Below the pieces are notes generated by a model. The model did no database searches and was not told where the DNA came from. It worked only from the letters and a program-made list of their open reading frames with translations. The position numbers were made by a program, and so were the translations under genes. Positions 1 to 64,000 of a stretch of 64,000 nucleotides of DNA are shown piece by piece. How positions within the stretch are numbered: position 1 is the first letter of the stretch; each line of letters starts with the position of its first letter. Source of the DNA: Sulfitobacter marinus (GTDB lineage Bacteria > Pseudomonadota > Alphaproteobacteria > Rhodobacterales > Rhodobacteraceae); the NCBI RefSeq assembly GCF_900116285.1, contig NZ_FPAJ01000002.1, positions 1 through 64,000 of the forward strand. The letters are read 5' to 3'.

Positions 1-124
1 CGCAGCATCGGTCAAATTAGGGCTCCTTTCGGTCCTCAGATGCAACGCAGCATCCGGTGATATACTGCTTTAGTCAACGTCGGGTTGTCGTTGTGGGAGG
101 GCATGGCGGATCGGAGGATCAGTC
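1..124. repeat. Gene-free left edge with degenerate dispersed repeat
   Basis: No gene is supported here. Bases 1-25 begin with CGCAGCAT and end with GGGCTC, and they align with 8871-8894 (three mismatches and one gap) and more loosely with 5742-5765. A second CGCAGCAT lies at 46-53. The stretch just before the recombinase start supplies its ribosome binding site (GGAGG at 113-117). The origin of the repeat is unknown. Confidence 0.4.
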
Positions 125-757
125 ATGGAAACACCAAACCTACCAGCCATTCGCGCACTTCGCCCCGCTTGGAACAAGGGTCGTATCGTTGGTCAGAAAC
201 GGCCTTTGAAGCCTCAACACGTTTGGGCGATCAGGGTTCGTCTAGAACTATCAGAGAACCATCGCGACCTCGCGCTGTTTAACATGGCGATCGACAGCAA
301 GCTGCGCGGCTGTGACCTGGTGAAGATGAAAGTCGTCGACGTCATGGCGTCGGGTCAGATCAAGGAACGGGCATCGGTGTTACAATGCAAGACACAGAAA
401 CCTGTGCGATTTGAGATATCCGAAGGCACACGCGCCTCGGTCGAAAAGTGGATGGAAGATGAGCTCATGGTTGGCTCGGAGTACCTTTGGCCGGGTCGGT
501 TCCATGAACGCCTGCACATCTCGACACGCCAGTATGCGCGGATCGTCCGCGACTGGGTCACATCAATCGGCCTAGACGCGAGTGCATATGGCACGCATTC
601 GATGGGGCGGACAAAAGTGACTCAGATCTACAAGAAAACTGGCAACCTGCGTGCTGTTCAGCTTCTGCTAGGACACACGAAGATGGATAGTACGGTGCGG
701 TACCTTGGCGTCGAACTCGAGGATGCGTTAGCAATCGCTGAGGCGATCGAAATCTGA
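125..757 (+). CDS. Small tyrosine recombinase, active-site Arg missing
   Basis: This 210-residue protein matches the catalytic domain of phage-integrase-type tyrosine recombinases, which cut and rejoin DNA through a Tyr-linked intermediate. It lacks a core-binding domain of usual size. Visible catalytic positions are Arg61, Lys89, His158, His184 (LGH) and Tyr193 (VRYLG). The second catalytic Arg, expected in the H-x-x-R box, is missing: the box reads HSMGRT, so position 161 is Gly (codon GGG at 605-607). One base change from CGG would explain this. The start at 125 is backed by GGAGG seven bases upstream. No att sites, cargo or other phage genes are nearby, so it is probably a solitary and possibly inactive recombinase. 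Arg162 could conceivably substitute. Confidence 0.8.
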   Translation: METPNLPAIRALRPAWNKGRIVGQKRPLKPQHVWAIRVRLELSENHRDLALFNMAIDSKLRGCDLVKMKVVDVMASGQIKERASVLQCKTQKPVRFEISEGTRASVEKWMEDELMVGSEYLWPGRFHERLHISTRQYARIVRDWVTSIGLDASAYGTHSMGRTKVTQIYKKTGNLRAVQLLLGHTKMDSTVRYLGVELEDALAIAEAIEI

Positions 758-1055
758 AGTCCTCGGGCCGTCTTCACGGGCGGCCCAAAGCCGTAGTCCA
801 TCTATTGGTTGCCATGCTGAATCCGCAGCCCGCTTAGCGGTCATTCGCCGCGGCAGCGAAATCAATAGGTCGTTCGATGACTGCAGGACGGACGAAGCCT
901 CCCCTGATCTTTAGCTGGCGAACGGCGGCTTTCAGTCGATGGAACCCCAAAAGTCATTGCACCGCGTGCGCACTGATCGCTTGATGACAGAGCCAATTAG
1001 CCTGCGCGAAACTCATCCATGATTTCCCAGTATAGCATGTAGCCCGCCATCTGTT
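758..1055. other. Gene-free stretch with repeat-like words
   Basis: I see no credible gene between the recombinase and the convergent RpiR regulator. The text contains repeat-like words such as GGCCCAAAGCCG near 782, which resemble other gene-free stretches of the left 15 kb. It may be debris of former genes or of a mobile repeat. Confidence 0.35.
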
Positions 1056-1934
1056 TCAATCTAGGAACAGGCCAAAGTGATCTTGCGCTTTCGACAGCTC
1101 TTTCAGGCGTTCTTGCGCAGATGAGCCGAGCAAGACATTCACGTCCTGTAGCAACAAAGACAGCCCAGCATTGATGCCTTGTGGCATGGTCAGCGCAAAG
1201 TTTGTTTCGGCCGGGTAGCGCAAGACATATGGGGTGAATTCGGTCGCCCAGTCACAGAATTCATCCGCAAAAACAACAACATTTATACCGCGTGCGCGCG
1301 CGAGTTTGGCCAGCAATGGACCGTGTGCGCCATACCGAAAGATGTCAATAATGACTAAAGTAGCGCTGCGACCCTTGTTCGGTAAAAGCCCGGCATAGAC
1401 CCCGTCTATCCCGTCGATCAGTTGAACCCCATCACGCAGATAGGCCAAGCGGCGGCACAGGCCGTCCGCCAAGAAGTACATCGTCTGAAACCCTGTGACC
1501 CCGACCCCATCGGACGTGGCAGTTAATTCAACGACGTCTTTCCACAACTTGGTTTCGCGCAACTCAAGAGCCGCGTCGATCGATGCATGCAGCACGTCGT
1601 GGTCGGTGCCAAACTGTCTATCATTGTGTTTCCCGTCGCTCTCAAACCGCTTATCGATCCGATAGCTGTTTGGGCCATACACCTTGTGCAAAGCCTGTTG
1701 ACGGGCGTCTGCCGATCCATCGAACCCTAACTTGCGGAAAAACCGGGTTAGTGTCATCGGACTGATTCCCAGTTTTTGGGCGATGTCAGAGTTGCTTTCG
1801 ACCAAGACGGCTTCTGGGCGGGTCTGAAAATAGGCTGCTATACGCTTTTCTTTTTGGGTCAATTGGGACCCCATTTTCGAGATAGCCTCGGCCAAAATCT
1901 CAGCATTTTTCATATAGTTGTACCTATGGGCCAT
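1056..1934 (-). CDS. MurR/RpiR family transcriptional regulator
   Basis: A DNA-binding regulator with an N-terminal RpiR helix-turn-helix (residues about 30-75, containing SDIAQKLGISPMTLTRFFRK) and a C-terminal SIS sugar-phosphate-binding-type domain (about 125-260). I place the start at ATG 1934 (MAHRYNY), giving 292 residues. A longer reading from 1994 would run into the palindromic region upstream and adds residues not typical of the family. It is divergent from the TRAP/dipeptidase operon starting at 2203 and is its likely regulator. Several RpiR proteins, such as MurR, respond to amino-sugar phosphates, but the ligand here is unknown. Confidence 0.88.
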   Translation of the reverse strand: MAHRYNYMKNAEILAEAISKMGSQLTQKEKRIAAYFQTRPEAVLVESNSDIAQKLGISPMTLTRFFRKLGFDGSADARQQALHKVYGPNSYRIDKRFESDGKHNDRQFGTDHDVLHASIDAALELRETKLWKDVVELTATSDGVGVTGFQTMYFLADGLCRRLAYLRDGVQLIDGIDGVYAGLLPNKGRSATLVIIDIFRYGAHGPLLAKLARARGINVVVFADEFCDWATEFTPYVLRYPAETNFALTMPQGINAGLSLLLQDVNVLLGSSAQERLKELSKAQDHFGLFLD

Positions 1935-1989
1935 CGTGCTTCTTTTTTGAGCACACCCCAGCCTAGCATATCCAAAATGTTTCGTCACA

Positions 1990-2023
1990 AACATATTTTT
2001 TCAAATGTTATGTTGAGAACATA
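1990..2023. promoter_or_regulatory. Palindromic operator candidate between rpiR and dctP
   Basis: Two inverted repeats lie in the divergent intergenic region. AACAT at 1990-1994 pairs with ATGTT at 2005-2009, and TATGTT-GAG-AACATA forms a 15-bp palindrome at 2009-2023. The location suits an operator for the adjacent RpiR regulator, controlling itself and the TRAP operon. This is inferred from position and symmetry only. Confidence 0.45.
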
Positions 2024-2202
2024 TGAAGCGTTAACTATAGATCGGGACAGGTGTTCGTAGTGTGTCACTCCGTTTAGGTGAGGTTCTCGTCGGTAAAAAT
2101 TTTCTTGCAACCTCACCATCAAGAGGCTGAATTTTGATAAGAATCAGACTTCTAGGTGCTCCACTCAAAAATCAACAGGACGGTTTAAGAAGGAAAAAAA
2201 CG

Positions 2203-3210
2203 ATGAACAAAACTCTGACAACAGCAGCGATTCTTGCGCTGACAGCAGCCAATGCAAACGCCGAAGCGATCAAGCTTGGTTATAATGGTGCCGCGGATCC
2301 AGAAAAGAACGCGGTTCATTTCTTTGCGGCGCATCTTGAGAAAGTCATCGAAGAGCGCACAGATATTGAGATCGATTTGTTCCCAGACTCCCAGTTGGGC
2401 AGCGAACAGGAACGCATGGAAAACACGCTTGCGACGCCTTCTTTGAACATCGCAAGCTTTGCCGGTGTATCCCCGATCACACCCGAAGTCTTTGTATCCA
2501 ACACACCGTTTATGTTCGAGACACCAGAGCAAGCCCGCACCTTCTTTGACGAGGGCACATATTGGTCCAAAGTCGAAGACGTCTTTGCAGAGCGCACGGG
2601 CGGATCACAGCTGCTGGCCGTTGTTGAAGAAGGTGGTTTCTTGGCCTTCACATCTACGGACAAGCCAATCTACGAGCCAAGCGACTTTGAAGGCATGAAG
2701 TTCCGTGCCATGGATCCATCCCAAGTTGCTTTGTACGAAGCCATGGGCGCATCAGGCACGCCAGTTCCGTGGACAGAAGTCTACGCGGCCCTGCAAACTG
2801 GCATCGTTGAAGGTCAAATGAACCCACCGCTTTACATCAAGCTGGGCTCACTGAACGAAGTGCAAAACTACCTGACACGCGCCAACATCCAGTACTCAAT
2901 GCAGTTCCTTGTTGGGAACGGCGCTTGGTTAGACTCATTGTCTGATGCAGACCGCCAAGTGATCGAAGAAGCTGTCGTTGAAGCCAATACCCTAACACGC
3001 GAAAGCGTGCAAGCCAACGTTGAAGGCCGCGTAGAATGGCTGGCTGCAAACGGCATGGAGATCATCACCCCATCCGCAGAGCAACTGGCAATGTTCCAAG
3101 AAATCGGTACGCCAAGCTTTATCGCATGGCTGGGCGAGCAAGACATCGACGAAAGCTTCATGAAAGCGGCTTTTGACGACCTTGGTCGTGGCGATCTTCT
3201 CGCGCAATGA
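2203..3210 (+). CDS. dctP: TRAP transporter substrate-binding protein (DctP type)
   Basis: This is the periplasmic solute receptor of a tripartite ATP-independent transporter, which hands its ligand to the DctQM membrane pair in a sodium- or proton-driven import. A signal peptide (residues 1-20, ending ANA) is followed by a typical DctP fold of about 315 residues, with the family-like segments FPDSQLGSEQERME and GQMNPPLYI. The start at 2203 is chosen over 2134 because it puts the signal peptide at the N-terminus and has an AAGGA-type binding site just upstream. The stop overlaps the next start by 4 bases. The ligand cannot be read from sequence; the downstream dipeptidase hints at a dipeptide or D-amino-acid compound. 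Confidence 0.92.
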   Translation: MNKTLTTAAILALTAANANAEAIKLGYNGAADPEKNAVHFFAAHLEKVIEERTDIEIDLFPDSQLGSEQERMENTLATPSLNIASFAGVSPITPEVFVSNTPFMFETPEQARTFFDEGTYWSKVEDVFAERTGGSQLLAVVEEGGFLAFTSTDKPIYEPSDFEGMKFRAMDPSQVALYEAMGASGTPVPWTEVYAALQTGIVEGQMNPPLYIKLGSLNEVQNYLTRANIQYSMQFLVGNGAWLDSLSDADRQVIEEAVVEANTLTRESVQANVEGRVEWLAANGMEIITPSAEQLAMFQEIGTPSFIAWLGEQDIDESFMKAAFDDLGRGDLLAQ

Positions 3211-3692
3211 GACTAGCGCTGATCAAACTTCTGACACGCCTTACCTTGGGCGTGTCAGCCTTGCTGGCCGCATCAGTGGCCGCATTCATTCTTTATGGGG
3301 TGGGTGCGCGTTATTTCTTTGGCTCGTCACCGATCTGGTTTGATGAGCTCGCGCGCTACATGATCATCTCATCCGCCCTAATTGGGATCGGTGGTGTTTG
3401 GGTCAATGGCGGGCATATGCGCGTAAATGTTCTTGAGCGTCGAGTGCCCCCCGCACTCCGCCAAACTATTGTTTGTTATCAATGGATTTTGACCGTCGCC
3501 CTTGCCGGAGCAATGACGTGGTTTTCTTATAACTACATCGGAAGCGTCAGCTTCTTCAAAACGCCCGGCCTTCAGATTTCGCGGTCTTGGCCGGTGTCTG
3601 TGATCCCCATTGGGTTTGGCTTCTTGTTCGTACTGAGCCTGTTGCGCGGCCCCATCGGATTACAAAACGCAGACGTCGAGGATGACACATGA
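3207..3692 (+). CDS. dctQ: TRAP transporter small permease (DctQ type)
   Basis: A 161-residue membrane protein with four predicted transmembrane segments (about 15-35, 45-65, 88-108, 128-148), as expected for the small TRAP membrane subunit that supports the large permease. It overlaps dctP and dctM by ATGA junctions on both sides, so the three are translated as one coupled unit. Confidence 0.9.
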   Translation: MRLALIKLLTRLTLGVSALLAASVAAFILYGVGARYFFGSSPIWFDELARYMIISSALIGIGGVWVNGGHMRVNVLERRVPPALRQTIVCYQWILTVALAGAMTWFSYNYIGSVSFFKTPGLQISRSWPVSVIPIGFGFLFVLSLLRGPIGLQNADVEDDT

Positions 3693-4966
3693 TTACGACG
3701 ATGCTGCTTGTGATGTTGATCCATGTCGCACTTGGACTGCCCTTGTTTCTGAGCCTCATGACCACAGCTGTTGTCGGGTTTTGGTTTGTTGGCTTTGACC
3801 AGATGGCCCGGATCATGCCGCAACAGGCTTTTGGCGGGATCGATGCTTTCTCCCTCATGGCGATCCCGCTGTTTATTCTGGCTGGGAACCTGATGAACAA
3901 CGGCCAGATGACCCCACGCTTGTTGAAGCTTGCGGATCGCCTTGTCGGTCATTTCCGTGGCGGGATTGGACATGTGAACGTTGTCTCCAGCGTTTTTTTT
4001 GCGGGGATCAACGGGTCTGCGGTCGCGGACACCTCTGCTTTAGGGACACTTTTGGTGCCCGGTATGCGCAAGGCTGGATTTCCGGGGCACTATGCAGCGG
4101 GTCTGACCGCTGCCAGTTCCCTGATTGGGCCAATTGTTCCGCCTTCCATCTTCATGATCCTTTATGCAAGCCAGACAGGCACTTCTGTTGGGGCCATGTT
4201 CTTGGGCGGCGTCGTGCCGGGGCTTTTGCTGGGTGCTGCTTTCATGATCATGAACGTTGTCTACTCAAGCATCCACAATGTTGAACCGACAAGCCGCCGT
4301 GCTGGTATAGCGCAGATTTTTGAAGCCACCGTTGGCGCGCTGCCTGCTTTGATTGCGCCGTTCATCATTGTTGCAGGCATCGTCATGGGGATTGTGACCC
4401 CAACTGAATCCGGTGCCTTAACTGTGGCTTATGTCGCGGCTTGGGGCCTGCTGACGGGGAACCTGACGCCCAAGACCATTTGGCTGTCGCTTAAGGAAAC
4501 CTCTGCGCTGACATCGGCCATCTTTGTGATCATTGCGGTCTCTTCCATCGTATCCTGGCAGCTTGCCTACGCGGACGCGCCCAAGTCCTTTACGGTTATG
4601 TTAGAACCGTTTGCCGAGAACCCCATCCTGATCTTGCTCGCGATCTCTGGTGTCACCTTTATCACTGGTATGTTTATGGAAGAAGTGTCGGCATTGATGC
4701 TGCTAACGCCGATTTTTGTTCCAATCGCCGCCGTGTCTGGCATCGACCCGGTCCATCTCGGGATCGTTGTAACGCTGAACATCACAATCGCCCTCATCAC
4801 CCCGCCGATGGGCGCATGCATCTTTGTGGCGGCGGCTGTGGGCAAAGTAGATGTAGCACGCCTGTTTTTGGCGATCTGGCCTTTCATCTTTGTCGCGCTG
4901 GCGGTGTTGTTCGTGATCATCCTGATGCCGGGCCTCACGACGTGGTTGCCGGAAATGATGAAGTAG
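3689..4966 (+). CDS. dctM: TRAP transporter large permease (DctM type)
   Basis: A 425-residue polytopic protein of usual DctM length with about 12 hydrophobic segments. It contains the conserved segments FAGINGSAVADTSALG and LITPPMG that are characteristic of the ion-coupled TRAP transport subunit. It forms the complete cassette P-Q-M with the two upstream genes and is followed immediately by a peptidase gene. Confidence 0.93.
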   Translation: MITTMLLVMLIHVALGLPLFLSLMTTAVVGFWFVGFDQMARIMPQQAFGGIDAFSLMAIPLFILAGNLMNNGQMTPRLLKLADRLVGHFRGGIGHVNVVSSVFFAGINGSAVADTSALGTLLVPGMRKAGFPGHYAAGLTAASSLIGPIVPPSIFMILYASQTGTSVGAMFLGGVVPGLLLGAAFMIMNVVYSSIHNVEPTSRRAGIAQIFEATVGALPALIAPFIIVAGIVMGIVTPTESGALTVAYVAAWGLLTGNLTPKTIWLSLKETSALTSAIFVIIAVSSIVSWQLAYADAPKSFTVMLEPFAENPILILLAISGVTFITGMFMEEVSALMLLTPIFVPIAAVSGIDPVHLGIVVTLNITIALITPPMGACIFVAAAVGKVDVARLFLAIWPFIFVALAVLFVIILMPGLTTWLPEMMK

Positions 4967-5638
4967 ATGTCGTTGGAGACGAAGCCCGTGATCACTTGGG
5001 ATTCAGCAAAACAGATCGCAGCCGGCACCAGTGAGGAACCATTGGTATCGGCTGCGGATTCGAAACACTGGATTTGCAAACCGGTCTATTTTCAGAATGG
5101 ATTTGTTGGTGCCTTGCCCCAAATTTGGCTACGCCAGTCTGTCTTGGATCGCTTGAAGATCGCAAGTGAGGTTCTGCCAAACGGCTACCGGCTTGTCCTG
5201 CTGGACGGGTGGCGCCCCAAGCAACTGCAACAGGCACTATTCGACGATATGCGTCAAAAAATTGCGACGGAAAACCCGCGCCTAGAAGGGATTCAACTTG
5301 ATGAGATGACGATGAACTACTGTTCAAAAGTATCCGACGACCCAGTCCAACCCAGTCCGCATCTGACGGGTGGGGCGGTGGATGTAACGCTTGCGAACGC
5401 ATCAGGTGTCGAGCTGGATATGGGAAGCGCCTTTGACGAACCATCACAACGTAGTTGGACGACCTATCAGCTTTCCGGCGCGCCAATGCATCATCGTAAA
5501 GTCTTGCATTCTGCCATGATCCAATCCGGCTTTACGAATCTGCCAAGCGAATGGTGGCATTATGATTACGGGAACTGGGTATGGGCTTGGTATTCCGAAG
5601 CGTCAGTCGCGGAATATGGTCCAATTGAGCATATTTGA
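4967..5638 (+). CDS. D-Ala-D-Ala dipeptidase, VanX/DdpX (M15D) family
   Basis: A 223-residue zinc peptidase that should cleave D-alanyl-D-alanine or a similar dipeptide. The family zinc motif appears as SPHLTGGAVD (His132, Asp139) with Glu195 and His198 in EWWHYDYG, and the substrate-binding Arg lies in DGWRP (Arg83). No signal peptide is evident, so it probably works in the cytoplasm. It starts directly after the dctM stop codon and is therefore the last gene of the TRAP operon. DdpX of E. coli likewise sits with a dipeptide importer (there an ABC system), which supports a role in using imported peptidoglycan-derived dipeptides. Confidence 0.88.
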   Translation: MSLETKPVITWDSAKQIAAGTSEEPLVSAADSKHWICKPVYFQNGFVGALPQIWLRQSVLDRLKIASEVLPNGYRLVLLDGWRPKQLQQALFDDMRQKIATENPRLEGIQLDEMTMNYCSKVSDDPVQPSPHLTGGAVDVTLANASGVELDMGSAFDEPSQRSWTTYQLSGAPMHHRKVLHSAMIQSGFTNLPSEWWHYDYGNWVWAWYSEASVAEYGPIEHI

Positions 5639-5953
5639 TTAAGATCTTAAAAGCGGTCATTTGGCTTCTCTTTTGATACCAGACCTGTGCGCTCTGTGTT
5701 GGATTCGGTAATAATGGGCTCGTCGCGGCCATCGGATGCAGCGCAGCATTCACTCAATCTTGGCTGTCGTCGGCGACACGCACGGCCCAAACCGGACATT
5801 CAACGAAGCTTATGGTGCTGAACTGCGGCTTTCCCGAAGCGGACTTTGAACTCCAGACGAACTTAAGCACCGATCAGAAGGCCGCTATTTGGGGCAAAGC
5901 TGACCTATCTGTCGATAGTATATGGGCCCTTTATTCCGCCGATTTGACAGTTT
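5639..5953. repeat. Gene-free stretch with dispersed repeat copy
   Basis: No gene is supported. A copy of the left-edge repeat (CGCAGCAT start, CTTGGCT end) lies at 5742-5765, followed by GGCCCAAACCGG near 5785, a word echoed at 8019 and, in variant form, at 15209. Short open frames here have no recognisable protein features. Confidence 0.4.
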
Positions 5954-6859
5954 TTATGACCTCACCCGAAGCCTGTTCACCAAGAGGTCATCTTGCACGA
6001 TTTCGGATTCCATAGCCCCAAGCTCACCGACATCCCAATTGGCACTCAAATAGCGGCCCTTGGCCCAATCCCCCGCGCTCGAGCAGAGCCAAACCGCAAA
6101 GCTCGCGGCAAGATTGGGATCATCGACCAGATATTCATGCATGTGTTCCGGCATGCTATGGCCGAGATCCGTCGCAACACCGCCCGGATGCACTGCAAAG
6201 CACTTGATCCCATCCTCATCGTGATCACTTTGCACGAATTCACATAGGCGGTTGATGGCATGTTTGGACGTTTGGTAATCAGACGCACCGGGCATGACAA
6301 ACTGAGCGCCAATTGATGAGATAAGGATAAGATGGCCGCCGCTTTTACCCTCTGCGGCCCATTTCTCAGCGCTTTTGATGAGATGAGGCAGCGCGAACCG
6401 GATCACGTGATAGCTGCCCTTCACGTTGACTTCCCAGTTGCGCCACCACCCGTTCGGGTCGCTTTCACCAATCTTGACCCAAGGCCCAAGATAGCCTGCA
6501 TTGGCATCGGCAACATCAATGGCGCCGAACTTTGCCACGCAATCATTCACTGCCGCCTCGACCTGAGCAGCATCGGTAACATCGCACACCGCATAGGCGC
6601 ACTGGGTGTTCGGGTTGGCTTTTTGCACAAGCGCCAGCGTCTCGATCAGGGCTGTCGCTGTGCGCGCTGTAAGATAGACCGCTTTTACTCCTGCCTCAGC
6701 AAAGGCAATAGCTGTGGCTTGGCCGATCCCTTTTGAGGCACCAGCAATGAAAACGATCTTTCCTTCCGCGCTGCCCTTGAGCGTGGTGTTCGGATCGATA
6801 GCGTCATAACGGGCGTTGTGGGCCGTCAGATCGAGAAATTGAGTTTGAATAGATGACAT
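5954..6859 (-). CDS. Short-chain dehydrogenase/reductase
   Basis: A 301-residue NAD(P)-dependent SDR. Cofactor motif GASKGIG lies at residues 40-46, the NAG structural motif at 120-122, catalytic Ser at about 181-182 (ISSIGAQ), and YQTSK gives Tyr195 and Lys199. The roughly 30-residue N-terminal extension before the Rossmann fold is longer than in simple bacterial SDRs and recalls fungal-type SDRs. It is transcribed divergently from an AraC regulator about 150 bases away, which probably controls it. The substrate is unknown. Confidence 0.88.
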   Translation of the reverse strand: MSSIQTQFLDLTAHNARYDAIDPNTTLKGSAEGKIVFIAGASKGIGQATAIAFAEAGVKAVYLTARTATALIETLALVQKANPNTQCAYAVCDVTDAAQVEAAVNDCVAKFGAIDVADANAGYLGPWVKIGESDPNGWWRNWEVNVKGSYHVIRFALPHLIKSAEKWAAEGKSGGHLILISSIGAQFVMPGASDYQTSKHAINRLCEFVQSDHDEDGIKCFAVHPGGVATDLGHSMPEHMHEYLVDDPNLAASFAVWLCSSAGDWAKGRYLSANWDVGELGAMESEIVQDDLLVNRLRVRS

Positions 6860-7012
6860 TGCTACACTCCTATAGTTTCCCTGATCTTAGCCAGACCTAC
6901 CTGTCAGCGCCTACCGTATCCTCCAAACAATCTGCCTATTTCTCCAAATTGATGAATGATTAGCTGTTTTCTCATTTCAGAGGCTGTTACCGAATTACGT
7001 AAGGAGACGCCG

Positions 7013-7906
7013 ATGGACTTATCTCACCTCACCACCCTCGCGCGCAAATACTGTGCTTCGGAGAACGCCCATGGGTGGAAGTTGCCGCAATTGACCATCT
7101 ATCGGCGCGACAAAGTTAGTGCGATCGAGGCGACGATTTATGACCCAGTCCTGTGCCTGATCCTCCAAGGCAGCAAAGTCACATCTATCGGCGACCAACA
7201 TGCTGAACTCAACCAAGGCGACGCTCTTGTTGTCAGTCACGATCTGCCTGTTGCGTCCCGGATAACAAAAGCCAACCAGCAAGAACCCTATATAGCTGTT
7301 ATTCTCTCTCTCGATTTGGGGGTAATTCGCGGCCTTTACGATCAGGTCGCTGGGGCAAAACTTGCTGAGGCCAACGCGCATTCCTTGTCGACATGGCAGG
7401 CCGAGCCGACGTGGGTTGAACCACTAACGAGATATGTCGCGTTGATGGAGAACCCGATGGATGCGCGGGTTCTAGGGCCGTCGATTTTGCGGGAAATTCA
7501 CTATCGTCTTTTGCTTTCGCCAATCGGAGGGATGCTTCGCCGTCTGTTGGTCGCGGACAGTCATGCAAGTCTGATTGCCAAGGCCATTGATAAGTTGCGA
7601 CACGAATTTCGCACGTCTATATCCGTGTCTGATCTTGCTCATCACGCAGGAATGAGTCCGTCCTCATTTCACGAACACTTCAAGTCGGTGACAGGCACGA
7701 CACCCATTCAATATCAAAAAGACCTACGCCTCATCGAAGCACGCACTGCACTCGTTCAAAGAGGCCTGTCTGTCTCGGAAACCGCGTATTCCGTTGGCTA
7801 TGAAAGCCCAACGCATTTCAGCCGGGACTACAGGAAAAAATTCAGTGTGCCGCCCAGTCGAGATGTTAGCCCTACTTTTCAAAACCAACAAAACGGTTCG
7901 ATCTGA
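7013..7906 (+). CDS. AraC family transcriptional regulator
   Basis: A 297-residue regulator with an AraC N-terminal arm and cupin-type domain (CLILQGSK near residues 48-55) and a C-terminal double helix-turn-helix (about 200-290), with SVSDLAHHAGMSPSSFHEHF and SVSETAYSVGYESPTHFSRDY as the two recognition halves. The start at 7013 follows AAGGAG and is preferred over an upstream ATG at 6956. The N-terminal type is the one often linked to control of an adjacent oxidoreductase, which fits the divergent SDR gene. Confidence 0.9.
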   Translation: MDLSHLTTLARKYCASENAHGWKLPQLTIYRRDKVSAIEATIYDPVLCLILQGSKVTSIGDQHAELNQGDALVVSHDLPVASRITKANQQEPYIAVILSLDLGVIRGLYDQVAGAKLAEANAHSLSTWQAEPTWVEPLTRYVALMENPMDARVLGPSILREIHYRLLLSPIGGMLRRLLVADSHASLIAKAIDKLRHEFRTSISVSDLAHHAGMSPSSFHEHFKSVTGTTPIQYQKDLRLIEARTALVQRGLSVSETAYSVGYESPTHFSRDYRKKFSVPPSRDVSPTFQNQQNGSI

Positions 7907-8169
7907 AAGCCGAAATAGGCATCCAAACATGTAGTAGCAATGGGTCATTGAGGCTCATTTCTGCCGGTCTCTGCTTTGTAGCATCCATGAGAATGACCTA
8001 AACACTTCTGATATTCACGGCCCAAACCTGCCGTTCACCCACTGATCGTCATGCTGCAGTGCGGCCCGTCATTGCGGACTTTCGCCGTAACCGCGAAATC
8101 AGATGGTGGGTGAATTCACACAATGTGGGACTTAGCGGTCGTTTGTGCGGGAAGTGGGAATGTCTGTTT
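7907..8169. repeat. Gene-free stretch with repeat word shared with 15.2 kb
   Basis: No gene is supported. The 14-base word CAAACCTGCCGTTC at 8023-8036 recurs exactly at 15213-15226, and four further bases on its left also match except for one. The stretch looks like a worn copy of a dispersed element of the left arm. Confidence 0.4.
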
Positions 8170-8790
8170 CTAATTGGAGGCCATGAATGCAGAGCCACCA
8201 AGAAGGCACGACCCTCCTGTGTAACCCATGCGTTTCCGTGCGCGAAGGCTCTGGAATGTCCTGCGAGCTTGGGCCACTAGCAGTGCGTACCCCCCAAGGA
8301 CGATGAACACGGTGACCGTAGAGGTTGCCAAAAGAATCAAGAATTGCGGTGTCATCTCGTTTTCAGGGTTCATGAATTGCGCAAGAAAGGCGACGTAAAA
8401 AAGGATTGCCTTTGGGTTTAATACACCGATTAGAAACCCAGACCGAAGGCTACCTGCGCGTATTCTAGACGAGCCTGAGATAATAAGGTCAGCTTCGTTC
8501 ATTCGCTTTGCTTCAAGTATCTGAGACAGTCCGAGCCACGCCATATATCCGACACCCACCCATTTGATGACGATATATACACCACTTGAGCTTGCCAGAA
8601 TGGTCCCTAGTCCAGCATAGGCAACAGTCACCATGACAATCCCGCCTAGTAGATTGCCAAGGATGCTGTAAAATGACGCACCCAGTCCTTTGGAGAGCGA
8701 TTGGCCGATGGCCATAAAGACACTTGGACCCGGAATTAGAGAGACTATTGTGACCGCCGCCACATAAGTCAGCCAAACGTCTAAACTCAT
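8170..8790 (-). CDS. LysE/RhtB family amino-acid exporter
   Basis: A 206-residue inner-membrane protein with about six hydrophobic segments. The LysE-family N-terminal motif appears as SLIPGPSVFMAIGQSLSKG, and GVLNPKAILFYVAFLAQF matches the conserved central loop. These proteins export amino acids or related small metabolites by proton exchange. The gene stands alone between two gene-free, repeat-bearing stretches, and an AAGGA-type site precedes the start. The exported substrate is unknown. Confidence 0.88.
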   Translation of the reverse strand: MSLDVWLTYVAAVTIVSLIPGPSVFMAIGQSLSKGLGASFYSILGNLLGGIVMVTVAYAGLGTILASSSGVYIVIKWVGVGYMAWLGLSQILEAKRMNEADLIISGSSRIRAGSLRSGFLIGVLNPKAILFYVAFLAQFMNPENEMTPQFLILLATSTVTVFIVLGGYALLVAQARRTFQSLRARKRMGYTGGSCLLGGSAFMASN

Positions 8791-9248
8791 CGTCGGTCTA
8801 TCCTTTTACATAGCATCAGACTATCGACTTAAAACACTGGCGCAATCGGAAACCTGACTTTCGCGCTAGACGCAGCATTGGTAAAACTGGGCTCACTGCC
8901 GACCTTAGCTGCACTTTCAAACGAAATCAGCTTCAAACCGGAGGCGAGCGGCCGCACTGCGGACGAAGTGACCATTCGATGCAGATTGTGTGAGTTACCG
9001 ACCCTTTGGCCTCCTGCAACGCAAACGTATTCTAGTTTACGCCGTAAATCGAGGCCGTTTGTCCAAAACCGGATCGCCTCAAGCTGGCAGAACCGCTTTC
9101 GAACTGTCATCCGGTTGGAATCTTGTCTGACAGAAATGTTCGGGTGAAAGGCGCGTCGCACTCTTTACGGCTCCCCTTTGTGTTGTATGGTTAAGACAAG
9201 AGCGCGATGTCGGTCACGGCCAGACGCTCACACAACAAGGAGAAAAAT
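8791..9248. repeat. Gene-free stretch with dispersed repeat copy
   Basis: About 450 bases without a supported gene between the exporter and the peptide importer. The best copy of the left-edge repeat lies at 8871-8894. The last bases (AAGGAG at 9236-9241) form the binding site of the downstream gene. Open frames on either strand here show no protein family features. Confidence 0.4.
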
Positions 9249-10808
9249 ATGCAATTCACAAAATTGCTTGCCGTCTCGGTGACGGCTCTGACGGTTGCAA
9301 GCCCTGCACTGGCAGAAAACGTATTGCGATGGACCAGCCAGGGTGACGCGCTGACCATGGACCCCCATTCGCAGAACGAGGGCCCGACCATTGCAATGAA
9401 TGGCCAGATTTATGAATCCCTGGTCACCCGCGATGCGGATCTTGTTCTTCAGCCTGAGCTGGCCGAAAGTTGGGAAGCCGGTTCCGACGGCTGGACATTC
9501 AAGTTGCGCCAAGGCGTAAAATTTCATGACGGGTCGGATTTCACTGCGGAAGACGTGGTGTTTTCGTTCACGCGCGCCAATCACGAAGCCTCGGACTATA
9601 AAGAACAGGCCAAAAGCGTTACCTCGGTCGAAGTCATCGACGATTACACCGTCAAACTGACGACCGACGGGCCAAACCCGATCCTGCCCAACCAGCTGAC
9701 CTCAATCTACATGATGGACAAGGGCTGGGCCGAGGCGAACAACGTTGTTGCGCCACAAGATTTCAAGGCAAAGGAAGAAACCTTTGCCGTGCGCAACGCC
9801 AATGGCACCGGCCCGTTCACATTGGTCAGCCGTGCGCCGGACGAATTGACCGTTCTGGCGGCCAACCCCGACTGGTGGGGCAAAGGCATGTTCCCGGGTA
9901 ATATCGACAAGATCGAATACCGGCCGATCACCAATGCCGCCACACGCGTGGCCGCTCTGTTGTCGGGCGAAGTCGACTTTGTGCTTGATCCGCCACTGCA
10001 GGATGTCAAACGCATCGAAACCTCAGAAGGGCTTAGCGTGAAGACCGTTGCCCAGATTCGTTCGATCTTCTTCGGCATGGATCAAGGGGTCGACAAATTA
10101 CGCAGCTCGGATGCCGAAGGCAACCCGTTCAAGGATGCCAAGGTGCGCGAGGCGTTCAACCTTGCTATCGACAAAGATGCAATCCAGCGGGTCGTCATGG
10201 AAGGCCTTTCGTTTCCGACCGGCATGATCACCTCGCCCGGTGTGCTTGGCAATACGCCGGAAAACGATGCGTCCTACGGGTTTGATGCGGCCAAGGCCAA
10301 AATGCTTCTGGCTGACGCGGGTTATCCGAACGGTTTCTCAATCCAACTCGATTGCCCCAACAACCGCTACAACAATGACGAAAAGATCTGTCAGGCGGCC
10401 GTGGCGATGTTGGCCAAGATCGGCATCAAGGTGAACCTTGATGCAATCCCCAAGGCGCAACACTTCCCCAAAATCCAAAAGCGTGAGTCTGACTTCTACA
10501 TGCTGGGTTGGGGCGTTCCGACGCTGGATAGCCACTATGTGTTCTCGTATCTGCTCGACGGTGAAGGGTCATGGAATGCCACCGGCTATAACAACGCCCG
10601 TGTGAACGAGATCACCAAGGCGATCACAACCGAGATCGACATCGAAAAGCGCACTGCGATGATCGATGAGGCCTGGTCGCTTGTCAAAAAAGACATGCCC
10701 TATGTGCCGATCCACCACCAGGTTCTGGCTTGGGGTCTTTCGGACGCGGTCGATATCCCGATTGCTGCGGATGACGCGTTCCGTCCGCGCTTTGCGGTGA
10801 TGAAATAA
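9249..10808 (+). CDS. ABC transporter substrate-binding protein, peptide type (SBP_bac_5)
   Basis: A 519-residue periplasmic receptor of the DppA/OppA family. The signal peptide covers residues 1-22 (ending ALA), and the family hallmark segment around LTMDPHSQNEGPT follows, with LRQGVKFHDGSDFTAEDVVFS near residue 85. The start at 9249 has AAGGAG upstream and places the signal peptide first. It opens a complete importer operon. The ligand may be a peptide, but the family also binds opines, nickel complexes and other solutes. A strong hairpin follows the gene and may favour receptor over permease expression. Confidence 0.93.
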   Translation: MQFTKLLAVSVTALTVASPALAENVLRWTSQGDALTMDPHSQNEGPTIAMNGQIYESLVTRDADLVLQPELAESWEAGSDGWTFKLRQGVKFHDGSDFTAEDVVFSFTRANHEASDYKEQAKSVTSVEVIDDYTVKLTTDGPNPILPNQLTSIYMMDKGWAEANNVVAPQDFKAKEETFAVRNANGTGPFTLVSRAPDELTVLAANPDWWGKGMFPGNIDKIEYRPITNAATRVAALLSGEVDFVLDPPLQDVKRIETSEGLSVKTVAQIRSIFFGMDQGVDKLRSSDAEGNPFKDAKVREAFNLAIDKDAIQRVVMEGLSFPTGMITSPGVLGNTPENDASYGFDAAKAKMLLADAGYPNGFSIQLDCPNNRYNNDEKICQAAVAMLAKIGIKVNLDAIPKAQHFPKIQKRESDFYMLGWGVPTLDSHYVFSYLLDGEGSWNATGYNNARVNEITKAITTEIDIEKRTAMIDEAWSLVKKDMPYVPIHHQVLAWGLSDAVDIPIAADDAFRPRFAVMK

Positions 10809-10815
10809 GAAAACT

Positions 10816-10845
10816 GCCGGGGCGGGTTACGTCCTGCCCCGGCAT
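10816..10845 (+). terminator. Intra-operon hairpin after the binding-protein gene
   Basis: TGCCGGGGCGGG pairs with CCTGCCCCGGCA around a TTACGT loop: 12 paired positions including one G-U wobble. There is no U-run after it, so it is more likely a 3-prime stabiliser or attenuator than a full terminator. Its place between receptor and permease genes is typical for raising the receptor-to-permease ratio. Confidence 0.6.
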
Positions 10846-10860
10846 TGAAAGCGCCCTCAT

Positions 10861-11829
10861 ATGTTTTTCTTCATCCTCAAGCGGCTGGCACAATCGGTGC
10901 TGGTGATGGCTATTGTTTCAGCCGTCAGCTTTTCGTTGTTCAACTTTGTCGGCGATCCGGTCAACAACATGGTTGGACAGGATGCCACTCGCGAGCAGCG
11001 CCTGGAAATCCGCGAACAGCTTGGTCTGGATGATCCTGTTTTGACCCAGTATTCGCGGTTTCTTGGCAATATGCTGCAAGGCGATTTTGGTCTCAGCTAT
11101 CGCATCAAGCGACCGGTGGACCAGTTGATCTTCGAGCGTCTACCCGCCACGCTGGAACTGGTGTTTGTCAGTGCGATCATCGCGCTCGTGGTCGGCATCG
11201 GCTTGGGCGTTTACACTGGTATTAGACGCAAATCCTGGATCAGTCGGGGGATCCTGTCGGTGTCGCTGGTTGGGGTCAGCCTACCAACCTTCATCATCGG
11301 CATCGCCCTGATCTATATCTTTGCCGTTCACCTGCGCTGGTTGCCCTCTTCGGGGCGTAGTGGCACGGTCGATCTTGGCTGGTGGAAAACCTCATTACTG
11401 ACTGTGGATGGCTGGCGCGCCATCATCCTTCCTGCAATAACGCTGTCGCTGTTCCAGCTGACGCTAATCCTGCGGCTGGTGCGGGCGGAGATGCTTGAGG
11501 TCATGCAAACCGACTTTATCAAATTTGCCCGGGCGCGCGGGTTGTCAGAGCGCGCGATCAACTTTCGTCATGCGCTGCGCAACACGCTGGTTCCCGTAAT
11601 TACCATCATCGGTCTGAACATCGGCGGGCTAATCGCCTTTTCGGTCATCACCGAAACAGTCTTTCAGTGGCCCGGTACAGGCCTCATGTTCATTCAGGCT
11701 GTCGATTTTGTCGATGTGCCGATCATGGCTGCCTATCTGGTGTTCGTTGCGCTGCTGTTTGTTCTGATCAATCTGGTTGTCGACATTCTCTATTTTGTTG
11801 TCGACCCGCGCATTCGGCTAGGGAACTGA
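10861..11829 (+). CDS. ABC transporter permease, DppB type
   Basis: A 322-residue inner-membrane permease of the DppB/OppB family with about six hydrophobic segments. The EAA-type cytoplasmic loop lies near residues 215-245 (FIKFARARGLSERAINFRHALRN). It follows the binding-protein gene after 52 bases and precedes its partner permease by a few bases. No strong binding site is visible just before the ATG. Confidence 0.92.
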   Translation: MFFFILKRLAQSVLVMAIVSAVSFSLFNFVGDPVNNMVGQDATREQRLEIREQLGLDDPVLTQYSRFLGNMLQGDFGLSYRIKRPVDQLIFERLPATLELVFVSAIIALVVGIGLGVYTGIRRKSWISRGILSVSLVGVSLPTFIIGIALIYIFAVHLRWLPSSGRSGTVDLGWWKTSLLTVDGWRAIILPAITLSLFQLTLILRLVRAEMLEVMQTDFIKFARARGLSERAINFRHALRNTLVPVITIIGLNIGGLIAFSVITETVFQWPGTGLMFIQAVDFVDVPIMAAYLVFVALLFVLINLVVDILYFVVDPRIRLGN

Positions 11830-11834
11830 GGAAC

Positions 11835-12788
11835 ATGAGCCACGAACAGCCCCAAGAAAGGCCTCAGGATCGACCACTAACCCGCTGGCAGCGGTTCAAA
11901 GACAACGACATCATCTGGTCATTCTTGCATTCTCCCGGCGCAATGATTGCTGCAGCAATCACGGTTTTCTCGATCCTGGCTTGCCTCTTTGCCCCGCTGA
12001 TTGCCCCCTTCGATCCGTTTGACCCAAGCCAGATTTCACTCTGGGATGGCAAGCTACCACCGGCTTGGGTCGAGGGCGGCCAACCGCAATACCTTCTGGG
12101 CACCGACAATCAAGGCCGCGACATGCTGTCGACGATCCTTTATGGTGGGCGGTTGTCCATCCTTGTCGGGCTGGCGGCTGTGTGCCTTGGCATGGTGCTG
12201 GGTGTCACCCTGGGCGTGATCTCGGGCTACGTCGGTGGTGTCACTGATGCGGTGATCATGCGTATCGCCGATGTGCAGCTGACAATCCCCGGCATCCTAC
12301 TGGCCATCCTGATCAACGGAATCGGGCGCGCCTTCCTGCCGCTGGAACTGCGCCAAGAGTTTGCGGTTTATGTCGTGATCATTGCCATTGGCCTGACCGA
12401 CTGGCCGCAATTCGCGCGCGTGGCGCGCGGTGCCACCATGGTCGAGGCGAACAAGGAATATGTTCAGGCCGCGCGGATCATTGGTTTGCCCGCATGGCTG
12501 ATCATGGTTCGGCATGTCCTTCCCAACACGTTGCGACCGGTTCTGGTTATCGCTACAATCGGGCTGGCGCTGGCGATCATCGCCGAGGCAACCCTGTCCT
12601 TCTTGGGTCAGGGCATTCCGCCGACAACCCCGTCTCTGGGCACGTTAATCCGGGTTGGCAATGAATACCTGTTCTCTGGCCTGTGGTGGATCACCTTCTT
12701 CCCGGCTATCGCGCTGGTGGTGCTGGTCTTTGCTGTCAACCTTTTGGGGGATTGGATGCGTGACGCGCTCAATCCGAAACTGCGATGA
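11835..12788 (+). CDS. ABC transporter permease, DppC type
   Basis: A 317-residue permease of the DppC/OppC family. A cytoplasmic N-terminus of about 30 residues precedes the first membrane segment, LLGTDNQGRDMLSTILYGGR is the family signature after it, and an EAA loop lies around EYVQAARIIGLPAWLIMVRHVLPN. The start at 11835 is set by a nearby GAGGAA site and by the usual N-terminal length. It overlaps the ATPase gene by 4 bases. Confidence 0.92.
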   Translation: MSHEQPQERPQDRPLTRWQRFKDNDIIWSFLHSPGAMIAAAITVFSILACLFAPLIAPFDPFDPSQISLWDGKLPPAWVEGGQPQYLLGTDNQGRDMLSTILYGGRLSILVGLAAVCLGMVLGVTLGVISGYVGGVTDAVIMRIADVQLTIPGILLAILINGIGRAFLPLELRQEFAVYVVIIAIGLTDWPQFARVARGATMVEANKEYVQAARIIGLPAWLIMVRHVLPNTLRPVLVIATIGLALAIIAEATLSFLGQGIPPTTPSLGTLIRVGNEYLFSGLWWITFFPAIALVVLVFAVNLLGDWMRDALNPKLR

Positions 12789-14494
12789 CCGAGCTCTTGA
12801 AAATCAGCGGCCTTGATGTCGATTTCGACACCCGCCGTGGCACGGTTCACGCCGCGCGAGGCGTCAGCCTGACCGTCCGTCCGGGCGAAGTCCTCGGGCT
12901 TGTGGGTGAATCCGGGGCTGGGAAATCGACCATCGGCAATGCCATCGTCGACCTTCTGGAATCGCCCGGCCGGGTCAGCGCCGGCTCGATCCTGTTCGAG
13001 GGCGAAGAGCTGCGCGGGCGCAGCGAAGCCGAGATGCGCCGGGTGCGCGGTGACCGGATCGGAATGATCTTTCAGGACCCGCAGACATCGCTGAACCCGC
13101 TGATGACGGTTGGTGCGCAACTGGTCGAGACCATCGAGAAGACCAACGGCAAAATTAGCGGGGCCGAGGCCGAAAATCGCGCCATTGAGCTATTGGAACA
13201 GGTTGGCATAACAGAGGCCAAGGCGCGTCTTCTGGCCTATCCGCACCAATTCTCGGGCGGCATGCGCCAACGGGTGGTGATCGCCCTAGCGCTGGCGGGA
13301 GATCCTGATCTGATCATCGCGGACGAACCGACAACCGCGCTGGATGTGTCAATCCAGGCGCAGATCCTTGACCTAATCAAACAGCTTTGCCGCGAGCGCG
13401 CGCTGGGCGTCATCATCGTCACCCACGATATAGGCGTCATCGCCAATATAGCGGATCGGGTTGCGGTGATGTATCGCGGCGAAGTGGTTGAAACAGGCGA
13501 CGTGGCCCAAATCCTTGGCGCGCCGACGCATGAATACACCAAGTCACTGATTGCCGCCGTTCCGCGTGCGGATCGCAAGCTGGACCGGTTTTCGTCGGTG
13601 GACTACATCGAAGGCGGCACAACCCCCTTCAAACGCATTGATATTCAGACCCATTGGCTGGGCGAGTCGCAGCGCGAACGCGGGTCTGGCCCCGCAATCG
13701 AAATCGAGAACCTCGACCTGTCTTTCACCCTGCAAAAGGCGCTGCTCAAACGCAATCGCAAGATGTTGCAGGCGGTGGATGATGTCTCTTTCACCGTCAA
13801 CGAAGGTGAAACCTTTGGCCTGGTTGGCGAATCCGGTTCGGGCAAATCCACCGTGGCACGGTTGATCGCCGGGCTTTATCGGCCCGATGGCGGCCAGATT
13901 AGGGTGATTGGCCAGGACGTTGTGTCCCACCCCAAAAGCGCCACCGCCCGCACCGCACGCCGGGCTTTGCAAATGATTTTTCAGGACCCCTATTCCTCGC
14001 TCAATGCGCGAATGCGGGTGCTTGATATCGTGGCCGAGCCGATCCGGTTCTATCGACTGACCGACAGGGAGTCCGAGACCCGCAAAATCGTTGGTGACCT
14101 TCTCGATCATGTCGGTCTAGGTGCCAGTGCCGCACTGCGCTATCCGCATGAGTTTTCCGGCGGGCAGCGCCAGCGTATCTCCATCGCCCGCGCATTGGCA
14201 TCCCGCCCACGCATCCTGATCTGTGACGAACCGACATCGGCGCTGGACGTGTCCGTGCAGGCCACGATCCTCAATCTGTTGAAGGACCTGCAACAGGAAC
14301 TTGGGCTGACCATGCTGTTCATCAGCCACGATCTACCGGTTGTGCGCCAGATGTGCGACAGGATCGCGGTCATGCGCAATGGCGGCATCTGCGAGGTCTC
14401 CGACACCGAAACCCTGTTCAGCGCCCCGACCCACGAATACTCGCGCCATCTGCTGGACTTGATGCCGCGCATGGACCTGTTGGGCGAAGCCTAA
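12785..14494 (+). CDS. Fused dual ATPase of peptide ABC importer (DppD-DppF type)
   Basis: A 569-residue protein carrying both ATP-binding subunits on one chain. Domain 1 has Walker [10 protein letters not shown] (41-49), signature FSGGMRQR (about 156-163) and DEPTTALD; domain 2 has Walker [10 protein letters not shown] (348-356), signature FSGGQRQR (about 456-463) and DEPTSALD. Between them lies the oligopeptide-transporter C-terminal extension (about 235-290). Fusion of the two ATPases is common in alphaproteobacteria. It completes the importer with the three upstream genes. Confidence 0.94.
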
Positions 14495-14895
14495 GGCGCG
14501 CCCAGATCCCAATAAAGCCCGGCCATCACCCCAAGCGCCTGACGGGCCACAGGGATCAGCATATGCTCATCCGGGGCGTGCTGATTGCAGCCGCCATAGT
14601 AATGCGGAATTCAGGTGGTGGGTAGCGACCCGCCAAGGCTGGGGGCTAACATTGGTCTTCAACCCGGCGTGCAACAAGAAATGGGTTACCTTGGGGTGGG
14701 ATGAATTGTGCAAGTGAACCCGGAGGCGAGCAGTCGCGGAACCAGTAACTCTTCAAGATAGGCCTGCATCTCTTCGACCCGCTATGCGTTTTGGCTCTCG
14801 GTCGCGCGGGACACAAGCTCTGCCAGATCCTTGGTAAACCGGCCTTCGTCGACTAGGGCCTGAGCGGAGCGGATCACATCAGCACGTTCAGACAT
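14491..14895 (-). pseudogene. Decayed M20 family peptidase
   Basis: Remains of a zinc aminoacylase/dipeptidase-type M20 gene, convergent with the ABC operon. From ATG 14895, backed by GGAGG, 37 codons run to an in-frame TAG (14782-14784). The same frame continues as a plausible helix (RVEEMQAYLEELLVPRLL) until a TAA near 14690. The family C-terminus (YYGGCNQHAPDEHMLIPVAR) is readable at 14491-14610 in the same frame and ends at its own stop. About 135 codons remain where intact members have about 450, so roughly 300 residues including the metal site are gone. It probably once processed what the importer brought in. Confidence 0.75.
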
Positions 14896-15337
14896 CGCAT
14901 TGTTTCCTCCCACAGCTTCCGGGTCGCGGCGCATGTGCGTCGCGAACGTGGTCGTCTGTTCCTCTCCTCTTAAGACGATTAGGTGGGAATGGTCACTTTG
15001 TCCCGTTGTTTCTATGCCTGAATCCGCTGAAGCTAGAAAACGGCTGCAGGTTCTATTCATCCGCACTTTGTGAATTGACCTTTCCAACGACGCTGCAGGC
15101 TGTATCAATGGCCGGTCTTCACGCTGCGTGGCGGCGTGGGAATCTACGCACCCGCCGCATTTCACGTGCTACGAGCGCGCGCAGCGAGAAAATCGAGTTC
15201 ACAGGTTGGGCTCAAACCTGCCGTTCTCCGCTTCGCAGCATAGTAGTGGGTCATCTTAGCTGAGCCGCAAACCTGTCCTAAAAAGCAGGACCACTTCAGT
15301 TTTATCGAATACGAAACCGGCCAATTGCGCGACGCGA
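14896..15337. repeat. Gene-free stretch with repeat words
   Basis: No intact gene is supported between the M20 remnant and the RpiR gene. The word CAAACCTGCCGTTC at 15213-15226 is shared exactly with 8023-8036, and a CGCAGCAT word lies near 15234. This is the rightmost place in the window where I see the dispersed repeat family. Confidence 0.4.
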
Positions 15338-16204
15338 TTAATTGCTGCGAAAGATCCGCGATTCGCCGATCATCTGTTCCAGGGCGGCGATGCGTTCGGC
15401 GCTTTGATCGGAGCTGCGCGACTGGACCTCGGCAACCAATGCTTCGATCAGGAAATTGATCGCAAGGGTCGAATCCCAGCTCGACGGTACCTCGACCATG
15501 GACCGAAAACAGAACCGGGCATGTTTCTCGATGGGCGATCCCCATGCGTCGGTGAACAGGACGATGCTGGCCCCCTGTTTCACGGCAAGATTGGCCAGCT
15601 TCTCCAGCTCTTTCTCGTAGCGGCGAATGTCAAAGATCACCAAAACCGCTCCGGCATTCATGTCCAGCAGGGACTGTGGCCAAACGCTGGGCGATGAATC
15701 CAGCAGCGTCACCTGAGGGCGGATGATTTGCAGGTGGTTGAAAAAGTAATGCGCATTGGACCGCGTGATACGCCCGCCCAGCAAATAAAGCCGATGCGCG
15801 GGGTCGGATAGCACCTCGGCAACTTGGTTGAATTCGGCCAGATCAAGCCGGTCTAGGGTGCGGTTGATATTGTCAGACACCGCTCCGATAAAGCGCGAAA
15901 CGATATGATCGCGGCTGTCAGAAGGGGCCACGGCGTCCAGCTTGGCCAGCGGTTGTTTCATCCGCGCGCCTATTTCCTCGCGGATGGCGTCCTGCATACC
16001 CGAGAAGCCGTCGAATCCCAGCTTGCGGGCCAAGCGAATGATGGTGGGCGAAGACACTTCGGCGCATTCGGCCAAACGGTTGATAGATTGCAGGCCAGTC
16101 AACAAGGAATCGTCGAGCAGAACAGCCGATAGTTTACGCTCCGCTGCGGTGAGCTCTGTCTGCTTTTCTTTCAGCAAATCGCGGACGAGTGCTTTTTTGT
16201 GCAA
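15338..16204 (-). CDS. MurR/RpiR family transcriptional regulator
   Basis: A 288-residue RpiR-type repressor or activator. The helix-turn-helix sits at about 38-66 (INRLAECAEVSSPTIIRLAR, then KLGFDG), and a SIS domain occupies about 115-255. It is only about 30 percent similar by eye to the other RpiR protein in the window, so it is not a recent copy. It is divergent from the amidohydrolase-TRAP-ligase operon and very probably controls it. Its effector is likely a pathway intermediate rather than a sugar phosphate, which is inference. Confidence 0.9.
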   Translation of the reverse strand: MHKKALVRDLLKEKQTELTAAERKLSAVLLDDSLLTGLQSINRLAECAEVSSPTIIRLARKLGFDGFSGMQDAIREEIGARMKQPLAKLDAVAPSDSRDHIVSRFIGAVSDNINRTLDRLDLAEFNQVAEVLSDPAHRLYLLGGRITRSNAHYFFNHLQIIRPQVTLLDSSPSVWPQSLLDMNAGAVLVIFDIRRYEKELEKLANLAVKQGASIVLFTDAWGSPIEKHARFCFRSMVEVPSSWDSTLAINFLIEALVAEVQSRSSDQSAERIAALEQMIGESRIFRSN

Positions 16205-16210
16205 AAGCTG

Positions 16211-16257
16211 TTCCTTTCGGTACAGGAATTCTAATTGTGAAGCAAATGGTACAGGAA
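16211..16257. promoter_or_regulatory. Repeated operator candidate upstream of the amidohydrolase operon
   Basis: GGTACAGGAA occurs twice, at 16219-16228 and 16248-16257, with starts 29 bases apart. The first copy is also part of an inverted repeat, TTCCT (16211-16215) with AGGAA (16224-16228). The sites lie between the divergent rpiR and amidohydrolase genes, so they are a fair guess for the RpiR binding region. Confidence 0.45.
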
Positions 16258-16288
16258 ATTTCTTGACAGGCTAGAAAAATCTGTAGTG

Positions 16289-17068
16289 ATGGAGCCAGTC
16301 AAAAAGGATATTTTCGGTTTGAGCAGCGATTGGACAGCGGCGCGGGTGATCGGTAGCAGTGGGCAGGCCCCGGTGTTGTTGATATGCGAACACGCTTCCA
16401 ATTTTGTCCCGGACGCGTTCGATTTGGGGCTTAGTGCTGATGCGCAGGCGTCCCATGCTGCGTGGGATATCGGTGCGCTGGATGTCGCGATCGAGCTGTG
16501 TGACGCACTTGATGCGCCATTGGTGGCCGGTGGTGTTTCACGCCTGATCTATGATTGTAACAGGCCCCTTGCTGCACCGGATTGCGTTCCGGCCCGCAGC
16601 GAAGTGTTCGATATTCCGGGAAATGCAGGCCTGTCGAAGCAGGAAAAACAGGACCGCTTTGACCGGGTGCATACGCCATTTCATGACGCGGTGGATATGC
16701 AGCGCGCCCAGATGGTACCGCAGTTGGTGGTGACCATTCACAGCTTTACCCCGATCTATAACGGCAGAAAGCGCGAGGTAGAGTTGGGGTATCTGTATCA
16801 CTCTGATCCCTCAGCAGCCCAAGCGCTTTTGGCGCAAGAACAGGCGCAAGGCACTTACAGGGCGGCGCTGAACGAACCCTATGCGGCCACGGATGGCGTG
16901 ACCTACTCGCTTGAGAAACACGGAGAGGCGCAGGGTGTGCCAGCCGTGATGATCGAAATCCGAAGTGATCTGATCGATACGGATCAAAAGGCAAAAACAA
17001 TGGCGCAGCACCTGGTTGGATCGCTTACCGCCGCGTTCCCTTCTCTTTTCCACGAGGCAGCTGAATGA
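16289..17068 (+). CDS. N-formylglutamate amidohydrolase family hydrolase
   Basis: A 259-residue zinc-type amidohydrolase related to HutG, which releases formate from N-formyl-L-glutamate. Family landmarks are CEHASN (33-38), HAAWDIGA (56-63), SRLIYDCNR (84-92) and TIHSFTP (about 150). ATG 16289 is used; GTG 16286 would add one residue. The gene is the first of the operon, overlaps the next by 4 bases, and no other histidine-degradation gene is near. A role on a gamma-glutamyl or acyl-glutamate intermediate made by the operon's glutamine-synthetase-like ligase is therefore attractive, but unproven. Confidence 0.85.
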   Translation: MEPVKKDIFGLSSDWTAARVIGSSGQAPVLLICEHASNFVPDAFDLGLSADAQASHAAWDIGALDVAIELCDALDAPLVAGGVSRLIYDCNRPLAAPDCVPARSEVFDIPGNAGLSKQEKQDRFDRVHTPFHDAVDMQRAQMVPQLVVTIHSFTPIYNGRKREVELGYLYHSDPSAAQALLAQEQAQGTYRAALNEPYAATDGVTYSLEKHGEAQGVPAVMIEIRSDLIDTDQKAKTMAQHLVGSLTAAFPSLFHEAAE

Positions 17069-17586
17069 ACGCGATGCGCAAATATATTTCGGTTGTGGAT
17101 GGGTTTAACCACGGGCTGGGACGCATCGCGATGTATGGCATCTTTGTCTTGATGGGTATTTTGCTGTGGTCATCCTATAATAAGACCTTTGCGTCGCCCC
17201 AGCTTTGGACGCTGGAAATGGCGCAGTTTGTGATGGTGGGATATTATATTCTGGGCGGTCCATACGCGATGCAAATGGGCGCGAATGTGCGGATGGACCT
17301 GTTCTATGCTGAACTGACCCCGCGCAAAAAAGCATGGACCGATTGCATTACCGTACTGTTTTTACTGATTTATCTGTTCATTCTGCTGTGGGGCGGCATC
17401 GAATCCACGATGTATTCGTTTAAGTATGGTGGCGAACGCAGTCCAACCGCGTGGCGTCCCTATATGTGGCCGGTCAAGGTCACCATGTGCATCGGCATAT
17501 CTCTGATGCTGCTTCAAGCTGTCTCTGAACTGTTCAAGGACATCCTTTTCCTCAAATCCGGTGAGGACACGCGCAATGCCCTATGA
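17065..17586 (+). CDS. dctQ: TRAP transporter small permease (DctQ type)
   Basis: A 173-residue membrane protein with four hydrophobic segments (about 20-40, 50-75, 93-113, 135-155), the normal layout of the small TRAP subunit. It overlaps the amidohydrolase by 4 bases and the large permease by 11 bases, indicating translational coupling. The order here is Q-M-P, unlike the P-Q-M order of the first TRAP cassette. Confidence 0.9.
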   Translation: MNAMRKYISVVDGFNHGLGRIAMYGIFVLMGILLWSSYNKTFASPQLWTLEMAQFVMVGYYILGGPYAMQMGANVRMDLFYAELTPRKKAWTDCITVLFLLIYLFILLWGGIESTMYSFKYGGERSPTAWRPYMWPVKVTMCIGISLMLLQAVSELFKDILFLKSGEDTRNAL

Positions 17587-18901
17587 ACTGATCGCCATAT
17601 TGATGTTTTCGACCATGATGCTGATGCTTCTGACGGGGCAGCGGGTGTTTGGTGCCATCGGTTTTGTCGCCGTGATCGCTGCGCTGTTTTTATGGGGTGA
17701 CAGGGGCGGCTATGACATCGGGTTTTCCGCCGCGATCAAGCTGATGCGCTGGTATCCTTTGCTGACCCTGCCGATGTTTATCTTCATGGGCTATGTGCTG
17801 TCCGAATCCAAAATCGCGGATGATCTTTACAAGATGTTTCACGTGTTTATGGGCGGCGTGCGCGGAGGTTTGGCCATCGGGACGATTGGCCTGATGGTGC
17901 TGATTTCTGCGATGAACGGGTTGTCTGTTGCTGGCATGGCGATTGGTGCCACGATTGCGCTGCCTGAACTGCTGAAACGGAATTATGACAAGCTGATGGT
18001 GACCGGCGTTATTCAGGCCGGGTCAAGTTTGGGCATTCTTGTGCCGCCATCGGTCGTGTTGGTGTTATATGCTATGATCGCGCGTCAGCCGGTGGGGCAA
18101 TTATGGCTGGCGGGGGCCATTCCGGGTCTGATGATGGCGACGATGTTCATTATCTATATCGCAATCCGCTGCCGGATTAACCCTGAGCTTGGTCCGGCGC
18201 TGCCGCCGGAAGAACGTGATGTCGGCTGGCCCGAAAAGTTGCGCCTGCTGCGCGCTGGGCTGCTGCCGGTCGTGATCTTTGCCGTAATGATGGTGCCCTT
18301 TGTGAACGGTTGGACATCGCTGGTCGAAAGCTCGGCCATTGGGGCCATCGCCGCGTTTCTGGCCGCGATCCTCAAGGGGCGGATGACACGTCAGGTGTTT
18401 GAGACGTCGGTGCGCCAGACGCTGGCGATTACCTGCATGTTCATGTGGATCATTCTGGCGGCGCTGGCCTTTGGCGCGGTGTTTGACGGGCTGGGCGCGG
18501 TCAAGGCGATCGAGAACCTGTTTACCGAACAATGGGGCCTGAACCCGTGGGTGATCCTGATCTTGATGCAGCTGTCGTTCTTGATCATGGGTACATTTCT
18601 GGATGACACGGCGATGCTGGTTATTGTGGCACCGCTTTATGTGCCGTTGGTTGGCGCGTTGGGTTTTGATCTGGTCTGGTACGGCGTGCTATATACGATC
18701 ACCTGCCAGATCGCCTATATGACGCCGCCCTTTGGCTATAACCTGTTCTTGATGCGGGCCATGGCCCCGCCCGAGATTACGATTACCGATATCTACCGTT
18801 CCATCATTCCGTTTGTGGGGGTGATGATACTGGCCTTGGCCGTTGTGATGCTGTTCCCGCAGATCGCGCTTTGGTTGCCAAATTACGTTTACGGCAAATA
18901 A
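17576..18901 (+). CDS. dctM: TRAP transporter large permease (DctM type)
   Basis: A 441-residue protein with about 12 hydrophobic segments and conserved stretches such as SAMNGLSVAGMAIGATIALPE, GSSLGILVPPS and MTPPFGYNLF. It is the ion-coupled transport channel of the second TRAP cassette. The ATG at 17576 is preferred to 17561 because the latter lies deeper inside dctQ and adds charged residues. Confidence 0.93.
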   Translation: MPYELIAILMFSTMMLMLLTGQRVFGAIGFVAVIAALFLWGDRGGYDIGFSAAIKLMRWYPLLTLPMFIFMGYVLSESKIADDLYKMFHVFMGGVRGGLAIGTIGLMVLISAMNGLSVAGMAIGATIALPELLKRNYDKLMVTGVIQAGSSLGILVPPSVVLVLYAMIARQPVGQLWLAGAIPGLMMATMFIIYIAIRCRINPELGPALPPEERDVGWPEKLRLLRAGLLPVVIFAVMMVPFVNGWTSLVESSAIGAIAAFLAAILKGRMTRQVFETSVRQTLAITCMFMWIILAALAFGAVFDGLGAVKAIENLFTEQWGLNPWVILILMQLSFLIMGTFLDDTAMLVIVAPLYVPLVGALGFDLVWYGVLYTITCQIAYMTPPFGYNLFLMRAMAPPEITITDIYRSIIPFVGVMILALAVVMLFPQIALWLPNYVYGK

Positions 18902-18970
18902 CCGAATTAACCACCACGTGGCCGGATGAACCGGCCCTTCAAATCCGAAACCCGACAAGGAGTATGTCAC

Positions 18971-20008
18971 ATGACAACCAGACGTAAGTTTCTAAAGGGG
19001 GCCGCACTTGCTGGTCCCGCAGCCATTGCCACACCGTCGATCCTGCATGCGCAGGAACCGATCCGCTGGCGTTTTCAGACCTACGCCGGTGCGGCGCTAG
19101 GTGAAGAAGTAACAAAACCTGCCATCGACGCGATCAACGCGGCGTGCCAAGGCCAACTTGAGATCGAATTGTTCTATGCGGATCAAATCGTTCCCACAGG
19201 CGAGCTGTTCCAAGCGTTGCAGCGCGGCACCATCGACGGCGTGCATTCGGACGACGATTCCATGGCGTCGCCAACACCTGTCCGGTCCTTTGGCGGGTAT
19301 TTCCCATTGGCGACCAAGCACGCGCTGGACGTGCCTGTGCTGTTTAACCAATACGGTCTGGCCGATATCTGGCGCGAAGAATACGCCAAGGTTGGCGTGC
19401 ATTGGCTGTCTGCTGCGGGTCAGGATCCGTGTAACTTTAACACCGTCAATCCAATCAGATCGCTGTCCGATCTGGATGGTCTGAAACTCTATACTTTCCC
19501 GACTGCTGGCCGTTTCCTGTCGCAGTTTGGTGTTGTGCCGGTGAACATCCCCTACGAGGACGCCGAAGTTGCCGTTCAAACAGGTGAGCTGGACGGTATG
19601 GCGTGGTCGGGCATCACCGAAGACTACACCGTGGGCTGGGCTGATGTGACCAACTATTTCTGCACCAACAACATCTCTGGCGCATGGATCGGGTCGTTCT
19701 TTGTGAATGCCGAGAAATGGGCAGAGCTGCCGGATCACCTGAAACAGATCGTGTCGTCCGCAATCGAGGCAAGCCACACCTATCGCAACCAGTGGTATTG
19801 GGGCGGCGAGGCGCGTCTGCGCGCGTCCGGCGAAAAGCTGGAGCTGACATCTGTCCCACAGGACGAATGGAAGCAAGTCGAAGACGCGGCTGTGAAGTTC
19901 TGGGACGAGATGGCTGAAGAAGGCGAAACAGCCGCGAAGATCGTTCAGATATTCCGCGACTACAACGATGTGACATCGAAAGCGGGCCCGCCCTATACCT
20001 TTGGCTGA
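18971..20008 (+). CDS. dctP: TRAP transporter substrate-binding protein, Tat-exported
   Basis: A 345-residue periplasmic receptor. The N-terminus carries a twin-arginine signal (TRRKFLKG, then a hydrophobic run ending LHA near residue 27), so it should be exported folded by the Tat pathway rather than by Sec. The family segment FPTAGRFLSQFGVVPVNIPY marks the ligand Arg region, and EDAEVAVQTGELDGMAWSG the central strand. AAGGAG lies ahead of the start at 18971. It is followed by a GC-rich hairpin and then the ligase gene. The ligand is probably the amine or amino-acid-like substrate of the downstream enzymes. Confidence 0.9.
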   Translation: MTTRRKFLKGAALAGPAAIATPSILHAQEPIRWRFQTYAGAALGEEVTKPAIDAINAACQGQLEIELFYADQIVPTGELFQALQRGTIDGVHSDDDSMASPTPVRSFGGYFPLATKHALDVPVLFNQYGLADIWREEYAKVGVHWLSAAGQDPCNFNTVNPIRSLSDLDGLKLYTFPTAGRFLSQFGVVPVNIPYEDAEVAVQTGELDGMAWSGITEDYTVGWADVTNYFCTNNISGAWIGSFFVNAEKWAELPDHLKQIVSSAIEASHTYRNQWYWGGEARLRASGEKLELTSVPQDEWKQVEDAAVKFWDEMAEEGETAAKIVQIFRDYNDVTSKAGPPYTFG

Positions 20009-20032
20009 TCCCCGATAAACTTATGATAAACG

Positions 20033-20054
20033 GGGCGGCGCGGTTGTGCCGCCC
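20033..20054 (+). terminator. Hairpin after the TRAP binding-protein gene
   Basis: GGGCGGC at 20033-20039 pairs with GCCGCCC at 20048-20054 around an eight-base loop. There is no U-run. It lies between dctP and the ligase gene and may stabilise the upstream mRNA or partly attenuate transcription into the enzyme genes. Confidence 0.5.
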
Positions 20055-20081
20055 TCACACATGCAAAAGGAACGTCTGCAC

Positions 20082-21443
20082 ATGGGCAATTTAACATTCG
20101 ATACGCTCAGGGAAATGGCCGATAACGGCGAGGTCGATACCGTATTGGTGGCCCTTGTCGATATGCAGGGCCGTTTGATGGGCAAGCGTTTCCACGTCAC
20201 AAATTTTATCGAGCATTCCCATGCCGAGACCCATTGCTGCAATTACCTGCTGGCGACCGATTTGGTGATGTCCACGCCTGAAGGGTTCGCATCGACCAGT
20301 TGGCAAACCGGCTATGGTGATTATGTTCTGCGCCCCGACCTATCGACGATGCGGCAGGTGCCGTGGCTGGATAAAACCGTGTTGGTGCTGGGCGATGTGC
20401 TGGATCACCACACCCACGAACCTGTGCCTCATTCGCCGCGTTCAATGCTGAAAAATCAGATCGCGCGGCTGGATGCCTTGGGCTTTGACGCGATGATGGC
20501 GACCGAGCTTGAGTTCTTTTTGTTCGAGGGGGATTACCGGACCCTTCAGAAAGAGAAATATGCAAACCTCGTGCCGCTCAATGGCCATAACGAGGATTAC
20601 TGCCTATTCCAAACCGCCAAAGAAGAAGCGTTCCTGCAGCCCTTGCGCAACCATCTGGTCGCCGCTGGTGTGCCGGTTGAATGCACCAAGGGCGAGGCCG
20701 AAACCGGCCAGCAAGAGCTGAACATCCGCTATGCCGCAGCGCTTGATTGCGCGGATAATCACACGATCTCCAAGCAAGCCACCAAAGAAATCGCCTTTCA
20801 GCAGGGGTTCTCGGCGTCGTTCCTGCCCAAATGGGCACCGGACAAGGTCGGATCGTCCAGCCACGTGCATATGTCACTGTGGAAAGACGGCGCACCTGCG
20901 TTCTTCGACAAAGACGCCAAGCTGGGCATGTCCGAGCTGATGGCCCATTTCATGGCGGGTCTGATCAAATACGCGCCCGACTTCACCTATTTTCTGGCCC
21001 CCTACATCAACAGCTACAAACGCTTTGCCAAAGGCACCTTTGCGCCCACGAAAACCGTTTGGTCCGTTGATAACCGCACCGCCGGTTTCCGGCTGTGTGG
21101 TGATGGCACCAAGGGTATTCGCGTTGAATGTCGCATCGGCGGATCGGACCTGAACCCCTATCTGGCTCAGGCGGTTTTGCTGGCTGCAGGCATCAAGGGG
21201 ATTGAGGAAAAGCTACCTCTGCAAGAGCCGACGTTGGGCGATGTCTATGAGGACGCAAGCGTCACGGAAATACCGCGCACCCTGCGGGCCGCAACCGACA
21301 GTTTGCGCAACTCTGCTATGCTGCGCGAGGCCCTTGGCGACGACGTGGTTGACCATTACACCCGCGCAGCTGAATGGGAGCAGGAGGAATACGACAAGGT
21401 CGTAACCGACTGGGAAATCAACCGCGGATTTGAGCGAGCATAA
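20082..21443 (+). CDS. Glutamine-synthetase-like ligase (candidate gamma-glutamylamide synthetase)
   Basis: A 453-residue member of the glutamine synthetase fold. ATP/metal and glutamate residues are present: TELEFF (Glu142, Glu144), GEAETGQQEL (Glu205, Glu212), HVHMSLW (His261, His263), NSYKR (Arg314) and RVECRI (Glu349, Arg351). At the ammonium site, where glutamine synthetases read P-G-F/Y-E-A-P, this protein reads KGTFAP, so the Glu is replaced by Phe320; the N-terminal Asp50-type loop is also different (VDMQGRLMGKR). Both changes are typical of ligases that join glutamate to an organic amine (PuuA, IpuC and GlnA3/GlnA4 types). The start at 20082 follows an AAAGGAA site; 20061 and 20046 are alternatives. 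The aldehyde and alcohol dehydrogenases next door fit further oxidation of the product. Confidence 0.87.
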   Translation: MGNLTFDTLREMADNGEVDTVLVALVDMQGRLMGKRFHVTNFIEHSHAETHCCNYLLATDLVMSTPEGFASTSWQTGYGDYVLRPDLSTMRQVPWLDKTVLVLGDVLDHHTHEPVPHSPRSMLKNQIARLDALGFDAMMATELEFFLFEGDYRTLQKEKYANLVPLNGHNEDYCLFQTAKEEAFLQPLRNHLVAAGVPVECTKGEAETGQQELNIRYAAALDCADNHTISKQATKEIAFQQGFSASFLPKWAPDKVGSSSHVHMSLWKDGAPAFFDKDAKLGMSELMAHFMAGLIKYAPDFTYFLAPYINSYKRFAKGTFAPTKTVWSVDNRTAGFRLCGDGTKGIRVECRIGGSDLNPYLAQAVLLAAGIKGIEEKLPLQEPTLGDVYEDASVTEIPRTLRAATDSLRNSAMLREALGDDVVDHYTRAAEWEQEEYDKVVTDWEINRGFERA

Positions 21444-21446
21444 GCA

Positions 21447-22823
21447 ATGACAAAGACCCTGAAATGTATCTCACCGATTGACGGATCGGTTTATTTGGAA
21501 CGCCCTGTTTTATCGCTGGATGCCGCGCGCGCAGTCTGTGCACAGGCGAAATCGGCGCAGGCTTTGTGGGCTGCACGTCCGCTGGCCGAACGTATCGATC
21601 TGGTGCGCGCTGCCATCGCCGAGGTTGGCAAAACAACCGATCGCATGGCGGTTGAGTTGGCCCATCAGATGGGCCGCCCCGTGCGCTATGGCGGCGAATT
21701 CGGCGGGTTCAATGAACGCGCCAGCTATATGGCCGATATCGCGGAGCAGGCGCTGGCCCCGATGATCATCGAAGACAGCGATACCGCCACTCGCAAAATC
21801 ACCCGCGAGGCGCGCGGCGTTGTGCTGGTCGTGGCCCCGTGGAACTACCCTTACATGACGGCGATCAACACCGTTGCCCCTGCATTGATCGCGGGCAACA
21901 CTGTTGTGTTGAAACACGCCACCCAGACCTTGCAAGTTGGCGAACGCCTGGCCGAAGCGTTCCATGCGGCGGGCGTTCCAGAACATGTATTCCAGAACGT
22001 GTTTCTGGATCACGACACGACGTCTGCCTTGATTGCAGAACGTCAGTTTGGGTTTGTCAATTTCACCGGTTCAGTTGGTGGTGGCAAGGCGATGGAAGTG
22101 GCCGCAGCTGGCACATTCACCCCCGTGGCGACCGAATTGGGTGGCAAAGACCCCGGTTACGTGCGCGCAGACGCCAACGTTGATGCGGCGGTTGACGGGC
22201 TGATGGACGGCGCGATGTTCAACGCGGGCCAATGCTGCTGCGGGATCGAACGGATCTACGTCCATGAAAGCCTGTATGACGCCTTCGTCGAAAAAGCCGT
22301 GGTTTGGGTGAACGCCCTGAAGCTGGGTAACCCGTTGGAGCAGGAAACCACCATCGGCCCGATGGCCAACGTCCGCTTTGCTGTCGAAGTCCGCGCCCAG
22401 ATTGCCGAAGCCGTGGCCGATGGTGCTACCGCGCTGATCGAACCCTTTGCGCAGGATGACGGTGCCGCCTATCTGACCCCGCAAATCCTGACGAACGTGA
22501 ACCACAACATGCGTGTCATGCGCGACGAAAGCTTTGGCCCTGTGGTTGGCATCATGCCGGTCAAGGACGACGCCGAAGCGATTGCGCTGATGAATGATTG
22601 TCAGTTCGGTCTGACCGCTGCGATCTTTACTAAAGACGCGGACGCCGCCGATGCCATCGGCGCGCAGCTTGAAACCGGCACGGTGTTTATGAACCGCTGT
22701 GATTACCTTGATCCGGCATTATGCTGGACGGGGTGCAAAGACACCGGCCAAGGCGCGGGCCTGTCTGTGCTTGGCTATCAGGCGCTCACGCGTCCTAAAT
22801 CCTACCACCTTAAAAAGGCTTGA
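21447..22823 (+). CDS. Aldehyde dehydrogenase family protein
   Basis: A 458-residue NAD(P)-dependent aldehyde dehydrogenase. Catalytic Asn133 lies in PWNYPY, the general base Glu230 in ELGGK, and the nucleophile in NAGQCCCG (Cys264 by the usual GQxC spacing, flanked by two more Cys). It is four bases downstream of the ligase and four bases upstream of the alcohol dehydrogenase. It should turn an aldehyde, possibly gamma-glutamylated, into the acid. The three-Cys run is worth noting, as side cysteines may be redox sensitive. Confidence 0.92.
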   Translation: MTKTLKCISPIDGSVYLERPVLSLDAARAVCAQAKSAQALWAARPLAERIDLVRAAIAEVGKTTDRMAVELAHQMGRPVRYGGEFGGFNERASYMADIAEQALAPMIIEDSDTATRKITREARGVVLVVAPWNYPYMTAINTVAPALIAGNTVVLKHATQTLQVGERLAEAFHAAGVPEHVFQNVFLDHDTTSALIAERQFGFVNFTGSVGGGKAMEVAAAGTFTPVATELGGKDPGYVRADANVDAAVDGLMDGAMFNAGQCCCGIERIYVHESLYDAFVEKAVVWVNALKLGNPLEQETTIGPMANVRFAVEVRAQIAEAVADGATALIEPFAQDDGAAYLTPQILTNVNHNMRVMRDESFGPVVGIMPVKDDAEAIALMNDCQFGLTAAIFTKDADAADAIGAQLETGTVFMNRCDYLDPALCWTGCKDTGQGAGLSVLGYQALTRPKSYHLKKA

Positions 22824-22827
22824 TCCT

Positions 22828-23973
22828 ATGGAGCTGAGAAACAACTGGTCTTATCCCACCGCGATGCGTTTTGGTGCGGGCCGCATTTCCGAGATCGGCG
22901 AGGCCTGCGCGGTCGCTGGGATCAGCAAACCGTTGCTGGTGACCGACAAAGGTCTGGCCACGATGGACATCACGACCCGCACGCTTGACCTGCTTGAGGC
23001 AGCGGGCCTTGGCCGGGCGATGTTTTCCGAAGTCGACGCCAACCCGACCGAGATCAACCTTGATGCGGGTCTGAAGGTCTACCGCGACGGGGGCCATGAC
23101 GGCGTTGTTGCCTTTGGCGGTGGGTCGGGGCTTGATCTGGGCAAGATGGTTGCGTTCATGGCGGGCCAAACCCGTCCCGTTTGGGATTACGAAGATGTCG
23201 GCGATTGGTGGACCCGCGCCGACGCAGACGCCATCGCGCCGATCATCGCCGTGCCCACCACGGCTGGTACCGGATCAGAGGTTGGCCGCGCGTCGGTGCT
23301 GACCAATTCTGAAACCCACGTGAAAAAGATCATCTTTCATCCCAAGGTTTTGCCAACGGTCGTGATTTGTGATCCGGAACTAACAGTCGGGATGCCAAAG
23401 CACATCACCGCAGGCACTGGACTTGACGCCTTTGCCCATTGCGTCGAGGCGTTCAGCAGCCCGCATTACCACCCCATGAGCCAAGGTATCGCGCTGGAAG
23501 GCATGCGTTTGGTCATTGATTATCTGCCCCGCGCCTATGCCGATGGCACCGATATCGAGGCGCGGGCGCAGATGATGTCAGCCGCCGCAATGGGGGCCAC
23601 GGCGTTTCAAAAAGGTCTGGGCGCGATCCATGCAATGAGCCACCCGATCGGGGCGGTGTTCAACACCCACCACGGCACGACCAACGCCGTGTGTATGCCT
23701 GCCGTGCTGGACCTGAACGAAAGCATGATCCGCGAACGGTTTGACCGTGCCGCAGGGTATCTGGGTATCAACGGCGGCTATGACGGGTTCCGTGCCTTTG
23801 TGCAGGATTTCAACGACAGCTTTGCCATCCCGCGCAAGCTGTCCGAGATGGGCGTCACCGCTGACCGAATGGATGATCTGGTCGCCATGGCATTGGAGGA
23901 CCCGTCTTGCGGCGGCAATCCTGTAACCTTGACCTCTGACAATCTGCGCAAGCTGTTCGAGGCAACGATTTGA
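22828..23973 (+). CDS. Iron-containing alcohol dehydrogenase
   Basis: A 381-residue group III alcohol dehydrogenase. The N-terminal NAD-binding part holds AFGGGSGLDLGK, and metal ligands are expected in GTGLDAFAHCVEAF and in GAIHAMSHPIGAVFNTHHG (Asp and three His). It interconverts an alcohol and an aldehyde using NAD(P). The ATG at 22828 is right after the ALDH stop; a longer upstream reading overlaps ALDH and is not needed. As the last gene of the operon it suggests that an alcohol or an aldehyde by-product is handled in the pathway. Confidence 0.92.
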   Translation: MELRNNWSYPTAMRFGAGRISEIGEACAVAGISKPLLVTDKGLATMDITTRTLDLLEAAGLGRAMFSEVDANPTEINLDAGLKVYRDGGHDGVVAFGGGSGLDLGKMVAFMAGQTRPVWDYEDVGDWWTRADADAIAPIIAVPTTAGTGSEVGRASVLTNSETHVKKIIFHPKVLPTVVICDPELTVGMPKHITAGTGLDAFAHCVEAFSSPHYHPMSQGIALEGMRLVIDYLPRAYADGTDIEARAQMMSAAAMGATAFQKGLGAIHAMSHPIGAVFNTHHGTTNAVCMPAVLDLNESMIRERFDRAAGYLGINGGYDGFRAFVQDFNDSFAIPRKLSEMGVTADRMDDLVAMALEDPSCGGNPVTLTSDNLRKLFEATI

Positions 23974-23980
23974 ACTGATC

Positions 23981-24013
23981 AAAAAATGCCCCGATAGGTT
24001 TGCTATCGGGGCA
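23981..24013 (-). terminator. Rho-independent terminator between ADH and degP
   Basis: An 11-bp perfect stem, TGCCCCGATAG (23987-23997) with CTATCGGGGCA (24003-24013), has a five-base loop. Reading the minus strand, it is followed by six U (A run at 23981-23986), so it ends degP transcripts; it probably also stops the converging plus-strand operon. Confidence 0.8.
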
Positions 24014-24068
24014 TACAGGCTGGAGTGTGACTGCCAGCTTGAACGAGGCAAGCCCGCTGGCAGCTCTG

Positions 24069-25187
24069 TTATGCGTCTTGCGCGGCCAAGGTGCCGATCT
24101 TGACAGCGCGGGTCACTTCCTTGCCCCGGTGCAGAACCACCACATCAGCCGTTTGATCAGGGTCCGTATCTGCCACGGCGCGGGTCAGATCACGCAGCTC
24201 GTCAATCTCGGTGCCGTTGAAGGACAGAATGATATCACCCTTTTTCAGCCCTGCCTTTTGCGCGGGGCTATTGTCGCTGATGGCTTCGATAACGGCCCCT
24301 TTGGGCGCGTCATAACCCAATACCTGCGCAACCTCGTCGGTCATCGGACGAATTTGAATGCCCAGCCAGCCGCGTGTGATCGACCCGTCATCGGCCAGAT
24401 CGGCAACGATGTTTTGCACCAGATCGGACGGTACGGAAAAACCGATCCCGACAGACCCGCCACCGGGGGACAGGATCGCGGTGTTGACGCCGATCACTTC
24501 GCCATCGTTGTTAAACAGCGGCCCGCCCGAATTGCCACGGTTGATCGCCGCATCGGTCTGGATGAAATCATCATATGGGCCTGCGTTGATGTTGCGCGAT
24601 TTGGCCGAGATAATGCCGGTGGTCACCGTACCGCCAAGGCCAAAGGGATTGCCCATGGCCACCACTTCGTCGCCCACACGCATGCTGTCGGACGATCCAA
24701 AGGTCACGGCGGGCAGGTCAACATCAGCCTCGATTTTCAGCAGTGCAATGTCGGTCAACGGATCGCTGCCAACGACTTTGGCCTCAAAACTGCGGCCGTC
24801 GGATAGTTTGACGGTCACTTTGTTCGCGCCGTCGACCACGTGGTTATTCGTCACAATCTGACCGTCGGTTGAGATAATAAACCCTGAACCAAGGCCCTGA
24901 ACCGGCTGCGCCTCGGCCCCTTGGCCGGGCATCATTTGTTCAAACCGCTTGCGCAATTCTTCGGGCATGCCTTGGGGCAATTCAATTTGTGTTTGGGGTT
25001 TCGTGGCTGTTCCTGTCACTTCGATAAACACCACCGACGGCGATATCGTTTCGACCAGATCAGCATAGCCGCCTGCGGGAACCGCCAATGCGGTGGTGGG
25101 GGCGATTGCGACCAAAGAAGTCGAAGCCAAAGCGGCAGCCAACACAAGGGGCAATGCGCGGCGGGGTGATTTCGTTAAAGATGTCAT
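24069..25187 (-). CDS. degP: DegP/HtrA-type periplasmic serine protease
   Basis: A 372-residue S1C protease for quality control in the cell envelope. A signal peptide (to about residue 37) is followed by the trypsin-like domain with His116 (NNHVV), Asp146 (LTDIALL) and Ser220 (RGNSGGP), then a single PDZ domain (about 265-365, with GDIILSFNGTEI). One PDZ domain makes it more DegS-like in layout than DegP, which has two. It is divergent from a two-component system, which suggests envelope-stress control by that pair. Confidence 0.93.
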   Translation of the reverse strand: MTSLTKSPRRALPLVLAAALASTSLVAIAPTTALAVPAGGYADLVETISPSVVFIEVTGTATKPQTQIELPQGMPEELRKRFEQMMPGQGAEAQPVQGLGSGFIISTDGQIVTNNHVVDGANKVTVKLSDGRSFEAKVVGSDPLTDIALLKIEADVDLPAVTFGSSDSMRVGDEVVAMGNPFGLGGTVTTGIISAKSRNINAGPYDDFIQTDAAINRGNSGGPLFNNDGEVIGVNTAILSPGGGSVGIGFSVPSDLVQNIVADLADDGSITRGWLGIQIRPMTDEVAQVLGYDAPKGAVIEAISDNSPAQKAGLKKGDIILSFNGTEIDELRDLTRAVADTDPDQTADVVVLHRGKEVTRAVKIGTLAAQDA

Positions 25188-25258
25188 GTCTGGTTCCTCA
25201 CATCATTGGTATGCTCCCCACATGGCTGTCCGTTGTTACAGGGCGTTTTTGCCCCATA

Positions 25259-25271
25259 TACAAATCTGTAA
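25259..25271. promoter_or_regulatory. Candidate regulator site TACAAATCTGTAA
   Basis: The 13-mer TACAAATCTGTAA lies between degP and the response regulator gene and occurs again exactly at 37254-37266, where it is part of the palindrome TTACA-AATC-TGTAA. A related half-site (TGTTACAG) is at 25233. It is a reasonable binding site for the adjacent OmpR-type regulator. The inference rests on position and recurrence. Confidence 0.45.
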
Positions 25272-25345
25272 GATTGCTTTGCAGGGCTGCCTGACGCCTG
25301 TTTTTTAGGGTAGCGCCAAGGTATGGCTTGGACGGAACGGATGAA

Positions 25346-26017
25346 ATGAAACTGCTTGTAGTAGAAGACGATGCCACCACGGGCACCTATATCGCGCGCG
25401 GTTTGCGCGAAGAGGGGCATACTGTTGATCTGGTGACGGATGGTCGCGAGGGGCTGTTTCAGGCCACATCGGGCAGCTATGACGTGTTGATCGTTGACCG
25501 TATGCTGCCAGAGGTCGATGGGCTGGCGCTGGTCAAAACGCTGCGCGGTGCGGGCAACACCACGCCTGTATTATTTCTGACCGCAATGGGCAGTGTCGAT
25601 GACCGGATCAGCGGCCTGAATGCGGGCGGCGACGATTATCTGGTCAAGCCGTTTGCCTTTGGCGAGTTGTCAGCACGGGTCGCGGCCTTGGCCCGGCGGC
25701 CCCAAGCGCTCGAGCAGGAAACCGTTCTGCGCGCGGGCGACCTTGAGATGCATTTGATTACCCGCAAGGTCACGCGGGCGGGGCAAGAGATTGATTTGCT
25801 GCCACGTGAATTTGCGTTGTTGGAGCATCTGTTGCGCCGCAAAGGCAGGGTGCAGACTCGCACCATGTTGCTTGAGGCGGTTTGGGACATCAGCTTTGAC
25901 CCGATGACCAATGTTGTCGAAACCCACATCAGCCGTCTGCGCGCCAAAGTGGATAAACCGTTTGAGCGTGAATTGATCCAGACCGTGCGCGGCGCGGGCT
26001 ACAGGATCGATGGATGA
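25346..26017 (+). CDS. OmpR/PhoB family response regulator
   Basis: A 223-residue response regulator: receiver domain with acidic pocket Glu7, Asp8 and Asp9, phospho-acceptor Asp51 and Lys101 (LVKPF), then an OmpR winged helix from about residue 128. The start at 25346 (MKLLVVEDD) matches the family; 25328 adds six unlikely residues. It overlaps the histidine kinase gene by 4 bases and is divergent from degP. Confidence 0.93.
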   Translation: MKLLVVEDDATTGTYIARGLREEGHTVDLVTDGREGLFQATSGSYDVLIVDRMLPEVDGLALVKTLRGAGNTTPVLFLTAMGSVDDRISGLNAGGDDYLVKPFAFGELSARVAALARRPQALEQETVLRAGDLEMHLITRKVTRAGQEIDLLPREFALLEHLLRRKGRVQTRTMLLEAVWDISFDPMTNVVETHISRLRAKVDKPFERELIQTVRGAGYRIDG

Positions 26018-27381
26018 GGGGCCGCATACGTCAGCTTTGGCGGTCCATGCCGGTTCGATTGGCGCTGCTTTTGGTGCTGTTGTTTTCAACCGTTAGTTTG
26101 ATCAGCCTTTTGGCCAGCTACGCCGTGACCCAAAATTCGTTTGAAACAGCAATCCGCGCCGATCTTGAACAAGACATCGCCGGGTTTCGGGCCGCGCCGA
26201 ATGCGCGGGCGGTATCCTTGTTGGTGGATGCTGAATCGCGCGATACCGACCCCAGCCGCGTGATCCTCAGCTATATCACACCAAGCGGACAGTTATTCGG
26301 CAACGGGGCCATCGCACGCGACGACGAAGGCTATCACATCGTTTCCCTCGCCAAGGGGCAGGCGCAATATGATGGAGAGTATTTATCGCTGACGATACGG
26401 CTTTACGGGGGGCAGTTGACCGTCGCGCGCAGCCTTGCCCAAGTCGAGGCGTTGCGCGTTGTATTCTTTAACATCCTGTTGCTTAGCCTTTTGCCCACCG
26501 TTCTGATTGCCTTGTCGGGGGGGCTTTACCTCGCGCGGCGCAGCAAACGCCATGTCGAGGTCATTGGCGGTATGTTGGACGATCTGACCAATGGCGATCT
26601 GTCGGCGCGCGTGACAATGGGGCCGCGTTGGGCTGATGATCTGGTGCGCATTGGCGGCAAGCTAAACCAGATGGCCAGCGCGCAAGAGGCGCAGACCCAG
26701 ATGTTGCGGCAGGTATCATCGGATATCGCGCATGATCTGAAGACGCCGATCCAACGGGTTGCCGTGCATCTGGATGATCTGGCCCGCAGCATTCCGCCTG
26801 CGTCAGAGGAAGGCGCATTGCTGGGGCAGGTCCAAGACGAAGTTGCCGGCATCGCATCGGTCTTCCAATCGCTGCTGCAGATTGCTTCGGTGGAATCTGG
26901 GTCGCCCAAGGCGCATTTCGCACCTGTCGATCTGAACGAACTCTGCCGGACTATGACCGAGGTCTATGAACCCGCGGCTACTGCCAATGACCAGTCGTTG
27001 GTTTGCACGGTACCCGATCAAACGGTTCAGGTGGCGGGCGACAAAAACCTGCTGGGGCAGGTGCTTGCAAATCTGGTGGAGAACGCGATGCGCCACACCC
27101 CAAAGGGCAGTGAGATCACGGTAAACCTTGCACAACACGCAGGCCACGCGGTGTTAGAGATCGCAGATAACGGCCCCGGCATTCCGGCGTCTGAGCGTGA
27201 AAACGTGGTGCGGCGTCTGTACCGGCTTGACCGCAGCAGGCACACGCCGGGCAACGGTTTGGGGCTAAGTCTGGTTGAGGGTGTCGTAAAGCTGCACGGC
27301 GGCGATTTGGCATTGCTGGACAATGGGCCGGGCCTAAAGGTCAGGATTGATTTTCCAACATATTCACCTGCGGCAATTTGA
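26014..27381 (+). CDS. Sensor histidine kinase
   Basis: A 455-residue inner-membrane sensor. Two membrane segments (about 15-38 and 148-172) bracket a periplasmic sensor region of about 110 residues, then a HAMP linker (about 175-225), the phospho-acceptor His240 (DIAHDLKTPI) and an HATPase domain with ENAMRH (N-box), DNGPGIP and GNGLGLSLVEG. It is the cognate kinase of the overlapping response regulator. The sensed signal is unknown; the divergent protease points to envelope damage. Confidence 0.93.
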   Translation: MRGRIRQLWRSMPVRLALLLVLLFSTVSLISLLASYAVTQNSFETAIRADLEQDIAGFRAAPNARAVSLLVDAESRDTDPSRVILSYITPSGQLFGNGAIARDDEGYHIVSLAKGQAQYDGEYLSLTIRLYGGQLTVARSLAQVEALRVVFFNILLLSLLPTVLIALSGGLYLARRSKRHVEVIGGMLDDLTNGDLSARVTMGPRWADDLVRIGGKLNQMASAQEAQTQMLRQVSSDIAHDLKTPIQRVAVHLDDLARSIPPASEEGALLGQVQDEVAGIASVFQSLLQIASVESGSPKAHFAPVDLNELCRTMTEVYEPAATANDQSLVCTVPDQTVQVAGDKNLLGQVLANLVENAMRHTPKGSEITVNLAQHAGHAVLEIADNGPGIPASERENVVRRLYRLDRSRHTPGNGLGLSLVEGVVKLHGGDLALLDNGPGLKVRIDFPTYSPAAI

Positions 27382-27407
27382 TATTGTGACACTGGCCAAG
27401 GATTAGA

Positions 27408-27449
27408 TTAGATCTAAGTCCATCAATGCAAAAGCACCCCTTTTGCATT
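27408..27449. promoter_or_regulatory. Palindromes upstream of cydA
   Basis: A 10-bp palindrome TTAGATCTAA (27408-27417) is followed by a perfect inverted repeat AATGCAAAAG (27425-27434) and CTTTTGCATT (27440-27449) with a CACCC spacer. The latter ends 19 bases before the cydA ATG, just ahead of its binding site. It could be a repressor operator, or an RNA hairpin controlling translation of the oxidase. I see no perfect FNR box (TTGAT-N4-ATCAA). Confidence 0.5.
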
Positions 27450-27468
27450 CAATGACGAAAGGTTCGTT

Positions 27469-28884
27469 ATGTTAGATGGGTTTTCTGCCGAGGTTTTGGC
27501 GCGGGTCCAGTTCGCCTTTACCGTATCATTCCACATTATTTTCCCGTCATTCTCGATCGGGTTGGCCAGCTTTCTGGCCGTCCTGAATGCGCTTTGGTTG
27601 TGGACCAAGGACGACACATATCAGGTTCTGTTCGACTACTGGAAAAAGATATTTGCCGTGGCTTTCGGCATGGGCGTCGTGTCGGGCATTGTCATGTCCT
27701 ATCAATTTGGCACCAACTGGGCTGTGTTCTCGGACAAAGCGGGGCCAGTGATCGGGCCGTTGATGGCCTATGAGGTGCTTTCGGCATTCTTTCTTGAGGC
27801 CGGATTTCTCGGCATCATGCTGTTTGGCCTGAAACGCGTGGGGCCGGGGCTGCACATGTTTGCGACCGCAATGGTGGCCTTTGGCACGTTGCTATCGGCC
27901 ACTTGGATCTTGTCGGTGAACAGCTGGATGCAGACACCTGCGGGTTACGGCATCAACGAGGTGGGGCAATATATTCCACTGGATTGGTGGAAGATCGTCT
28001 TTAACCCGTCGTTCCCGTATCGCTTGGTACACATGGTTTTGGCGGCCTATCTGACGACGGCGCTTGTGGTCGGCGCGGTCGGCGCATGGCATTTGTTGAA
28101 AGACAACAAAGGCCCGGCATCGCAACGCATGTTTTCGATGGCGATGTGGATGTTGCTGTTTGTGACGCCGCTGCAAATTGCCGCTGGGGATTTCCACGGC
28201 ATCAACACATTGGAACATCAGCCCGCTAAGGTGATGGCAATGGAAGGCCACTTTGACAGCCATCCGGACGGTGCGCCGCTGATCCTGTTCGGCATCCCGA
28301 ACCAAGCGGAAAAGCGTGTGGACTATGCTGTCGAGGTGCCCAAACTGTCATCACTGATCCTTAAGCATGATCTGGACGCGCCGCTTGCCGGTCTGGATAC
28401 CATCCCTGATGAGGACGAGCCGCCCGTGGCAATCGTGTTCTTTTCGTTCCGGGTGATGGTCGGTTTGGGTTTTGCGATGCTGGGGCTTGGTTTGTGGGGT
28501 GCAGTTATGCGGTGGCGCGGAAAACTACACAGCAGCCCGATGCTGCACCGTGCGGCCATCGTGATGGGGCCGATGGGGTTCGTCGCGGTTCTGGCGGGCT
28601 GGATTACCACCGAAGTTGGCAGGCAGCCGTTCACCATCTACGGGCTTTTACGCACCTCTGACAGTTTGGCACCGGTCAGCGCACCAGCCGTCGCAGCGTC
28701 CCTTACCGCGTTTATTATCGTCTACTTTTTCGTCTTTGGCGCGGGTGTCTATTACATTCTGCGTTTGATGGGGAAACGGCCCAAGGTGGGTGCCACCGAG
28801 GATATTACAGACGGGCCAATTCGCACGGCGGGCACAACCCAGGTCGCGCATAAAGGCCACAAAAACCAGCGCCCAGCGGAATAG
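27469..28884 (+). CDS. cydA: Cytochrome bd / CIO-type quinol oxidase subunit I
   Basis: A 471-residue heme-bearing subunit that oxidises quinol and reduces oxygen at high affinity or under cyanide. The axial His is at 22 (VSFHIIFPSFSIGL). The periplasmic Q-loop is of the short CIO type, consistent with total length. The usually invariant GRQPW motif reads GRQPF here (residues 384-388). It is followed by cydB and a DUF2474 subunit. It is likely expressed under low oxygen or stress, with the upstream palindromes as candidate control sites. Confidence 0.95.
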   Translation: MLDGFSAEVLARVQFAFTVSFHIIFPSFSIGLASFLAVLNALWLWTKDDTYQVLFDYWKKIFAVAFGMGVVSGIVMSYQFGTNWAVFSDKAGPVIGPLMAYEVLSAFFLEAGFLGIMLFGLKRVGPGLHMFATAMVAFGTLLSATWILSVNSWMQTPAGYGINEVGQYIPLDWWKIVFNPSFPYRLVHMVLAAYLTTALVVGAVGAWHLLKDNKGPASQRMFSMAMWMLLFVTPLQIAAGDFHGINTLEHQPAKVMAMEGHFDSHPDGAPLILFGIPNQAEKRVDYAVEVPKLSSLILKHDLDAPLAGLDTIPDEDEPPVAIVFFSFRVMVGLGFAMLGLGLWGAVMRWRGKLHSSPMLHRAAIVMGPMGFVAVLAGWITTEVGRQPFTIYGLLRTSDSLAPVSAPAVAASLTAFIIVYFFVFGAGVYYILRLMGKRPKVGATEDITDGPIRTAGTTQVAHKGHKNQRPAE

Positions 28885-28894
28885 GAGAGATACC

Positions 28895-29902
28895 ATGTTT
28901 GGACTTGAACTTTCTTTCATCTGGGCGGGGCTCATCGCGCTGTCGGTTTTGATCTACGTGATCCTTGACGGGTTTGATTTGGGTGTCGGCCTGCTGTTCC
29001 CACTGTCCAAGGACGAGGAAGAGCGTAACCTGATGATGAATTCGGTCGCGCCGATCTGGGACGGGAATGAAACCTGGCTGGTGCTGGGCGGCGGCGGTCT
29101 TTTCGCTGTTTTCCCGCTGGCCTATGCCACGATCATGCCTGCGCTATACATGCCGATCATCCTGATGCTTCTGGGGTTGGTGTTTCGCGGCGTCGCCTTT
29201 GAATACCGCTGGCGCACGACGCGTTGGAAAGGGCTTTGGGATATCTCATTCTTTGGCGGGTCCTTTGTCGCGGCGTTCTGTCAGGGCATCGCGTTGGGCG
29301 CGCTGGTCCAAGGGATCGAGATTGAAAACCGTGCCTATGCGGGCGGTTGGTGGGATTGGCTGACGCCGTTTTCCATCCTGACCGGCGTCGCGGTGACGAT
29401 GGGCTATGCCATGTTAGGGGCGACTTGGCTAAATATGAAGCTTGAGGGCCGCATTCAGGCCCATATGCGGCGGCTGGCATGGCCCTTTGCCATCGCCACC
29501 GTGGTCTTCATGGGCATCTTCAGTATTTGGACACCGTTTCTGGATGGGGAGTATTACATTCGCTGGTTCGCCTTCCCCACGGCCATCTTTACGTTTCTGG
29601 TGCCTGCCTTGGTTGCTGTTGCTGTTTTCGGACTGTTCCAAGGCCTGCGGCGACACTGGGATGTGACGCCCTTCCTCTGCGCGTTGGCCTTGTTTGTGCT
29701 GGGGTTCATTGGCATCGGCATCAGCTTTTACCCCCATATGGTGCCGCCATCGCTGACCATTGCCGAAGCGGCGGCACCTGACAGCAGTTTGAAGTTCGCA
29801 CTGGTCGGCACATTGGTCTTGCTGCCGATGATCCTGTCTTACACCGCCTACACCTATTGGGTGTTCCGCGGCAAAATTGACCCTGCCGAAGGGTATCACT
29901 GA
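28895..29902 (+). CDS. cydB: Cytochrome bd / CIO-type quinol oxidase subunit II
   Basis: A 335-residue membrane subunit with about eight to nine hydrophobic segments, typical of CydB. The family N-terminus reads YVILDGFDLGVGLLFP, and SVAPIWDGNETWLVLGGGGLF follows. The start at 28895 has GGAGAG upstream and lies ten bases after the cydA stop. Its own stop overlaps the start of the small third subunit by one base. Confidence 0.95.
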   Translation: MFGLELSFIWAGLIALSVLIYVILDGFDLGVGLLFPLSKDEEERNLMMNSVAPIWDGNETWLVLGGGGLFAVFPLAYATIMPALYMPIILMLLGLVFRGVAFEYRWRTTRWKGLWDISFFGGSFVAAFCQGIALGALVQGIEIENRAYAGGWWDWLTPFSILTGVAVTMGYAMLGATWLNMKLEGRIQAHMRRLAWPFAIATVVFMGIFSIWTPFLDGEYYIRWFAFPTAIFTFLVPALVAVAVFGLFQGLRRHWDVTPFLCALALFVLGFIGIGISFYPHMVPPSLTIAEAAAPDSSLKFALVGTLVLLPMILSYTAYTYWVFRGKIDPAEGYH

Positions 29903-30012
29903 TGGGGCGCAACTGGCTGTCCAGAACCGGGTGGTTTGTGCTGATCTGGGTGCTAAGCGTGCTGGCCCTTGGTATTGTCGCCTATGCGATCCGGTTGGCG
30001 ATTGTCCCGTAA
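29902..30012 (+). CDS. DUF2474-type small cytochrome bd subunit
   Basis: A 36-residue protein starting on the last base of the cydB stop. It has a basic, Trp-containing N-terminus (MGRNWLSRTGWF) and one membrane helix (about 11-30). Size, composition and position match DUF2474 proteins that follow CIO-type cydAB. They play a part analogous to CydX, probably stabilising the heme environment. It is too short for many gene finders. Confidence 0.8.
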   Translation: MGRNWLSRTGWFVLIWVLSVLALGIVAYAIRLAIVP

Positions 30013-30127
30013 CGCAAGGTAATTAAGCGGATTGGCATCGGGCCAGCGGACGGGGTTGCAAAACCGCCGATCCTCTGGCCCTTTTGCGTCCAGATTTATT
30101 GACGGACCAGCCCGAGGAATTCCCCCC

Positions 30128-31093
30128 ATGCGCGCCATGCAAGTCACCGCCTATGATCAGCCGCTTAGTCTGCAAGACCTCAAGGTGCCAACGCCTGGCC
30201 CCGGTGAGGTATTGGTGAAGGTTGAAACCTGCGGTTTGAACTTTGGCGATCTGCTGCTGATCAAGGGGACCTATCAGGAAAAGCCAGCGCTGCCGTTTAC
30301 CTTGGGGATGGAATTGGCCGGAACCGTGACGGCGGTGGGCAAAGGGGTACAGGGCCTCGCAGTGGGCCAGCGCATCGCAGCCTACAGCGGCTTTCACGGC
30401 TTGGCAGAATACGCCGTGGTTCCCGCTGACATTTGCGTGGCCATTCCGGACGAGATGAACGCCGTCGATGCGGCAGCCTTTCTGATCGCTTATGGCACCA
30501 GCCACGTGGCGCTAGACTATAAGGCGCGGTTGCAACCCGGTGAACGGCTTTTGGTTCTGGGCGCATCGGGCGGTGTGGGTCTGACGGCGGTTGAACTGGG
30601 CAAGCTGATGGGGGCGGAGGTCATCGCCTGCGCCCGCGGTCAGGCCAAGCTGGATATTTGCCGCGCGGCGGGCGCGGACCATCTGATTGATTCCGAAGTT
30701 GATGACATCCGCGAAGTCGTCAAATCACTGGGCGGTGCCGACGTGGTCTATGACCCGATTGGCGGTGATCAGTTCAAGGCTGCCATGCGCGCCTGCAACC
30801 CCGAGGCACGATTGCTGCCGCTTGGCTTTGCCTCGGGCGAGGTGCCGCAGATCCCCGCGAATATCGTCATGGTGAAGAACCTGAATATCCTTGGCCTGTT
30901 CTGGGGCGGGTATAAAAAATTCAATCCCAAGGTGTTGACCGACAGCTTTAGAACGCTGATTGATTGGTATGTTGCGGGCAAGTTGAAGCCCCATGTCAGC
31001 CATGTGTTGCCGTTGGAACAGGCGAACGAGGCGCTGGAGCTGCTGCGCAGCCGCAAGGCAACCGGTAAGGTTATTGTGCGCGTATCAGATTAA
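30128..31093 (+). CDS. NADPH:quinone oxidoreductase family protein
   Basis: A 321-residue zinc-free medium-chain reductase (QOR type). A GroES-like N-domain (to about 120) precedes a Rossmann domain with LGASGGVGLTAVELGKLMGA as the nucleotide-binding region. No catalytic or structural zinc Cys clusters are seen. GAGGAA precedes the start at 30128. It converges on the DMT transporter gene, and the two stop codons overlap by 4 bases. Confidence 0.9.
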   Translation: MRAMQVTAYDQPLSLQDLKVPTPGPGEVLVKVETCGLNFGDLLLIKGTYQEKPALPFTLGMELAGTVTAVGKGVQGLAVGQRIAAYSGFHGLAEYAVVPADICVAIPDEMNAVDAAAFLIAYGTSHVALDYKARLQPGERLLVLGASGGVGLTAVELGKLMGAEVIACARGQAKLDICRAAGADHLIDSEVDDIREVVKSLGGADVVYDPIGGDQFKAAMRACNPEARLLPLGFASGEVPQIPANIVMVKNLNILGLFWGGYKKFNPKVLTDSFRTLIDWYVAGKLKPHVSHVLPLEQANEALELLRSRKATGKVIVRVSD

Positions 31094-32070
31094 CCGTTGC
31101 GCAGTGGCAGTTTGCGCAAGGATGCGCGGGCCTTTTGACGTTCGCGCAGAAACACGAACAACCCCGACCCCAAGATCAACGCGATGCCAATCCAGACTTC
31201 CCACTGGGGCAAGTCGCCAAAGATCACCAGCCCCCAGAACACCGCCAGCGGCAGGCCGATGTATTCGAACGGGGCTACGGTGGCCACGTCGGCAATGCGG
31301 TAGGCTTGGCTTAGGCAATAGCCGATCACGGCGGCGTTCAGGCCCAGACCTAAGAACACCCAGAAGTCGCCCGTATCTGGCCAAACCCATGCGCGCAGCA
31401 GAAACTGCATGGACGGCGCGCTGCCATCGGTGGCAAAGCGGCCATCGCCTGCGACAATAAAGAACCCGATCGAGACAACTAAGAACGTGCCTTGGATATA
31501 GATTGCTAATGCCGACGCCTTGCTGTGCACGCCAAGCTTGCGGGTCATCACCTGGTTCAACGCATAAGTCAGCGCAGCCACGACAGGCAGCAACAGCACC
31601 ACCCGCGAGGTTTGCATGCTTTCAGCATCCGCCCAAGGGCGCTGCATGATGACGACCCCCAAAAAGCCGACCGCGACCGCGCTCAACCGCATAATGCCTA
31701 CTTTTTCGCCAAGGATCGGTATCGATAGCAATGTGATGAAAAGCGGTGCCACAAAAAATAGTGCGGTCGCATCGGCTAAGGGCAAGGCCGCCAAGGCCAG
31801 AAAGAAGGTCATATTCGCGATGACCACAAAGAGGCCGCGTACAAGATGCCAATGCCATTGCGAGGTCTTTAGAATGCGCCACCCGCCTTCGAGTTGAACA
31901 AAACCAAGGCCGAACAGAATCCCGATAAAGGCCCGCGCAAAGACGATTTCATGCAAAGGATAGCCACCTGACAACTGCTTTATCAGCATGTCGTTGATCG
32001 AAATGGCGAACACGCCCGCAAAGATAAAGGCGATTGCTGCGCTGGATTGGCTCTGTGCATTTGCATTCAT
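31090..32070 (-). CDS. EamA/DMT family transporter
   Basis: A 326-residue inner-membrane protein with ten hydrophobic segments arranged as two EamA repeats (about 10-145 and 160-305). Family members export amino acids, purines or other metabolites. The C-terminus is basic (FLRERQKARASLRK). It is divergent from the CoxG-like gene with about 110 bases between starts. The substrate is unknown. Confidence 0.9.
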   Translation of the reverse strand: MNANAQSQSSAAIAFIFAGVFAISINDMLIKQLSGGYPLHEIVFARAFIGILFGLGFVQLEGGWRILKTSQWHWHLVRGLFVVIANMTFFLALAALPLADATALFFVAPLFITLLSIPILGEKVGIMRLSAVAVGFLGVVIMQRPWADAESMQTSRVVLLLPVVAALTYALNQVMTRKLGVHSKASALAIYIQGTFLVVSIGFFIVAGDGRFATDGSAPSMQFLLRAWVWPDTGDFWVFLGLGLNAAVIGYCLSQAYRIADVATVAPFEYIGLPLAVFWGLVIFGDLPQWEVWIGIALILGSGLFVFLRERQKARASLRKLPLRNG

Positions 32071-32178
32071 ATCGAAGACCTATCAGCTATACACACCCTG
32101 TCCAGCGTGTTTCCGTCTTGGCCTGCGTATTGCAACTGGGCTAGGCTTGCGGAAATATCGCCTCAGGAGGATACGCCA

Positions 32179-32694
32179 ATGCAAATGTCAGACACGCGCC
32201 AGATCGCGGCCAGCCCAGACGAGGTTTACGCAGCATTGCTGGACCCCGATATGCTGATCCAATGTGTGCCCGGTGCGACCGAAGTCACCGGATCGCCCGA
32301 AGAGGGCTTTGAGGCGACCGTGGTGCAAAAGGTCGGACCGGTCAAAGCGACCTTTAAGGGCCAAGTTGCAATGTCTGATTTGGTGCCGGGGCAATCGCTT
32401 AAGATCAGCGGCGAAGGCAAGGGCGGCGCAGCAGGCTTTGCCAAGGGCGGTGCAGATGTCAGGCTGTTGGCCAAGGATGGTGGGACGGAATTGAGCTATG
32501 ACGTGGAGGCCAAGGTCGGCGGCAAGCTGGCGCAGCTTGGTAGCCGGATCATTGATGGGTTCGCCAAGAAAATGGCCGATCAGTTCTTTAACAACTTGCA
32601 AGAAGCCCTTGAAGGACCTGCCGACGCGGATGCAGAGGATGTCGTAGCGGAGGCCCCTAAAAAGAAAGGTTGGTTTGGTCGGGAAAAGTCCTGA
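32179..32694 (+). CDS. CoxG-like SRPBCC family protein
   Basis: A 171-residue protein of the carbon-monoxide-dehydrogenase subunit G family (SRPBCC fold). The core runs from residue 3 to about 145 (ASPDEVYAALLDPDMLIQCV, then GSRIIDGFAKKMADQFF), with a short acidic and then basic tail ending KKKGWFGREK. AGGAGG lies nine bases before the start. No coxSML genes are near, so CO oxidation cannot be inferred. CoxG is thought to bring CO dehydrogenase to the membrane; here the partner is unknown. Confidence 0.85.
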   Translation: MQMSDTRQIAASPDEVYAALLDPDMLIQCVPGATEVTGSPEEGFEATVVQKVGPVKATFKGQVAMSDLVPGQSLKISGEGKGGAAGFAKGGADVRLLAKDGGTELSYDVEAKVGGKLAQLGSRIIDGFAKKMADQFFNNLQEALEGPADADAEDVVAEAPKKKGWFGREKS

Positions 32695-32754
32695 ACTAAC
32701 CCCCTGTTATCTCGGCTCTAATCAGTTTAGCTTTCGGGAAAATTCCCGGAGACT

Positions 32755-33687
32755 ATGATGTCTGATATTGTCGAAATCTATGATTTGCGCAAAGCCTATG
32801 ATGACGGGTTCGAGGCGCTTAAAGGTGTCACGCTCAACATCAAGAAGGGTGAGATTCTCGCGCTTCTTGGCCCCAATGGTGCGGGTAAAACGACCCTTAT
32901 TTCAACGGTTTGCGGCATCACCACATCGACCAGTGGCAGCGTGAAGGTAGACGGCCACGACACGGTATCCGACTACCGCGCGGCGCGGTCGATGATCGGT
33001 TTGGTCCCCCAAGAGATCAACCTTGAGCCGTTTGAGACGGTGATGAGCACCGTAAGGTTTTCGCGCGGCTTGTTTGGCAAACCCAAAAATGACGTGGCGC
33101 TGGAAAATATCCTCAAGCAACTGTCACTCTGGGACAAGAAAGACACCCAGATTCGGGCGTTGTCGGGGGGCATGAAACGCCGTGTGTTGATCGCAAAAGC
33201 GCTGGCGCATGACCCGCGCGTTTTGTTCTTGGACGAACCGACTGCTGGCGTGGACGTGGAATTGCGTCGTGACATGTGGGAGATCGTGGCCGAGTTGAAA
33301 GCCGACGGCGTGACGATCATCCTGACCACCCACTATATCGAGGAAGCCGAAGCAATCGCAGACCGTATCGGCGTGATCGCCCATGGCGAATTGCTGCTGG
33401 TCGAGGACAAAGACAAGCTGATGGCGCGCATGGGCAAAAAGCAACTGACCGTGCAGCTGTCCAAGCCGATTAAGAAGCTACCGGCCCGCTTGAAGTCTGA
33501 CGCATTGGTGCTGGCATCCGATGGGGCAAGCCTGATCTATACATATGATACACGCGCCGAACGCACGGGCATTACCAAATTGCTGTCTGATGTTGCCGCG
33601 GCGGGTCTTGTGCTGACCGATATTGAAACGTCCCAAAGCAGTCTGGAAGACATCTTTGTGGATCTGGTAAAGGAGGATGCAGCATGA
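32755..33687 (+). CDS. ABC-2 type exporter ATP-binding protein
   Basis: A 310-residue ATPase: Walker [10 protein letters not shown] (39-47), signature LSGGMKRR (about 139-146), Walker [12 protein letters not shown], and a C-terminal extension of about 80 residues often seen in YadG/NodI-type exporters. Start is ATG 32755 or the adjacent ATG 32758, with GGAG upstream. It overlaps the permease gene by 4 bases. The exported compound is unknown. Confidence 0.93.
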
Positions 33688-34445
33688 ACTGGATCGCTGT
33701 TTCATCCATCTATAAATTCGAGATGACCCGCTTTTTCCGGACGATCACGCAAAGCTTTGTTTCGCCGGTCTTGTCGACATCGCTGTATTTTGTCGTCTTC
33801 GGTGCCGCCATCGGCAGCCGCATTCAAGAAGTCGAAGGCATCAGCTATGGGGCATTCATCGTGCCGGGCCTGATCATGCTGAGCGTCATTACACAGTCGA
33901 TTTCGAACGCGTCCTTTGGCATCTATTTTCCCAAATTTATTGGCACAGTGTTTGAACTGCTGTCGGCACCGATCAACTTTATCGAGATCGTGCTGGGCTA
34001 TGTTGGCGCTGCTGCGACCAAGGCGCTGTTCATCGGGGTTATCATTCTGGGTACGGCGTTCTTTTTTGTCGATATCACGATCCAGCACCCCGTCTGGATG
34101 GTTCTGTTTCTGGTGCTGACCTGTGTCAGCTTTTCCTTGTTTGGTTTTATCATCGGGATTTGGGCCGGCAATTTTGAACAGCTTCAATTGGTGCCGCTCT
34201 TGATCATCACACCGCTCGTGTTTTTGGGCGGGTCGTTTTATTCGATCACGATGTTGCCGCCTGTTTGGCAGGTGATCTCGCATTTCAATCCGGTGGTTTA
34301 TTTGATCTCGGGGTTCCGCTGGTCCTTTTTCGGGGCGGCGGATGTACCGATTTTGATCAGCCTCTGCGCGATTGCCGGGTTCACTGCGCTATGTCTCGCC
34401 GTGATTTGGTGGATTTTCCGCACCGGGTGGCGGATTCGGCAATAA
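33684..34445 (+). CDS. ABC-2 type exporter permease
   Basis: A 253-residue ABC-2 membrane protein with six hydrophobic segments, of the YadH/NodJ kind. [23 protein letters not shown] is the conserved region before the last helices. It pairs with the upstream ATPase through an ATGA overlap to form a homodimeric-type exporter. Confidence 0.92.
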
Positions 34446-34498
34446 GTATCGTGAGGTCCTTCTTGTTTGAGAACGATACGCGTTCTACATGGAAGAGT

Positions 34499-35296
34499 AT
34501 GAGAAAATACATCCCCTTTATGTCGTCGCACCCCGTCGTTGCGGTTGTTCGTCTGTCTGGCGTGATTGGCGGCCGTGGTCGCGGCGCTTTGAACGATGAA
34601 AGCATCGGACCCGTCCTAGAAAAAGCGTTCCGGCGCGGCAAACCAGCGGCGGTCGCCCTTGAAATCAGTTCCCCCGGCGGGAGCCCGGTGCAGTCGTCTT
34701 TGATCGGGGCGCGGATCAGACGTCTGGCTGCAGAAAAAGACATTCCCGTCATCGCCTTTGTCGAAGATGTGGCTGCCTCAGGCGGGTACTGGCTGGCGGC
34801 GGCGGCGGATGAAATCTATGGCGACCCAAGTTCGATTGTTGGTTCAATCGGTGTGATCTCGTCTTCCTTTGGAGTGAACGAACTGATCAACCGCCACGGC
34901 ATCGAACGGCGCGTTTACACCGCCGGGCAGTCCAAATCGATGCTTGACCCGTTCCGCCCCGAAAAGGCCGAAGACGTCGCGCGATTGAAAGCCTTGCTTG
35001 GCGATATTCACACCAATTTCATCGATCACGTCACAGAGCGGCGCGGCGACAAACTGGATACAGAAACGGATTTGTTCACCGGCGAAATCTGGTTGGCCAA
35101 ACGTGCCACCGAATTGGGGCTGATCGACGGCATTGGCCACCTGCAGCCCATGCTTAAGGAACGCTTTGGCGATAAGGTGAAATTCGCACGCTACGGCAGC
35201 AGGAGAGGCCTGTTGTCACGGTTTGGTGCGCAGATTATAGGCGATGCCATAGGCGGCATTGATGAACATGCTGCCTATGCGAAATTCGGCCTGTAG
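34499..35296 (+). CDS. sppA: Small S49 peptidase (SppA/SohB family)
   Basis: A 265-residue member of the signal-peptide-peptidase A family, which digests membrane remnants of signal peptides. Nucleophile Ser94 is in AASGGYW and the general-base Lys146 in AGQSKSML; their spacing of 52 residues matches the single-domain B. subtilis type. It lacks a clear N-terminal membrane anchor. The start at 34499 has GGAAGAG upstream; longer readings overlap the permease gene. It is followed two bases later by a tiny zinc-ribbon membrane protein. Confidence 0.88.
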   Translation: MRKYIPFMSSHPVVAVVRLSGVIGGRGRGALNDESIGPVLEKAFRRGKPAAVALEISSPGGSPVQSSLIGARIRRLAAEKDIPVIAFVEDVAASGGYWLAAAADEIYGDPSSIVGSIGVISSSFGVNELINRHGIERRVYTAGQSKSMLDPFRPEKAEDVARLKALLGDIHTNFIDHVTERRGDKLDTETDLFTGEIWLAKRATELGLIDGIGHLQPMLKERFGDKVKFARYGSRRGLLSRFGAQIIGDAIGGIDEHAAYAKFGL

Positions 35297-35298
35297 AT

Positions 35299-35466
35299 AT
35301 GGTTCTTAAGATCGTTCTGCTGTTTCTGGTCGCGATGGGTGTCCTTGCCTGGTTTGGTAAGATGCATTGGATTGGCGGCAAACGGTTCAGTCAATCAAAG
35401 TGCAAGTTCTGCGGTCGTTACCGCATTGGTAAAGGCCCCTGTGGCTGTGGGGGTAAAAGCGGATGA
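35299..35466 (+). CDS. Small membrane protein with zinc-ribbon-like Cys
   Basis: A 55-residue protein, unrecognised by name. Residues 3-20 form one membrane helix, followed by a basic tail with CKFC (35-38) and CGC (48-50), spaced like a treble zinc ribbon. It starts two bases after the S49 peptidase stop and overlaps the exchanger gene by ATGA, so it belongs to the same transcription unit. Strong coupling on both sides argues that it is real despite its size. Confidence 0.75.
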   Translation: MVLKIVLLFLVAMGVLAWFGKMHWIGGKRFSQSKCKFCGRYRIGKGPCGCGGKSG

Positions 35467-36422
35467 TCATGCCATGGCTGCTAAGTATTCTGGGGCTGGT
35501 AATCCTGCTTTTGTCGGGTGACGCCTTGGTTAAAGGGGCGGTAAACCTGTCGCTGCGATTGGGTGTTCCTGCGTTGATCGTTAGTTTGACGATTGTCGCA
35601 TTCGGCACCTCTGCGCCGGAACTGCTCATCTCGATCAAGGCGATATTGGACGACGCGCCGGGCATTGCGCTTGGCAATGTTGTTGGGTCGAACACAGCAA
35701 ATATTCTGCTTGTGCTGGGGGTGCCTGCGTTGCTGGCCACGATGCACACGTCGGAATGCAGCACACGCAAGACCTATAATATGATGATCACGGCATCGGT
35801 CATCTTTATCTTGCTGGCTTTGCGTGGGGTCTATGATTTCTATGCGGGGGGCGTTTTGCTGACCTGCCTTGCCTATGTGTTATTCGATGCGGTTTGCGAC
35901 TCTCGGCAACACCGCCGCGACAGTAAGGGCGGGTGCGCCGCTGGCATGGAAGAACCCGAAGGCGCGGACCCGGATATGCCGGGCTGGCGCATTGCTGTGT
36001 TCCTCGTGCTGGGTCTGGTCGGCTTGCCCTTGGGCGCGGGATTGTTGGTAGATAATGCATCGATGATCGCGCGGGCTTATGGCATCAGCGATACGGTGAT
36101 CGGCTTGACCCTTGTTGCGATTGGTACGTCGCTACCGGAACTTGCAACCACAGTCATGGCCGCACTGCGCCGTCAGGCTGATGTGGCATTGGGCAATGTC
36201 ATCGGATCGAACATGTTCAACCTGTTGGGTATCATCGGGGTGGCAAGCCTTGTTGGCCCGATCGAGGTGGACCCGCAGTTCATGCGCTTTGACTTTTGGG
36301 TGATGTTGGGTGCGTCGTTGCTGCTGATCCCGTTTGTCTATTGGCGTCAGGATATCACCCGTGTTTGGGGTATCGTTCTATGCGGACTATATGTGTTGTA
36401 CTTAGGTGTCATTCTGATCTGA
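35463..36422 (+). CDS. Calcium/sodium antiporter (CaCA family)
   Basis: A 319-residue YrbG-type exchanger with ten to eleven hydrophobic segments in two inverted halves. The two alpha-repeats are visible as TIVAFGTSAPELLIS (near 45-60, with GNVVGSNTANILLVLG after it) and TLVAIGTSLPELATT (near 215-230, with GNVIGSNMFNLLG after it). The central loop is acidic. It likely expels calcium in exchange for sodium or protons. Confidence 0.93.
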   Translation: MIMPWLLSILGLVILLLSGDALVKGAVNLSLRLGVPALIVSLTIVAFGTSAPELLISIKAILDDAPGIALGNVVGSNTANILLVLGVPALLATMHTSECSTRKTYNMMITASVIFILLALRGVYDFYAGGVLLTCLAYVLFDAVCDSRQHRRDSKGGCAAGMEEPEGADPDMPGWRIAVFLVLGLVGLPLGAGLLVDNASMIARAYGISDTVIGLTLVAIGTSLPELATTVMAALRRQADVALGNVIGSNMFNLLGIIGVASLVGPIEVDPQFMRFDFWVMLGASLLLIPFVYWRQDITRVWGIVLCGLYVLYLGVILI

Positions 36423-36432
36423 GAGAGACCAC

Positions 36433-37215
36433 ATGAAGAAGACTGCATTGGTAACGGGTGCCGGTGCGCGGCTAGGCCGTGCTATGGCGCTGTATCTTGG
36501 TGAACGCGGCTATGATGTCGCAGTGCATTACAACACGTCTTCTACGGGCGCAGACGAGGTTGTTGCTGCGCTTGAGGCGATGGGCCAGCGCGGCGTTGCT
36601 GTGCAAGCGGACCTGTTGAACGAAAACGAGACCCAGAGCCTGTTTTCCCGCGCCGTGGCGGCGTTAGGCGCGCCGATCACCTGTCTGGTGAATAACGCCT
36701 CAATTTTTGAACATGACACGGTCGAGACCGCAACGGCCGAAAGCTGGGACCGCCACATCGGAAGCAACCTGCGCGCGCCGTTCATCCTGACCCAAGCGAT
36801 GGCAAAGCAGGGCCTTGCCCCTCTGACGGACCAAAATGGCGACCCGAAGGCATCTGGCTTGATCCTGAATATGCTTGATCAACGGGTGCGAAAGCTGACC
36901 CCGGATTTCATGACCTATACGATTGCCAAGATGGGTCTGTGGGCCATGACGCAGACCACGGCGCAGGCCTTGGCCCCTGCGATCCGGGTGAACGCCATCG
37001 GTCCGGGACCAACGTTACAAGGGGCGCACCAAACAGCGGATGGCTTTGAAAAACAGCGCGCGCGGGTACTGCTGGAACGCGGGCCGAACCCCGAGGATAT
37101 CACCGCCGCGCTTGGCTATTTTCTGGACGCGCCATCGGTTACGGGGCAGCTGTTGTGCACGGATGGCGGAGAGCATTTGGCATGGAAGACGCCTGATATT
37201 CATGGGTTTGAGTAG
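36433..37215 (+). CDS. Pteridine-reductase-like SDR (FolM/PTR1 type)
   Basis: A 260-residue reductase. The cofactor motif reads TGAGARLG, with the Arg-Leu-Gly typical of pteridine reductases rather than Gly-Ile-Gly. The catalytic Ser of ordinary SDRs is replaced by Asp149, thirteen residues before Tyr162 (YTIAK, Lys166), the same spacing as Asp181/Tyr194 in Leishmania PTR1. It probably reduces a dihydropterin such as dihydromonapterin. A few genes on lie moaD and moaE, which belong to the separate molybdopterin route. Confidence 0.85.
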   Translation: MKKTALVTGAGARLGRAMALYLGERGYDVAVHYNTSSTGADEVVAALEAMGQRGVAVQADLLNENETQSLFSRAVAALGAPITCLVNNASIFEHDTVETATAESWDRHIGSNLRAPFILTQAMAKQGLAPLTDQNGDPKASGLILNMLDQRVRKLTPDFMTYTIAKMGLWAMTQTTAQALAPAIRVNAIGPGPTLQGAHQTADGFEKQRARVLLERGPNPEDITAALGYFLDAPSVTGQLLCTDGGEHLAWKTPDIHGFE

Positions 37216-37252
37216 ACCTGACGGCGAAAGTTTTGCACTTTGACAGATGCGT

Positions 37253-37266
37253 TTACAAATCTGTAA
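37253..37266. promoter_or_regulatory. Palindrome TTACA-AATC-TGTAA upstream of uvrC
   Basis: A perfect palindrome of two 5-bp arms in the roughly 290-base gap between the SDR and uvrC. Its 13-base core is identical to 25259-25271 in the degP/response-regulator intergenic region, suggesting a shared regulator. Further along the same gap TTATCCACA (37419-37427) matches a DnaA box, alone and without AT-rich repeats. Confidence 0.4.
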
Positions 37267-37501
37267 CAAATAATGTCGTGTTTTCAGTAGTTTGACTGTC
37301 GGTGGCGGAAATGTGGCGCAATTACAGGCATTTGGGGGTGTGCCTAAAAATTAGGCATTTGATGGAAGTCTGCCGAAAACAAGGAAAAACACGGCTTCGC
37401 AGAAAGTTATCTGCAAGGTTATCCACAGGAGTCGGGGGTATGTTTCGTATTGTCCCTGACCGCGAACCATTGCAGCACAGGACCAAGAGATCAGCGAATC
37501 G

Positions 37502-39367
37502 ATGACGGTTAAAGACGAAATCCCAAAGACCGGCTATGAGGTCATCCAAAGCTACCTGAAGACCATTGACGGGTCTCCGGGGGTGTACCGCATGTTGGAT
37601 GCTGAAAGCCGGGTCCTCTATGTCGGCAAGGCCCGTAATCTGCGGGCGCGGGTCAGTAATTACGCGCGGCCGTCAGGGCATTCGGGACGCATCACGCGGA
37701 TGATATCGAACACCGCGTCGATGATGTTTCTGACGACAAAAACCGAAACCGAAGCCTTGCTGCTGGAACAAAATCTGATCAAGCAACTCAAGCCCAAGTT
37801 CAACGTGCTGCTGCGCGACGATAAAAGTTTTCCCAATATCCTCGTCACGGACGATCAAGACTATCCGCAGATCAAAAAGCATCGCGGCGCGAAGAAAGAA
37901 AAGGGCAGCTACTATGGCCCCTTTGCCAGCGCGGGGGCTGTGAACCGCACATTGAACCAGTTGCAGCGGGTGTTCTTGTTGCGCGACTGTTCCAACGCGA
38001 TGTTCGAAAGCCGCACGCGCCCGTGTTTGCAACATCAGATCAAGCGGTGCTCGGCCCCTTGCGTGGGCAAGATCAGCCCCGAGGAATACCAAAAGACCGT
38101 TCAGGACGCGCAGAAGTTTCTGAACGGGAAATCGACAGACATCCAAGGTCGGCTTGCCTCAGAAATGGCCAAGGCATCCGAGGAGATGGAGTTTGAGCGC
38201 GCCGCGGCCTTGCGCGACCGGATCAAAGCGCTGACTCAGGTGCAGACCGCCCAAGGGATCAACCCGCAAGGGGTATCCGAGGCGGATATCATCGCGTTGC
38301 ATATGGCGCAGGGGCAGGCCTGTGTTCAGGTGTTCTTTATCCGGGCGAACCAGAACTGGGGCAACCGTGACTATTATCCGCGCGTCGGCCCCGATGTGGA
38401 CGCCGCCGAGGTGCTGGAGGCCTTTATCGGCCAGTTCTATGACACCCGCGAACCGCCCCGTCAGTTGATCCTGTCAAACGAGGTCGAGAACATGGATCTG
38501 ATGGCAGATGCGTTGTCGGGGAAACTGGGGCGCAAGGTTGAACTCCTCGTGCCCAAGCGTGGGGAAAAGGCCGAGCTGGTCGATGGTGCGCTGCGCAATG
38601 CGCGCGAATCCCTTGCGCGCAAGATGGCCGAAACCGCGACGCAGGCGAACCTGCTTAAGGGGCTAGCCGAGGCGTTTGATCTGGACGGACCACCCCAGCG
38701 GATCGAGGTTTACGATAACTCGCATATTCAAGGGACCAATGCGGTGGGGGGCATGATTGTGGCCGGCCCTGACGGGATGATGAAAAACCAGTACCGCAAG
38801 TTCAACATTCGCGGCGAGGAGCTGACGCCCGGCGATGACTTTGGCATGATGAAAGAGGTGCTGACACGGCGGCTCAAACGGTTGCTGAAAGAAGATCCGG
38901 ATCGCAGTCTGGGCATGTGGCCCGAACTGCTGCTGATTGACGGCGGGGCAGGGCAGGTCAGCGCGGTGGCGTCCATCATGCGCGAATACGGGGTCGAGGA
39001 TATCCCGATGGTGGGGGTTGCCAAGGGCGTAGATCGCGATGCGGGTAAGGAAGAATTCTACCGCGTCGGCAAACGCCCCATGGCGCTGCGCCACAATGAT
39101 CCGGTGCTTTACTTTATCCAGCGTTTGAGGGACGAGGCGCACCGCTTTGCAATCGGGACACATCGGGCCAAGCGGGCCAAGGCAGTCGGTGCGACACCGC
39201 TGGACGATGTGCCGGGTGTTGGCGCGGCGCGCAAGCGGGCTTTGCTGGCGCATTTTGGATCGGCCAAGGCGGTGGGCCGGGCGAATCTAAATGATTTGCT
39301 GGCGGTCGAGGGGGTCTCTCGTGCCTTGGCTGAACGCATATATGCGTTTTTTCACGAGGGTGGGTGA
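37502..39367 (+). CDS. uvrC: Excinuclease ABC subunit C
   Basis: A 621-residue nucleotide-excision-repair endonuclease that makes both cuts around a lesion with UvrB. The GIY-YIG nuclease covers about 22-105 (SPGVYRM, then VLYVGKA), a UVR motif for UvrB contact lies near 213-248 (MEFERAAALRDRI), the RNase-H-like second nuclease spans about 265-540 (EVYDNSHIQGTNAVGGM) and a helix-hairpin-helix pair closes the protein. The length is normal. Confidence 0.97.
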   Translation: MTVKDEIPKTGYEVIQSYLKTIDGSPGVYRMLDAESRVLYVGKARNLRARVSNYARPSGHSGRITRMISNTASMMFLTTKTETEALLLEQNLIKQLKPKFNVLLRDDKSFPNILVTDDQDYPQIKKHRGAKKEKGSYYGPFASAGAVNRTLNQLQRVFLLRDCSNAMFESRTRPCLQHQIKRCSAPCVGKISPEEYQKTVQDAQKFLNGKSTDIQGRLASEMAKASEEMEFERAAALRDRIKALTQVQTAQGINPQGVSEADIIALHMAQGQACVQVFFIRANQNWGNRDYYPRVGPDVDAAEVLEAFIGQFYDTREPPRQLILSNEVENMDLMADALSGKLGRKVELLVPKRGEKAELVDGALRNARESLARKMAETATQANLLKGLAEAFDLDGPPQRIEVYDNSHIQGTNAVGGMIVAGPDGMMKNQYRKFNIRGEELTPGDDFGMMKEVLTRRLKRLLKEDPDRSLGMWPELLLIDGGAGQVSAVASIMREYGVEDIPMVGVAKGVDRDAGKEEFYRVGKRPMALRHNDPVLYFIQRLRDEAHRFAIGTHRAKRAKAVGATPLDDVPGVGAARKRALLAHFGSAKAVGRANLNDLLAVEGVSRALAERIYAFFHEGG

Positions 39368-39404
39368 CTAGATTGCAGGTTGGTTGCTGTATCTGCATTG
39401 GGAC

Positions 39405-39436
39405 GCTCCGCGGGGAGTTTATTTGGCAAAATGAAG
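39405..39436 (+). repeat. Rhodobacterales-type intergenic hairpin element, copy 1
   Basis: A small stem CTCC-GCGG-GGAG (39406-39417) is followed by TTTATTTGGCAAAATGAAG. The 23 bases 39414-39436 match 44891-44913 with a single mismatch. I recall similar elements (hairpin then ATTT and GGCAAAATGAAG) as frequent between genes in this order. It may act as a terminator or processed RNA end; function is unproven. Confidence 0.55.
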
Positions 39437-39486
39437 AAGATATCTTGGTGCTTCCCCCCCGCTGGTTCGCGCTGTAGGGTGCGGAT

Positions 39487-40146
39487 ATGAAGTGGAATAT
39501 TCCAAATACGCTGACGTTGTTACGTATGATCGCTGCGCCCGGTATTGCGGTGCTGTTTTTGTTCTTGTCGCGGCCCTATGCCGACGCTTTTGCGATGTTT
39601 TTGTTCATCGCCGCGGCGGTGACGGATTGGTTTGACGGCTATCTGGCGCGCGCATGGAAGCAAGAAACAAAGCTGGGTGCGATGTTGGACCCGATTGCCG
39701 ATAAGGCGATGGTGGTGATTGCGCTGATGGTGATCGTTGCATTTTCCAGCTGGTCGCCGTGGCTGGTGCTGCCTGCGACAGTGGTTTTGTTCCGCGAAGT
39801 ATTCGTGTCAGGCCTGCGTGAGTTTCTGGGCGATGTTTCAGGAACGTTGAAAGTGACCAAGCTGGCCAAGTGGAAAACCACCGCGCAGATGGTCGCGATT
39901 GCGGTATTGTTCAGCCAGGGCGTTTTTGAGCATTACTTTGGTATCTCTGACATCGGGATCGATATGATTTCGGGGGAGCCGACAGGTATCGGGCTTGAGT
40001 ATGAGCTGATCGGTCATGATATGGACCTTGAGATCTGGGCCGGTCGGGTCGGGTTGGTTCTGTTGTGGATTGCTGCCGCACTGACGGCGATCACAGGGAT
40101 CGATTATCTGCGCAAGGCCTTACCGCATTTGACGGAGCCGAAGTAA
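39487..40146 (+). CDS. pgsA: CDP-diacylglycerol-glycerol-3-phosphate phosphatidyltransferase
   Basis: A 219-residue inner-membrane enzyme that makes phosphatidylglycerol phosphate. The CDP-alcohol transferase signature D-G-x2-A-R-x8-G-x3-D-x3-D is intact (TDWFDGYLAR to GAMLDPIAD, about residues 46-73). There are five or so hydrophobic helices. The insert near 150-175 is longer than in E. coli PgsA. The stop shares one base with the moaD start. Confidence 0.94.
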   Translation: MKWNIPNTLTLLRMIAAPGIAVLFLFLSRPYADAFAMFLFIAAAVTDWFDGYLARAWKQETKLGAMLDPIADKAMVVIALMVIVAFSSWSPWLVLPATVVLFREVFVSGLREFLGDVSGTLKVTKLAKWKTTAQMVAIAVLFSQGVFEHYFGISDIGIDMISGEPTGIGLEYELIGHDMDLEIWAGRVGLVLLWIAAALTAITGIDYLRKALPHLTEPK

Positions 40147-40391
40147 TGGACATTCTGTATTTTGCCTGGGTGCGAGAGCGGATCGGTGTTCCGCGTGAGC
40201 AGATCGAGACATCTGCCGCCACGGTGATGGATTTGGTTGCAGAGCTACGGGCGCGCGAAGAACGTTATGCGTTGGCGTTCTCGGAGCTTGCCAGTCTGCG
40301 GGTCGCCGTTGATCAAGAGTTGTCTGATTTTGATGCCCCCTTGGTCAATGTGCGCGAGGTTGCGTTTTTCCCGCCGATGACCGGAGGCTGA
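40146..40391 (+). CDS. moaD: Molybdopterin synthase sulfur carrier subunit
   Basis: An 81-residue ubiquitin-fold protein ending in the essential Gly-Gly (PPMTGG), which is thiocarboxylated to carry sulfur into molybdopterin. It is coupled to pgsA by a one-base overlap and lies one base upstream of moaE. Confidence 0.93.
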   Translation: MDILYFAWVRERIGVPREQIETSAATVMDLVAELRAREERYALAFSELASLRVAVDQELSDFDAPLVNVREVAFFPPMTGG

Positions 40392-40392
40392 C

Positions 40393-40836
40393 ATGCATAT
40401 TTCGGTTCAGCGGGAGGCCTTTGATCTGGGTGCTGTGTCGGATGATTTCGCGCGGGGGCACACGGATATGGGTGCCATCGTGACATTCACCGGCATCGTG
40501 CGCGATCTGCCCGATGACCCGTTACAAGCGATGGAGATCGAGCATTATCCCGGAATGACCGAAACGGCGCTGCGCGGCATGGCTGAGCAGGCAATCGCGC
40601 GGTTTTCATTGGGCGACGCGTTGGTCATTCACCGCCATGGGGTTTTGGCACCCGGAGAAATGATCATGATGGTTGCAACTGCCGCGCGGCACCGCAAAGA
40701 CGCGTTCGAGGCGGCGGAATTCTTGATGGATTATCTGAAATCCCGCGCGCCCTTCTGGAAACGTGAAATCACCAAGAGCGGTTCGGAGTGGGTCGCGTCG
40801 AAAGATGAGGACGAAGACGCGCTGGCCCGCTGGTGA
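40393..40836 (+). CDS. moaE: Molybdopterin synthase catalytic subunit
   Basis: A 147-residue MoaE that, with MoaD, converts precursor Z into molybdopterin. The family hallmarks are ATFTGIVRD-like (TFTGIVRD near 28-35), HRHGVL (about 79) and KSRAPFWKREI with the catalytic Lys (about 115-125). It converges with the coiled-coil membrane protein on the other strand, whose stop is immediately adjacent. Confidence 0.95.
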   Translation: MHISVQREAFDLGAVSDDFARGHTDMGAIVTFTGIVRDLPDDPLQAMEIEHYPGMTETALRGMAEQAIARFSLGDALVIHRHGVLAPGEMIMMVATAARHRKDAFEAAEFLMDYLKSRAPFWKREITKSGSEWVASKDEDEDALARW

Positions 40837-41169
40837 TCAATCGGCCTGCTGCTGCTGGCGTTCGATAAAGGTGCGCATTTCTTCGGCCTCTTGGCGGGCG
40901 TCGCGCAATCCGTCCATTGCCGCCCGCAATTCCGCCTCGGTCTGGCTGAGCTGGTTGGTCAGCTCTGCCTCGCGTTGTTGGAGATAGGTGATTGCCTGAT
41001 CGCGGGTTTCCTCGGCCTCGTGGAGTTCCTGGCTCATCCGGTCCAGTTCGGCCACATCACCTGCGGCGACCCGCGTGAAGCGGTGTAAAAGCCAATTGGC
41101 AAACCAGCCCAAGCTAAAGGCGACGAACAGGACAATCGCAGTGGCGATGATAAACTCGGTTCTGCTCAT
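40837..41169 (-). CDS. Membrane-anchored coiled-coil protein
   Basis: A 110-residue protein, not assigned to a named family. One N-terminal membrane helix (about 6-26) is followed by a charged, Glu/Gln-rich coiled coil from about 35 to the end. ATG 41169 is used; it lies one base after the OmpA-family stop, so the two are co-transcribed. A structural role in the envelope with the OmpA/BON protein is plausible. Confidence 0.75.
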   Translation of the reverse strand: MSRTEFIIATAIVLFVAFSLGWFANWLLHRFTRVAAGDVAELDRMSQELHEAEETRDQAITYLQQREAELTNQLSQTEAELRAAMDGLRDARQEAEEMRTFIERQQQQAD

Positions 41170-41170
41170 G

Positions 41171-43060
41171 TTAGTCGCCTTCCTGCGTGGTCGTTGATGC
41201 GTCGGGCTTTGTATCGCCTGTATCCTCAGCGTTTTCCAGCGCTGTTTCATTTGTTTCGGGCTGGATCAGGCGGAACTCAATCCGGCGGTTCGCCTCGCGG
41301 CCCTCTTCGGTGTCGTTCGGGGCAATCGGGTTTTCTTCACCAAAACCGGTTGCGGTGAAGGACGCGGTTAGCACGCGGCGGGCGCGCAGTTCATTCAGGA
41401 CCGATTGCGCGCGTGACTGGCTAAGGGCAAGGTTCATTTCCTCGCGGCCCTGACTGTCTGTATAGCCTTGGACTTCAAGCGCGATACTACCGCATTCTTT
41501 CAAGATTTCGGCGATCTGGTCCATGGTCCCCAAGGCGGATGCGTCGATTGTGGCGCTACCGGGTTCAAAGGTGATTTTACCTTTGGCAATAACGTCGCCA
41601 ATCTGCGCCTCGCATTCTTCGGGGGTGGGCAGGCTCAGTACAGGATCCAGCCGTTCTTGATACGCTACGGCAACGTCATAGTCCTGGCTTTCGCCCAGTT
41701 TTCCGGCCAGCAAGGTCGCGATCTGCGATCCGGCATCCGGGTTTCCGGTATTGCCCGTGACGCTTATGCTGTCGGGGGTCACAATGACGGTGCCGTTTTC
41801 CAGTTTCGCCAAGGCATCCAGCCCTGAAAGCACGCGCGTGGACCAATCACTGGGCAGACCCTCGACGACGCGGGCGGCGGTGTACACCTTGTCTGATCCA
41901 AAATTGGCCTTGGCGTAGCTGTCGGCCAAGTTGCGCAGGGCCTCATCGCTTAGGCGGCCGCGCAGCTGCACATCGCCTGTGGGCGATAGTGTTGCGACAA
42001 ATTCAGGGGGGCCAGCATTGGGGTCGGCTGCGACGGGCAGCTTGGCGGTCAGGGCGAATACATCGGGGAGTGAGGTTTCCAGCTCTCCGATCACGCGGTC
42101 GAACAGCGCCTGATCGGCCCCTTCTTCTGCGATCAGGTGAATGTCGGCGTCAACAAAGCTGACCGACCCGCCACCAATTTCGGCAAGCGCAGCAATCGCA
42201 GTTTCAACCGCATCGGCCCAACGTGGGGTTGGCACACCCATACCCACGGTGCAGCGTTGCCCGTCGGGGGCGCCGGCCTTTACGGCTGCTTTCAGGATTT
42301 GGTCGCGCGCGGCTTCGGTATCGGCGCTGCACGCGTCAAAATCGGTCTCTTCTTCGCTGATCTGGAACCGCAGGGTAAAGGGCGTGATCACGGGGCGTGG
42401 GGCCGCGATGTTCAACGTCACATTCAAGCCGGGCGGGGTCGCACGGCGCAGTTGGGTTTCAAGCCGTGCCTTGGCCTCGGCGCTGTCTGAAATAGCGGTG
42501 ATGATCACGCGGCCTGCGGAGACCGACACTTTGGCGCGGGGTAGCTGTTCCATTGCTGAAATCGCAAACCCGAACGCGTCCTCCCAACCATGGGGGGACG
42601 GATAATTCGCGGATTCAAGGAAATCAGCCACGTGGTCTTTGCCGGCCATGGCGTTAAAGCTTTCGATGGCGGCGTCTCGGTCGGTGGTGGTTGGGATCAG
42701 CCCGCTGATGGACACGCCGGAATCGTTGCGCAGGATTTCGGCTGAAAACCGCGGTGCTGCGATGGCTGCTTGGGCTTCTACCGCCATCAGGTCGATCACG
42801 CGCGCTGCGTCGACAACTGTGCCTGCGGTGCTGAGCGCGTTAAAACGCACAACCTCGTTTGGAGCAGTGCCAGAAAGCGTCACCTGAAGGCCGTCTGCCT
42901 CGACCTCTGCCCATGTCATGCCTTGGCGATCGAGCGCGTTACGCACACCGATTTCAGAGTTGTCTTCGATCAGCGTGACCGAGAAATTTGCCGCAACAAG
43001 AGACAGGGCTGCAGCGACTGAAAATGTTAGCGCGATGATCAAAATGGCAGACAGACGCAT
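41171..43060 (-). CDS. OmpA-family protein with BON-like repeats
   Basis: A 629-residue envelope protein. After an N-terminal membrane segment (about 4-25) there are several BON-like repeats marked by short V-x-x-S/R-G strands (near 60, 118, 185, 370 and 435), and a C-terminal OmpA peptidoglycan-binding domain (about 490-600) with NLALSQSRAQSV and GREANRRIEF. This BON plus OmpA order recalls ArfA-type proteins. The tail is acidic and low in complexity. It probably tethers an inner-membrane complex to the cell wall. Confidence 0.85.
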   Translation of the reverse strand: MRLSAILIIALTFSVAAALSLVAANFSVTLIEDNSEIGVRNALDRQGMTWAEVEADGLQVTLSGTAPNEVVRFNALSTAGTVVDAARVIDLMAVEAQAAIAAPRFSAEILRNDSGVSISGLIPTTTDRDAAIESFNAMAGKDHVADFLESANYPSPHGWEDAFGFAISAMEQLPRAKVSVSAGRVIITAISDSAEAKARLETQLRRATPPGLNVTLNIAAPRPVITPFTLRFQISEEETDFDACSADTEAARDQILKAAVKAGAPDGQRCTVGMGVPTPRWADAVETAIAALAEIGGGSVSFVDADIHLIAEEGADQALFDRVIGELETSLPDVFALTAKLPVAADPNAGPPEFVATLSPTGDVQLRGRLSDEALRNLADSYAKANFGSDKVYTAARVVEGLPSDWSTRVLSGLDALAKLENGTVIVTPDSISVTGNTGNPDAGSQIATLLAGKLGESQDYDVAVAYQERLDPVLSLPTPEECEAQIGDVIAKGKITFEPGSATIDASALGTMDQIAEILKECGSIALEVQGYTDSQGREEMNLALSQSRAQSVLNELRARRVLTASFTATGFGEENPIAPNDTEEGREANRRIEFRLIQPETNETALENAEDTGDTKPDASTTTQEGD

Positions 43061-43122
43061 AAGTTCATTTCTGGGATCGTTAAAGTTAACAAGGTGATAC
43101 GCGGGGGAACTGCGCTGTGCAA

Positions 43123-44097
43123 TCAGGCCAACAGCGCTGCTGCAAAAAATAGTAGCGGAATTATGCCAGTATCACGGTTAACATGAAATAACTTGAGCAA
43201 CTTATTGTTATTATTGATGTCCAAGCCCCGCAATTGCCAGGCCATATGCCAGCCCATTGCCCACGGACCTGCAAGCGCCAGAACCATCGCAAGGAACGAC
43301 CCGTTGTCACGTAGGGCAAAGATGACGGCCAGCCCCATGAGCCCGACGCATGCGACGAGAAAACGGCGCATCCATTGCGGGGTAGCGTCCCCAAAAAGCC
43401 GTGCTGTAGATTTGATTCCGATCAAAGCGTCGTCTTCGGTATCAAGGTGCGCATAGATCGTGTCGTAAAAAAGCGTCCACGCGATGCCCGCAGTGTAAAG
43501 GAGGACGGCAGGTGCCCCGAGCGATCCAGTATGCGCGGTCCACGCAAGTAATGCGCCCCAGTTGAACGCAATGCCCAAGAATACCTGGGGCCACCATGTG
43601 AAACGCTTGGCGAATGGATAAACCGCAACCGGTAAGAGCGCGAGAATGCCCAAGGCAACTGCGGCTGTATTAAACGTTAGCAAAATACACAATGCGATCA
43701 GGGCCTGAGCACACATCCACGCAACCGCGCCTTTAACGCTGACCTGCCCTGACGGGATCGGGCGCGAGCGTGTGCGCGCCACCTGTGCATCAAAGTCGCG
43801 GTCGGTAATGTCGTTCCACGTGCAGCCCGCCCCGCGCATCAACCACGCGCCCAAGGCGCAGCCGACGAATATCCACAGATCAAACCAGCGCGGCTGTTGA
43901 TCTGATAGCATGGCCAGCAATAACCCCCACCAACAGGGCAGCAACAGCAGCCACGTTCCGATCGGGCGATCTGCACGGCTAAGCCGCAGATAGGGGCGGG
44001 TAAAACCGGGTGCAAAACGATCAACCCAATTGCCAGCTACTGCATCTGCGACAGGCTCATTTTCGGTGCCATCTGGTACAGTTGGGTCGTCTTGCAT
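43123..44097 (-). CDS. ubiA: 4-hydroxybenzoate polyprenyltransferase
   Basis: A 324-residue membrane prenyltransferase of ubiquinone synthesis. The first Asp-rich motif reads NDITDRDFD (95-103) and the second YDTIYAHLDTEDD, with GIKSTA after it. There are eight to nine hydrophobic helices. The start at 44097 (MQDDPTV) gives the usual length; the frame stays open far upstream only because it lies opposite rsmE. The rsmE start codon is just 12 bases away on the other strand. Confidence 0.94.
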   Translation of the reverse strand: MQDDPTVPDGTENEPVADAVAGNWVDRFAPGFTRPYLRLSRADRPIGTWLLLLPCWWGLLLAMLSDQQPRWFDLWIFVGCALGAWLMRGAGCTWNDITDRDFDAQVARTRSRPIPSGQVSVKGAVAWMCAQALIALCILLTFNTAAVALGILALLPVAVYPFAKRFTWWPQVFLGIAFNWGALLAWTAHTGSLGAPAVLLYTAGIAWTLFYDTIYAHLDTEDDALIGIKSTARLFGDATPQWMRRFLVACVGLMGLAVIFALRDNGSFLAMVLALAGPWAMGWHMAWQLRGLDINNNNKLLKLFHVNRDTGIIPLLFFAAALLA

Positions 44098-44109
44098 ATA
44101 TCCGTGCCT

Positions 44110-44832
44110 ATGAATGCGAAAATTAGACTTTATGTAGAGCATGCCTTGGGTCAGGGGCAATCGGTTCCTTTGGAGAAGGCGCAGGCGCATTACCTTTTCG
44201 GGGTGATGCGGCAGGCCGAAGGTGCGCATGTGCTGTTGTTTAATGGCACCGATGGCGAATGGCTGGCGCAAGTCACTCAAGCGGGCAAACGTGGCGGTGT
44301 TCTGACCTGTGTCGAGATGACGAAACCTTTGCAGATGCCACCCGATCTGTGGTTGATCTTTGCGCCGATCAAAAAGGCGCGGACAGATTTTATTGTCGAG
44401 AAGGCTGCCGAAATGGGCGCGTGTCGGATCGTGCCGGTGCAGACTGATTTCACCAATTCTGGCCGTGTGCAACGCGATCGGTTGCAGGCCCACGCGGTTG
44501 AAGCCGCCGAGCAATGTGGCGGGACATTCGTGCCGGAAGTGGCTGAGATGGTCAAATTTGACCGTCTGTTGGATCAGTGGACGCCGGAGCGGTCCCTGAT
44601 GTTTTGTGACGAGGCCTTGGTGGGTCAAGATGCAGGATTGGGCGCAGCAAAAACCGGACCTTGGGGGATTTTGATCGGGCCCGAGGGCGGGTTTTCGGAC
44701 CGCGAACGGGCGCGGTTGCGGGGGCTTGAGTATACGCAGCCGGTTACCTTGGGGCCGCGGATCCTGCGGGCCGATACGGCTGCGGTTGCTGCGATGACGG
44801 TGTGGCAGCAAGCCTTGGGGGATTGGTCTTGA
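44110..44832 (+). CDS. rsmE: 16S rRNA (uracil-1498-N3)-methyltransferase
   Basis: A 240-residue SPOUT methyltransferase. A PUA-like N-domain (to about 75) precedes the knotted SAM domain, with ILIGPEGGFSDRER and LGPRILRADTAA as the two conserved knot segments. ATG 44110 fits family length; TTG 44092 would overlap ubiA. It is divergent from ubiA with almost no room for a promoter between them. Confidence 0.95.
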   Translation: MNAKIRLYVEHALGQGQSVPLEKAQAHYLFGVMRQAEGAHVLLFNGTDGEWLAQVTQAGKRGGVLTCVEMTKPLQMPPDLWLIFAPIKKARTDFIVEKAAEMGACRIVPVQTDFTNSGRVQRDRLQAHAVEAAEQCGGTFVPEVAEMVKFDRLLDQWTPERSLMFCDEALVGQDAGLGAAKTGPWGILIGPEGGFSDRERARLRGLEYTQPVTLGPRILRADTAAVAAMTVWQQALGDWS

Positions 44833-44861
44833 GCGTTAAACCTGTGTCGACCGATACCCAA

Positions 44862-44913
44862 GTGGGGGTTGCACACCCCCACACCCCCGTGGAGTTTATT
44901 CGGCAAAATGAAG
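44862..44913 (+). repeat. Rhodobacterales-type intergenic hairpin element, copy 2
   Basis: A stem of GTGGGGGT with ACCCCCAC (within 44862-44883) follows rsmE. Right after it comes GGAGTTTATTCGGCAAAATG, part of the 23-base block (44891-44913) that matches 39414-39436 with one mismatch. The position just after a gene end suits a terminator or 3-prime processing element. Confidence 0.55.
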
Positions 44914-44926
44914 GTAGGGTGGAACT

Positions 44927-45454
44927 ATGAGTTTTTTGCGCCCAGAGGCGAAAGCAGAGTTGTGGCGGTGGCGCGAAGTTCTTTGCGGCGCAGCCGTTAT
45001 CCTGCTGGGACTGTGGCTGGTTGCTGGCCCCGGTCTTTTGCTGGCGGTACCGGGATATGCGTTGATTGCAGGCGGCGTGGCGTTTGTCTGGCTGGGTGTG
45101 CAGCGGGTTCGGTTTCGTAAATCAGGCCATGGGGCCGGTGCTGTGCAGGTGGACGAGGGGCAAATCGCCTATTTCGGTCCGTTGACCGGCGGGGTTGTCG
45201 CATTGCGTGAGATGGAGCGGCTGAGCCTTGTGCGTGGATCCTATCCGGCCCATTGGAAGTTGGAGCAGCCCGGACAAAGTGCCGTGATGATCCCTGTGGA
45301 CGCGGCGGGCACAGATGCCCTGTTTGATGCCTTTGCTGTCTTGCCAGGGTTGAAAACCGAACGGATGCTGGCCGAACTTGCCGATGATAAGACGCTTTCG
45401 GTGGTGATCTGGGAACGACAATCAATGCGCCCCGCAAGCACCCTGTTGCATTGA
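44927..45454 (+). CDS. Hypothetical membrane protein with PH-like domain
   Basis: A 175-residue protein of unknown function. Two close hydrophobic segments (about 19-37 and 41-60) precede a basic turn (RVRFRKSGHG) and a soluble C-terminal domain of about 105 residues with alternating strands, resembling bacterial PH-type domains. The gene stands between rsmE and gshA in the same direction. No function is proposed. Confidence 0.75.
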   Translation: MSFLRPEAKAELWRWREVLCGAAVILLGLWLVAGPGLLLAVPGYALIAGGVAFVWLGVQRVRFRKSGHGAGAVQVDEGQIAYFGPLTGGVVALREMERLSLVRGSYPAHWKLEQPGQSAVMIPVDAAGTDALFDAFAVLPGLKTERMLAELADDKTLSVVIWERQSMRPASTLLH

Positions 45455-45541
45455 CACCCCCGAGAATTCGAACCATCCCTAACGAACACTTGAATTACTT
45501 TTGCCCTGACACCTAGCGAAACAATCCCGGAGCCTCCCCTT

Positions 45542-46912
45542 ATGTCTATCCCTCAATCCGGCGGCGGCCCGATCGAAAATCATGCGCAGCTGGCGCAGTA
45601 TCTGGCAGATGGCTGCAAGCCCAAAGAAGACTGGCGCATCGGCACGGAGCACGAGAAATTCGGCTACAACAAAGAAACGCTTTTGCCGCTGCCCTATGAG
45701 GGGGTCTGTTCCATTCGCGCAATGCTTGAGGGGTTGCGCGATGGCCATGGTTGGGCCCCTGTCGAAGAGGGGGGCAAGTTGATTGGTTTGGTCAAGGACG
45801 GTGCGAATGTATCGTTGGAACCGGGCGGCCAGCTTGAGCTGTCAGGTGCGCCGGTTGAGACCATCCACGAGACCTGCGACGAGGTGAACGTGCATCTGCG
45901 CGAAGTCCGCGATGTGGCGGACCGTATCGGCGCAGGGTTTATCGGTTTGGGTGCTGCACCGGAATGGACCCACGAGCAGATGGATCTGATGCCCAAGGGA
46001 CGTTACAAACTGATGAACGACTACATGACCAAGGTTGGCACGATGGGCCGGGTCATGATGCGCCGCACCTGTACCGTGCAGGTGAACCTTGATTTTGGAT
46101 CAGAGGCCGACATGGTGCAAAAGCTGCGCGTTGCCTTGGCATTGCAGCCGGTTGCGACAGCGCTGTTTGCGAATTCCCCGTTTTTTGAGGGCAAGCCAAA
46201 CGGTCATAAATCATGGCGCAGCCGGGTATGGCGGGACCTGGATCCCGCGCGTACCGGCATGTTGCCTTGGGTCTTTGAAGACGGCATGGGGTTCGAACGT
46301 TGGGTGCAATACGCCTTGGATGTCCCGATGTATTTTGTTTACCGCGACGGGCAGTATATTGACGCATTGGGCCAGTCGTTCCGTGATTTCCTGAAGGGCA
46401 AACTGCCCGCATTGCCGGGTGAAATACCGACGCTCAGCGATTGGGCGGACCATCTGACGACGGCCTTCCCTGAGGCGCGGATCAAGAAATTCATAGAAAT
46501 GCGCGGTGCGGATGGTGGTCCTTGGCGGCGCTTATGTGCCTTGCCCGCGTTTTGGGTCGGTTTGATGTATGATCAAACCGCGTTGGATGGCGCGTGGGAT
46601 TTGGCTAAGGGCTGGGATGCAGAGACCCGCGAAGGGCTGCGGGTCGCGGCATCGGTCGACGGCTTGCAGGCTGAATTCAACGGCGTGAAAATGCATGATC
46701 TGGCCCGCGAAGTTGTGGCGCTGTCAGAGCATGGGTTGAAAGCACGCGCCCGCACGGGGGCCGGAGGCTTGGTCCCGGACGAGACCCATTTCCTGAACGC
46801 GCTGAAGGAAAGCATCGAGACCGGCAAAGTCCCGGCGGATGAGTTACTGGACGATTACAACGGTAAATGGAATGGTGACCTGAGCCGGATTTACGCTGAA
46901 TATTCCTACTAA
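45542..46912 (+). CDS. gshA: Glutamate-cysteine ligase, plant/alphaproteobacterial type
   Basis: A 456-residue GCS2-family enzyme for the first step of glutathione synthesis, joining glutamate to cysteine with ATP. The N-terminal glutamate/ATP region reads GTEHEKFGY (about 36-44) and SLEPGGQLELSG (about 96-107), with MRRTCTVQVNLDFGSE in the centre. The length is usual for the group. GGAG lies upstream of ATG 45542. Confidence 0.95.
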   Translation: MSIPQSGGGPIENHAQLAQYLADGCKPKEDWRIGTEHEKFGYNKETLLPLPYEGVCSIRAMLEGLRDGHGWAPVEEGGKLIGLVKDGANVSLEPGGQLELSGAPVETIHETCDEVNVHLREVRDVADRIGAGFIGLGAAPEWTHEQMDLMPKGRYKLMNDYMTKVGTMGRVMMRRTCTVQVNLDFGSEADMVQKLRVALALQPVATALFANSPFFEGKPNGHKSWRSRVWRDLDPARTGMLPWVFEDGMGFERWVQYALDVPMYFVYRDGQYIDALGQSFRDFLKGKLPALPGEIPTLSDWADHLTTAFPEARIKKFIEMRGADGGPWRRLCALPAFWVGLMYDQTALDGAWDLAKGWDAETREGLRVAASVDGLQAEFNGVKMHDLAREVVALSEHGLKARARTGAGGLVPDETHFLNALKESIETGKVPADELLDDYNGKWNGDLSRIYAEYSY

Positions 46913-46988
46913 GGGGCAGGGGCCGCAGGCAGATTTGTCTGCGGTATTGAGTCAGGGGCGTTTCGGCAAAACCGGTTAGCGGTGGGCC

Positions 46989-47600
46989 TTAGGCTTTCTT
47001 TGCGCCGATCTTCGGCTCGGTGCCTGCTCTGATCCGTTTGATATTCTCGCTGTGACGCCAAAAGATCAGCAGGGTCAAAATGACGCCAAGGAAAAATGCG
47101 CTTCCGTAGCCAAGGGCGACCAGGAATATAGTCGAGGTGGATGCGGCAGCAATCGCGCCCATCGACGAAATGCGTGTGACCAGCGCGCCAATCAACCATG
47201 CCAGACAACAGGCCAGACCGGCGGGCCATGCCAGCGCCAAGATCACGCCGAGGAAAGTTGCGACGCCTTTGCCGCCTTTGAATTTCAGCCAAATGGGATA
47301 GCAATGCCCGATCATGGCGGCCAGCCCTGCGACCTGTGCGGCATCTTCGCCAGCAAACAAACGGGCCAGCAAAACGGCAGCGGCCCCTTTGGCCCCGTCT
47401 AGGACCAAGGTGAGTGCAGCGGCGGTTTTATTTCCGGTGCGCAGCACATTGGTGGCCCCGATATTGCCGGATCCAATCGCGCGCAGATCACCCAAATTCA
47501 TCACGCGTGCCAGCAGCAGGCCAAATGCGATTGAGCCGATAAGATAGCCAAGCACAGCCCAGAGAGAGAGCACGGCGAGCGATGAATCGATGATGGGCAT
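46989..47600 (-). CDS. plsY: Acyl-phosphate:glycerol-3-phosphate acyltransferase
   Basis: A 203-residue membrane enzyme that starts phospholipid synthesis from acyl phosphate. The three PlsY motifs are visible: GSIAFGLL near 22, GSGNIGATNVLR near 42-53, and KGGKGVATFLG near 108-118. It is the last gene of the pyrB-pyrC operon, three bases after the pseudo-dihydroorotase stop. Confidence 0.95.
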   Translation of the reverse strand: MPIIDSSLAVLSLWAVLGYLIGSIAFGLLLARVMNLGDLRAIGSGNIGATNVLRTGNKTAAALTLVLDGAKGAAAVLLARLFAGEDAAQVAGLAAMIGHCYPIWLKFKGGKGVATFLGVILALAWPAGLACCLAWLIGALVTRISSMGAIAAASTSTIFLVALGYGSAFFLGVILTLLIFWRHSENIKRIRAGTEPKIGAKKA

Positions 47601-47602
47601 GG

Positions 47603-48880
47603 TTACGAGGCCTTATAAATACTTTTACCGGAAACATAGGTTTCCAAGACCTTACCCTGCATGCGCATGCCATCAAAGGGCGTATTGCGCGATTTCGAGC
47701 GCAGGGTTTCTCGGTCCATTACAAAGGGCGCACCATCGTCAAACAGCACCAGATCGGCGGGCGCTCCGGCACTCAGGCGGCCCCCGGGCAGGCCCAGCCG
47801 TTTAGCAGGATTAAATGACAAGGCCCGCCACAAGGTCGCGATGTCCATCATGTCAGAATGTACCAGCCGCAGGGCGGCGGGTAGCAAAGTCTCAAGACCG
47901 ACTGCACCGGATGCTGCTTCCTCGAAGGGGAGGCGTTTGGATTCCTCATCTTGTGGGGTGTGCATGGAACAGATGATATCAATCAGCCCTGATGCAACAG
48001 CCTCGACCACGGCGATGCGGTCGTCTTCGTCACGCAATGGGGGCTTAAGCTTGAAGAACGTGCGGTAGTCGGCCACGTCCAGCGCATTCAGCGTCAGATG
48101 ATGAATGCCAATGCCAGCGGTCACATCCAGGCCGTTCTTTTTCGCACGCTCAAGTGCGGGCAGGGCGCGGGCGGTGGTGATCTGGTCTGCGTGGTAGCGG
48201 GCACCGGTCATCTCGACCAAGGCGATGTCGCGGTCCAGCCCCATGCGTTCGGCCATCGGGGATACGGCGGGCAACCCGCGCAGGGATGCGAACTTGCCTG
48301 AAGTGGCCGCTGCACCTTTGCTGAGGATCGGCTCTTGGGGGTGGGCGATAACCAGCGCGCCCAAACTGCGGGCATAGGTCAACGCGCGCGAGAATACTTT
48401 GGTGTCGGTGATCACGCGGTCGCAATCGGTAAAGGCGATGGCACCTGCATCCATCAGGAACCCGATTTCGGTCATCTCGCGGCCGTCGCGGCCTTTGGTC
48501 AGCGCGGCCATGGGCACCACGTTCACCGGTGCGGCCTCGTTTGCGCGGCGGGTGACAAATTCCAATACTTCGGGGCTGTCGATTGATGGATCGGTGTCGG
48601 GGCGGGTAATCATCGTGGTGACGCCGCCCGCCGCGGCGGCCAATCCGGCGGATCGAAAACTTTCCTTGTGACGTTCGCCCGGCTCGCAAACTTTGACGCC
48701 CAGATCGACAATGCCGGGGGCCAGATATTTGCCGCGACAATCCACGACCGTGCTGTCACCCGGAACGGGGGCGCCCTCGGGCAGGATCGCCGTGATTTGC
48801 CCCCCCTCGACCCGCAGGGTGCCGTGGGTCACAGTGCCCGCTTCGGGGTCGATCAGTTTCGCGTTCACAAAGTGCAGCAT
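47603..48880 (-). CDS. pyrC: Dihydroorotase-like protein lacking metal ligands (pseudo-PyrC)
   Basis: A 425-residue amidohydrolase of the dihydroorotase family. The fold is complete, but the catalytic D-x-H-x-H reads DLGVKV (Asp59, Gly61, Lys63) and the late D-H-A-P-H region reads MHTPQ (about 305), so several zinc ligands are absent. Such inactive PyrC forms (PyrX or PyrC-prime) serve as structural partners of aspartate carbamoyltransferase, whose gene is upstream in the same operon. ATG 48880 is preferred; GTG 48898 adds six residues. Confidence 0.88.
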   Translation of the reverse strand: MLHFVNAKLIDPEAGTVTHGTLRVEGGQITAILPEGAPVPGDSTVVDCRGKYLAPGIVDLGVKVCEPGERHKESFRSAGLAAAAGGVTTMITRPDTDPSIDSPEVLEFVTRRANEAAPVNVVPMAALTKGRDGREMTEIGFLMDAGAIAFTDCDRVITDTKVFSRALTYARSLGALVIAHPQEPILSKGAAATSGKFASLRGLPAVSPMAERMGLDRDIALVEMTGARYHADQITTARALPALERAKKNGLDVTAGIGIHHLTLNALDVADYRTFFKLKPPLRDEDDRIAVVEAVASGLIDIICSMHTPQDEESKRLPFEEAASGAVGLETLLPAALRLVHSDMMDIATLWRALSFNPAKRLGLPGGRLSAGAPADLVLFDDGAPFVMDRETLRSKSRNTPFDGMRMQGKVLETYVSGKSIYKAS

Positions 48881-48904
48881 GACGTTACTATCTTTCACAA
48901 AGGG

Positions 48905-49021
48905 CTATCCGCCGATCCAGACCATCATTGCCACGACGCCAAAGGCGACAAGCAGGGCAACGGTGGCTACGCGGCCGGACATTTTCGGATCTGGTTTGGG
49001 TTCTTTCACAGCAACCACCAT
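48905..49021 (-). CDS. Small single-span membrane protein
   Basis: A 38-residue reading frame: charged N-terminus (KEPKPDPK) followed by one hydrophobic helix (about 18-36). Its start overlaps the end of the preceding gene by 16 bases, and its stop lies seven bases before the alternative GTG start of the pseudo-dihydroorotase. The frame fills the only gap in an otherwise gapless operon, which supports it, though no binding site is evident. It has no recognised family. Confidence 0.5.
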   Translation of the reverse strand: MVVAVKEPKPDPKMSGRVATVALLVAFGVVAMMVWIGG

Positions 49022-49542
49022 AGGATAAGGCCAAGTGCCACGATAAGCGCCAGCACCATCACGGCCCCACCCGCGCGGCCACGTGGCGGCGTTGTGGGTG
49101 TCAGGTTCGGCACACCGGTATAGGGTTGCGCAGCATCGGCGGTCAGGGGCGGGGCCGCCATCGCGGGTTGTTCTTCGCCATAGGTGCCGATCAGCGTCAG
49201 GTCAGGCCCGATATCCAGCGTGGTTTCAGCGCCGTCAAAGGCAGAGGAAAACAGCAGCAGAACATAGCCTTCTAGGGCATCAAGGCGGGCGCGGTCCGCG
49301 TTAATCTGCGCCTCGGTCACGGCATAGCCATCCGTCAGGTATCTTGGCAGACCCACGCCTGTCAGATCGGACACGGCGAACAGCTCAGCCGAACCGGACG
49401 GCACGGTAAAACCGAGGAGATCGGAAATAGCGGCTGCTTTGTCATTGCTTTGCAACATGCTGGCAATGACTTCGACGGGCCGGTTCACGGCAAACAGCCG
49501 TATCTGGCCATGCTCGCCTGCGGGGATGGTAAGTGTTGTCAT
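49006..49542 (-). CDS. Hypothetical protein with C-terminal membrane anchor
   Basis: A 178-residue protein of unknown function. Residues 1-130 look soluble, residues about 131-152 are Ala/Pro/Thr-rich, and a basic turn (RGRAGG) leads to one hydrophobic helix at the very C-terminus, so it is likely tail-anchored with the domain in the cytoplasm. The start at 49542 overlaps the preceding stop by 4 bases, showing co-translation with its operon neighbours. Confidence 0.75.
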   Translation of the reverse strand: MTTLTIPAGEHGQIRLFAVNRPVEVIASMLQSNDKAAAISDLLGFTVPSGSAELFAVSDLTGVGLPRYLTDGYAVTEAQINADRARLDALEGYVLLLFSSAFDGAETTLDIGPDLTLIGTYGEEQPAMAAPPLTADAAQPYTGVPNLTPTTPPRGRAGGAVMVLALIVALGLILWWLL

Positions 49543-50054
49543 CGTTTTGCACCTTTGTAAGCTGTTGCCATTAGACGACATAAACTGGCGCTGTCCTGCA
49601 CATATTCAAACCCCAGATGACCAGCGAGGGCTGGATTGTCGCTGCGTTCCTGCCGGATGAAGAACACCGATGGCGGGCTGGTCGGTTTGACGTCGGGGGC
49701 GGTCTCAAGGCTGCGGGAAAATGCTTTGACGCGGGTTTCGCCCTTTTGCAGACGAAAGAACAGCGCGCGGTGATTTGTCAGCGCATAACGCGTGCGCGTC
49801 AGATCGGCCCAGCGGTTCAGGCCCTTGACCAGCGATAAGACGACTAAACCGATTACAGCCGCCATCACCACAGATTGTGACAGAGGCAGGCTGTTATAGG
49901 TCAGCAAGAACCCCCCAGCGATCACCGTACCTACAGCCCCGATAAATGGTCCGAGCAATTGAAAGTTGCGCAGGGAAATGCGCGGAGTAGGCCGGCCTGT
50001 CCAAAGCAGCGTTTCGTCATCCTCAAGGACATTTTGCCAAAATTCATCGGTCAT
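49539..50054 (-). CDS. Membrane protein with PH-like domain
   Basis: A 171-residue protein resembling bacterial PH-type (YdbT/bPH2-like) proteins: N-terminal EDDETLLWTGRP, two membrane helices (about 33-51 and 62-80), and then RYALTNHRALFFRL, the typical first strands of such domains. Function unknown. It overlaps both flanking genes by 4 bases. Confidence 0.75.
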   Translation of the reverse strand: MTDEFWQNVLEDDETLLWTGRPTPRISLRNFQLLGPFIGAVGTVIAGGFLLTYNSLPLSQSVVMAAVIGLVVLSLVKGLNRWADLTRTRYALTNHRALFFRLQKGETRVKAFSRSLETAPDVKPTSPPSVFFIRQERSDNPALAGHLGFEYVQDSASLCRLMATAYKGAKR

Positions 50055-50491
50055 AGCGCGGCCTCCCTAGCGGCGGCGATCCTTGCCTTGGTCTCGCGCA
50101 GGTTCGGCACCAGCGGCAGCGTGATGCTTTGACGATTGGGCAAACGCAAGGTGATCGACCAGAGTGATAGCTTGCCGATGGCCGCGATATCGGTCAGCGC
50201 CAGTTCCAACGGGGCGACGACATCGGGTTCATTAATATAAAGCGCCCGATTGGTTAGCCGCCAGACGGTTTTGCGGTTTGCGTACCAGATTTGAAATTCT
50301 TCAAAAATCCACATGTAAAACAGGGCGGTGATGGCCGATGCCACTGTCCATGTCAGTACATCGAAATACGGCAGGATCGGAGAGCACACCAGCATCGTCA
50401 ACACCATCAACACTGCTGTCCGCGACACAAACGCGGCCCTAGAAATACGCCAGCTGAGCAACTCACGTTCGTCTGAGGGCGAAGACGTCAC
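50051..50491 (-). CDS. Small membrane protein, PH-like
   Basis: A 146-residue protein with two membrane helices (about 25-42 and 47-68) and a short domain with [15 protein letters not shown], similar in layout to the next gene. The pair may form one complex. Its start overlaps the pyrB stop by 4 bases, placing it directly in the pyrimidine operon. No specific function is known. Confidence 0.75.
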
Positions 50492-51435
50492 GCGGCCCCC
50501 TTGCGGCGGTCGCTGAGGTTTTGGGCCAAAAGATCCATCGCGGCCATGCGCACGGCGACGCCCATTTCGACCTGATCCTGGATAACGCTGCGGTTGATGT
50601 CGTCAGCAAGTGTGCCATCGATTTCAACGCCGCGGTTCATGGGGCCGGGGTGCATGATGATAGCATCGGATTTGGCGTGGCTTAGTTTTTCGGCATCCAG
50701 CCCGAAGCGGTGGTAATACTCGCGTTCAGAGGGGATGAAACCGCCGTCCATGCGCTCTTTTTGCAGGCGGAGCATCATCACCACATCGACATCTTTCAGA
50801 CCTTTTTGCATGTCATCGAACACCTCGACGCCGAATTCGCCGATTTGCGAGGGCATCAACGTGGGCGGGCCGATCAGGCGGATGCGGTTTTCCATCTTGC
50901 CAAGCAGCATGATGTTGGACCGTGCCACGCGGCTGTGGGCGATGTCGCCGCAAATGGCGATGGACAGGCGGTGCAACCGGCCCTTGGCGCGACGAATGGT
51001 CAGCGCGTCCAGCAACGCCTGTGTCGGATGTTCGTGCCGCCCGTCGCCCGCGTTCAGCACGGCACAGTTTACCTTTTGGGCCAGCAGATCAACGGCACCG
51101 GATTGCGGATGGCGCACGACCAGCAGATCGGGGTGCATCGCGTTCAACGTCATCGCGGTGTCAATCAGGGTCTCGCCCTTTTTGATTGATGATGCCTGCA
51201 TCGCCATGTTCATCACATCCGCGCCAAGGCGTTTGCCCGCGATCTCAAAGCTTGCTTGCGTGCGGGTCGAATTCTCAAAGAACATGTTGATCTGGGTCAG
51301 ACCCTTGAGCGCATCACTGTGCTTGTGCGGTTGCCTGTTCAGATCGGCATAGGTGTCGGCCAGATCGAGCAGCGTTGTGATGTCATCCTGCGACAGTGGT
51401 TCAATACCAAGAAGATGTTGGTGTGCGAAACTCAT
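50488..51435 (-). CDS. pyrB: Aspartate carbamoyltransferase catalytic subunit
   Basis: A 315-residue enzyme making carbamoyl-aspartate in pyrimidine synthesis. The carbamoyl phosphate loop reads [13 protein letters not shown] (about 53-65), with HPTQALLD and [11 protein letters not shown] further on. No pyrI regulatory chain is seen; the inactive dihydroorotase downstream is the likely structural partner. ATG 51435 ([10 protein letters not shown]) is chosen because it fits family length. Confidence 0.96.
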
Positions 51436-51587
51436 AAGGCGACCCCACGCTATTTGTGGCGTTATAGGCGGCGGGGCGGGGCTGGGCAAGTCAACAGGCG
51501 GCGCATCTGGTCGTGACGGAGGAATGGATTTAAGACCATTTGGAAGTTGGGATTTTTATTAGCCACGTCAGCGCGTAAGTTGGGACC

Positions 51588-52361
51588 ATGGAATCAGTGG
51601 ACTATCATCAGGCGCTTGCCGTTTTGCAGTGGCAGATCGAACTGGGCGCGACCGATGCGATTTGTGATGCGCCCGTCAACCGCTACGAAGTGCCCGCTGC
51701 GGTTGAGAAACCAAAGGCGGCCAAGAAAGGGGCACCGGGTATTGTGCCTATGGCGGTGGGCGTTGATCCCGTGGCCGAGGCTGCACGTATGGCTGCGGGT
51801 GCCGGATCGCTGGATGAGTTGCGCGCCGCCATGGAGGGGTTCGAGCATTGCGAGCTGAAACGCGGTGCGCGCAATATGGTGTTTAGCGATGGCATGCCGG
51901 GCGCGCGGGTGATGATTATCGGCGAAGCGCCGGGCCGTGACGAGGACCGCGAAGGCCGCCCCTTTGTCGGGCGCGCTGGGCAGTTGCTGGACAAGATGCT
52001 GGCTGCGATTGATATGGGCCGGACCCATGAAACCGCGCCAGTGTATATCACCAATGTGTTGCCGTGGCGGCCACCGCAGAACCGCGACCCAAAGCCAAAT
52101 GAGATCGCAATGATGAAGCCGTTTCTGGAACGGCATATCGCCCTGGCCAAGCCTGAGGTTTTGGTGATTGTTGGCAATTGGTCGGCGCAGGCATTGCTGG
52201 GCAAGCGCGGCATCACACGGTTGCGCGGTCAATGGACTGAAGCGCTGGGCCTGCCTGCCTTGCCGATGTTTCACCCGGCTTATTTGCTGCGCAGCCCGGA
52301 ATTCAAACGCGAGGCTTGGGCGGATTTGCTGGAGCTGAAGGCAAAGTTGAACCGTGGTTGA
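51588..52361 (+). CDS. Uracil-DNA glycosylase family 4-like protein, Cys-poor
   Basis: A 257-residue base-excision-repair enzyme. The family-4 active-site motif reads GEAPGRDEDREGRPF (112-126), the second motif HPAYLLRS lies near the C-terminus. Family 4 normally holds a 4Fe-4S cluster through four Cys; here only Cys26 and Cys88 exist in the whole protein, with Phe85 and Trp160 at expected ligand positions, so a cluster seems impossible. An N-terminal extension of about 80 residues precedes the domain. The next gene starts inside its 3-prime end. Confidence 0.85.
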   Translation: MESVDYHQALAVLQWQIELGATDAICDAPVNRYEVPAAVEKPKAAKKGAPGIVPMAVGVDPVAEAARMAAGAGSLDELRAAMEGFEHCELKRGARNMVFSDGMPGARVMIIGEAPGRDEDREGRPFVGRAGQLLDKMLAAIDMGRTHETAPVYITNVLPWRPPQNRDPKPNEIAMMKPFLERHIALAKPEVLVIVGNWSAQALLGKRGITRLRGQWTEALGLPALPMFHPAYLLRSPEFKREAWADLLELKAKLNRG

Positions 52362-52959
52362 TCCCCTGACGCTTTTGGCATTCGTGCCCGCCGCCTTGGC
52401 GCTGAACCTGACGCCGGGGGCGGACATGATGTTTTGTCTTGGACAGGGCATGCGCTTTGGCCCTAGGGCGTCCGTTGCGGCAAGCGCGGGTATCTCGTTG
52501 GGCGGCATGGTGCATGTGACGCTTGCAGGATTGGGGTTGGGCGCGCTGGTGGCTGCGGTGCCTTGGGCCTTTGACGTGATCCGCTGGGTTGGCGTGGCCT
52601 ATCTACTGTGGCTGGCGGTGCAGACGTTTCGCAGCGGGCGGAATGCGCAAGCCGCTTCCGTGCCCCCATCCGCATTTCGCGGGGCGCTGATCGTGAGCCT
52701 GACCAACCCAAAGGTGATCTTGTTCGTGTTGGCCTTTGTGCCACAATTCGTCGTGCCCGAGGCCGGACCCGTTTTGATGCAATTCCTGATCTTTGGGGCC
52801 GTGTTGTCGATTGGCGGATTTGTGATCAACGCCTTGGTCGGCGTGTTCGCCGGTGGGGTAGGGCGCAAACTGGCTAGGGGCGGACAGGCACTGCGCTGGA
52901 TCAGCAGTGGCATATTCGTGGCCCTCGCCGCGCGGTTAGCAGTATTGGAGCGGGCATGA
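52354..52959 (+). CDS. LysE/RhtB family exporter
   Basis: A 201-residue membrane exporter with six hydrophobic segments and the family motif NLTPGADMMFCLGQGMRFG, plus SLTNPKVILFVLAFVPQF in the centre. It starts with GTG at 52354, overlapping the glycosylase gene by 8 bases, and overlaps moaB by 4. It is distinct from the other LysE protein in the window. Substrate unknown. Confidence 0.88.
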   Translation: MVDPLTLLAFVPAALALNLTPGADMMFCLGQGMRFGPRASVAASAGISLGGMVHVTLAGLGLGALVAAVPWAFDVIRWVGVAYLLWLAVQTFRSGRNAQAASVPPSAFRGALIVSLTNPKVILFVLAFVPQFVVPEAGPVLMQFLIFGAVLSIGGFVINALVGVFAGGVGRKLARGGQALRWISSGIFVALAARLAVLERA

Positions 52960-53498
52960 GCCGTATCGACGAGAGCAAAGAGTTTATCCCCGTGCGCATT
53001 GCGGTTTTAACCGTTTCAGACACGCGGGCCTTGGCGGAGGACCGGTCGGGTGATGTCTTGGCCGCCCGGATTGCCGACGCGGGGCATGAGCTGGTGCAGC
53101 GCGCAATCATCCGCGATGAACGGGCCCAGATCGCGGATCAACTGCGCGCATGGTGTGCAGATGGTGCCATTGATGTGATCATCAGCACAGGCGGCACCGG
53201 ATTGACGGGTCGCGATGTCACGGTCGAGGCGCACCGCGACGTCTATGAGAAAGAGATCGACGCGTTCGGGACGATCTTTACCATCGTGTCGATGCAAAAG
53301 ATTGGCACCTCGGCGGTGCAGAGCCGCGCGACCGCCGGTGTGGTCCAAGGAACCTATCTGTTCGCCTTGCCCGGATCGCCGGGTGCGTGCAAGGACGCAT
53401 GGGATGAGATCCTGCTGAAGCAGTTGGATTACCGCCACAGGCCCTGTAATTTCGTCGAAATCATGCCTCGATTGGACGAGCATCAGCGGCGAAAATAG
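52956..53498 (+). CDS. moaB: Molybdenum cofactor biosynthesis protein B
   Basis: A 180-residue MogA/MoaB-fold protein, which adenylates molybdopterin before metal insertion. The conserved STGGTGLTGRDVT (about 68-80) and LPGSPGACKDAW (about 145-156) mark the active site. It overlaps the exporter by ATGA, an operon link with no clear functional reason. Confidence 0.93.
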   Translation: MSRIDESKEFIPVRIAVLTVSDTRALAEDRSGDVLAARIADAGHELVQRAIIRDERAQIADQLRAWCADGAIDVIISTGGTGLTGRDVTVEAHRDVYEKEIDAFGTIFTIVSMQKIGTSAVQSRATAGVVQGTYLFALPGSPGACKDAWDEILLKQLDYRHRPCNFVEIMPRLDEHQRRK

Positions 53499-53574
53499 AA
53501 AAACGCAATTTTTTCTGCCCGCGGCGCGACGGAAAGCAATAGTGCATCCGTATTATAACTGTGATTTTGTTTTT

Positions 53575-53604
53575 TTGACGGGTGGGCTAGCTTTGCGCCA
53601 AAAT
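53575..53604 (+). promoter_or_regulatory. Weak promoter candidate for the RND operon
   Basis: TTGACG at 53575-53580 and CAAAAT at 53599-53604 are spaced by 18 bases, about 20 bases before the adaptor ATG. The region upstream is AT-rich compared with the rest. The match to a housekeeping promoter is only fair. Confidence 0.3.
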
Positions 53605-53624
53605 GGTTTTGAGATCGGACAACG

Positions 53625-55076
53625 ATGCGCTTTCTAAGACAGAGTATGATTGGGCTGTTTCTGGCGGCGACGGCCTTGGGCCTGTTGGTGTTTGCCGTCG
53701 ATTTGATTGGCGGTGCCGTGCAAAAACGTATGGCAGACGCACCGCCCCCGCAGGCCCCGCGTGAACGGGTTTTCTCAGTCAATGTTGTGCGCGCCATTCC
53801 CAGCACCGAGATACCGGTTTTGGAAAGCTTTGGCTCGGTTCAAAGCCGGCGGCAGCTTGAGCTGCGCGCGGCGGTTGGGGGGCAGGTGGTCGACCTTGCC
53901 CCCGAGTTTGAAGACGGCGGCAAGGTACGTGCCGGTCAGGTTTTGGTTAGGTTGGACCGCGCTGATGCGCTGGCCGAGGTCGAGCGCGCCAAAAGCGATG
54001 TACAAGACGCCGAGGCAGAGGGGCGCGATGCCGCGCGGGCGTTGGAACTGGCCCGCGACGAACAAGCAGCCGCCGAGGAACAAGCCGGGCTGCGGACCCG
54101 CGCCTTTGAGCGGCAAAGCGATTTAGCAGACCGCGGCGTGGGCACGGCGATTGCAACCGAAACCGCCGAGCTTGCAGCATCAAGCGCGCGGCAGGCCGTG
54201 TTGGCACGTCGTCAGATTGTGACTCAGGCCGAAGCGCGAATTGATCAAGCAGCGAGCATGCTGTCACGCAGCCAGATCGCCCTAGCAGATGCGCAGCGTC
54301 GGCTGGACGAAACGACTATTTCGGCCCCCTTTGACGGAACACTTAGTGGTGCCTTGGTGGTAGAGGGGCGGCTGGTGTCGGCCAACGAACGGCTGGCCGA
54401 ACTGATCGATCCGAACGATCTTGAGGTATCCTTTCGCGTGTCTACCGCGCAATATGCGCGGCTGATTGATGCGGGGGGCGACCTGATCAACGCGGATTTA
54501 ACCGCGACGTTAGATGTGGTCGGGCTGGACCTTGAGGCGATTGGCAGGATTACCCGCGCAAGTGCCGCCGTGGGCGAAGGGGTCAGCGGGCGCTTGATCT
54601 TTGCGACGCTGACGCAGGCACCGGGATTCAAGCCGGGTGATTTTGTGACGGTTCGTATCAACGAGCCCGAGCTTGAAAATGTTATCCGTTTGCCAAGTTC
54701 GGCGCTGGATGCGCAGGGGCGTGTCTTGGTCGTAAACAGTGAAAACCGGCTTGAGGCAGCGACGGTGCAGGTTCTGCGCCGCGTTGGTGACGAGGTGTTG
54801 GTGCGCGGTGATATTGCGGGCCGAGAAGTGCTCGAGGCGCGCTCCCCCCTACTGGGGGCGGGCATCGCGGTTAAACCACTGCGGCAAGGGGATGCCCCCC
54901 GCGAAGAAGCCGCCATGGTCGCGCTGACTGAAGAACGCCGGGCCAAGCTGATTGCCTTTGTCGAGGGTAGCACCCGTATGCCCGAGGCGGCCAAAGCGCG
55001 TGTGTTGGCACAACTGGCAGAGCCACAGGTGCCTGCGCAAATGATAGAGCGTCTTGAAAGCCGGATAGGGGGATAG
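53625..55076 (+). CDS. RND efflux periplasmic adaptor (HlyD/AcrA family)
   Basis: A 483-residue adaptor that links an RND pump to an outer-membrane channel. An N-terminal membrane or signal helix (about 7-28) is followed by the lipoyl half (SVQSRRQLELRAAVGGQVVD), a long Ala/Glu-rich coiled coil (about 115-215), the second half (ISAPFDGTLSG) and beta-barrel domains. The tail beyond 425 is an added segment of about 60 residues. The pump gene begins three bases after its stop. Confidence 0.93.
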   Translation: MRFLRQSMIGLFLAATALGLLVFAVDLIGGAVQKRMADAPPPQAPRERVFSVNVVRAIPSTEIPVLESFGSVQSRRQLELRAAVGGQVVDLAPEFEDGGKVRAGQVLVRLDRADALAEVERAKSDVQDAEAEGRDAARALELARDEQAAAEEQAGLRTRAFERQSDLADRGVGTAIATETAELAASSARQAVLARRQIVTQAEARIDQAASMLSRSQIALADAQRRLDETTISAPFDGTLSGALVVEGRLVSANERLAELIDPNDLEVSFRVSTAQYARLIDAGGDLINADLTATLDVVGLDLEAIGRITRASAAVGEGVSGRLIFATLTQAPGFKPGDFVTVRINEPELENVIRLPSSALDAQGRVLVVNSENRLEAATVQVLRRVGDEVLVRGDIAGREVLEARSPLLGAGIAVKPLRQGDAPREEAAMVALTEERRAKLIAFVEGSTRMPEAAKARVLAQLAEPQVPAQMIERLESRIGG

Positions 55077-55079
55077 GCG

Positions 55080-58000
55080 ATGGCCCGCAGCATGTCGCGC
55101 ACCACCGGGGGCCTTTTGTCCTATTTTGTTCGGCATAAGACGGCGGCGAATCTATTGCTTGTTGTGCTTTTGGTGTGCGGTGTCGCCGCCGCGCCGAATA
55201 TGCGGGCGCAATTCTTTCCTGATGTGATTATCGATAATGTCACCGTGACAACGGTATGGACCGGTGCCGGTGCCGAAGATGTGGACGGTGCCATTGTTCA
55301 GGTGGTTGAGCCTGCGCTGCTGACCATCGAAGGGATCGAAAGCTCTGTTGCGGCCTCCCGTGAGGGGCGTGGGACGATCACGCTTGATTTTGAACCGGGC
55401 TGGGATATGGCGCGCGCTGCCGCTGATGTGCAAACGGCGATAGATGCGATAACGACCTTGCCGGAAGACGCTGAAGATCCGGTTGTGCGGCGGGGCGCGT
55501 GGCGGGACCGGGTAACAGATGTGGTGATCACCGGCCCGATCAGCCCCGAACAGCTGGGCCGTTTTGCTGATGAATTTGTCACGCGGCTGTTTGCCGAAGG
55601 GGTGACGCGCAGCACGATCCAAGGGGTTGCATCGCCGCAAACCCTGATCGAAGTGCCGTCCACCAAGTTGATCAGCTATGACATTACGATGTCGGAAATT
55701 GCTAGCGTTATCGCAGCCGAGGTGGATGCTGATCCGGCAGGTGACGTGACCGGTGCGAATGCGCGTGTGCGCACCGGGACCGCCAAACGCAGCGCCGAGG
55801 CGCTTTCTGGCGTGGTCTTGCGGACCAATGCGGATGGCTCCGCCCTGACCGTTGGCGATGTGGCGCGCGTTGTCGAACAAGGGTCTGACCGCGAAGTGGG
55901 ATATTTCGTGGGGCAAAACCCGGCGATCTCGGTGCGCATTGACCGGTCGGATCGGGGCGATGCCATCGGCATTCAACGCAGCGTCGAAGACGTCGCCGCC
56001 GAGATGGCTGTCATGTTGCCCCAAGGTGTCACGATCGAACTGATCCGCACCCGCGCCGAGGCCATCACCGGTCGTCTTGATCTGTTGATCGATAATGGGC
56101 TGGTTGGTTTGGCCTTGGTGGTGGGGCTGCTGTTTTTGTTCCTGAATGCACGCACGGCTTTTTGGGTCGCGGCGGGTATTCCTGCGTCGATGGCAGCCGC
56201 GATTGCGCTGATGTATGCGGGCGGGATCACGATCAATATGATTTCGCTGTTCGGGTTGATTATCACGCTGGGCATTGTGGTTGATGACGCCATCGTAGTG
56301 GGCGAACATGCCGATTACCGGCACAAGGAACTGGGTGAAAGCCCATTGGTTGCCGCAGAAAATGCCGCCCGTCGCATGGCGCTGCCGGTGTTTGCGGCCA
56401 CCATGACGACGATTATTGCTTTCTTTGGCTTGCTGGCCGTGGGGGGGCGTTTTGGCAGTCTGATTGGTGATATCCCCTTGACCGTGATTGCTGTTTTGGC
56501 GGCGTCCTTGGTTGAGTGCTTTTTGATCCTGCCCAATCATATGGCCCATGCCATGGCCGCCGGAGCCAAGGAACATTGGTACGACTTGCCCAGCCGTGTG
56601 GTGAACAGGGGTTTCCTTTGGGCGCGTCAGACGTTGTTTCGACCCTTTATGGCGGGGGTGATTGCGGGCCGCTATGTGGTGTTGGCTGGGGTGGTGGCCG
56701 TGCTGGCATCGCAGGTTGCATTGTTTGTCCAAGGCGACGTCCAGTGGCGGTTTTTTAACGCGCCGGAACGCGGCTCTGTTACCGGAAACTTTGCCATGGT
56801 CGAAGGGGCCACCCGCGAAGATACGTTGGAAATGATGCGCGAGATGCAGCGCGCGACAGAGAGCTTGGGCCAAGAATATGCCGAACGCTATGGCACCAAC
56901 CCGATTGATTATGTAATCGCGCAGGTCGGCGGAAATACTGGCCGGGGACTGGACGGGGCCGACAGCAAAGACCCCGATCTGTTGGGCGGTATTTCGATTG
57001 AGCTGATTGACGCCGACCTGCGCCCCTATTCCAGCTTTGCCTTTGTGGCCGAGCTGCAAGATGCGGTTGTGAACCATCCCCTGGCTGAGACGGTCAGCTT
57101 TCGTGGTTGGCGGTCTGGTCCCGGTGGCGATGCGCTGGACGTCCAGTTTTACGGGGCCGAAACGGATGTTTTGAAAGCCGCATCAGAAGACCTGCAAAAT
57201 GCCCTGCGCCGCTATTCCGAAGTTAGCGCGGTGCAAGATAATCTGGCCTACGACAAGGAAGAGTTGATCCTTGATCTGACGGCGCAGGGGCAATCGCTTG
57301 GCTTTACCATCGACACGCTTGGCCGTGCACTGCGCAACCGTCTGGGCGGGATTGAAGCGGCAACCTATCCTGACGGGCCGCGTTCCGCGACGATCCGGGT
57401 CGAATTGCCCGAGGGCGAATTGACGGCTGATTTTCTGGACCGCACCCAGATGCGGACGCCGAACGGCCAATACGTGCCGCTTGCCGATATCGTGAGCGTC
57501 GAGCGGCGCACCGGTTTCAGCACGGTACGACGTGAAAACGGGATCAGGCTCATTTCCGTGACAGGTGACATTTCCGAAGATGATCCAGCCCGCGCGACCG
57601 AGATTACCAAAGCTTTGCAAGATGAAATTCTGCCGACCATCGCATCAGAACGGCAGGTTGAATTCCGCATCAGCGGGCTAAGCGAGCAGGAAAATACGTT
57701 CCTGTCCGACGCTCTGACCGGGTTGATATTGGTGCTCACCGGTATTTATCTGGTGTTGTGCTGGGTATTTGGCAGCTGGACACGGCCCCTTGTGGTGATG
57801 TCGGTTATTCCGTTCGGGCTGGTCGGCACCATTTATGGCCATGCGGTCTGGGATGTGCCGCTGAGCATGTTCACCGTTGTGGGGTTGTTGGGGATGACCG
57901 GTATTATCATTAACGATTCCATCGTTTTGATTGGTACGATTGACGAATACGGCGAAACGCGCGGCGTGATCCCTTCGATCATCGATGGCGCGTCTGACCG

Positions 58001-58481
58001 GTTGCGGCCAGTCATGCTGACGACGCTGACCACCGTCTTGGGGATGGCCCCCTTACTGTATGAGCAAAGCCAGCAGGCGCAGTTCTTGAAACCGACGGTG
58101 ATCACTTTGGTCTATGGATTGGGCTTCGGCATGTTCTTGGTGCTGCTGGTGGTGCCGGCATTGATTGCTGCACAACATGATTTTTCGCGGCAGGTGCGTG
58201 CCATGCGGCGCGGTCTTGTCGCACGGACACCGGGGTTGCGCTTTGGCTTGATGGGGCTTTGGATGGCGGTGATTTGCTGGGCCGCGCTGACATTGGGCTG
58301 GGCAGGCTGGCACGGCGCTTTGCATCCGGCGCTGCTGTTGCTGGTGCCCTCAATGGCGGCCATGTCACCGCTGAGCGCAGCGATTATCCTCTTTATCGGT
58401 GGCGCAGCGATCTTGTCGCTGGGCGGCTACATCATCGGTGCCGCGATTTTCACGCTGTCTCAGCGCAAGCGCCCGCTGTAA
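55080..58481 (+). CDS. RND efflux permease (AcrB/MexB superfamily)
   Basis: A 1133-residue inner-membrane pump with the 12-helix RND layout and two large periplasmic loops. The proton-relay Asp pair is in GIVVDDAIVVGEH (about residue 400). The C-terminus extends about 85 residues past the usual end, with two or three extra hydrophobic segments (about 1055-1125), which is unusual for the family. No outer-membrane channel gene is next to it. Probable role: export of hydrophobic compounds. Confidence 0.94.
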   Translation: MARSMSRTTGGLLSYFVRHKTAANLLLVVLLVCGVAAAPNMRAQFFPDVIIDNVTVTTVWTGAGAEDVDGAIVQVVEPALLTIEGIESSVAASREGRGTITLDFEPGWDMARAAADVQTAIDAITTLPEDAEDPVVRRGAWRDRVTDVVITGPISPEQLGRFADEFVTRLFAEGVTRSTIQGVASPQTLIEVPSTKLISYDITMSEIASVIAAEVDADPAGDVTGANARVRTGTAKRSAEALSGVVLRTNADGSALTVGDVARVVEQGSDREVGYFVGQNPAISVRIDRSDRGDAIGIQRSVEDVAAEMAVMLPQGVTIELIRTRAEAITGRLDLLIDNGLVGLALVVGLLFLFLNARTAFWVAAGIPASMAAAIALMYAGGITINMISLFGLIITLGIVVDDAIVVGEHADYRHKELGESPLVAAENAARRMALPVFAATMTTIIAFFGLLAVGGRFGSLIGDIPLTVIAVLAASLVECFLILPNHMAHAMAAGAKEHWYDLPSRVVNRGFLWARQTLFRPFMAGVIAGRYVVLAGVVAVLASQVALFVQGDVQWRFFNAPERGSVTGNFAMVEGATREDTLEMMREMQRATESLGQEYAERYGTNPIDYVIAQVGGNTGRGLDGADSKDPDLLGGISIELIDADLRPYSSFAFVAELQDAVVNHPLAETVSFRGWRSGPGGDALDVQFYGAETDVLKAASEDLQNALRRYSEVSAVQDNLAYDKEELILDLTAQGQSLGFTIDTLGRALRNRLGGIEAATYPDGPRSATIRVELPEGELTADFLDRTQMRTPNGQYVPLADIVSVERRTGFSTVRRENGIRLISVTGDISEDDPARATEITKALQDEILPTIASERQVEFRISGLSEQENTFLSDALTGLILVLTGIYLVLCWVFGSWTRPLVVMSVIPFGLVGTIYGHAVWDVPLSMFTVVGLLGMTGIIINDSIVLIGTIDEYGETRGVIPSIIDGASDRLRPVMLTTLTTVLGMAPLLYEQSQQAQFLKPTVITLVYGLGFGMFLVLLVVPALIAAQHDFSRQVRAMRRGLVARTPGLRFGLMGLWMAVICWAALTLGWAGWHGALHPALLLLVPSMAAMSPLSAAIILFIGGAAILSLGGYIIGAAIFTLSQRKRPL

Positions 58482-59279
58482 TCAGCCGGGCGTGCAGCCC
58501 TGAATATCAACCGCATGTTTGCTGCCCAAAACGGTCATGCGAATATGCGCGCGGTTCAGGGCAATCGGCCCGCCAGTTGAATGGCTGATATCAACTTTGG
58601 ACGTAAGGGTGTTGCCACGCCGGATTGAATCCGCTTCGCTGACCCATAAATCGGGGTGCCCGGCTTCGATGACAACCAACTCCGGCGCGCCCGTGTTTGG
58701 CAGGGTGATCGCGGTCTCAAGCTCAAGATCGCCATTGACAAAGCGGATTGCGCAGGTGGCTTTGGCCACGCCGGCCTCTTTCTCGGTATAGGGACGCTGG
58801 GCGAGGGATGCAGCGATGGCAGGTTCTGCGCGGGTCGCGTCTGTGTCGATCACGCCCTCCAGATGCAGTTTCGCAGGGACGCAGACATCAAGACATACGC
58901 CCAGATCGATTGTTGTCTTTAGATGTACGGGTGCGCCTTTCTGAGGCAGTGTGATGACCAGCGGAAGGACCACCTGATCTTTGTACCCAATCGTTTTTAG
59001 GTTCTTTTCACGGAACACGGTAGGGGTGGGCCACTCTAGGGCGATGGCTGACAGGTTCTGTGATCCCGTCCAATCAAAATGCGGCGGAATGCCCATATCA
59101 CCGGGCGCGCGCCAATAGGTTTTCCACCCCGGTGTCATCGTCATGCGGATTGCGGCAATGCGGTTGCCGTCGGGCCTGACCCAGCCTTGCAGGATCTCAC
59201 CTTTGATCACATCCATGGCGGAGGCCGGAAGCGGGGCAAGCAAAGCAAACAGGATCGCAGGGAGCAGTTTTCTTTTCAT
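58482..59279 (-). CDS. DsbD N-terminal-domain-like periplasmic protein
   Basis: A 265-residue exported protein (signal peptide to about residue 21, ending ASA). It resembles the N-terminal immunoglobulin-like domain of DsbD and carries CLDVCVPAK, a Cys-x3-Cys pair, and a late lone Cys. The electron-carrying membrane domain of DsbD is absent, so it may receive electrons from another reductase to keep a periplasmic target reduced. ATG 59279 is the chosen start. It converges directly with the RND pump gene. Confidence 0.8.
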   Translation of the reverse strand: MKRKLLPAILFALLAPLPASAMDVIKGEILQGWVRPDGNRIAAIRMTMTPGWKTYWRAPGDMGIPPHFDWTGSQNLSAIALEWPTPTVFREKNLKTIGYKDQVVLPLVITLPQKGAPVHLKTTIDLGVCLDVCVPAKLHLEGVIDTDATRAEPAIAASLAQRPYTEKEAGVAKATCAIRFVNGDLELETAITLPNTGAPELVVIEAGHPDLWVSEADSIRRGNTLTSKVDISHSTGGPIALNRAHIRMTVLGSKHAVDIQGCTPG

Positions 59280-59414
59280 GGGCCTTTCATGGGCCAAAGG
59301 CGGATGCCTGCCAAGTCACTATTGTATTATGAAACGTTACAGCGGCGCGGGGTTGAAAGGAACGGGGCCACAGGCCATGCTCTTCGGAGGACATAGCTCA
59401 AGGGGTGCGAGGGT

Positions 59415-59975
59415 ATGGACATGGATCTTACGGGGCAATTTCTGGTGGCGATGCCTGTTATGGGCGACTCACGGTTTGATCATTCCGTTATCTTTATTTG
59501 CACCCATTCCGCCGAGGGTGCGATGGGGCTGATTGTTAACAAACCCGCCCCTGATCTGAAGCTTACGGATGTTCTGGACAAGCTTAGCAATGTTGAGTTC
59601 AACGACACCTCGGGCTTAGGCGTGCATTTTGGCGGTCCGGTTGAGACATCGCGCGGGTTTGTCTTGCACAGTTCTGAATATCAATCTGTTTTGCACACCT
59701 TGAACGTCGCAGACGGGTTCGGAATGACCGCCACTTTGGACGTGCTAGAGGACATCGCCCGCGGCAAGGGACCTGCAAAGGCGTTGTTGATGTTGGGCTA
59801 TGCGGGTTGGGGGGAAAACCAGCTTGAGAACGAGATCGCCCAAAACGGCTGGCTGACCTGTGATGCCAAGCGCGAGATCGTGTTCGATCTGCCCGACGTG
59901 GATAAATGGGCGGCCGCATTGTCTTCGCTTGGGATAGATCCGCTGGGGTTAAGCTCGGCCGCGGGCCGTGCCTAG
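59415..59975 (+). CDS. YqgE/AlgH family protein
   Basis: A 186-residue member of the UPF0301 family. Typical segments are [20 protein letters not shown] at the N-terminus, [10 protein letters not shown] and [14 protein letters not shown]. The biochemical role is not settled. It begins at 59415 (or 59421) and converges with tsaC three bases after its stop. Confidence 0.93.
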
Positions 59976-59978
59976 GGG

Positions 59979-60911
59979 CTATCTCGGTGCGGCGGCGCGA
60001 CGCAGGCGGTCATTGATGGCCCTGCCAAGCCCGTGGTCGGGGATCGGGGCAATGGCGATGGGTTTCCCCAGTGCATCAAGCGCATGCAGATAATCGAACA
60101 GATTGGCTGCCGCTTGGGTCAGGTCACCGCTGGGCGACAAATTCAAATCGCCTGTAATCTGGCCAAATCCCAGTAGCACTTCGCCGTCTTGGGCATTTTG
60201 TGCGTTCAGGCGGACCTGAGCGGCGGGGGCGTAATGCGATGTCATTTGCCCCGGCGCGATGATCTCTGCACCGTCTGCGACGTCAATCTGCAGGCCAAGC
60301 GCTGCTTCAATCGCTTCGACCGGCAGACCACCTGCACGTAGCAAGATGGGTGTGTTCTGAGTCAAGCCGACGATGGTGCTTTCCAGGCCGACGGCACAGG
60401 GACCATCATCCACAACCGCGTCAATGCGCCCTTCCAACCCGGCCAGCACATGGGCCGCAGTTGTTGCCGTGATGCGTCCCGACGGGTTTGCCGATGGCGC
60501 GGCAACGGGGCCGTCAAACGCCTGCAGGATCGCGCGGGACGTTGGGTGTGCGGGCACGCGCAGGGCAACGCTGTCCAGCCCTGCCGTCACAAGCGAGGAC
60601 AGGCCGTGATTGCTGGCCAACGGCAGCACCAACGTCAGCGGGCCGGGCCAAAACGCGGTGGCAAGGATTTCAGCGTTGTCCGACCAGATGCCATAGCGCT
60701 GGGCGTCTTCAGCCTGAGCCAGATGCACAATCAGCGGGTTAAAGCTGGGTCGGCCCTTTGCCTCATAGATACGGGCCACCGCCTCGCCATTGCGGGCGTC
60801 TGCAGCCAGCCCGTAAACCGTCTCTGTGGGCAGCGCGACCAATCCGCCGTCAGCCAGAATAGCGGCGGCGCAGGCGATTCCCTGAGGGTTGGGTTGCAGG
60901 ATATCAGTCAT
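59979..60911 (-). CDS. tsaC: L-threonylcarbamoyladenylate synthase (Sua5 type)
   Basis: A 310-residue enzyme for the first step of t6A tRNA modification. A YrdC domain (about 8-195) with LPTETVYGLAADA and KGRPSFNPLIVHL is joined to the Sua5 C-terminal domain (about 210-310, beginning near APGQMTSHYAP). ATG 60911 is preferred since the upstream reading overlaps the divergent promoter region. Confidence 0.95.
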   Translation of the reverse strand: MTDILQPNPQGIACAAAILADGGLVALPTETVYGLAADARNGEAVARIYEAKGRPSFNPLIVHLAQAEDAQRYGIWSDNAEILATAFWPGPLTLVLPLASNHGLSSLVTAGLDSVALRVPAHPTSRAILQAFDGPVAAPSANPSGRITATTAAHVLAGLEGRIDAVVDDGPCAVGLESTIVGLTQNTPILLRAGGLPVEAIEAALGLQIDVADGAEIIAPGQMTSHYAPAAQVRLNAQNAQDGEVLLGFGQITGDLNLSPSGDLTQAAANLFDYLHALDALGKPIAIAPIPDHGLGRAINDRLRRAAAPR

Positions 60912-61066
60912 CTGTTCGCTCGAAGCCTTTGTGACGCTGTGTTTCGGGTTGCGGTGGCGGGCCAGTCGCAGCATCCTTGCAAAACTGCCCCCGGTTTATG
61001 TGTGTGGGCTTATCAGGTCGATGCTCTATTTGCCAAGCAGACGCGCACGCCCAAGGAGGAAATACG

Positions 61067-62782
61067 ATGCCATACCGCGCCCCCGTCGAGGATTATAATT
61101 TTCTGTTCAACCATATTGTTGGGCTTGAAGATGTACGTGCCACTGAAAAATTCGCAGAGGCCACAGACGATGTGATCCGCGCGATTTTGGAAGAAGCGGG
61201 CAAGCTGTGCAACGATATCGTGGCCCCTCTACAGCGTCCGGGTGATTTGCACCCCGCCAAGTTGGAGAACGGCGTGGTGCGGACGTCTCCGGGCTTTGCC
61301 GAAGGCTTCAAGGCTATCGCAGAAGGCGGCTGGCTGGGGATTAGTGCGGATCCTGAATATGGTGGGATGGGGCTGCCTTTGGCCATGGCCAGCGCCGTGA
61401 ACGAGATGATGAGCGGGGCGTGTCTGTCGCTGCAATTGGCACCGCTGATGAGCCAAGGTCAGATCGAGGCGCTTGAGCATCACGCCAGTGATGCGATCAA
61501 AGAATTGTACCTACCCAAGCTGATCAGCGGCGAATGGACCGGGACGATGAACCTGACCGAACCGCAGGCCGGGTCAGATGTGGGCGCGCTGTCGACCAAG
61601 GCCGAAGATAACGGCGATGGCACGTTCAGCATTTCAGGGCAGAAGATTTACATCACCTGGGGTGACAATGATTTCGGCGACAACGTCTGCCATCTGGTCC
61701 TTGCCCGGCTGCCCGGTGCGCCGGCGGGTACCAAGGGGATCAGCTTGTTTCTGGTGCCTAAGTTCCTGCCAAACGAGGATGGCAGTCTGGGGGCCAGAAA
61801 CACGCTGCAAGTTGTCAGTCTCGAGCATAAATTGGGCCTGCACGGATCACCCACATGCGTGATGCAATACGACAAGGCTGTCGGTTGGTTGGTTGGCCCC
61901 GAACAGGGTGGAATGGCCGCGATGTTTACCATGATGAACAACGCACGGCTTGGTGTTGGTGAGCAGGGTATCGGCATCGCCGAAGCGGCATATCAACATG
62001 CGTTATCCTATGCGCTGGATCGCAAGCAGGGTAAAAACATCCGGCCAAACGGGTCCGGCACCATCGTTGACCATGCGGATGTGCGCCGCATGCTGATGAC
62101 GATGAAGGCCGAAACCTATGCTGCACGGGCCATCGCGGCCAGCTGCGCTGTGGCCATCGACATGAGCAACGCAACCGGTGAGGCCGAGTGGAAATCGCGG
62201 GCGGCGTTCCTGACCCCGATCACCAAAGCATTCGGCACCGATGTCGGGATCGACATGGCGCAGATGGGCGTGCAGGTGCATGGCGGCATGGGCGTGATCG
62301 AAGAAACCGGTGCTGCGCAGTTCTATCGCGATGTACGCGTAACGTCGATTTACGAGGGGACAAACGGTATTCAGGCAATGGATCTGGTGGCGCGCAAAAT
62401 GATGGATGGCGGCGAGGCTGCGAACCGTCTGATGGATGAAATCGAAACCCACGCTGAAGCGGCGCGCGATGCGTTCCCCAACATGGCAGACGCGGTTTGG
62501 CAGGCGACAGAAACTCTGCGCGAGGCCACCGAATGGTTGGTCGCCCAAGACGACATGGACACGCGTTTCGCTGGTGCCGTGCCGTATCTTCGGGCGTTTG
62601 CGCGGGTGCTGGGCGGGCATTTGCATCTCAAGGCCGCGTTGGCTGACAAGGGTGGCCCGCGCGAAAAACTGGCGCGGTTCTATATCCTTCGGCTGTTGCC
62701 AGAACATGCGGGCCTGCTTGTGCATGCCCAGTCTGGCGCGGCTGATCTGTTTGCGTTGACCACAGATGAATTGATCGCCTGA
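61067..62782 (+). CDS. Acyl-CoA dehydrogenase, DmdC-like subfamily
   Basis: A 571-residue flavoprotein, longer than classic acyl-CoA dehydrogenases because of an extra C-terminal helical domain (about 455-571). Motifs: NLTEPQAGSDVGALSTKA for FAD/substrate binding, QVHGGMGVIEETGAAQFYRDV, and IYEGTNGIQAMDLV. The size and the N-terminus (MPYRAPVEDY) match the group containing DmdC, the methylmercaptopropionyl-CoA dehydrogenase of DMSP demethylation, but also other long-form enzymes. AAGGAGGA precedes 61067. No dmdB or dmdD is visible here, so the substrate stays open. Confidence 0.88.
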   Translation: MPYRAPVEDYNFLFNHIVGLEDVRATEKFAEATDDVIRAILEEAGKLCNDIVAPLQRPGDLHPAKLENGVVRTSPGFAEGFKAIAEGGWLGISADPEYGGMGLPLAMASAVNEMMSGACLSLQLAPLMSQGQIEALEHHASDAIKELYLPKLISGEWTGTMNLTEPQAGSDVGALSTKAEDNGDGTFSISGQKIYITWGDNDFGDNVCHLVLARLPGAPAGTKGISLFLVPKFLPNEDGSLGARNTLQVVSLEHKLGLHGSPTCVMQYDKAVGWLVGPEQGGMAAMFTMMNNARLGVGEQGIGIAEAAYQHALSYALDRKQGKNIRPNGSGTIVDHADVRRMLMTMKAETYAARAIAASCAVAIDMSNATGEAEWKSRAAFLTPITKAFGTDVGIDMAQMGVQVHGGMGVIEETGAAQFYRDVRVTSIYEGTNGIQAMDLVARKMMDGGEAANRLMDEIETHAEAARDAFPNMADAVWQATETLREATEWLVAQDDMDTRFAGAVPYLRAFARVLGGHLHLKAALADKGGPREKLARFYILRLLPEHAGLLVHAQSGAADLFALTTDELIA

Positions 62783-63843
62783 TGTCAGATAAAAAAGCCG
62801 TGGGCTTGCGCTATCCTTGGGATACGCCACCCGCCCATGATGAAGTGATCGAGGTCGCACCGGGTGTTCTTTGGCTGCGCTTGCCGCTGCCGATGAAGCT
62901 GGACCATGTGAATGTCTATGCCTTTGACGAAGGCGACAGCTGGACCATCATCGATACCGGATTTTCATCCAAGAAGGCCAAGGCAATCTGGACCGATCTG
63001 ATGGCAGGCCCACTGGGCGGAAAGCCGATTTCACGCGTGATCGTTACCCATCACCACCCCGATCACATCGGATTGGCAGGCTGGTTTCAGACCGAACACG
63101 GTGCCGAACTGGTCACCACACGCACCGCTTGGCTGACGGCGCGGATGCTGACATTGGACGCGCAAGAAGCCCCTGCGGCCGAGACGTTGGCATTCTACAA
63201 GATGTCTGGGATGGACCGCGATCTATACGAAAAACGCGCGTCCGAGCGGCCCTTCAACTTTGCCGACATCGTTGACCCGTTGCCCTTGGGTTTTACCCGT
63301 ATCAAGCAAGACGATCAGATCACCATCGGGGGCCGCGTGTTTGACGTGCACATGGGGAATGGGCACGCCCCTGAACACGCGACTTTCTGGAGCAGGGATG
63401 ACAATTTGGTTATCGCTGGCGATCAGATATTACCCTCGATCAGCCCGAATGTCGGTGTTTATGCAACGGAACCCATGGCGGATCCGATTGGCGAATGGCT
63501 GGAAGCCTGCGAACGGCTGGCCCCGATGGGCCGAGAAGATCACCTTGTGCTTGGCGGACATAAATTGCCTTTCACAGGGCTGCCGACGCGCATGCGCCAG
63601 CTGATCGACAACCACCACGGTGCGCTGAAACGGTTGATCAAGTATATCGACACGCCAAAGTCGGCCTCCGAATGTTTTCCGACCTTGTTCAAACGCAAGA
63701 TCGGCGAAGGTGAATATGGTCTGGCACTGGTCGAAGCTGTCGCACATCTAAGTCATCTGTATCAAACCGGTCTTGCCACGCGCGCATTGCGGGCAGAAGA
63801 TGGGGCTTGGGTGTATCAGGCAACGGAACAAGCTAATGGATGA
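62782..63843 (+). CDS. MBL fold metallo-hydrolase
   Basis: A 353-residue hydrolase with the metallo-beta-lactamase motif THHHPDH (His90, His92, Asp94, His95), GHAPEH (about 195) and IAGDQILP (about 212), then a winged-helix-like C-terminus. The LACTB2-like layout suggests a hydrolase of thioester or RNA-type substrates. It starts on the last base of the acyl-CoA dehydrogenase stop, so a thioesterase-like role in the same route is plausible. Confidence 0.9.
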   Translation: MSDKKAVGLRYPWDTPPAHDEVIEVAPGVLWLRLPLPMKLDHVNVYAFDEGDSWTIIDTGFSSKKAKAIWTDLMAGPLGGKPISRVIVTHHHPDHIGLAGWFQTEHGAELVTTRTAWLTARMLTLDAQEAPAAETLAFYKMSGMDRDLYEKRASERPFNFADIVDPLPLGFTRIKQDDQITIGGRVFDVHMGNGHAPEHATFWSRDDNLVIAGDQILPSISPNVGVYATEPMADPIGEWLEACERLAPMGREDHLVLGGHKLPFTGLPTRMRQLIDNHHGALKRLIKYIDTPKSASECFPTLFKRKIGEGEYGLALVEAVAHLSHLYQTGLATRALRAEDGAWVYQATEQANG

Positions 63844-64000
63844 TCTGATCAGAACTGCCGCCGAGGCTGCCGAAGCCGACGCATTGCCGCGCCTGCACGA
63901 GGTGCACAGCGACGAAACACAGCGCAACGCGGCCAAGCAAACGGTGCCAAAGTGCATGACCGACACGCCTGTTTCAAAGAAATCGCCGGCGCAATGGGCC
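63836..64000 (+). CDS. Partial gene running off the window
   Basis: An open frame of 55 codons from ATG 63836, overlapping the MBL gene by 8 bases and still open at the window end. The visible part is Ala/Glu-rich and helical (DDLIRTAAEAAEADALPRL) and then polar. I do not recognise it. The tight coupling to the upstream gene supports it as a real gene. Confidence 0.6.
   Translation, partial: MDDLIRTAAEAAEADALPRLHEVHSDETQRNAAKQTVPKCMTDTPVSKKSPAQWA

Follow-up and report, generated by a model that had tools for sequence, protein, structure and literature searches.

Gene Organization of the Locus

The window (the whole stretch of 64,000 nucleotides from Sulfitobacter marinus that was analysed here) carries a glutamine synthetase (GS)-like gene within an operon, in which seven genes of the same direction follow a divergent RpiR-type gene. 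The genes are as follows.

15338..16204, minus strand: RpiR-type regulator, divergent from the operon (PF01418 and PF01380)
16286..17068, plus strand: FGase-family hydrolase, probable gamma-glutamylglycine amidohydrolase (GGAH; PF05013, E 5.2e-37)
17065..17586, plus strand: TRAP transporter small permease (DctQ; EtoV; PF04290, E 1.3e-18)
17561..18901, plus strand: TRAP transporter large permease (DctM; EtoW; PF06808, E 4.9e-67)
18926..20008, plus strand: TRAP substrate-binding protein (DctP; EtoX), probable ethanolamine binder (best solved relative 4uab)
20082..21443, plus strand: GS-like protein, probable gamma-glutamylethanolamide synthetase (ethanolamine gamma-glutamylase; PF00120, 5dm3 and residue mapping)
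21447..22823, plus strand: aldehyde dehydrogenase (GAADDH position; PF00171, E 5.9e-111)
22831..23973, plus strand: iron-containing alcohol dehydrogenase (GETADH position; PF00465, E 4.3e-48)

The RpiR-type gene presumably regulates the operon. The FGase-family hydrolase scored far under the HutG cut-off (23.1 vs 278.75 bits), and it occupies the place of MED193_10026 according to the gene order described for Phaeobacter sp. MED193 (PMC10132767).

The gene neighbourhood was counted in 66 relatives with full 7-kb flanks, 14 other loci being too short and left out. All eight genes were present in the same order and orientation in 58 of the 66, one dehydrogenase was absent in three, and the GS gene was accompanied only by one or both dehydrogenases in the remaining five. 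Beside the GS gene, the regulator, DctQ and DctM were each found in 61/66 of these relatives, the aldehyde dehydrogenase in 62/66, and the iron alcohol dehydrogenase in 64/66.

A dipeptide-type ABC transporter, which consists of SBP_bac_5, permeases and a double ATPase, is located upstream (9207-14494). It was rejected as a part of the system, because its ATPase was absent from all 66 full-flank relatives and only one of them showed its binding protein (28% identity). The promoter scan of the operon gave two sites against 5.3 in shuffled sequence and the terminator scan nine against 9.5, and tandem repeats were absent from 15000-24200. A possible terminator, a 12-pair hairpin with a T-run (23986-24014), lies between the operon end and a convergent DegP-like gene (24069-25187, minus strand), and such sites are no commoner in this region than in shuffles.

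As well, the window possesses a second RpiR/TRAP cluster (1056-5638), including an RpiR-type gene on the minus strand, DctP (2134-3210), DctM (3689-4966) and an M15 D-Ala-D-Ala dipeptidase (4967-5638). The best solved relative of this DctP is 4n8g (E 5.8e-125), which we take to be a D-Ala-D-Ala binder, and the cluster resembles an operon that takes up and cleaves D-Ala-D-Ala.

Flap Residue and Active Site of the GS-Like Protein

The ORF at 20082-21443 is open throughout, with 453 codons and a stop, and the domain search identified the glutamine-synthetase catalytic domain PF00120 in it (E 7.1e-97). An alternative GTG start upstream, at 20046, would give a protein of 465 residues; the ATG at 20082 was favoured because the alignments of relatives begin at residues 1 to 4 of the shorter, 453-residue protein. 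Counted from this start, the positions used below are as follows.

20133, plus strand: start of the residue 18 codon (numbering reference only, no separate feature)
21039..21041, plus strand: Phe320 codon

The flap reads KGTFAP (residues 317-322), in agreement with the earlier note, and its Phe is residue 320. To place this residue, the GS-like protein was aligned by MAFFT with E. coli K-12 GlnA and PuuA, three other GS-like ORFs of the host and 80 relatives; GlnA residues are numbered without Met1. Phe320 falls in the column of E. coli GlnA Glu327, the flap Glu of type I glutamine synthetase, which is absent from the window protein. The replacement of Glu by Phe that the earlier note had read from the sequence was thereby borne out, and a search of the alignment for another Glu at the flap position, which had been set beforehand as the refuting check, found none there. 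In the same column, the GlnA-like ORF of the host has Glu, E. coli PuuA has Tyr, and the remaining two paralogues of the host have Ala and His.

The flap Phe was found in all 80 relatives (70-96% identity), which are the best 80 where a relative is encoded in 458 stretches; the nearest copies among them, 96% identical, are from Sulfitobacter. It was also found in 20/20 further copies (55-72% identity), which were drawn from the 59 matches in 100 sampled genomes of the family, most of them from the low-identity end of the matches or without an adjoining TRAP gene, and one of which (72%) may also be among the best 80. Among these further copies the residues before the Phe vary (KGT, IGM, EGL, VGM, AGT, KGS). 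Being present in all the close relatives and in all of the mostly more distant copies, the flap Phe is a fixed trait. The substitution is real, but it is ordinary for the ethanolamine-glutamylating group of enzymes.

The other active-site residues are mostly conserved. E142, E144, E205, E212, H261 and E349, which align with GlnA E129, E131, E212, E220, H269 and E357 and which we take to be the six metal ligands, are kept in the window protein and 80/80 relatives, and so are five arginines (R314, R332, R337, R347 and R351) as well as G257, H263 and S265. GlnA N264 is replaced by V256 in the window protein (Val, Ile and Ser in 74, 5 and 1 of the 80 relatives, Ala in PuuA), while GlnA H210 is replaced by K203 (Lys in 80/80 relatives, Val in PuuA). 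The statement that the ATP, metal and glutamate residues are kept thus stands for the six metal ligands and the five arginines, and for the glutamate site nearly but not wholly. GlnA Tyr179 is opposite a gap in the window-protein alignment. GlnA Asp50, presumably a residue of the neighbouring subunit, is opposite a variable column (Asp in 48, Glu in 19 and others in 13 of the 80 relatives) in a part of the N-domain where the alignment is weak.

An AlphaFold2 monomer model was made with the window protein and 23 relatives (24 of 81 sequences). Its mean pLDDT is 71.3, and values fall under 50 at residues 54-78 (a loop of the N-domain) and 307-326 (the flap). The predicted model makes the GS fold clear, while the size and charge of the flap pocket are not readable from it, and the structure prediction proposed in the earlier note was therefore informative for the fold alone. 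The suggested uncharged pocket found no support, as the acidic E144, E205 and E212 remain and the flap is modelled with pLDDT under 50. For NpaA1, a 1-naphthylamine enzyme, docking was reported to put the amino group in a pocket with negative charge, formed by two Glu (PMC11335346).

Substrate-Binding Protein

The best solved relative of the window DctP is 4uab/4xf5 (E 3.7e-147), the next chain being at 6.4e-18. We take 4uab to be Csal_0678 with ethanolamine bound. According to a previous study, Csal_0678 binds ethanolamine and lacks the Arg to which TRAP proteins owe their usual preference for carboxylates (PMC4646407). In our alignment, Tyr189 of the window DctP is opposite the Arg of 2zzv, at a position where TRAP proteins usually have Arg, and the same column holds Phe in 37 and Tyr in 34 of the relatives (71/71 loci). 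As we read the alignment, this would be the Arg-147 column of TRAP proteins, and the window DctP would be without their carboxylate-binding Arg. The host genome, which is 95% complete, gave no match to eutB, and the control search did match it in E. coli.

Distribution in the Family and Other GS-Like Loci

Both proteins were searched in 100 genomes drawn from the family, with chosen cut-offs of E 1e-80 for DctP and E 1e-120 for GS. Matches to DctP were present in 57 of the 100 genomes and matches to GS in 59; 53 genomes carry both, four DctP alone, six GS alone and 37 neither (Fisher p 1.2e-16 for co-occurrence, kinship among genomes ignored). Of the 53 genomes that carry both, 42 have the GS gene on the strand of DctP and no more than 1 kb downstream of it, and the other 11 do not. 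The link of the GS gene to the TRAP transporter is strong, but it is not absolute.

Some GS copies have other neighbours. Three of them (L096, L103 and L104) are accompanied by RpiR and FGase, with no TRAP genes in the stretch examined. In four more (L095, L106, L107 and L108, from genomes G018, G009, G027 and G052, respectively), a Phe-flap GS lies beside an iron alcohol dehydrogenase, and no relatives of the TRAP, FGase, RpiR and aldehyde dehydrogenase genes are present in the stretch examined; these genomes have no DctP match at E 1e-80.

The host genome also possesses a locus (L114, 5398-14856; about 126-136 kb on C1) with two GS-like ORFs, in which the flap Glu is replaced by Ala and His, respectively. 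A GATase gene is located between them, accompanied by a DAO oxidase, a DegT-family aminotransferase and an ABC transporter. Both GS-like ORFs are under the GlnA, type III and PuuA cut-offs, and the locus is likely to be a gamma-glutamyl-amine locus.

Proposed Function and Alternative Explanations

We consider the window protein, with a probability of about 0.9, to be a gamma-glutamylethanolamide synthetase, which in the ethanolamine glutamylation route is the first enzyme in the cytoplasm. The amine is assigned as ethanolamine because the gene order of the operon matches that of the MED193 ethanolamine operon. On this view, the gene is a further copy of the ethanolamine gamma-glutamylase already known, in a known pathway that about half of the sampled family genomes have. 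The activity of the window copy and its specificity for ethanolamine are predicted from this correspondence.

In the proposed pathway, the TRAP transporter would take up ethanolamine, and the GS-like enzyme would, like glutamine synthetase, activate the gamma-carboxyl of glutamate with ATP. Ethanolamine, instead of ammonia, would then attack the activated gamma-carboxyl, with Phe320 located where true glutamine synthetases have the flap Glu; Phe320 probably helps to turn the enzyme away from ammonium. Subsequently, the iron alcohol dehydrogenase and the aldehyde dehydrogenase would oxidise the bound ethanolamine to gamma-glutamylglycine, from which the FGase-type hydrolase would release glycine and glutamate. 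The order of these later steps is presumed.

The larger amine suggested in the earlier note is right in direction, as a missing flap Glu is associated with an amine different from ammonium and the operon indicates ethanolamine, although this had already been published for GlnA4. The paper on GlnA4 argued likewise from the loss of the flap Glu to another amine (PMC6529630), and the paper on NpaA1 made a similar inference (PMC11335346). The earlier reading made no use of the neighbouring genes, from which the substrate can be named and the case recognised as a known one.

An enzyme of the same type of route might instead have another small amino alcohol or monoamine, such as 3-aminopropanol or alaninol, as its main substrate and ethanolamine as a secondary one. 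The GS members of G009, G018, G027 and G052 speak for this, as they lie beside an iron alcohol dehydrogenase without EtoX, and the GS enzyme is therefore not tied to the EtoX transporter everywhere. In the window, however, an EtoX homologue adjoins the GS gene, and EtoX of MED193 was reported to bind ethanolamine with a Kd of 7.9 uM and to leave four other ligands unbound, none of which is another amino alcohol (PMC10132767). We consider such a main substrate unlikely. It would be similarly improbable that the Phe-flap enzymes form a broader group of amino-alcohol ligases, in which the EtoX-less copies of these four genomes act on a different amine with other uptake and the window operon is one of several versions specialised by their transporter.

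A true glutamine synthetase that merely lost its flap Glu would share the GS fold and the kept metal ligands, and the window protein does match the GlnA model TIGR00653 weakly (247.3 bits). This score is under the cut-off of 429.15 bits, the flap Glu is missing in 100/100 copies read, another ORF of the host that has the Glu matches the GS domain better (448.7 vs 325.6 bits), and the genes of the operon are catabolic; we therefore give this explanation hardly any weight. The chance that the protein is a PuuA-type gamma-glutamylputrescine synthetase for polyamines is just as slight. The two belong to the same wider family, and E. coli PuuA is also without the flap Glu, having Tyr; but the window protein scores only 199.8 bits with the PuuA model NF045547, whose cut-off is 650, neither a PuuB-type oxidase nor a PuuD-type amidotransferase was found among the operon genes scanned, and the other host locus with two GS-like ORFs, GATase, DAO oxidase and ABC transporter suits polyamines better.

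The type III glutamate-ammonia ligase model TIGR03105 was not reached either (234.4 bits, cut-off 469.6), and the window protein reaches the cut-off of none of the NCBIfam equivalog models, so it would otherwise be filed as a glutamine synthetase. The assignment provides a confident name for it. Phospholipid-derived ethanolamine was described as a nutrient that is widespread in the sea, and about 5 to 10% of bacteria were stated to carry the transporter gene (PMC10132767). The glutamylation of ethanolamine is the first step of an already known route that marine bacteria use to feed on a breakdown product of membrane lipids.

Comparison with Known Systems

Out of 38 solved sequences, the best relative of the GS-like protein is 5dm3 (E 1.1e-203, 680.6 bits), which was also second, behind 11zs, in the fold search with the window model. 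The title of 5dm3 names Csal_0679, whose locus tag is next after Csal_0678. Csal_0679 has the KGTFAP flap in common with the window protein, although it comes from the gammaproteobacterial Chromohalobacter salexigens. The literature search pairing Csal_0679 or 5DM3 with ethanolamine found no paper, and among the matches listed for 2022 onwards, judged by title and the start of the abstract, nothing further bears on the enzyme.

Other GS-like enzymes have lost the flap Glu as well. E. coli PuuA shares the GS fold and this loss (Tyr), while its pathway differs, being for putrescine. The organic-amine ligases of the NpaA1 and GoaS group were reported to have lost both the flap Glu and Asp50, which was linked to their not using ammonium (PMC11335346). 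This group resembles the window protein in the missing flap Glu, but the amines described for NpaA1 are aromatic (PMC11335346). Its structures 8wwu and 8wwv match the window model less well, at 25% identity.

Streptomyces coelicolor GlnA4 (SCO1613) glutamylates ethanolamine and has Phe331 in place of GS Glu327, and a route via gamma-glutamylglycine and an FGase-family hydrolase was proposed for it (PMC6529630). Likened by its description, GlnA4 agrees with the proposed window enzyme in being a gamma-glutamylethanolamide synthetase, in the flap Phe and in the route via gamma-glutamylglycine (PMC6529630). Its operon is unlike that of the window, as a short-chain dehydrogenase is described there and the accessible text names no TRAP genes (PMC6529630).

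The closest counterpart is the eto operon of Phaeobacter sp. MED193 (MED193_10021-10056), described as RpiR, GGAH, EtoV, EtoW, EtoX, ETAGA, GAADDH and GETADH, in which MED193_10046 is the ethanolamine gamma-glutamylase (PMC10132767). Five products of this operon were reported to be raised on phosphorylethanolamine, and EtoX also under phosphate lack (PMC10132767). Compared by gene order, not by sequence, the window operon equals the eto operon as that source describes it, and no difference was found (PMC10132767). The window operon is one more copy of a known system rather than a new principle, and what is gained is a better name.
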